23,177 nt of DNA from a virus: IMG/VR virus record IMGVR_UViG_3300025131_000454, positions 1 to 23,177 of that record, one strand, 5' to 3'. A program made the translations under genes and the position numbers. Positions 1 to 23,177 of this stretch are shown one piece after another. The notes below the pieces were generated by a model. It was not told the DNA's origin, made no database searches, and was given only the letters and a program-made list of their open reading frames with translations. Positions within the stretch are counted from its first letter, which is position 1. Each line of letters begins with the position of its first letter.

Positions 1-1323
1 GGCAAGATTAAAAAATCCATGCTCGGAGATCGCCGCAACTATAAGTTTTCTCGGGGCATCGGCAATGCGCAGAGGGGGCATACCTATAAAAAAGCCCACT
101 CTACTCCTAACCCTGTCCCAGGTATTGTGGTGGGTGCCTACACTACATCCCAACCTCGGATGACGACGCCTGTTGATTTTGCTCGTTATAAGGCTAGCGA
201 GAAGCCGGATTTTGAAGTCTTTAGTTATGTTTATAAGGTATGGACCCCTTGTGTGAAGGCTGAGCTTCTTCCTGAAGACTTTGATCCGAAAAACAAAAAA
301 GTATTTGAGAAAAAGGTAGCCGTCATGCAAGACGTAGTGGTCTCTCTATCTGCCAATCCCGTCATGGGTGCAATCCCCCCAGGTACATACGTGGAGGTGG
401 AATTTGCTGACATCAACCATCTTACTAACCCCCGTATAGTGCGAATCGGAGAAAAGATTTTTGATCTCAGTTCTATCGCCAAAGCTCCTTCTGGTAACGA
501 ATTCAAGCTTGCGTCTTATGGAGGCCCATCTGCTTTAGGAAAAAGGGGCTCTGGAAAACCCCGCCGCGGCGGTATGAAGGATAAAAAATATCCGGGATCT
601 GTTGAAGCTGCTCTCCTAAGACCTGACAGCAGGAAGTGGAATCCTCAACAGGTGGGTGCAGGCTCTTATACCTACTCTCAGACCGCCGTATATTGGCGAA
701 ATCGCGGAAAGAAAAATGGCCAACTCACTGTTTCGGAGATGGTGAAGATCCCGGGCCACGGTGGCTATCGGCTTCATGAAGTAGCATTGAGGGCTTTTAT
801 GGCAATGGAAGCCCAAGCTAAAGCTGACGGCGTACCTGTGACCCCCGATTCGCGAGTAAAAAAAGACCAGATTTGGCGTATCAGCAGTGGTTATCGGAAT
901 AGGTCCAAGCAGCAAGGCCTTGCTAACAAGAATACAGACGGAGCAGCCAAGGTGGGCAATTCCCCTCATGGGTGGGGAGGTGCAGTCGATTTTGGAAACC
1001 TCTATAGGGCTGCGCTCCGCGCCCGGCAGGGCCAGTCCGGAGGGAAGGCAGCAGGGTGGAATCAGGCCGGCTCAAAGACAAACGCTAAGGCTGCCTGTGC
1101 TGATTTAAATATTGATAGTGGATCGTGGAATGACCTTCCAACTGCAGACGCTCAACAATATCGATGGTTAATTATGAACGGACCCAAGTTTGGATGGTAT
1201 AATCCATGGAGATTGGCCGAAGGAAGCAGAATGGAAGAGATTTGGCACTTTGAGTATTGGGGCCCCGTCCCGGGGGCGGATCCAGTTAACTCGTTTATAG
1301 CAAGTGGTATAACCGGGGCATAA
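1..1323 (+). CDS. Tail-associated M15/VanY-type zinc peptidase, putative baseplate hub lysin (5' end probably outside window)
   Basis: Likely a phage tail lysin that cuts the peptide stems of peptidoglycan during infection. Numbering is from the ATG at 19 (434 aa). The C-terminal domain (about 245-425) carries the M15 D,D-carboxypeptidase/endopeptidase signature: SGYR at 290-293, then H317 and D324 in SPHGWGGAVDF, then E407-I-W-H410-F-E-Y. From the family, H317, D324 and H410 are the expected zinc ligands and E407 the catalytic base, so the site looks intact. Residues about 60-155 (with GTYVEVEF) are beta-rich and may be an OB-like hub domain; that is inference. The frame stays open leftward to base 1 (GKIKKS before the first Met) and no Shine-Dalgarno precedes the ATG at 19, so the gene probably starts upstream. 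It lies just before a spike-like gene and a gp25/gp6 pair, which suits a hub role like the T4 gp5 lysozyme. A free endolysin is less likely in this context. Confidence 0.82.
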   Translation, partial: GKIKKSMLGDRRNYKFSRGIGNAQRGHTYKKAHSTPNPVPGIVVGAYTTSQPRMTTPVDFARYKASEKPDFEVFSYVYKVWTPCVKAELLPEDFDPKNKKVFEKKVAVMQDVVVSLSANPVMGAIPPGTYVEVEFADINHLTNPRIVRIGEKIFDLSSIAKAPSGNEFKLASYGGPSALGKRGSGKPRRGGMKDKKYPGSVEAALLRPDSRKWNPQQVGAGSYTYSQTAVYWRNRGKKNGQLTVSEMVKIPGHGGYRLHEVALRAFMAMEAQAKADGVPVTPDSRVKKDQIWRISSGYRNRSKQQGLANKNTDGAAKVGNSPHGWGGAVDFGNLYRAALRARQGQSGGKAAGWNQAGSKTNAKAACADLNIDSGSWNDLPTADAQQYRWLIMNGPKFGWYNPWRLAEGSRMEEIWHFEYWGPVPGADPVNSFIASGITGA

Positions 1324-1332
1324 CTGACTAAT

Positions 1333-1337
1333 GGGAG
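1333..1337 (+). promoter_or_regulatory. Ribosome binding site for the 1344 gene
   Basis: GGGAG sits 6 bases before the ATG at 1344, inside the 20-base gap after the peptidase gene. It supports that start codon. Confidence 0.6.
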
Positions 1338-1343
1338 AACAAA

Positions 1344-2318
1344 ATGGGAATAATTAAATTAATAGACGATAGCTTACTACCAGAAAGCATACGAGATATG
1401 GTGGCGTCACTCGACCCTGCCGAACAGGGACGTTTTTGGGGCGTCGGATTTACTGGCAGGAAGACATATGATTGTCCTAAATTTGATGTTACGCCAGATG
1501 AAAAACTAATTTCTAACGGCAACTCATCAGTTGTATTAGGATATGATAGGCCACATTCGAGAGGAAGCGGCTTTGGCGGTAAGGGGGCTACACAGTGCTC
1601 CTCTATGGACCTAGTGGTGGGGCGTTTAGGATATCAAGCTAAATCAGAAGACTCTCTTGGAAGAGAAAAGCTCGTTAATCCTAATTTTAAAAAGGACGCC
1701 GCGCGCATTTACTTGAGCCAGAAGGCGGCTGTAGATGATGTTAAATATTTTGGACTCCCCGCGGGCACCGTTGGAAACGTAGGAACGGACCGCCCGGGGT
1801 CTACGATTGCTTTGAAGGCAGATACACTTCGGTTTGTCGCGAGAGAGAATATCAAGCTTGTCACCAGAACTGACAAGAAAAACTCGCAAGGGGGCGAGTG
1901 CGGCACCTCATTTCAGGGACAATATGGTATTGATTTGATTGCTATGAATGATGATAGTGATATGCAACCAATGGTGAAAGGTAACAACTTAGTTGCCTGT
2001 CTTAAAGAAATGTCAAAACAGATAAATAAACTAAGGGACAGTCTTCTCACGGTCTTGGACTACCAGCGCAACCTGACACAGGGTCTTATTACTCATACTC
2101 ACTTCTCTCCCTTTTTTGGAAGTCCCACATCCCCGGACTTTACTACCCTTATGCCAAAGGGCATCGAAGTCTTGGTAAACACAGCTTTGAACGTAGAGAT
2201 ACCAATGATGATTGAAGACACCATGGATTCCACCGGTTTTGTCACGAAATATTTATCGAGCCCCGGCGGAATGAGGTCCTCCCGTTACATTTTAAGCAAG
2301 TATAACAACACAAATTAA
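1344..2318 (+). CDS. Putative baseplate spike / hub-associated structural protein
   Basis: A 324-aa protein, probably structural, whose family I cannot name with certainty. The middle (about 70-200) is rich in Gly, Ser and short beta-prone segments, including IALKADTLRFVAREN, of the kind seen in phage spike and puncturing proteins. Residues about 210-250 look like an amphipathic helix (VKGNNLVACLKEMSKQINKL), followed at 251-253 by His-Thr-His in THTHFSPFFG. HxH motifs occur in the iron-binding tips of P2 gpV-type spikes, so a spike role is possible. Here, however, about 70 residues follow the motif, so it would not lie at the extreme tip of the chain. The gene follows the peptidase gene by 20 bases and precedes the 2045-aa gene by 2 bases, which implies co-transcription. 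The start is supported by GGGAG at 1333-1337. A general baseplate component of unknown role is the alternative. Confidence 0.72.
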   Translation: MGIIKLIDDSLLPESIRDMVASLDPAEQGRFWGVGFTGRKTYDCPKFDVTPDEKLISNGNSSVVLGYDRPHSRGSGFGGKGATQCSSMDLVVGRLGYQAKSEDSLGREKLVNPNFKKDAARIYLSQKAAVDDVKYFGLPAGTVGNVGTDRPGSTIALKADTLRFVARENIKLVTRTDKKNSQGGECGTSFQGQYGIDLIAMNDDSDMQPMVKGNNLVACLKEMSKQINKLRDSLLTVLDYQRNLTQGLITHTHFSPFFGSPTSPDFTTLMPKGIEVLVNTALNVEIPMMIEDTMDSTGFVTKYLSSPGGMRSSRYILSKYNNTN

Positions 2319-2320
2319 CC

Positions 2321-5300
2321 ATGTCTCTTGATTTTGATAGCCTAAACGTATTTCTTAAATATCCTTCCTATGTTCCCTGGTTTGACCAGAGCACGGGAAA
2401 GTATTATGTTATTGTACAACCAGCCGTCCGGTCGAGTGGTGCCACCTCCTCCAGTGGACCTCGATCTAGCGCAAAATCTTCTAAAAAAAGCGGGGTTGGC
2501 TCTTCGATGTCACCCGGGCGAGCAACCGAGACTGAGCCCGAATCCCCCAACCCACCAAGTGACCAAGTGCTTAAGAAACAAGCAGTTGACGCGTTTATAG
2601 AATACTATTTGCCTGAATTTTATCCTTTCCTATATGCCAATTCAAAAAAGCGACCAGCCGCACCGGCTAAGTTTACGAGCACCTATAACCAGCTTAGGAA
2701 GGAAATTGAAAATAATTTAGGGTACGTTAAGACAGATACAGACGACGATTCGCCTATGAACGCCCTTGTTCCGCTTCCCAAGTATTTGTTTGCTAGTGGC
2801 GTCGGGGCCCTTAACTTTAAAAATATTAGACTCGGGCTGCAGATGCATGGTGTCGATTCGGACAGGTTGTTGCAGGACGCCCGGATACAACGAGGTAAAG
2901 GAGATTGTCCCGATGCCAAGGCTGGAGACACTCTTCCAACCTATGATTCAGGGTTCCCACGGTGGTCTGATGCGCTAAATTTCTTTAATGAGCAGCAGAG
3001 AATTCCTGGTGACGAACTTAATGCTGCCGATGTTGCCATTATTAATTTGGGAGGGGTGGTAGATACCATATTTAAGCTGGAGGCCATTCTTGATTCTTAT
3101 GACCAAAACATACAGAGATTTGGCTCTCCTCTTCGAATTCCAATTGAATTGGCGGCAATTCGCGATAGTGTTAAAAGGTTTTTAGGAAATGTCACCAACA
3201 TGGTTCGACGCGATATTAATCTCACTGGTCTGCCTGTACTTCCGTTTTCAAAGGAAGACATTTTGTATATAGAGTTTGACAAGAAACAACAAATTAAAGC
3301 TGCTTACTATGATGTTGACCTAGGAAAGGAAACGGTGAGTTCTCCCTTAAAGGTAGGGTACCTATCGATGGTCAAGCATGATTTGATCCTTTTAGATCGC
3401 TGGGTAATGGCAACAATCATAAATCATGGAAAGATTATAAATCGATACCCCAAAAAGAAAGCAAACCGCGGCGGCGGCCTTCCCTCGTTTATGAAGTTTA
3501 TCGAAACTACTTATGGGAAACTTCTTAAAGATCCCGATGCAAATCCATCTATCAACGAGGCCGCGATTAATTTTCTCGCCCCAGCTCCTCCAGGCATCGA
3601 CCCCGTTCAATTTTCTATTATCTTTACAGCAAAAGACGGTAATAGTCCAATTGATATTTTAAACCCAGCAAACCTAGGGAACTCTCTTAGCACCTTCTTA
3701 ACTTCTAAAGAGGTAGGAGAGATTAATGCTGCTCTGAACAACCCGGTGCACCTAGCTGCACTTTATAATGATATGAAGTCCAAGATGGTTCCCAACACCT
3801 TCCCTCTCAAGGACACGATTGATAAAATCATTCTGCTGATCAACACAGCTAAAGGTCAACAGAGTGACATGAAAGCCGTGAATGACATGAAAGCGGTCCG
3901 AGATTCCTACGTTGCGAACCGGGAAGAGGTTGAGGGAATGCCGGGAGACAACACGTCGCTTCTTGCTTCAATTGACGCCGATATCGACGCGGTCGAGGCT
4001 CAGATCGAACAAGCTCAGCCTTCTGATGTCGGCGCCGCAAAAGAACAAGTTCAAACTGTTCAAGAGATCGTGGACACAGTATTGTCTCTGTTTGGAATCA
4101 CAGATCTAATAGCCGAAGCACTCATTTGTTTAACCATGGGAACAACCTTCTCACTGGCCCGGATAAACGAGGCGATTGAACTAGGGTTCGGCATTGCACA
4201 ATTTATCGAAGACTACGAGAATCCACAAATCCCAGTTCCCATTTTAGTCATTCCGGAAATTCCAAAAATTGAGATTCCTTCCTTCAATATTATGGGAGAC
4301 CCGCCGCTGTGGCAGCAGATCCTTGATATTGTATTACAGACTCTCGTCGACGTGGCATTTGAGATCATTCAGGGCCTCGCCGAAATGATTATGCTTAACT
4401 GTAATAATTTACTTAATCGCCCCGAGCAGATGGGAGTTGTGAACGCCGCCGATGCCATGAGGGACAACCTTAATCAGCCAATTCATCTCCCCGACATGCA
4501 GGACTTACTAGACGAAGCTTTCAACAAATTTGGTCTTAACCAAGATAAGGGGTTTGATTACCTGCAAAATGTGTCGGTTGGCTTGAGTCCGTTTGAATTA
4601 TGTCAGCTTTATAACTCGCGCAAGGACGTTTCTGATACTACCATTCAAAAAATAAGTCACTTTAATAAGGGATATCCCGATGAGAATATTCAAAAAATGC
4701 GCAGCCGCGGCCAAATCTTGGCATTTTTTGGGAGCATGTCGTCGCTCTGCGATATTACTCCGGTGTGTAATGAATGGATTAACGAGCCGAATCTCCGGGA
4801 CACCCTAGAAAACTATTGTTTGAAAGATGGTAATCTGGCCGACTTAGCCGACAACGAGACAATCGAAAAGCTAGCCGGCTATCTGAATGAGGGTATCCCC
4901 GTTGAAATCCCTCCCATTGATTTTCTGTGCCCCGATAGCGACCACTTTATTCCCAACCCGGTGGTGAGTCGTGTCATCCCCCAGACATTTAATACGTTAA
5001 TCGAAAACGCCAAACTTCAATTTATCTATTCTGTGGAGGCGACTCGAACTACGCTTTTGGAGCCACGCGTACATACTGACGCCAACCCAGGTCTCGAAAA
5101 GGCCTTAGCCGTCTTGGGAGAGCAAGATAAACTTCCAGGCTACAAGAATCCCCCAAAAATTGATACGGCATTTTTAGACATTCTGAGTGAGGTTTTTGAT
5201 CAACTGCAAAATCCCGACTTTGAGATTGACCCCGAGGCTTGCGCGGACTTAGATTTGGATAAGTTCGGGGTTCCTCTTCCTGAGTTCTTGAAGGTGGCAA

Positions 5301-8300
5301 ACCAACTCTTGCAAGACTCTCTAGGAGCAGCCAACAACCTGATGGATCAGGCCCGGCAGCAAATAACTGAAATTCAAGACGAAGCCCGCGGGTCGAATGG
5401 GACTCCTTATGTTACTTATGTTTTTCCGAAGGACTTCAATAATAATTTTAAAGCCATGGCTCGCCAAAAGGCTCCAAAATATGTCGATATTATGGGAAGC
5501 AAGCACGGCGACTATTGGAAGACTACCACAACAAGTCCTGGCGGCCAGCGAGCGTTTCGTTCCGAAATGGTCAAAGACTACTCGACTAGTGAATTTGGAA
5601 AGCTCTACATGACGTGGAACTTCTTTCCCAACACAGGCCCTCCGAATACTGACGCGATCGGGATAATTTACACATCTAATGATGATATTAATGCACCGAA
5701 GCGCCCTAGGCTCCCGGTCCGCTTGCGAGTTCCTGAGGGGCTCCTCCCCGGCGTCAAGGCCAAGTGGGTTAGTATAGCGCCCGAGGACACCTCTTTCACT
5801 CCTCTTTATGGGGACCAGGTAACTGCCGGTAAGAGTTCGGCGTCCCCAATGGACGGCATGCTGGCAGAAATGGGAACTGAAAGCGGATTCAACCCCTACA
5901 TCGCCAATTTTAGTTACGCGCTTTCACAACAGCTCTTGTCTCTGGGCAACTTAGCACCGTGGGACCGCAAATACTTGCAAGATAAGCTCCAGAAGCAAGT
6001 GTACCCGGTAGCTTTTAATGGCCTTGTTAAAAGATCGTTTGATTATATTTCTAAACATGGCATTTTTAGCATGGTTGCGTTAAATAAGCTCAATTTGTTT
6101 AAAGACAATACCGACTGTTCCCCCTCACAGATAGGAGATTTACTCGATGTAGATGGGATCCTGGACCAGGTTAAAAAGGAATTTAAAGAAAGCTCCTGTA
6201 ATGATGGCAAAAACGCGAAAGAGACCGCCACTGACGCTCTTAAATTTGCCTTGGTTAATTTGTTAATACAGGTATATTTTGTAGAACTTTTGCTTAAAAA
6301 CATATTTGTTTTTTCTGCGTTTAATTTTGAAGAAATTATTAATAAGCCTGTTATCAAGAATCTTATCCTTAAATCTCTAACAACGGAAATTGAAGAGAAA
6401 TTGGGAGGCGACGTCCGCGGCTTAAAGAAGTGGATATATAAATATTTTGAAACAAAACTTGTACGTCAAGTAATTGTAGATGCCGGAGGTATTGCCCACT
6501 CTTACTCTCCCACCGAGGTGGTCCCCTACCTTGAGGCCGGCGATAGCGTTGAGTCAATTCCTTTTAGTAAGTTACTCGGCTTCTTAATCGAAGAGAGACT
6601 TGGGTATACTTACGAATCGTGCGGCAAAATGGTAACCACCATGACCTCTATTAATAATGTTTTAAGTCTTGCGGGCGCTGACAAATCCATGGATCAAATA
6701 TTTCTTGATGATATTCTGGGTATGTATAAGTCTCCCTATGGCAAAAAACGTGCCCCAACGAAGACCGGAGAAGGCAGAATTTTCTTCTCCAAATATGCAT
6801 ACTGGGAGGGCATTTCGAATTGGAGCGCTCTTGCCTCCTCTGAGGTGCGCGTTCCATGGGATCCCAAAGAGTTGGCAAAGGCACAGACTGTGTACGACGG
6901 GGCGTTCGCTGCAGCCTTAATCAGCCCCGAAGCGGTCCAGCAACTACAAATGTGGACGGGCCAGGGGATAGTCAGCGTTTCCGAGCGCGAAGAACTCCTA
7001 ATGGAGTATGTACTTGATATCGTTGGTCCGCGGCCTTTGCAGGAGGTTCCTCGTTGGACTTTGAATTTACAACAAATTTTGGGCACCGCCGGCGCCGGTT
7101 CAATCCCCCTTCGCACAGCGACTGCAGTTGACTTTATGGATTTAATAGATTTGACCGCCGGCGCTCGACCAGTTTTCGAAGGATTAAAGCTGGGCTATAA
7201 ATTAATCTTTAATTTCCCTTCTTATCGTGGCACAAGCTATGCGGCGAACGATTGGGACCAGAGCGACTCGCCCTTTATAAACTCTTTTAGGCCCGGCCCA
7301 GTAAGGCAACTAATGAAACAAGCCATAGATTTTCAGGGCCGAGCGATAGGAAAAGACTCCATAACTGATGCCATTCAGGGAGATATGGACCCGGCCAACG
7401 AAGGATCACAGATTATAGGAGAACTATTAACAGTTGACATCCGTGCCGTTGGCGACTTCAATCCCAACGAGTTAGAATCTGTTATTGCTAGTGAAGCCAG
7501 CCAGCCCCCACCAGAACCGCCGGCTCCCTCTAACGGTCCAGGAATTCCTTCGATGGGAGAGGCTCCCCCCTATGATCCCAACCGTGAGACGGTCATGTCA
7601 ACGGAAGCTCTTTATTCTCGCGTAAAGAGATTTAATAGTCGCTCCGATACCGCACATAGGGGAACTATTCTTCGGGATACCGAATATCGGAGGTTTATTA
7701 ACCAAACATTTAACCCGGAGACGATTTTCCTTATTCCTGTTTTGTATAATTTAGGCTTAACAAACTATTTCTTCTCGGATGTTGAAAGGAATTTTGAAAC
7801 AACGAAGCAGGTTATTTTAGATCTGTTTGGGATGGTTTCTTCGACGCACCGAGCCCCGGCGCTCATAGAGAATAATACTGCCCTTGATCTTGCTAATAAC
7901 TTGGGATCCGACGGCGAGAGTACTTTCGAGATGAATGCGCGAGAATTTATTCTTAAAGTCCTGCGTGAAACTCCAATTAAGATTCTTAAGGGTGTCGTGG
8001 AATTAGTGGACCCCCACGTGGCGCTCTCTAAAATCATTCGTGATATCACAGGACAGGTCTTTATGACCATTACAAACATCATGGATGCCGGAATCACGAT
8101 AGCCGCATCAGCTATGCCCGACAATCCCATGAAAGAGATGATGGAAAAAATGAAAGGAGACGATATCCTGGCTCTGGCCTTCTGTGGGCTTAATACCCTT
8201 AATCACATGGCCAGCAACAAGTTGCCTGATCCGCCCGGGCCCCTAGAGGCTCCGCTTCTTGGGCCTCGAATGACTCTAAACGGCGTTGATTTTACGGGGA

Positions 8301-8458
8301 CCCTCTCGGGACTCTTTATGTTGCCTCCTACTCCGTTAGGAATAATTTATATCTTGATCATGCTCCTCATGGAAATGGAAGATGACACCGCAGGCGAAGA
8401 GGGAACCGATGGAAGCCAGGCGAATGTGGCCGACGGACAAACATCTAATGTCTGTTAA
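2321..8458 (+). CDS. Very large (2045 aa) baseplate-region structural protein of unknown function
   Basis: I do not recognise this protein; its place between the spike-like gene and gp25 argues for a virion protein of the tail or baseplate. Residues about 33-83 are a Ser/Lys/Pro-rich, probably disordered linker, and residues about 1723-1757 are a Pro-rich linker (QPPPEPPAPS), so it has at least three large sections. Hydrophobic helical stretches lie near 590-650, 655-695 (preceded by a Pro/Ile-rich PVPILVIPEIPKIEIP), 1305-1337 (LLIQVYFVELLLKNIF) and 1993-2022 (PLGIIYILIMLLMEME). No signal peptide is seen. Cysteines are scattered, without a clear metal motif. An 18-base tandem duplication gives DMKAVN-DMKAVR at about 516-527. 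The ATG follows the previous stop by 2 bases with no clear Shine-Dalgarno, so translation is probably coupled. The length is tape-measure-like, but tape measures normally sit upstream of hub genes and are mainly coiled-coil, which this is not. Confidence 0.85.
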   Translation: MSLDFDSLNVFLKYPSYVPWFDQSTGKYYVIVQPAVRSSGATSSSGPRSSAKSSKKSGVGSSMSPGRATETEPESPNPPSDQVLKKQAVDAFIEYYLPEFYPFLYANSKKRPAAPAKFTSTYNQLRKEIENNLGYVKTDTDDDSPMNALVPLPKYLFASGVGALNFKNIRLGLQMHGVDSDRLLQDARIQRGKGDCPDAKAGDTLPTYDSGFPRWSDALNFFNEQQRIPGDELNAADVAIINLGGVVDTIFKLEAILDSYDQNIQRFGSPLRIPIELAAIRDSVKRFLGNVTNMVRRDINLTGLPVLPFSKEDILYIEFDKKQQIKAAYYDVDLGKETVSSPLKVGYLSMVKHDLILLDRWVMATIINHGKIINRYPKKKANRGGGLPSFMKFIETTYGKLLKDPDANPSINEAAINFLAPAPPGIDPVQFSIIFTAKDGNSPIDILNPANLGNSLSTFLTSKEVGEINAALNNPVHLAALYNDMKSKMVPNTFPLKDTIDKIILLINTAKGQQSDMKAVNDMKAVRDSYVANREEVEGMPGDNTSLLASIDADIDAVEAQIEQAQPSDVGAAKEQVQTVQEIVDTVLSLFGITDLIAEALICLTMGTTFSLARINEAIELGFGIAQFIEDYENPQIPVPILVIPEIPKIEIPSFNIMGDPPLWQQILDIVLQTLVDVAFEIIQGLAEMIMLNCNNLLNRPEQMGVVNAADAMRDNLNQPIHLPDMQDLLDEAFNKFGLNQDKGFDYLQNVSVGLSPFELCQLYNSRKDVSDTTIQKISHFNKGYPDENIQKMRSRGQILAFFGSMSSLCDITPVCNEWINEPNLRDTLENYCLKDGNLADLADNETIEKLAGYLNEGIPVEIPPIDFLCPDSDHFIPNPVVSRVIPQTFNTLIENAKLQFIYSVEATRTTLLEPRVHTDANPGLEKALAVLGEQDKLPGYKNPPKIDTAFLDILSEVFDQLQNPDFEIDPEACADLDLDKFGVPLPEFLKVANQLLQDSLGAANNLMDQARQQITEIQDEARGSNGTPYVTYVFPKDFNNNFKAMARQKAPKYVDIMGSKHGDYWKTTTTSPGGQRAFRSEMVKDYSTSEFGKLYMTWNFFPNTGPPNTDAIGIIYTSNDDINAPKRPRLPVRLRVPEGLLPGVKAKWVSIAPEDTSFTPLYGDQVTAGKSSASPMDGMLAEMGTESGFNPYIANFSYALSQQLLSLGNLAPWDRKYLQDKLQKQVYPVAFNGLVKRSFDYISKHGIFSMVALNKLNLFKDNTDCSPSQIGDLLDVDGILDQVKKEFKESSCNDGKNAKETATDALKFALVNLLIQVYFVELLLKNIFVFSAFNFEEIINKPVIKNLILKSLTTEIEEKLGGDVRGLKKWIYKYFETKLVRQVIVDAGGIAHSYSPTEVVPYLEAGDSVESIPFSKLLGFLIEERLGYTYESCGKMVTTMTSINNVLSLAGADKSMDQIFLDDILGMYKSPYGKKRAPTKTGEGRIFFSKYAYWEGISNWSALASSEVRVPWDPKELAKAQTVYDGAFAAALISPEAVQQLQMWTGQGIVSVSEREELLMEYVLDIVGPRPLQEVPRWTLNLQQILGTAGAGSIPLRTATAVDFMDLIDLTAGARPVFEGLKLGYKLIFNFPSYRGTSYAANDWDQSDSPFINSFRPGPVRQLMKQAIDFQGRAIGKDSITDAIQGDMDPANEGSQIIGELLTVDIRAVGDFNPNELESVIASEASQPPPEPPAPSNGPGIPSMGEAPPYDPNRETVMSTEALYSRVKRFNSRSDTAHRGTILRDTEYRRFINQTFNPETIFLIPVLYNLGLTNYFFSDVERNFETTKQVILDLFGMVSSTHRAPALIENNTALDLANNLGSDGESTFEMNAREFILKVLRETPIKILKGVVELVDPHVALSKIIRDITGQVFMTITNIMDAGITIAASAMPDNPMKEMMEKMKGDDILALAFCGLNTLNHMASNKLPDPPGPLEAPLLGPRMTLNGVDFTGTLSGLFMLPPTPLGIIYILIMLLMEMEDDTAGEEGTDGSQANVADGQTSNVC
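3866..3901 (+). repeat. 18-bp tandem duplication inside the 2045-aa gene
   Basis: Two adjacent 18-base units (3866-3883 and 3884-3901), both beginning GACATGAAAGC and differing by a few bases, encode DMKAVN and DMKAVR. The repeat keeps the reading frame, lies in a helical, charged stretch, and looks like a recent in-frame slippage duplication. Confidence 0.75.
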
Positions 8459-8482
8459 AAAGTTAGTTTGTCGATAATTAAT

Positions 8483-8488
8483 AGGAGG
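8483..8488 (+). promoter_or_regulatory. Strong ribosome binding site for the gp25-like gene
   Basis: A perfect AGGAGG lies 7 bases before the ATG at 8496. A nearer ATG at 8491 reads ATG-TCA-TGA and stops at once, so the spacing favours 8496. This is the strongest Shine-Dalgarno in the window and sits in its longest gap (8459-8495), which fits high expression or a separately initiated gp25-gp6 unit. Confidence 0.8.
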
Positions 8489-8495
8489 CAATGTC

Positions 8496-8879
8496 ATGAC
8501 AACCGGATTAGCACCAAGACTTCCACTAAGATCTAGTAGGTTTGAACTCATTACAGATTATAGAAGCTTAGTGCAACAAAATTTAAAAAATCTTATCCTC
8601 ACAAACCCAGGAGAGCGATGTATGGATACGCGCTTTGGGGTGGGCCTGAGGCGGTATTTATTTGAGATAAATGATGATATTACCTATCAGGAGATAGCTG
8701 TAAAAATAAGAGCCCAAGTAGCTGAGTATATGCCTTTTGTGGAGATACAGGCTGTTGAGTTTAAGTCGCCTCAGGATAATCCTGATCTGTTTCCAAATTT
8801 TATTCGTACTACGATAACATTTAAAATTGTTCCACTACAGACAACAGGTATCGTGCAGCTTGATACAAATATAGACTAA
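8496..8879 (+). CDS. 25: Baseplate wedge subunit, gp25/W family (sheath initiator)
   Basis: A 127-aa protein of the T4 gp25 / P2 gpW / T6SS TssE family (GPW_gp25). In contractile tails this small protein joins the wedge to the first ring of the sheath. The diagnostic block is present: NLKNLILTNPGER at about 29-41, then TRFGVGLRRYLFE at 45-57, where family members carry a TxPGER...FG.G...LFE pattern. The C-terminal half (about 60-125) has the usual helix followed by beta strands ending TTITFKIVP. Length is close to T4 gp25. It is followed after 18 bases by the gp6/J-like gene, the conserved W-J order. A strong AGGAGG supports the start. Residues 1-12 are a short extension before the core. No key residue appears to be missing. 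Confidence 0.95.
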   Translation: MTTGLAPRLPLRSSRFELITDYRSLVQQNLKNLILTNPGERCMDTRFGVGLRRYLFEINDDITYQEIAVKIRAQVAEYMPFVEIQAVEFKSPQDNPDLFPNFIRTTITFKIVPLQTTGIVQLDTNID

Positions 8880-8884
8880 TTATA

Positions 8885-8890
8885 GTGAGG
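8885..8890 (+). promoter_or_regulatory. Ribosome binding site for the gp6-like gene
   Basis: GTGAGG, 7 bases before the ATG at 8898, lies in the 18-base gap after the gp25-like stop and supports that start. Confidence 0.6.
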
Positions 8891-8897
8891 TAGACCC

Positions 8898-10688
8898 ATG
8901 TCCAAGAAAATTCAAGCGATCGACTATACAAGTAGAGACTTCTCATCGATTCGTCGTGACCTAGAAAATTTTACCAAAAGATATTACCCCAACACATATA
9001 AAGACTTTAACCAAGCCAGTTTCGGCTCTTTAATGCTTGACACGGTTGCGTATGTGGGAGACATACTTTCTTTTTACTTAGATTATCAGGCTAACGAATC
9101 CTTTCTTAATACAGCCATTGAGTATAACAATGTTGTGCGACTCTCCCGCCAGTTGGGGTTCCGCCTTAATCCAAACCCCTCATCGTACGGAGTACTAACC
9201 TTTTACGTAAAGGTACCAGCAGCCTCCCTAACTCAGGGCCCCGACACCGATTATATTCCTGTGCTCAAAGCCGGCTCAGAGCTTTCATCTGATACGGGCG
9301 GATTTTATACATTAATTGATGACGTGGACTTTAAAAAAGAACAGAACCAGATCGTTGTGAGTGATGTAACAACAACCGGCGCGCCCACTCATTTTGTCAT
9401 TCGGGCACAAGGCCGCGCGGTCTCCGGCCGGATCGGCCGCGACCGATTTAGGTTGGGATCATTTAAGAGATTTCGTAAGATTGCCCTAGGGGTTGGAAGA
9501 GTTAACAACGTGGTTAGTGTCTACGATACCGAGGGGCACCGGTATTATGAGGTGGATAACTTGTCGCAGGACGTGGTCTATAAAGCAATCCGGAACACCA
9601 CGGCAACCCGAGCCACCGTCCCCAACATTTTGAAGCCAATGCCCGTCGCGCGCCGGTTCACAACAGAGTTTGCTAACGGCAAGACCTTCTTACAGTTTGG
9701 ATATGGCTCAGACTCAGAATTGAGCACCGATGCCGTTGCAGATCCCACCAATCTAATGCTTGACATGCAGGGGCGTGATTATATTAGTGATACCGGCTTC
9801 GATCCTACCAAGTTGTTGAATACTGATAAATTTGGTATTGCCCCGGCTAATACTGAGCTGGTGGTTTCATATCGATTCAATACCGTCGATGACGTTAACG
9901 CCCCCGTTAATGCCATCAATGTTATTTCAAGGCCGAAACTCGAGTTCCAAGTGGATTCAGCCCTTATTCCCCAGAAGCGTTCAGGGGTGGTTAATTCTGT
10001 TCAGGTTATAAATGAAGAGCAATTTGTGGGCAGTATTGCATTGCCGGATTCTGACGAGATTAAACAGAGAGCCTTTAGCTATTTTGCTACACAACACAGG
10101 GCCGTAACAGCGCAAGATTATAAGGCCATGTGTTATGGCATGCCATCTAATTTTGGGGCCGTGAAAAGGGTTTCAGTGTCCCGCGACTTTGACGCCTTTA
10201 AGCGCAACCTAAATCTTTATGTGATTTCAGAAAACGCTAGCGGTAAACTAACGATACCCAACATGACTTTAAAAAATAATCTTAAAAACTGGATTTCTCA
10301 GTATAAAATGATAAATGATACGATTGACGTTCTCAATGCGAAGATTGTTAATTTTGGTATAGAATATGAAGTTACAGTAGACATGTCGGCTAGTAAGTAT
10401 AATGTGATAAATACTGCAAATTTTGCGTTGACAAAGAAATTTCGCCAAGGGTTTGACATTGGAGAGCCAATTCAACTTTCTGAAGTATATAAAATTCTTA
10501 ATAAAGTAGAGGGTATTATAGACGTCCTTGATGTAAAGATTGTTGAAAAAAGCGGCGGCACCTATACTGGTGACTCTTATGATTTTAAAGCCAATACAAG
10601 CGCTGACAATAGGAGAATTTTAGCGGAAGAAAACGTTATTTTTGAATTGAAGTTCCCGGGCAACGATATTAAGGGGAGCGTTAAATAA
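8898..10688 (+). CDS. 6: Baseplate wedge protein, gp6/J family
   Basis: A 596-aa protein of the T4 gp6 / P2 gpJ / Mu gp47 family, which dimerises to form the inner ring of wedges around the hub. The N-terminus IDYTSRDFSSIRRDL (8-22) and the block FNQASFGSLMLDTVAYVGD at 37-55 followed by LSFYLDYQANESFLNTA (57-73) and LSRQLGFRL (82-90) are typical of phage gp6. A central TQHRAVTAQDY (398-408) is the usual baseplate-J element. Length is slightly under T4 gp6. The last third (about 455-590) is strikingly more AT-rich in codons than the middle. It directly follows gp25 and its stop overlaps the next ATG by one base (TAATG), indicating coupled translation. It probably binds the gp25-like protein and the gpI/gp7-like section of the giant protein encoded at 12228. 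Confidence 0.95.
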   Translation: MSKKIQAIDYTSRDFSSIRRDLENFTKRYYPNTYKDFNQASFGSLMLDTVAYVGDILSFYLDYQANESFLNTAIEYNNVVRLSRQLGFRLNPNPSSYGVLTFYVKVPAASLTQGPDTDYIPVLKAGSELSSDTGGFYTLIDDVDFKKEQNQIVVSDVTTTGAPTHFVIRAQGRAVSGRIGRDRFRLGSFKRFRKIALGVGRVNNVVSVYDTEGHRYYEVDNLSQDVVYKAIRNTTATRATVPNILKPMPVARRFTTEFANGKTFLQFGYGSDSELSTDAVADPTNLMLDMQGRDYISDTGFDPTKLLNTDKFGIAPANTELVVSYRFNTVDDVNAPVNAINVISRPKLEFQVDSALIPQKRSGVVNSVQVINEEQFVGSIALPDSDEIKQRAFSYFATQHRAVTAQDYKAMCYGMPSNFGAVKRVSVSRDFDAFKRNLNLYVISENASGKLTIPNMTLKNNLKNWISQYKMINDTIDVLNAKIVNFGIEYEVTVDMSASKYNVINTANFALTKKFRQGFDIGEPIQLSEVYKILNKVEGIIDVLDVKIVEKSGGTYTGDSYDFKANTSADNRRILAEENVIFELKFPGNDIKGSVK

Positions 10689-12220
10689 TGGCATTCAAGA
10701 GGTATACGGCGAGCGCAGACACAACTATTACCAACGCGTTTAAATCTAACCTTGTTACCCGGGGTACTGGGTCAAACATGGGATATGCCGACTCTGTAGA
10801 AGTGTTTTCTTTATATGGCGAGAAGTCCGGGTCGTCAGAGGGACAATCACAAGAGCTTTCGCGTGCCCTGATCATGTTTCCCGCGACTTCCATATCGGCC
10901 GACCGCAGCGCCGGAAACATTCCAGCCAGCGGAAGTGTGAATTTTTATCTTAAGCTTTCAAATGCGCGCCATCCCTGGACACTTCCACAAGATTTTACTT
11001 TAGTTGTGGCTCCTGTTTCTACATCATGGGAAGAAGGCACCGGCCTCGACATGTCGGAATACTCAGATATTGGAATGGCCAGCTGGTTCTCGGCTTCGAC
11101 AAATACTCCTTGGGTTCATCGCGGCGCCGACTATCGCACCGGATCTTCAGATCCCGTGTATAAACAAACTTTCTCATTAGGGTATGAAGATTTAGATATT
11201 GATATAACCCATGTTGTAGAGAGGTGGATGCAAACATCTGGAACGTCGCTGCACTTTGATAATTATGGGCTGGGAATATTCCTAACATCTAGTCAGGAAG
11301 CGTACGCAGCTGCCGCAACAACTAATGGGGTTTTGGAAAACACCGGTGGCGCTGCCCAATCTTATTATACAAAGAAGTTTTTTGCTCGATCGAGCGAGTT
11401 CTTCTTCCGCCGTCCGCGGATCGAAGCACGCTGGGACTCGCGAGTATCCGACGACAGGGGAAATTTCTTCTACAGTAGTTCAATAGCTTCCGCTGAAGAC
11501 AACATGAATACACTTTATTTATATAACTATGTCCGCGGCCGCCTGCGCAATTTACCTGGGGTTGGCCTTGAAACACTTTACGTTTCTTTGTTTTCCGGTA
11601 ACGCCGGAAATACGTCCCCCACGGGATCAGCCATGGTTTTATATAATGGAAATACGGTCGCGACAGGCGGGTATGTAAGTACAGGAATCTACTCGGCCTC
11701 GTTTGCGATGACTTCTTCATCTGGTGGGGCGCCCTTCAAACTATTTGATGTATGGTGTTCTGCTCCGACAGGATCTACACAGTTTAAAACAGGATCGGTG
11801 ATCACACAGACCTTTGAGCAATTTGGTGGCGCGCCGACGTTCGAAAGAGTGACCTCGGTTAAGAGTTTACAATCGTCCTATCTTCAGAATCAGACTGTAA
11901 GATTTAGAACTTTTGTGAGGGATAGAAACTGGAGTCCTACCATTTATACGGTGGCTACGCGGGTCAACCCCACCGAAATAATTGAAAGCGCATCCTATAA
12001 AATTATTAGGGTGGTGGATGAACTGGAAGTGATTCCATATGGGACGGGTAGTGAGTTGTCGACTTACCTTTCGTTTGATGTGAGTGGTAATTATTTTGAC
12101 CTCAATCTGAGAGAGCTTGAGGCCGGATATATGTATGGGATAAAATTATCTTACTACAATGACAGTATTTCTAGCTGGATAGAACAACCGGAAACGTTTA
12201 AATTTAGGGTTGAACAATAA
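10688..12220 (+). CDS. Peripheral baseplate / tail protein with N-terminal DNRLRE (CBM96-like) domain
   Basis: A 510-aa protein, probably an outer baseplate or receptor-facing component. Residues 1-185 follow the DNRLRE/CBM96 pattern: an Asp-Thr-Thr-Ile opening (11-14), a strand with ALIMF, a Trp-Glu-Glu-Gly turn (W114-G117) with YSD and a further Trp downstream, and a closing DIDITHVVERW (170-180). That family binds polysaccharide or forms a beta-sandwich in secreted proteins; sugar binding here is inferred. The rest is beta-rich with many Gly/Ser/Thr/Tyr, and the C-terminus (about 390-510) looks like fibronectin-type or wedge-like strands. T4 gp8 lies in a comparable genome neighbourhood, but I see no sequence basis for calling this gp8. 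The start overlaps the gp6-like stop by one base (TAATG). The stop is 7 bases before the giant gene, so the three genes are likely translated together. Confidence 0.85.
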   Translation: MAFKRYTASADTTITNAFKSNLVTRGTGSNMGYADSVEVFSLYGEKSGSSEGQSQELSRALIMFPATSISADRSAGNIPASGSVNFYLKLSNARHPWTLPQDFTLVVAPVSTSWEEGTGLDMSEYSDIGMASWFSASTNTPWVHRGADYRTGSSDPVYKQTFSLGYEDLDIDITHVVERWMQTSGTSLHFDNYGLGIFLTSSQEAYAAAATTNGVLENTGGAAQSYYTKKFFARSSEFFFRRPRIEARWDSRVSDDRGNFFYSSSIASAEDNMNTLYLYNYVRGRLRNLPGVGLETLYVSLFSGNAGNTSPTGSAMVLYNGNTVATGGYVSTGIYSASFAMTSSSGGAPFKLFDVWCSAPTGSTQFKTGSVITQTFEQFGGAPTFERVTSVKSLQSSYLQNQTVRFRTFVRDRNWSPTIYTVATRVNPTEIIESASYKIIRVVDELEVIPYGTGSELSTYLSFDVSGNYFDLNLRELEAGYMYGIKLSYYNDSISSWIEQPETFKFRVEQ

Positions 12221-12227
12221 TTAGGAT

Positions 12228-15200
12228 ATGAGCTTTAAACATTTATTTGACAAAGCAGGAACTCTTAAGACATTATCTAACAAATCTGCCGATCAAATTG
12301 GATCTACGATTGAGTCGGCTGAGTTCCAAAAGCAAGACATCATTAAGGAGCGCCGCTTCATCCCGGCTGCCGATTATGGTGATCCGAAGAGCTTTGCCAA
12401 ATTTGGCTCCGCGGAACGATACTATAAGGACTCGGTCGACCGCGTAATTAAAACATATCCCTATGATGGATCGCTCAAGGAGCGCCTAGAGTGGGAAAAC
12501 GAATCAACCGAAATTGATTTATACATTTATGGCGATCTATATCCTCGCCGAACTGGTTATATTACGACGGCCGTTAGTGGGTGGGGTACCCAAGACACAG
12601 ACTATGCTGGTTATGGATTATCCGACACTTTAGAGTACATTTACCTTAAGGGCGGCCCCCATCCTCACCCGGACGGCATGTCCCCTCTCTATCTACAGTT
12701 TACGGGCTCCAACTATTATGATCCGAACAGTGATCGAGAATCCAACTTAAAATATGACATCTCAGGGTCTGGGGTTACCGTTGAGTTTTGGATGAAAAAG
12801 GACGAGTTTCTTCTTGATGACACGAGGAAAGAGGTTCTATTTGATCTCTGGAATAATGTTAGCTCTTCAATTGGCCACTATGGACGTCTTCGCATTGAAC
12901 TCTCGGGTGGCAGCGAAGATGGCCTAGCGAAAGATCCTTTTAGGGTTACTCTTTTGTCTGGAACGACCGGCGCAACGACTGCATCGGTGTGTGCCTCCAA
13001 CTTTACTACTGCTTCGATTGCTGATGGAAACTGGCACCATTATGGGTTTAGCTTTAAGTCGGCATCTGCCGGTATTATGAGTCGGTTCTATGTTGACGGC
13101 CTCTTAAACAACGAGTCCACTATTGGAAATGCAGGATTCGCTGAAGTTACGGGCGCCCTTACTGCTTATATCGGAGCCATTCAGGCAGTTCCTGAGTCCG
13201 GGTCCACATATAATGCCCCCGCGGGCGCAGGCAAACTCAGCGCATCCCTTGATGAATTCCGCTACTGGAAGACCCAGAGATCCTCCCAAGATATTGGGCG
13301 CTTCTGGTTTACTCAGGTGGGAGGCGGTGTCAACGTCGATCCGATGCCCTTTACTGACACTCTAGAGCGCGCCAATATTGATTTGGGTGTTTATTACAAG
13401 TTCAACGAAGGCATCACCGGCGTAGAAGCAACAGATAGCACACTTTTAGACTATTCTGGGCGCCTAACGAACGGAGCTTGGACTGGATATGTTACTGGAT
13501 CACGTAACACGGGCTCGGCAATCATATCCTCTAGTGCTGCTATTAGAGAGTTTGAAGATCCTATCATTTATCCTTTCCATCCTGACGTATCCACGTTGCG
13601 CAGCAATTTGATATTATCGGGAGCCGCGCACGACAACGACAATGCGGCCATGATTTACGGGTCATTCCCCAGCTGGATGACAGAAGAAGACGTTGAAGAG
13701 GGCGCGACACTTCAAAAGGTTGTTCAGGTCATGTCTAGCTACCTCGATACGCTCCACCTCCAGATAGGCTCCTTGAATAAGTTAAAGGATGTCCAATATA
13801 CGACAGGCTCCAATAAGGCGAGTGTCTATGCAGACCAGGCGTTAGCGTCTCAAGGTTTAATCGTTCCTGAGTTGTTTGCCAATGCAACCGTTCTTGAGGC
13901 CTTGGGCGACCGAAGCGAAACAGAAGTTTATTCCAAAGACCTTACTGAAGTAAAAGATTTAATCTATCAAAATATCTACAATAACTTAACTTACATCTAT
14001 AAATCTAAGGGTACTGAAAAAGCTTTCCGCAACCTTATCCGATGTTTTGGGGTCGACGATAATCTGATAAAGATTAACATGTATGCCAACAACGTAGAAT
14101 TTGATTTCATTACTAATCGTAAAAATCAGGTGTCAACCAAAAAGTATGTCAACTTTAACACTACCACCAATGCAAATGCAACTGTTTATCAGTGTCGCGA
14201 CCCGGGTGACACCACCAATACTTATGGATTCATCTCTTCGAGCACTAATTTAACTGGCGGCTACTCCTTTACCATGCAGGCAGAGGTTATCTTTCCAGAA
14301 AAGTTTAGCAGAAGCGATGATTGGTATACCGATACTAATGTGATCTCTTCCTCGTTGTTTGGAATTCAGTCTACCACAGCGCAGCCGACGGATACCGCAG
14401 GCTCCGAAGAAGCTCAGAGCGACCCGACGATTCCTGCGGACAATGCGACTAACTTCCAAGTCTATGCAGTCCGCGATTATCCGGGGTATGGCTATATTGA
14501 TTCACCAAACGTCCAGTTTGTTCTTACTGGCTCGGCTGGTGGCTATATGCCTCGCTTGACCAGTTCTCTATTCTTAAATGTTTATGATGAGACTAAGTGG
14601 AATTTAGCAGTTAAGATAAGCCCTCAACGATATCCATGGATTGGTCAGGTCCCCGACTCTAGTGATAGTATTTATTTAATTGAGTTTGAGGGGATTAGTG
14701 TAGATGCTGGCACTATTGTAAATCGCTTTTTGGTAACAGGAACAGTGGACACCAGCGTGGGAGGTGGCCCCAACCGCGCGGCCTTTGTTACAGGCTCCCG
14801 CCGCGCATTTATTGGCGCAACAAAGACTAACGTAACAGGAACAACCGTCAACAGGGGCGATACTAAGATTAGTTCATGCCGTGTATGGCTTGACCGACTT
14901 ACAACAGAAAACATTGAAGCGCATGCCTATGATCCTGAAAATTATGGACGGACCGACGCGGCCATGGATGCCTTCCCCTTTTACGCATCAGCCAGCCAAG
15001 CACCAGTCCAGGAAGTCGCCGCGGTTGACACGTTATTATTAAATTGGAATTTTAATCAAAATACGGGCTCCGATTCATATGGACAATTTAGGGTCGCAGA
15101 CCTTTCATCAGGGTCGGCGACTTTGGCAGCTACAAGAAATGGGTGGCTAGGCAATATCCTTCACTATCAGCTGCCTGGTTCTGGTTCAAACTTTTTGGAT

Positions 15201-18200
15201 AGTTCCTCTAAGGTAACAGATAAAGATTATATCGTTTCTTCCAAGCAGAATCTGCCGGAGAGTATAGAATCGGCAGATATGATTACTGTACTATCACAAC
15301 AAGATGAGGTTGAATTTACCAGAGACTCAAGGCCGACTAACTATTTCTTAGCATTTGAAAAGAGCATGAGTCAGGGTGTGTCTGAACAAATGCTTAAGTA
15401 TTTTGCCTCCTTGAACGACTTGAACACTTTAATTGGCGCGCCAGTTAACTATTACCGGCCTGAATATAAGGGGCTGAAGTTTATAAGACAGAAGTTTTTT
15501 GAAACCGTATCCAATGATGAAATTGATTTTGAAAAGTTCTACGAGTACTATAAATGGATAGATAGTGCTCTAAGCGTTATGCTGGGTCAGATAGCGCCGG
15601 TGTCTTTAGACTTCGACCCCCAAGTCCGGACACTAATAGAAAGTCACATGCTCGAAAGGAGCAAATACCAGAATAAATTCCCGTTCTTAGCAAAATCAGA
15701 ACCGGACCTTTCTGGAACGATCGGAACTGTTGCGTCCCCTATCGCTGTAAACTCAGTCATTAATGATGCACAGGGCACCGGAATTGAGTCGGCCCAGGCC
15801 CCAACTAAACGTGCCACAGGTATCCCAGCAATTTCGAATTTGGGGAGCTGGAAATATGATCATGCGCCACCGCCCACTGCTTCGTGGGTCGACGGTGCTC
15901 GTCCGCAGCCAAATTCTGGCTCCCGGGCTTGGTGGCAAAACCGCGCCGAACGAGGAGGTCCTGCTGGACTGCAAACGGCCGATGCAACGGGAACTCTTCC
16001 GGCCCCCGCGCTAGCCGATCGCCAGGTTCTTCTGAATGCTATTAGGTCTTCTAATGATCGCACCCTCAATCGCCCCTATCGTTTCACAGGCGGTGGGTCA
16101 GTGGTCCTAGGTGGCGTAGCCCAACACCCCAGCAAGCGCAAAGACTTTGTTTATGACGCGACAGCCCCCGCCGGACCACCTATTGGAACATCGTCTGTCC
16201 CGCGCAACGTCATGTCTGCCGTGTCTGGCCAGGTAGAAAAACTTGTCAATACAACTGATGTTTATTTCCCCTCTCAGAAAGATCGTTTAGGGTTTACTTT
16301 AAACCCCTCCATTAATCAGGGCAACACTTCGTCTGTTCAGTTTGCTAGCGATTATGAAATAATTGGCGACGGCGCCACGTTTGCTCCGTTTAGTTTATAC
16401 GGTGTCTCTGGAAGTGATGCCATCGCAGATGAAATGTCCAACTTCACCGCGAGCACGATGATTACCAACTTACATTCGGATTTGGTTTCCAATCAAACGG
16501 ACGTCCCAATGCAGGGTCCGTTTACAGAGAAGTTTGTAGGGGGGCGCCAGCATCGACATATTAATTTTAATAGCGCGCGCCCCGTGAGTGATTTTGAGTA
16601 TGTGAATGATAAGCAGTTACGAATATATCCACAACAACAAACAGGTGGTGCATATTCATACAGAGACGCTCCAATTTTATCCACCGGATATTTGGATGAG
16701 TGGGTACATCTGGTAACCAGTTCTTGGTCTCTATCCACCTGGGCCTCATTTGGAAATTTCTGGTCCGGAACGAACTTCAAACAAATGGTGTGCATGGGTA
16801 ACTCTTCTGAGGGTGTCAACCGTGTGGCTGTTGATATGACTGGCAATATAAATATATATACTGGGTTCACCACCACAAGTGGACATTGGAAGACTTCAAA
16901 CAACCCACTATCTGGTGCTGGTTGGCCAACAGCTAGTTTAGATAATGCCGCGACTGCCTCGGCACACATTGTAGTTACATATGATGTTGACACCTCTACT
17001 CATCCAAAAATATATGTTAATGGGGTGTCAGCTTCCACCCTTCAATTGGTTGCTCCGGCAGGTACATCATATCCTCCGCAGGACGGCGGCGGAGGTAGGC
17101 TTGTTGTATTTGCTTGGCAGTCAGATGCGTCCAGCGACAACCTATCGAACTGGTCCGATTCGATGGGTACCGGATCCATCAGTGAATTGGCTTTGTGGTC
17201 TGGCAGTCTCTCAATTGATGAAGTTCGTGAACTTTATAATACCCAAACAGAATACCCAGGAATTCCCAAGCTTGTAAAAAATACCAATGGTGTGTGGAAG
17301 ACATTCTCTACCGGCGCCTTTAATCTTGAATATCACACCGCGTACGCAACAAAGCTTAATTCATGGTGGCGAATGGGTAACGGGACCTCTTCAGTACCAT
17401 CGGTGACTAGCGGGGAGGCGGGCCCCGATAGTGTTGCATCCTCCTCGGCGCGCATCTGGGATCAGAAGGGCACTCTCCATTTAACTGGTGGAGGCTCATG
17501 GTATGGTAGTATCCCCGTTACTTACGCCTATAGTGCCAACAACGGTTTTTTGGACACGTACGGAACAACTTGGCGAGTCCCGGGCCTCTCCGATAATCTT
17601 CAGCCCATCACCCCCCAACAACTGAGCCTCTATGGTGGCGGATTCATCGAAGGCCTCAAGCCCGGCGCAAACGCCCTAGACGGCCCAGAGACGCGCCCTG
17701 AAGGCTGGAAGGTTGTCCTGGGTCGAACGTGGACCGGAACGGAGCTGACGGGCGGCTACGCGTCCGCATCGGGACGCCTGGAGGTGGTGGGCCCGCAGTA
17801 CCCAGACGGGGATACTGTGCCTTCAACGGTGCCCCTAGGAAATGTTTTCAAGCGACCGAAGGCCAACCTCTCACGTCAGGCTTATGCGAAGCGCCCAGTT
17901 AACATCAAGAACATTTTGATGACGACGGCGTCCTTAAGTCAATCCTATTCTGGTGCCCTTGTTCACAGCAATATCGGAAACTATTCCAAGAACTATGAAG
18001 TGGTCCAGACGTCAGGCAGAACTCAAAATGATCCCTTCTTCCAAGACCAGTCTTTTGATTTCTCTCTGAATCCTGCGATGCCTGTTGTGCGCCGAGAAGG
18101 CAGATATCCTCTTGCTTATCTTCTGGATGGCCCGACAACGCGTTTTGCCAGCAAAATGATGAGATGGGAAGAAGACGCAATTTATTGGTCGGGCGGCCCC

Positions 18201-21200
18201 GCGGCCGTCATTGACCCAGATTACGAGAATTTTGGTGTAACTGGTGACGATCGATTTACCGCCGGCGCCGCCAAATGTTGGGCCCAAGAAAACTTTACCT
18301 TTAGTCTTTGGTTGTCGAGATCTATGGCTAGCTTGGGCCAACTCACCAACCAGATGCTCGTCCAGCTCGGGGATAATACGAACGTTGAAACCCCATACGC
18401 GAACTCCCCCAGCACGCGAGATGGTATCAGGCGCTTCTGGATTACGAACAATGATACCTCGGGAAGCGCCGAAAACGGTAAGTTTAATTTCACAATGCAG
18501 ACCGGCTATTCCACCTCCGGCGAGGGACCGGTCACCGCCACAACTTGGCAATCAGATGCATCGGTGCTTCATAATACGGGGTGGTTTCACATCTGTCTTT
18601 CTTTCGCGTCCGGGGGTCTGAATGATGGTACGGACGATAAGATTCCTGTTGTCAAGCTTTATGTTAATAATATAGAGAGAGATATATCCTCAGGATCCAA
18701 TTGGAATGTAGCTGGCCCCATGCTAGCCATTAATGGTCATTCGCGAATGGGACAGGCCAATTCAATAACGTTGCGCGGCAGCAGTATGCTAGATTTCTCT
18801 TATTGGAATGCAGCCCTTTCCGCAACTCAAGTATCTGGGGTCTTTGGACGCAACGGCACCGCCAACACTAACTATGGGGGAGGCACATACTTATCTGGGT
18901 CACAGGACTTGAGCACGCTCGTGCTCTCGGGAAGTTCGACGAACTATTGTACCTCTTCCTTAGTAGCTTGGTTGAGAATGGGATCCTATGCCTACATGGA
19001 TCGCAATTCTTGGGGCGAATATTTTACCCCCGACACCGGCTTCAGTCGCGACGGCGAGGGGTCGACCGGGTCACTTCCCCACCTCGCCGACGTCGCGATT
19101 ACTGATGGCGTTCATTTTGTAGACCCCGCCACCAACGCCGGCTCGTGGCGAGGAGGAGCCTACGACGACGAGCGCGGTGGCTACTCTGCTTCCTATACCG
19201 ACCATGAGGCCGACCTCACTATCGCCGAGATCAGTGCGTCAGCCTATTCAATTGTGGGAGGCGGTTACCAAGCGCAAGGCACCTGGGCAGGCACCGATAT
19301 GGAGCCGTTCCCATCCCAGATTTCCGGAGCAGCAGAGTTTGCAGTTCCAGCCCGTACAGGATCCGACTCCAATCAAACAGTGATAGTTAATCGATTCAGC
19401 GCCCCGGGCGGCTATGTTGTGCGAAGCCGGGGTTATATGGATCCCGCGCATGAAGAGCTATCAGCCTACAACGCACTACCGTTCCGCAATTTTGGAGTTA
19501 TGGGCTCCGGTGGATTACCTCCCAATTCAATTCAGGTTCGGGATCAAATTGACAAGCCACGTGGCTTCCAGACAAACAACAAGCTGCATTGTGGCCCATT
19601 CGGCGCGGATGCAACTTATGGAGAGGTGACCTTAGCGGAGGTGGCCGTTGACGCAAACCTTACTGTTACAGTACCTTCCTTCCATAAGATTCAAAGGAAC
19701 CCGAAGAAGACACTGACGATCACAGGCAGTCTGATTGGGCTCTCCACAGATCAGCCCCTTACCACAGGATCCCAGTACGATAACGCATTCGTACAGCATC
19801 CTGTTCCGCGTTCAGATCGCAATTATCGTTGGATTACATCTTCTCTCCGCGAAAGGGCCCCTCTTTATGGGTATGACAAGCTGGTTCCTCCCTCTACAGG
19901 AAGCTCTTATGTATATGAGTTAGCTGAGGCTCTACAAACCGGCCCGTCGGGTTCTTCTGGATCTTACACCACAGCATCGTATCCCTTTGGGACTGGTTCT
20001 GGTATGCCGGCGTATTGGTCAAGGCCTTATACAGTAGATATTACGAGCGGCAATATCAACTTTGCGGGGATGAATTATGATGAACACTCAGCGCGCTATG
20101 CTAATTTAGAGATGCATGTTCTAGAGCCGCCGATGTTTGTGCCCAATAAGCACTCGTATCTTTTCTCGGGCAGCAGAGCCGCCACCTTCGGGGAGCGAGA
20201 TAATGCTGCTTATGTTGCGGGAGGCGGCCCTGCTTGGCAGTCGTTTGGAGATCATCAAGCCGGCCAACTTGCCGGCGGCAATGGCCGCATGAGTGTAGCT
20301 TGGTGGCAATATATTCCTTCAACTGCTAGTGCCACTAGTGATACGGACGATATGAGTCCATGGCAATTTGTGAATCGATGGCGCACCGCAAGCCGCCGTA
20401 CGGTATGGTTTGAACAGTCTGGGCAAAACTGGCGTATGTATTTTGACGTCGATGGTAGTTCCAATGGTAGGGTATGGACCTCGGCGTTGTCTATGAATAA
20501 TAAGTGGCAGCATATTATTGTAACCTTCGCGGGAACCGCTAGCGCCAACACTGATCAGTCCACACTCGAAGCCCTTCGTGTCTATATAAATGGGCACCCA
20601 ATGGCGACCAGCACAAACAGCTCTAATAGAGGTCAAAGTTACCTCGGCATCGATGGCCCATTTGTAATTGGCAACAGACTATCCGCTCCGCGACCATTTA
20701 ATGGCTATCTAGATGAGATGCAAATTTATGATAAGGAGCTAACGCCGACGGAGTGTGAAGACTTATTCCGCCGCCGCGGCATAAACTTATTCGGTTTCAC
20801 GGCCAAGCCTAATCTGGTGTCATGGTATAGGTTTGGTACCACGGCTGGAGACTCTCTTGAACTAATCAAAGATGCACAACGCGGAATTGATGCCACTATG
20901 TTTTACACCACGGGGAATGTTAATATTGCAACCACAGTTCAGGTGACCTCGTTCACCCCGGCCGTTGGTTCTCTTACTAGCAGCGGCCTTTCACCACAAT
21001 TCACAGGAAGTTTCTGGAGCCACTCCTTTATTAACCTCAATCAGACATTATTAAATCTGAATGGTCCATATCAATATCCTAGTTGGAAGCAAGTAAGAAC
21101 CGGCGAGCACCCCGTGGCCAGAGCCCTCAGGGAAAACAACCGGATTTCGGTTGCCAAGCCGCCGCCCATGGTGCCGGAGTATGTTTCGGGATCTACTAAT

Positions 21201-23177
21201 CCTTCGAATATGGTAAGAGGAAAATCTTCTAATACTTTTGTGGATTTTGTGGAACAACCGGTTGTTAGCAAAACTAAGCCTTTTTTGACGGCCTTTGAAG
21301 ACAATACCGAGGACCCTTCCCCGGGCAACAACGCGGCCGTGAAGGTGACCCTTGGAAATGAAATCAACTACTTTACAAATCCTGGCCTAAACAGTCTCCT
21401 TAATTTGCAGATCGATGACCCGTCAAACGGGGCTTATGGGGAAATTCAAGAATTTATTGATGACACTGACTTAAGTGTATACGCGGGCTATAGCGAGCGA
21501 ATTTTCCCCGCCGCGCACAACGCATATCAAAAGAGAGTCCGCGGCCGCACGGCGTACAAGATTGATAATGTCTGGAATAAATTCCGGAGATATAGAAATT
21601 ACCCAGTTACTAATTCGCAGGGATATTGGGACTCCGCTAGCGCGGGGAGCGAAAATGACAGTAGTCCTTGGCCACTCGATGCGCCTATTAAGTTCAATGA
21701 GCAGCTCAACTCAATTGGATATTCTCAAGCCTCGGGGAACGCGGTTGCTCGGAGATGGTATAACAGTGGCGCCGTTCAGGCCACTAGGATTACCGGAGCA
21801 ACCCCCGGGGGCCCGATACTTGGGTCTAACATGTTGCGCGCCGCAGGCCCCAACTATGGTAGCCTGACAATAAGCTATATGTATGCCAATACTGGTTCCG
21901 GGGCAGGAGAGCTGCAGAATACATATAACAGGTTCGGCCTCGCCCTTTACAACGGTCAGGGCGGGATGAACCTTACATCCTCGAATACCACTTCCTCTAT
22001 CCCGGCACCCCCCAGTGGCACCATTCACCCGGGGGCGTCCTATGTGATGCCGTTCCTGGCGCAGCCCCGCACTGACCTCTTGCCAGTCGGAAACCCAAGT
22101 ATTACATGGCCTCTCGCCGGGTTCCACCCATGGGTTGCCCCATTCCAGGAAGGTATAGAGCCATATCGTCCTTATGAGGAATACTCAGAACTTATTCGTG
22201 TCGCCGGCAAGGACCACGCGGTTATCCCAGAATTCCGAATCAGTGAGCTACTAGAAGAATATACAGGCGAACAGCGTGGCGACTTCTTGACCAAGATCCC
22301 CACTCTTTGGTCCTTGACTGGCTCAGACATTCCAAATTCATCCGACAAAGACTTTTATAAAATTTATACTAACTCTGATTTCTTACAGTTGTTTAAGCTT
22401 GTCGACGGCGACCTCCGCGGACAACGCAGTAACCCAGAGAGGAATATACAGAGAATGGGCACAACTCTGGAGGCATCAGCACTTCTATCCTTCCTACCCT
22501 ATAAGGGACTCTATCCGGCAGAAAGAACAGTCCAGCTTGCAGCTTACTTCTCGCAGTCAATGGGGAGTATCACCCCGGGTACCAGGTACCTTGCAAATTC
22601 AGAATATATTCAAGGAACTGGCACCAATCCAAGCCGCGGCAATGTGAATTTCCCTTGCGCAGCACCAGAACAGGTCTTGAGTAGAATCTTGCTTGAGCCC
22701 CTGTTCGCGCCTGGAATTCTGCACAATACCATTAAGTCCGGGATTGCAGTAAGTCACTTTGCATTGCGGAATACCGGATCGATACCAGAATCGTTTGCAG
22801 GAGTTGGCGGCGCATATATGGGAGCGCGTATCGAGCAGACGATGAAACATGCAAGTTTTGTGTGGTATCCCGCAACAAATGCTGCAAAAGAAGGAGCTTG
22901 TGTTACCCTCCGCGAAGGCTACTACGAGTATAATTTCAACTCCTCGGCCTCAGTTCAATCGGCGTCGATTAATTCAGCTAGCTTGCCGTGCTTGAATATT
23001 GCACACAGCGGCGGCGGCTCAGACGCAGCGGCAAGCTTGTGGCCGACAGTCTATGCCTCGACCACAAGCTCCATAACTCCCTTAAGTGTTTATTGGGGCT
23101 CGCGCCAGGGCTATTACTTGCACAAAGTTCCCTTCGAAGCTATTCGTCGTCCTCAAAATTATTTGAGCAGAAGGGCC
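12228..23177 (+). CDS. Giant (>=3650 aa, unclosed) baseplate wedge protein: gpI/gp7-like segment plus multiple LamG domains
   Basis: One frame runs without a stop from ATG 12228 to the last base, so the 3' end lies outside the window. Order by residue: N-terminal segment (1-150); LamG 1 (about 155-365: VEFWM 185-189, NWHHY 268-272, YVDG 288-291, LDEFRYW 341-347); gpI/gp7-like helical segment (about 481-621) with YKSKGTEKA at 591-599; divergent LamG 2 (about 680-908); conserved helical block (about 1010-1153) with FEKFYEYYKWID (1101-1112) and ESHMLERSKY (1138-1147); LamG 3 (about 1487-1672), LamG 4 (about 2010-2212), LamG 5 (about 2688-2850); then about 800 residues with no fold I recognise. 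Position after gp25 and gp6 fits the third wedge component; LamG domains suggest binding to host surface sugars (inference). A TAG at 12222 bounds the frame on the left, and the only Shine-Dalgarno-like AGGA (12223-12226) is 1 base from the ATG, so initiation is probably coupled to the upstream stop. Confidence 0.9.
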   Translation, partial: MSFKHLFDKAGTLKTLSNKSADQIGSTIESAEFQKQDIIKERRFIPAADYGDPKSFAKFGSAERYYKDSVDRVIKTYPYDGSLKERLEWENESTEIDLYIYGDLYPRRTGYITTAVSGWGTQDTDYAGYGLSDTLEYIYLKGGPHPHPDGMSPLYLQFTGSNYYDPNSDRESNLKYDISGSGVTVEFWMKKDEFLLDDTRKEVLFDLWNNVSSSIGHYGRLRIELSGGSEDGLAKDPFRVTLLSGTTGATTASVCASNFTTASIADGNWHHYGFSFKSASAGIMSRFYVDGLLNNESTIGNAGFAEVTGALTAYIGAIQAVPESGSTYNAPAGAGKLSASLDEFRYWKTQRSSQDIGRFWFTQVGGGVNVDPMPFTDTLERANIDLGVYYKFNEGITGVEATDSTLLDYSGRLTNGAWTGYVTGSRNTGSAIISSSAAIREFEDPIIYPFHPDVSTLRSNLILSGAAHDNDNAAMIYGSFPSWMTEEDVEEGATLQKVVQVMSSYLDTLHLQIGSLNKLKDVQYTTGSNKASVYADQALASQGLIVPELFANATVLEALGDRSETEVYSKDLTEVKDLIYQNIYNNLTYIYKSKGTEKAFRNLIRCFGVDDNLIKINMYANNVEFDFITNRKNQVSTKKYVNFNTTTNANATVYQCRDPGDTTNTYGFISSSTNLTGGYSFTMQAEVIFPEKFSRSDDWYTDTNVISSSLFGIQSTTAQPTDTAGSEEAQSDPTIPADNATNFQVYAVRDYPGYGYIDSPNVQFVLTGSAGGYMPRLTSSLFLNVYDETKWNLAVKISPQRYPWIGQVPDSSDSIYLIEFEGISVDAGTIVNRFLVTGTVDTSVGGGPNRAAFVTGSRRAFIGATKTNVTGTTVNRGDTKISSCRVWLDRLTTENIEAHAYDPENYGRTDAAMDAFPFYASASQAPVQEVAAVDTLLLNWNFNQNTGSDSYGQFRVADLSSGSATLAATRNGWLGNILHYQLPGSGSNFLDSSSKVTDKDYIVSSKQNLPESIESADMITVLSQQDEVEFTRDSRPTNYFLAFEKSMSQGVSEQMLKYFASLNDLNTLIGAPVNYYRPEYKGLKFIRQKFFETVSNDEIDFEKFYEYYKWIDSALSVMLGQIAPVSLDFDPQVRTLIESHMLERSKYQNKFPFLAKSEPDLSGTIGTVASPIAVNSVINDAQGTGIESAQAPTKRATGIPAISNLGSWKYDHAPPPTASWVDGARPQPNSGSRAWWQNRAERGGPAGLQTADATGTLPAPALADRQVLLNAIRSSNDRTLNRPYRFTGGGSVVLGGVAQHPSKRKDFVYDATAPAGPPIGTSSVPRNVMSAVSGQVEKLVNTTDVYFPSQKDRLGFTLNPSINQGNTSSVQFASDYEIIGDGATFAPFSLYGVSGSDAIADEMSNFTASTMITNLHSDLVSNQTDVPMQGPFTEKFVGGRQHRHINFNSARPVSDFEYVNDKQLRIYPQQQTGGAYSYRDAPILSTGYLDEWVHLVTSSWSLSTWASFGNFWSGTNFKQMVCMGNSSEGVNRVAVDMTGNINIYTGFTTTSGHWKTSNNPLSGAGWPTASLDNAATASAHIVVTYDVDTSTHPKIYVNGVSASTLQLVAPAGTSYPPQDGGGGRLVVFAWQSDASSDNLSNWSDSMGTGSISELALWSGSLSIDEVRELYNTQTEYPGIPKLVKNTNGVWKTFSTGAFNLEYHTAYATKLNSWWRMGNGTSSVPSVTSGEAGPDSVASSSARIWDQKGTLHLTGGGSWYGSIPVTYAYSANNGFLDTYGTTWRVPGLSDNLQPITPQQLSLYGGGFIEGLKPGANALDGPETRPEGWKVVLGRTWTGTELTGGYASASGRLEVVGPQYPDGDTVPSTVPLGNVFKRPKANLSRQAYAKRPVNIKNILMTTASLSQSYSGALVHSNIGNYSKNYEVVQTSGRTQNDPFFQDQSFDFSLNPAMPVVRREGRYPLAYLLDGPTTRFASKMMRWEEDAIYWSGGPAAVIDPDYENFGVTGDDRFTAGAAKCWAQENFTFSLWLSRSMASLGQLTNQMLVQLGDNTNVETPYANSPSTRDGIRRFWITNNDTSGSAENGKFNFTMQTGYSTSGEGPVTATTWQSDASVLHNTGWFHICLSFASGGLNDGTDDKIPVVKLYVNNIERDISSGSNWNVAGPMLAINGHSRMGQANSITLRGSSMLDFSYWNAALSATQVSGVFGRNGTANTNYGGGTYLSGSQDLSTLVLSGSSTNYCTSSLVAWLRMGSYAYMDRNSWGEYFTPDTGFSRDGEGSTGSLPHLADVAITDGVHFVDPATNAGSWRGGAYDDERGGYSASYTDHEADLTIAEISASAYSIVGGGYQAQGTWAGTDMEPFPSQISGAAEFAVPARTGSDSNQTVIVNRFSAPGGYVVRSRGYMDPAHEELSAYNALPFRNFGVMGSGGLPPNSIQVRDQIDKPRGFQTNNKLHCGPFGADATYGEVTLAEVAVDANLTVTVPSFHKIQRNPKKTLTITGSLIGLSTDQPLTTGSQYDNAFVQHPVPRSDRNYRWITSSLRERAPLYGYDKLVPPSTGSSYVYELAEALQTGPSGSSGSYTTASYPFGTGSGMPAYWSRPYTVDITSGNINFAGMNYDEHSARYANLEMHVLEPPMFVPNKHSYLFSGSRAATFGERDNAAYVAGGGPAWQSFGDHQAGQLAGGNGRMSVAWWQYIPSTASATSDTDDMSPWQFVNRWRTASRRTVWFEQSGQNWRMYFDVDGSSNGRVWTSALSMNNKWQHIIVTFAGTASANTDQSTLEALRVYINGHPMATSTNSSNRGQSYLGIDGPFVIGNRLSAPRPFNGYLDEMQIYDKELTPTECEDLFRRRGINLFGFTAKPNLVSWYRFGTTAGDSLELIKDAQRGIDATMFYTTGNVNIATTVQVTSFTPAVGSLTSSGLSPQFTGSFWSHSFINLNQTLLNLNGPYQYPSWKQVRTGEHPVARALRENNRISVAKPPPMVPEYVSGSTNPSNMVRGKSSNTFVDFVEQPVVSKTKPFLTAFEDNTEDPSPGNNAAVKVTLGNEINYFTNPGLNSLLNLQIDDPSNGAYGEIQEFIDDTDLSVYAGYSERIFPAAHNAYQKRVRGRTAYKIDNVWNKFRRYRNYPVTNSQGYWDSASAGSENDSSPWPLDAPIKFNEQLNSIGYSQASGNAVARRWYNSGAVQATRITGATPGGPILGSNMLRAAGPNYGSLTISYMYANTGSGAGELQNTYNRFGLALYNGQGGMNLTSSNTTSSIPAPPSGTIHPGASYVMPFLAQPRTDLLPVGNPSITWPLAGFHPWVAPFQEGIEPYRPYEEYSELIRVAGKDHAVIPEFRISELLEEYTGEQRGDFLTKIPTLWSLTGSDIPNSSDKDFYKIYTNSDFLQLFKLVDGDLRGQRSNPERNIQRMGTTLEASALLSFLPYKGLYPAERTVQLAAYFSQSMGSITPGTRYLANSEYIQGTGTNPSRGNVNFPCAAPEQVLSRILLEPLFAPGILHNTIKSGIAVSHFALRNTGSIPESFAGVGGAYMGARIEQTMKHASFVWYPATNAAKEGACVTLREGYYEYNFNSSASVQSASINSASLPCLNIAHSGGGSDAAASLWPTVYASTTSSITPLSVYWGSRQGYYLHKVPFEAIRRPQNYLSRRA
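12690..13322 (+). other. LamG/concanavalin-like domain 1 of the giant protein
   Basis: Residues about 155-365. The core pattern of Laminin_G_3 is visible: YLQFTGS opening strand, VEFWM (185-189), an NWHHYGF strand (268-274), a YVDG turn (288-291), a YIGA strand, and the closing LDEFRYW (341-347). It is followed by a YYKFNEG header strand at 389-395. Confidence 0.8.
13669..14090 (+). other. P2 gpI / T4 gp7-like wedge segment of the giant protein
   Basis: Residues about 481-621 are helical and lack the Gly/Ser/Thr bias of the flanking domains. The segment ends in YIYKSKGTEKAFRNLIRCFG (589-608), which resembles the KGT-containing C-terminal helix of tail protein I-type wedge proteins. Context (next to gp25 and gp6) supports the match, but the assignment rests on motif memory, not on an alignment. 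Confidence 0.55.
14265..14951 (+). other. Divergent LamG-like domain 2 of the giant protein
   Basis: Residues about 680-908. SFTMQAEVIFP (680-690), a KWNLAVKI strand (790-797) and the closing element KISSCRVWLDRLTTENIEAH (880-899) match the start, middle and end of a LamG-3 fold, with a long inserted loop. It is weaker than domains 1, 4 and 5. Confidence 0.55.
15256..15690 (+). other. Conserved helical block of the giant protein
   Basis: Residues about 1010-1153, rich in charged and aromatic residues: FEKFYEYYKWID (1101-1112), a hydrophobic stretch around MLGQIAPVS, then ESHMLERSKYQNKFP (1138-1152). It reads as a structural wedge segment, not a LamG domain. I infer it belongs with the gpI/gp7-like segment, separated from it by LamG 2. 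Confidence 0.5.
16686..17243 (+). other. LamG/concanavalin-like domain 3 of the giant protein
   Basis: Residues about 1487-1672. It shows a WVHLVTSSW strand (1492-1500), the KIYVNGVSAS hairpin (YVNG at 1596-1599) and the closing ISELALWSGSLSIDEVRELY (1651-1670), all typical of LamG-3. It is followed by a WWRMG header at 1713-1717. Confidence 0.7.
18255..18863 (+). other. LamG/concanavalin-like domain 4 of the giant protein
   Basis: Residues about 2010-2212. FTFSLWL (2023-2029), GWFHICLSF (2118-2126), LYVNN (2144-2148) and the closing MLDFSYWNAALSATQVSGVF (2187-2206) give the complete LamG-3 pattern. It is followed by the AWLRMG header at 2247-2252. Confidence 0.8.
20289..20777 (+). other. 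LamG/concanavalin-like domain 5 of the giant protein
   Basis: Residues about 2688-2850. MSVAWW (2688-2693), KWQHIIVTF (2759-2767), VYINGHP (2785-2791) and GYLDEMQIYDKELTPTECED (2826-2845) form a textbook LamG-3 series. It is followed by the SWYRFG header at 2865-2870. Confidence 0.85.

Follow-up and report, generated by a model that had tools for sequence, protein, structure and literature searches.

A giant LamG-containing protein encoded in the baseplate module of marine T4-like phages

The viral contig considered here (the window: 23,177 nucleotides, the whole of a linear IMG/VR record) ends within a reading frame that begins with an ATG and runs for 3,650 codons without a stop. A first-pass annotation, made from the sequence letters alone, read this frame as a counterpart of the baseplate wedge proteins T4 gp7 and P2 gpI combined with an array of LamG domains. 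What such a protein would do in a phage tail is the question that this locus raises. The reading that we favor, with a probability of roughly 60%, is that it would be a baseplate protein in the place of gp7/gpI that carries exchangeable LamG cassettes for glycan recognition. Relatives of the protein are already deposited as uncharacterized proteins, as matches in a structure library show, and no description of it was found in the literature on LamG domains with baseplates or marine phages.

The reading frame is truncated by the end of the record

12228..23177 (+): giant ORF, 3,650 codons, cut by the record end; predicted full length about 4,300 aa

As first described, the frame lacks a stop for 10,950 bases and ends mid-gene. 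Since the window is the whole record, which ends at position 23177, the missing stop reflects truncation. Viral contigs were scanned with window residues 1-1191, which yielded 80 relatives, and these supplied the stop that the first-pass annotation had proposed to look for: a closed fused frame of 2,783 to 4,458 aa is present in 35 of the relatives examined, a few of them near-duplicates. The closed proteins comprise 3,995 aa in L002, 3,883 in L009, 4,246 in L039, 4,458 in L062 and 3,991 in L006, the shortest having 2,783. Window residue 3650 aligns to residue 3356 of 3,995 in L002, 3593 of 4,246 in L039 and 3808 of 4,458 in L062, and residue 3649 to 3219 of 3,883 in L009. Because the stops of the closest relatives lie that far past residue 3650, about 640-665 aa are absent at the window end, and a full-length protein of about 4,300 aa is predicted by alignment.

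Chimeric contigs or read-through of frameshifts could account for both the long frame and the cassette differences described below. The family is represented by metagenomic contigs only, and L008 (L008:10001-22479) holds the same content broken over three frames, probably owing to indels in that contig. Against such an origin, the 35 closed relatives have a collinear backbone, three records (L004, L005 and L009) contain one and the same assembly of a relative sequence, and cassette changes are seen in pairs from different samples. The window itself is collinear with L002 over residues 1-1455 (69%) and 1815-3650 (49%), which argues against an assembly fusion. An artefact is thus very improbable, the collinear closed relatives rule out a fusion by assembly, and the frameshift or assembly error that the first-pass annotation had named as its refutation is argued against by the same evidence.

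One further copy of the wedge/LamG protein lies in L273 (CP070664.1, 8675-13354), a WOR-3 MAG 'chromosome'. It was considered as a prophage and rejected: the ORF enters a run of N and unrelated sequence, and a viral contig was probably joined to a bacterial MAG during scaffolding.

The giant gene lies downstream of baseplate wedge genes

8496..8879 (+): gp25-type baseplate wedge gene (Pfam GPW_gp25, E 2e-10; PHROG baseplate wedge, E 2e-16)
8898..10688 (+): gp6/gpJ-type baseplate wedge gene (PHROG, E 3.3e-18)
10688..12220 (+): 510-aa ORF separating gp6 from the giant ORF; without a family; ORF of similar size there in relatives

The giant gene is located downstream of the gp25 and gp6 wedge genes, with one 510-aa gene intervening after gp6. 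The sequence-based gp6 identification is strong, as the product of 8898..10688 also aligns over its full length by tblastn to the protein annotated as baseplate wedge in Flavobacterium phage vB_FspM_immuto_2-6A (hereafter immuto; E 6e-73). The same gene order is found in immuto, in the cultured Microcystis phage Mel-JY01, where a gp25-type gene and a gp6 homologue lie upstream, and, minus the 510-aa gene, in the cultured cyanophage Synechococcus phage S-CAM1. A T4-type gp23 capsid gene was detected in 8 of 12 large relatives, and the window family are marine T4-like myoviruses known almost only from metagenomes.

Farther upstream, the window encodes a VanY-domain protein, a 324-aa ORF and a 2,045-aa ORF, the latter two without a family. 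The first of these (window 1-1323), with the VanY carboxypeptidase domain at its C-terminus, opens the tail module and is perhaps a cell-wall-cutting hub component. The 2,045-aa ORF (2321-8458) precedes gp25 and gave no match in Pfam or PHROG; ORFs of similar size occupy the same place in relatives.

A two-part core is embedded among LamG-type domains

12552..13547 (+): LamG/pentraxin-fold domain 1, residues 109-440 (VIA-align Z ~19 to the PAPP-A LamG domain and pentraxins)
13545..14102 (+): core first half, residues 440-625, helical, ending in the SKGTEK helix (homologous to the Immutovirus gp109 family)
14007..14015 (+): KGT motif, residues 594-596, with invariant K and G; also in P2 gpI and, in the form KGI, in T4 gp7
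14100..15257 (+): LamG-like beta-sandwich between the core halves, residues 625-1010 (predicted strands; tandem LNS matches in flexible alignment)
15345..15677 (+): core second half, residues 1040-1150, helices with a P-A-S/R motif (hhalign to the second half of Immutovirus gp109)

The AlphaFold model of residues 1-1191 (pLDDT 70.7, pTM 0.51) shows a helical N-terminal part, a LamG/pentraxin domain at 109-440, helices at 450-606, a sandwich at about 631-1007 and helices at 1047-1122. LamG domain 1 is found in every relative examined, with HMM matches in all N-terminal parts. The sandwich in the core found matches only when aligned flexibly and in tandem, at high rmsd, and is weak by HMM.

Immuto gp109 (YP_010114574.1, 1,265 aa, 'hypothetical protein') lies in the same module and carries a homologous two-part core. 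With the Immutovirus gp109 family, residues 451-621 align at E 3.3e-15; for residues 1065-1149, hhalign to the second half of that family gave E 2.7e-12, a score that none of 200 column shuffles equalled, and both halves joined reach a profile E of 1.5e-25. The A6 profile, from whose building Mel-JY01 was left out, finds that phage's WWT39511.1 (1,336 aa, 'hypothetical protein') at E 6.6e-32. On the strength of these alignments, residues 440-625 and 1040-1150 together form a single conserved core in two halves, homologous to that of immuto gp109 and Mel-JY01. The segments 481-621 and 1010-1153, singled out at first reading as wedge-like, both fall in conserved blocks, so that the description of a wedge-type segment among beta-sandwiches holds in the form of a two-part core among LamG-type domains. 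Mel-JY01 has the same, homologous LamG-like insert, and unlike the window it is much shorter and shows no extra LamG cassettes. In immuto the insert is absent, the core is nearly contiguous, no LamG domain was found and the protein is a third of the length.

Similarity to T4 gp7 and P2 gpI is marginal

The proposed counterparts, T4 gp7, P2 gpI, Mu gp48 and Vibrio phage XM1 gp17 (for XM1, PMC10457771), adjoin gp6-type genes. A KG[T/I] helix (T4, P2) followed by a PA-type motif is common to the counterparts and the window, which differs from them in that they comprise 176-1,032 aa and are without LamG. At the motif level only, the order is K594 G595 T596 and then a family consensus VPAS at about 1124 in the window, HCHKGT and AKPAS in P2, and STKGIEAS and NLPSS in T4. 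With two profiles, T4 gp7 aligned on the KGI helix at p 0.0067-0.0091, scores equalled by 1 of 150 and 0 of 60 shuffles, and with a broader third profile at p 0.037 (3 of 150), column shuffles being a lenient control that preserves neither local order nor helical pattern. With Tail_P2_I, 2 of 31 members gave a match, at E 0.03, which is below cut-off.

No similarity was found between the P2 or Mu wedge protein alone and the window-family profiles, and the Immutovirus core alone gave no signal against T4 gp7. The relatives of P2 gpI found in viral contigs were so nearly identical that they could not serve as a profile. PF23786, searched in T4, P2, Mu and their relatives, matched nowhere but in S-CAM1 and is therefore uninformative here. 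The AlphaFold model of the isolated core is weak (pLDDT 67, pTM 0.31), and Foldseek and VIA searches with it gave no match, which does not exclude a shared fold. Overall, the profile and fold comparisons proposed by the first-pass annotation agreed on Laminin_G_3 and the KG[T/I] helix and returned no significant match among solved wedge proteins. Its assignment to T4 gp7/P2 gpI is thus weakly supported, by the gp25/gp6 position and the helix, with a profile match that is only marginal.

S-CAM1 encodes a virion structural protein of 3,032 aa, SXBG_00012 (L369:15808-24906), between gp6 and gp8 and hence at the gp7 position. A KGT helix lies close to its residue 194, a YHYH domain occupies 703-863, and a Baseplate_wedge-like match, below cut-off, covers 2029-2076; in contrast to the window protein, SXBG_00012 has a YHYH domain and no LamG was found. 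The A6 profile scored 7 bits against it, with a whole-sequence E of 1.5e-4 in a one-sequence search and no match in the genome search; beyond the KGT motif, the overall sequence similarity is not significant. In pelagimyophages and cyanomyophages, T4 gp7 is reported to be absent, with VrlC instead, and concanavalin A and YHYH domains occur among their structural proteins (PMC7029224).

The intervening 510-aa gene means that the position of the giant ORF is not exactly that of gpI. As the giant ORF is one gene removed from gp6 and resembles T4 gp7/P2 gpI only marginally, the wedge role might belong to another gene, for example the 510-aa ORF, and the giant protein might instead be akin to a large tail fibre, its KGT helix having arisen by convergence. 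This is quite unlikely, however, in view of a core that keeps both motifs in the gpI order (KGT, then PA) and is carried in the same module by immuto and Mel-JY01, and of the KGT motif in the S-CAM1 protein directly between gp6 and gp8. By sequence, the giant protein appears gp7/gpI-like in position and motif, a marginal case and not a proven member. We regard it as very probably a structural protein at the wedge position, its wedge role being deduced from position and motif, and as likely a true gp7/gpI homologue.

LamG cassettes occupy fixed sites and are exchanged between near-identical backbones

15720..16577 (+): conserved backbone segment, residues 1165-1450 (alignment with relatives)
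16716..17243 (+): LamG cassette site B, residues 1497-1672; filled only in the window genome among those examined
17670..18107 (+): conserved backbone segment, residues 1815-1960 (alignment with relatives)
18261..18851 (+): LamG cassette site C, residues 2012-2208; the commonest cassette site
19320..19907 (+): conserved backbone segment, residues 2365-2560 (alignment with relatives)
20220..20777 (+): LamG cassette site E, residues 2665-2850; strongest stretch by Pfam, located where the gene is divided in two clades

Pfam Laminin_G_3 (PF13385) matches the giant ORF at E 2.2e-26 (93.2 bits, curated cut-off 27.6), with four LamG stretches at residues 158-360, 1497-1672, 2012-2208 and 2665-2850. 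Site coordinates were referred to L010, which carries only the first LamG domain: A lies at about 1122-1196, B at 1372, C at 1505-1527, D at about 1653-1667 (placed less precisely, at 1578-1665, in L051 and L053) and E at 1701-1781. Nearly every extra LamG domain maps to sites A-E, and number and identity vary between relatives; the window cassettes occupy B, C and E. At many sites the backbone residues on either side are adjacent, as after a clean insertion, and gaps flank A and E. In L042 (L042:10001-20743), a LamG cassette is inserted within the first LamG domain.

For 40 of 50 cassettes, the best match in another genome was at the same site, versus 12 in label shuffles, an excess that reflects mainly inheritance at fixed sites, with a contribution from related genomes. 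In two pairs, chosen after inspection of the data, cassettes were gained, lost and swapped between near-identical backbones. L015 and L033 are 100% identical in the core (residues 361-1150), 33% in cassette C and 41% in E, and only one has D; at the DNA level, an 11.9-kb stretch of 96.8% identity gives way to no similarity across cassette C. L003 and L062 are 98% identical in the core and in E1, compared with 47% in A, 53% in D and 36% in E2; C is present in only one, and DNA similarity again breaks at the cassettes. The chain of LamG-like domains in the first-pass annotation is thereby borne out, and the exchange pattern of the array suits a putative role in receptor binding.

LamG folds may also be purely structural, with no part in binding. 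The giant protein might accordingly be a structural protein of the baseplate periphery whose LamG domains do no more than strengthen or decorate the virion, as Ig-like domains do on capsids and tails, and the cassette differences might be neutral mosaic drift. LamG domain 1 and the core insert are universal and evolve slowly, as structural domains do, and some relatives have separate fibre-type genes. Yet cassettes of 33-53% identity lie beside a core of 98-100% identity, and occupancy differs between near-identical genes, which points to exchange and not drift, making decoration alone unlikely.

Judged from sequence, the cassettes probably bind receptors. The giant ORF of this marine T4-like myovirus would then be the baseplate protein in place of T4 gp7/P2 gpI, with its two-part helical core (440-625 and 1040-1150) anchoring it to the gp6/gp25 wedge, and the LamG-like domain inserted in the core, together with the further LamG domains, would project outward. 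Cassettes at fixed sites may be exchanged between phages by recombination through their conserved flanks, presumably homologous, and recognition of surface glycans would thereby change while baseplate assembly remained undisturbed. More tentatively, the baseplate scaffold could be a host-range locus: at least five fixed sites would accept interchangeable LamG cassettes through recombination, without a specialized enzyme of the kind used by a diversity-generating retroelement, and each virion would thereby bear a combinatorial set of putative glycan-binding domains on the very part of the tail that sets off sheath contraction.

If the cassettes bind receptors, swappable host-recognition domains would sit on a core baseplate protein rather than on fibres only, and natural pairs differing mainly in cassettes would be ready-made host-range comparisons. 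If the reading is true, the giant proteins that marine phages encode at the gp7 position would share one architecture: a small conserved wedge core, large inserts between its halves and long extensions after it. In phage XM1, flexible parts of the gp7 counterpart take part in tail spike binding (PMC10457771). In lactococcal siphophages, carbohydrate-binding modules are reported to be added to virion proteins as reusable bricks, and two of them bound the host (PMC6669499). The evolved Dit and other decorated tail proteins described there work alike, with binding seen there and predicted here; they differ in belonging to siphophage tails, necks and Dit proteins and to a Gram-positive host, and are not homologous (PMC6669499). 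Given the S-CAM1 giant, the kind of protein is not wholly new; new here are the LamG cassettes, their fixed sites and their exchange between close relatives.

The C-terminal part is a separate gene in two clades

21036..23177 (+): first portion of the conserved C-terminal part, from residue 2937; no known family; encoded separately in two clades

The C-terminal part gave no match of meaningful E in PHROGs and none in PDB sequences, phage records or T4 gp7. In clades L051/L058/L068 and L044/L069 the protein is encoded by two adjacent genes, the cut lying between window residues of about 2545 and 2937. The single polypeptide that had been assumed at first is therefore not obligatory, and the two halves evidently can work as separate chains. 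A quick, unrooted tree implies three fusion/split changes when L008 is counted as split and two without it, and parsimony favors a fused ancestor. L008 was ruled out as a gene split, its content running on over three frames.

Relatives carry separate fibre-type genes

The suggestion that the array stands in place of separate fibre genes is not supported, since relatives carry Peptidase_S74/tail-fibre genes elsewhere. The near relative G003 (193,778 bases) encodes a 535-aa tail-fibre protein with a Peptidase_S74 domain, and fibre-type genes with this domain occur in 4 of 12 relatives, where absence from the others may reflect incompleteness. No Pfam match to Peptidase_S74 was obtained in the 3,650 residues of the window protein, whose missing last 640-665 aa are where such a domain would be expected; in relatives with closed frames, Peptidase_S74 was found in other genes. 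Such fibre-type genes in relatives indicate that the giant protein is no simple substitute for fibres.

In G003, the tail module is immediately preceded by an extended series of genes (L363:14035-19983 and L364:1-13608). Judged by their first residues alone, its products resemble sugar-nucleotide epimerases and those of other glycan-synthesis genes.
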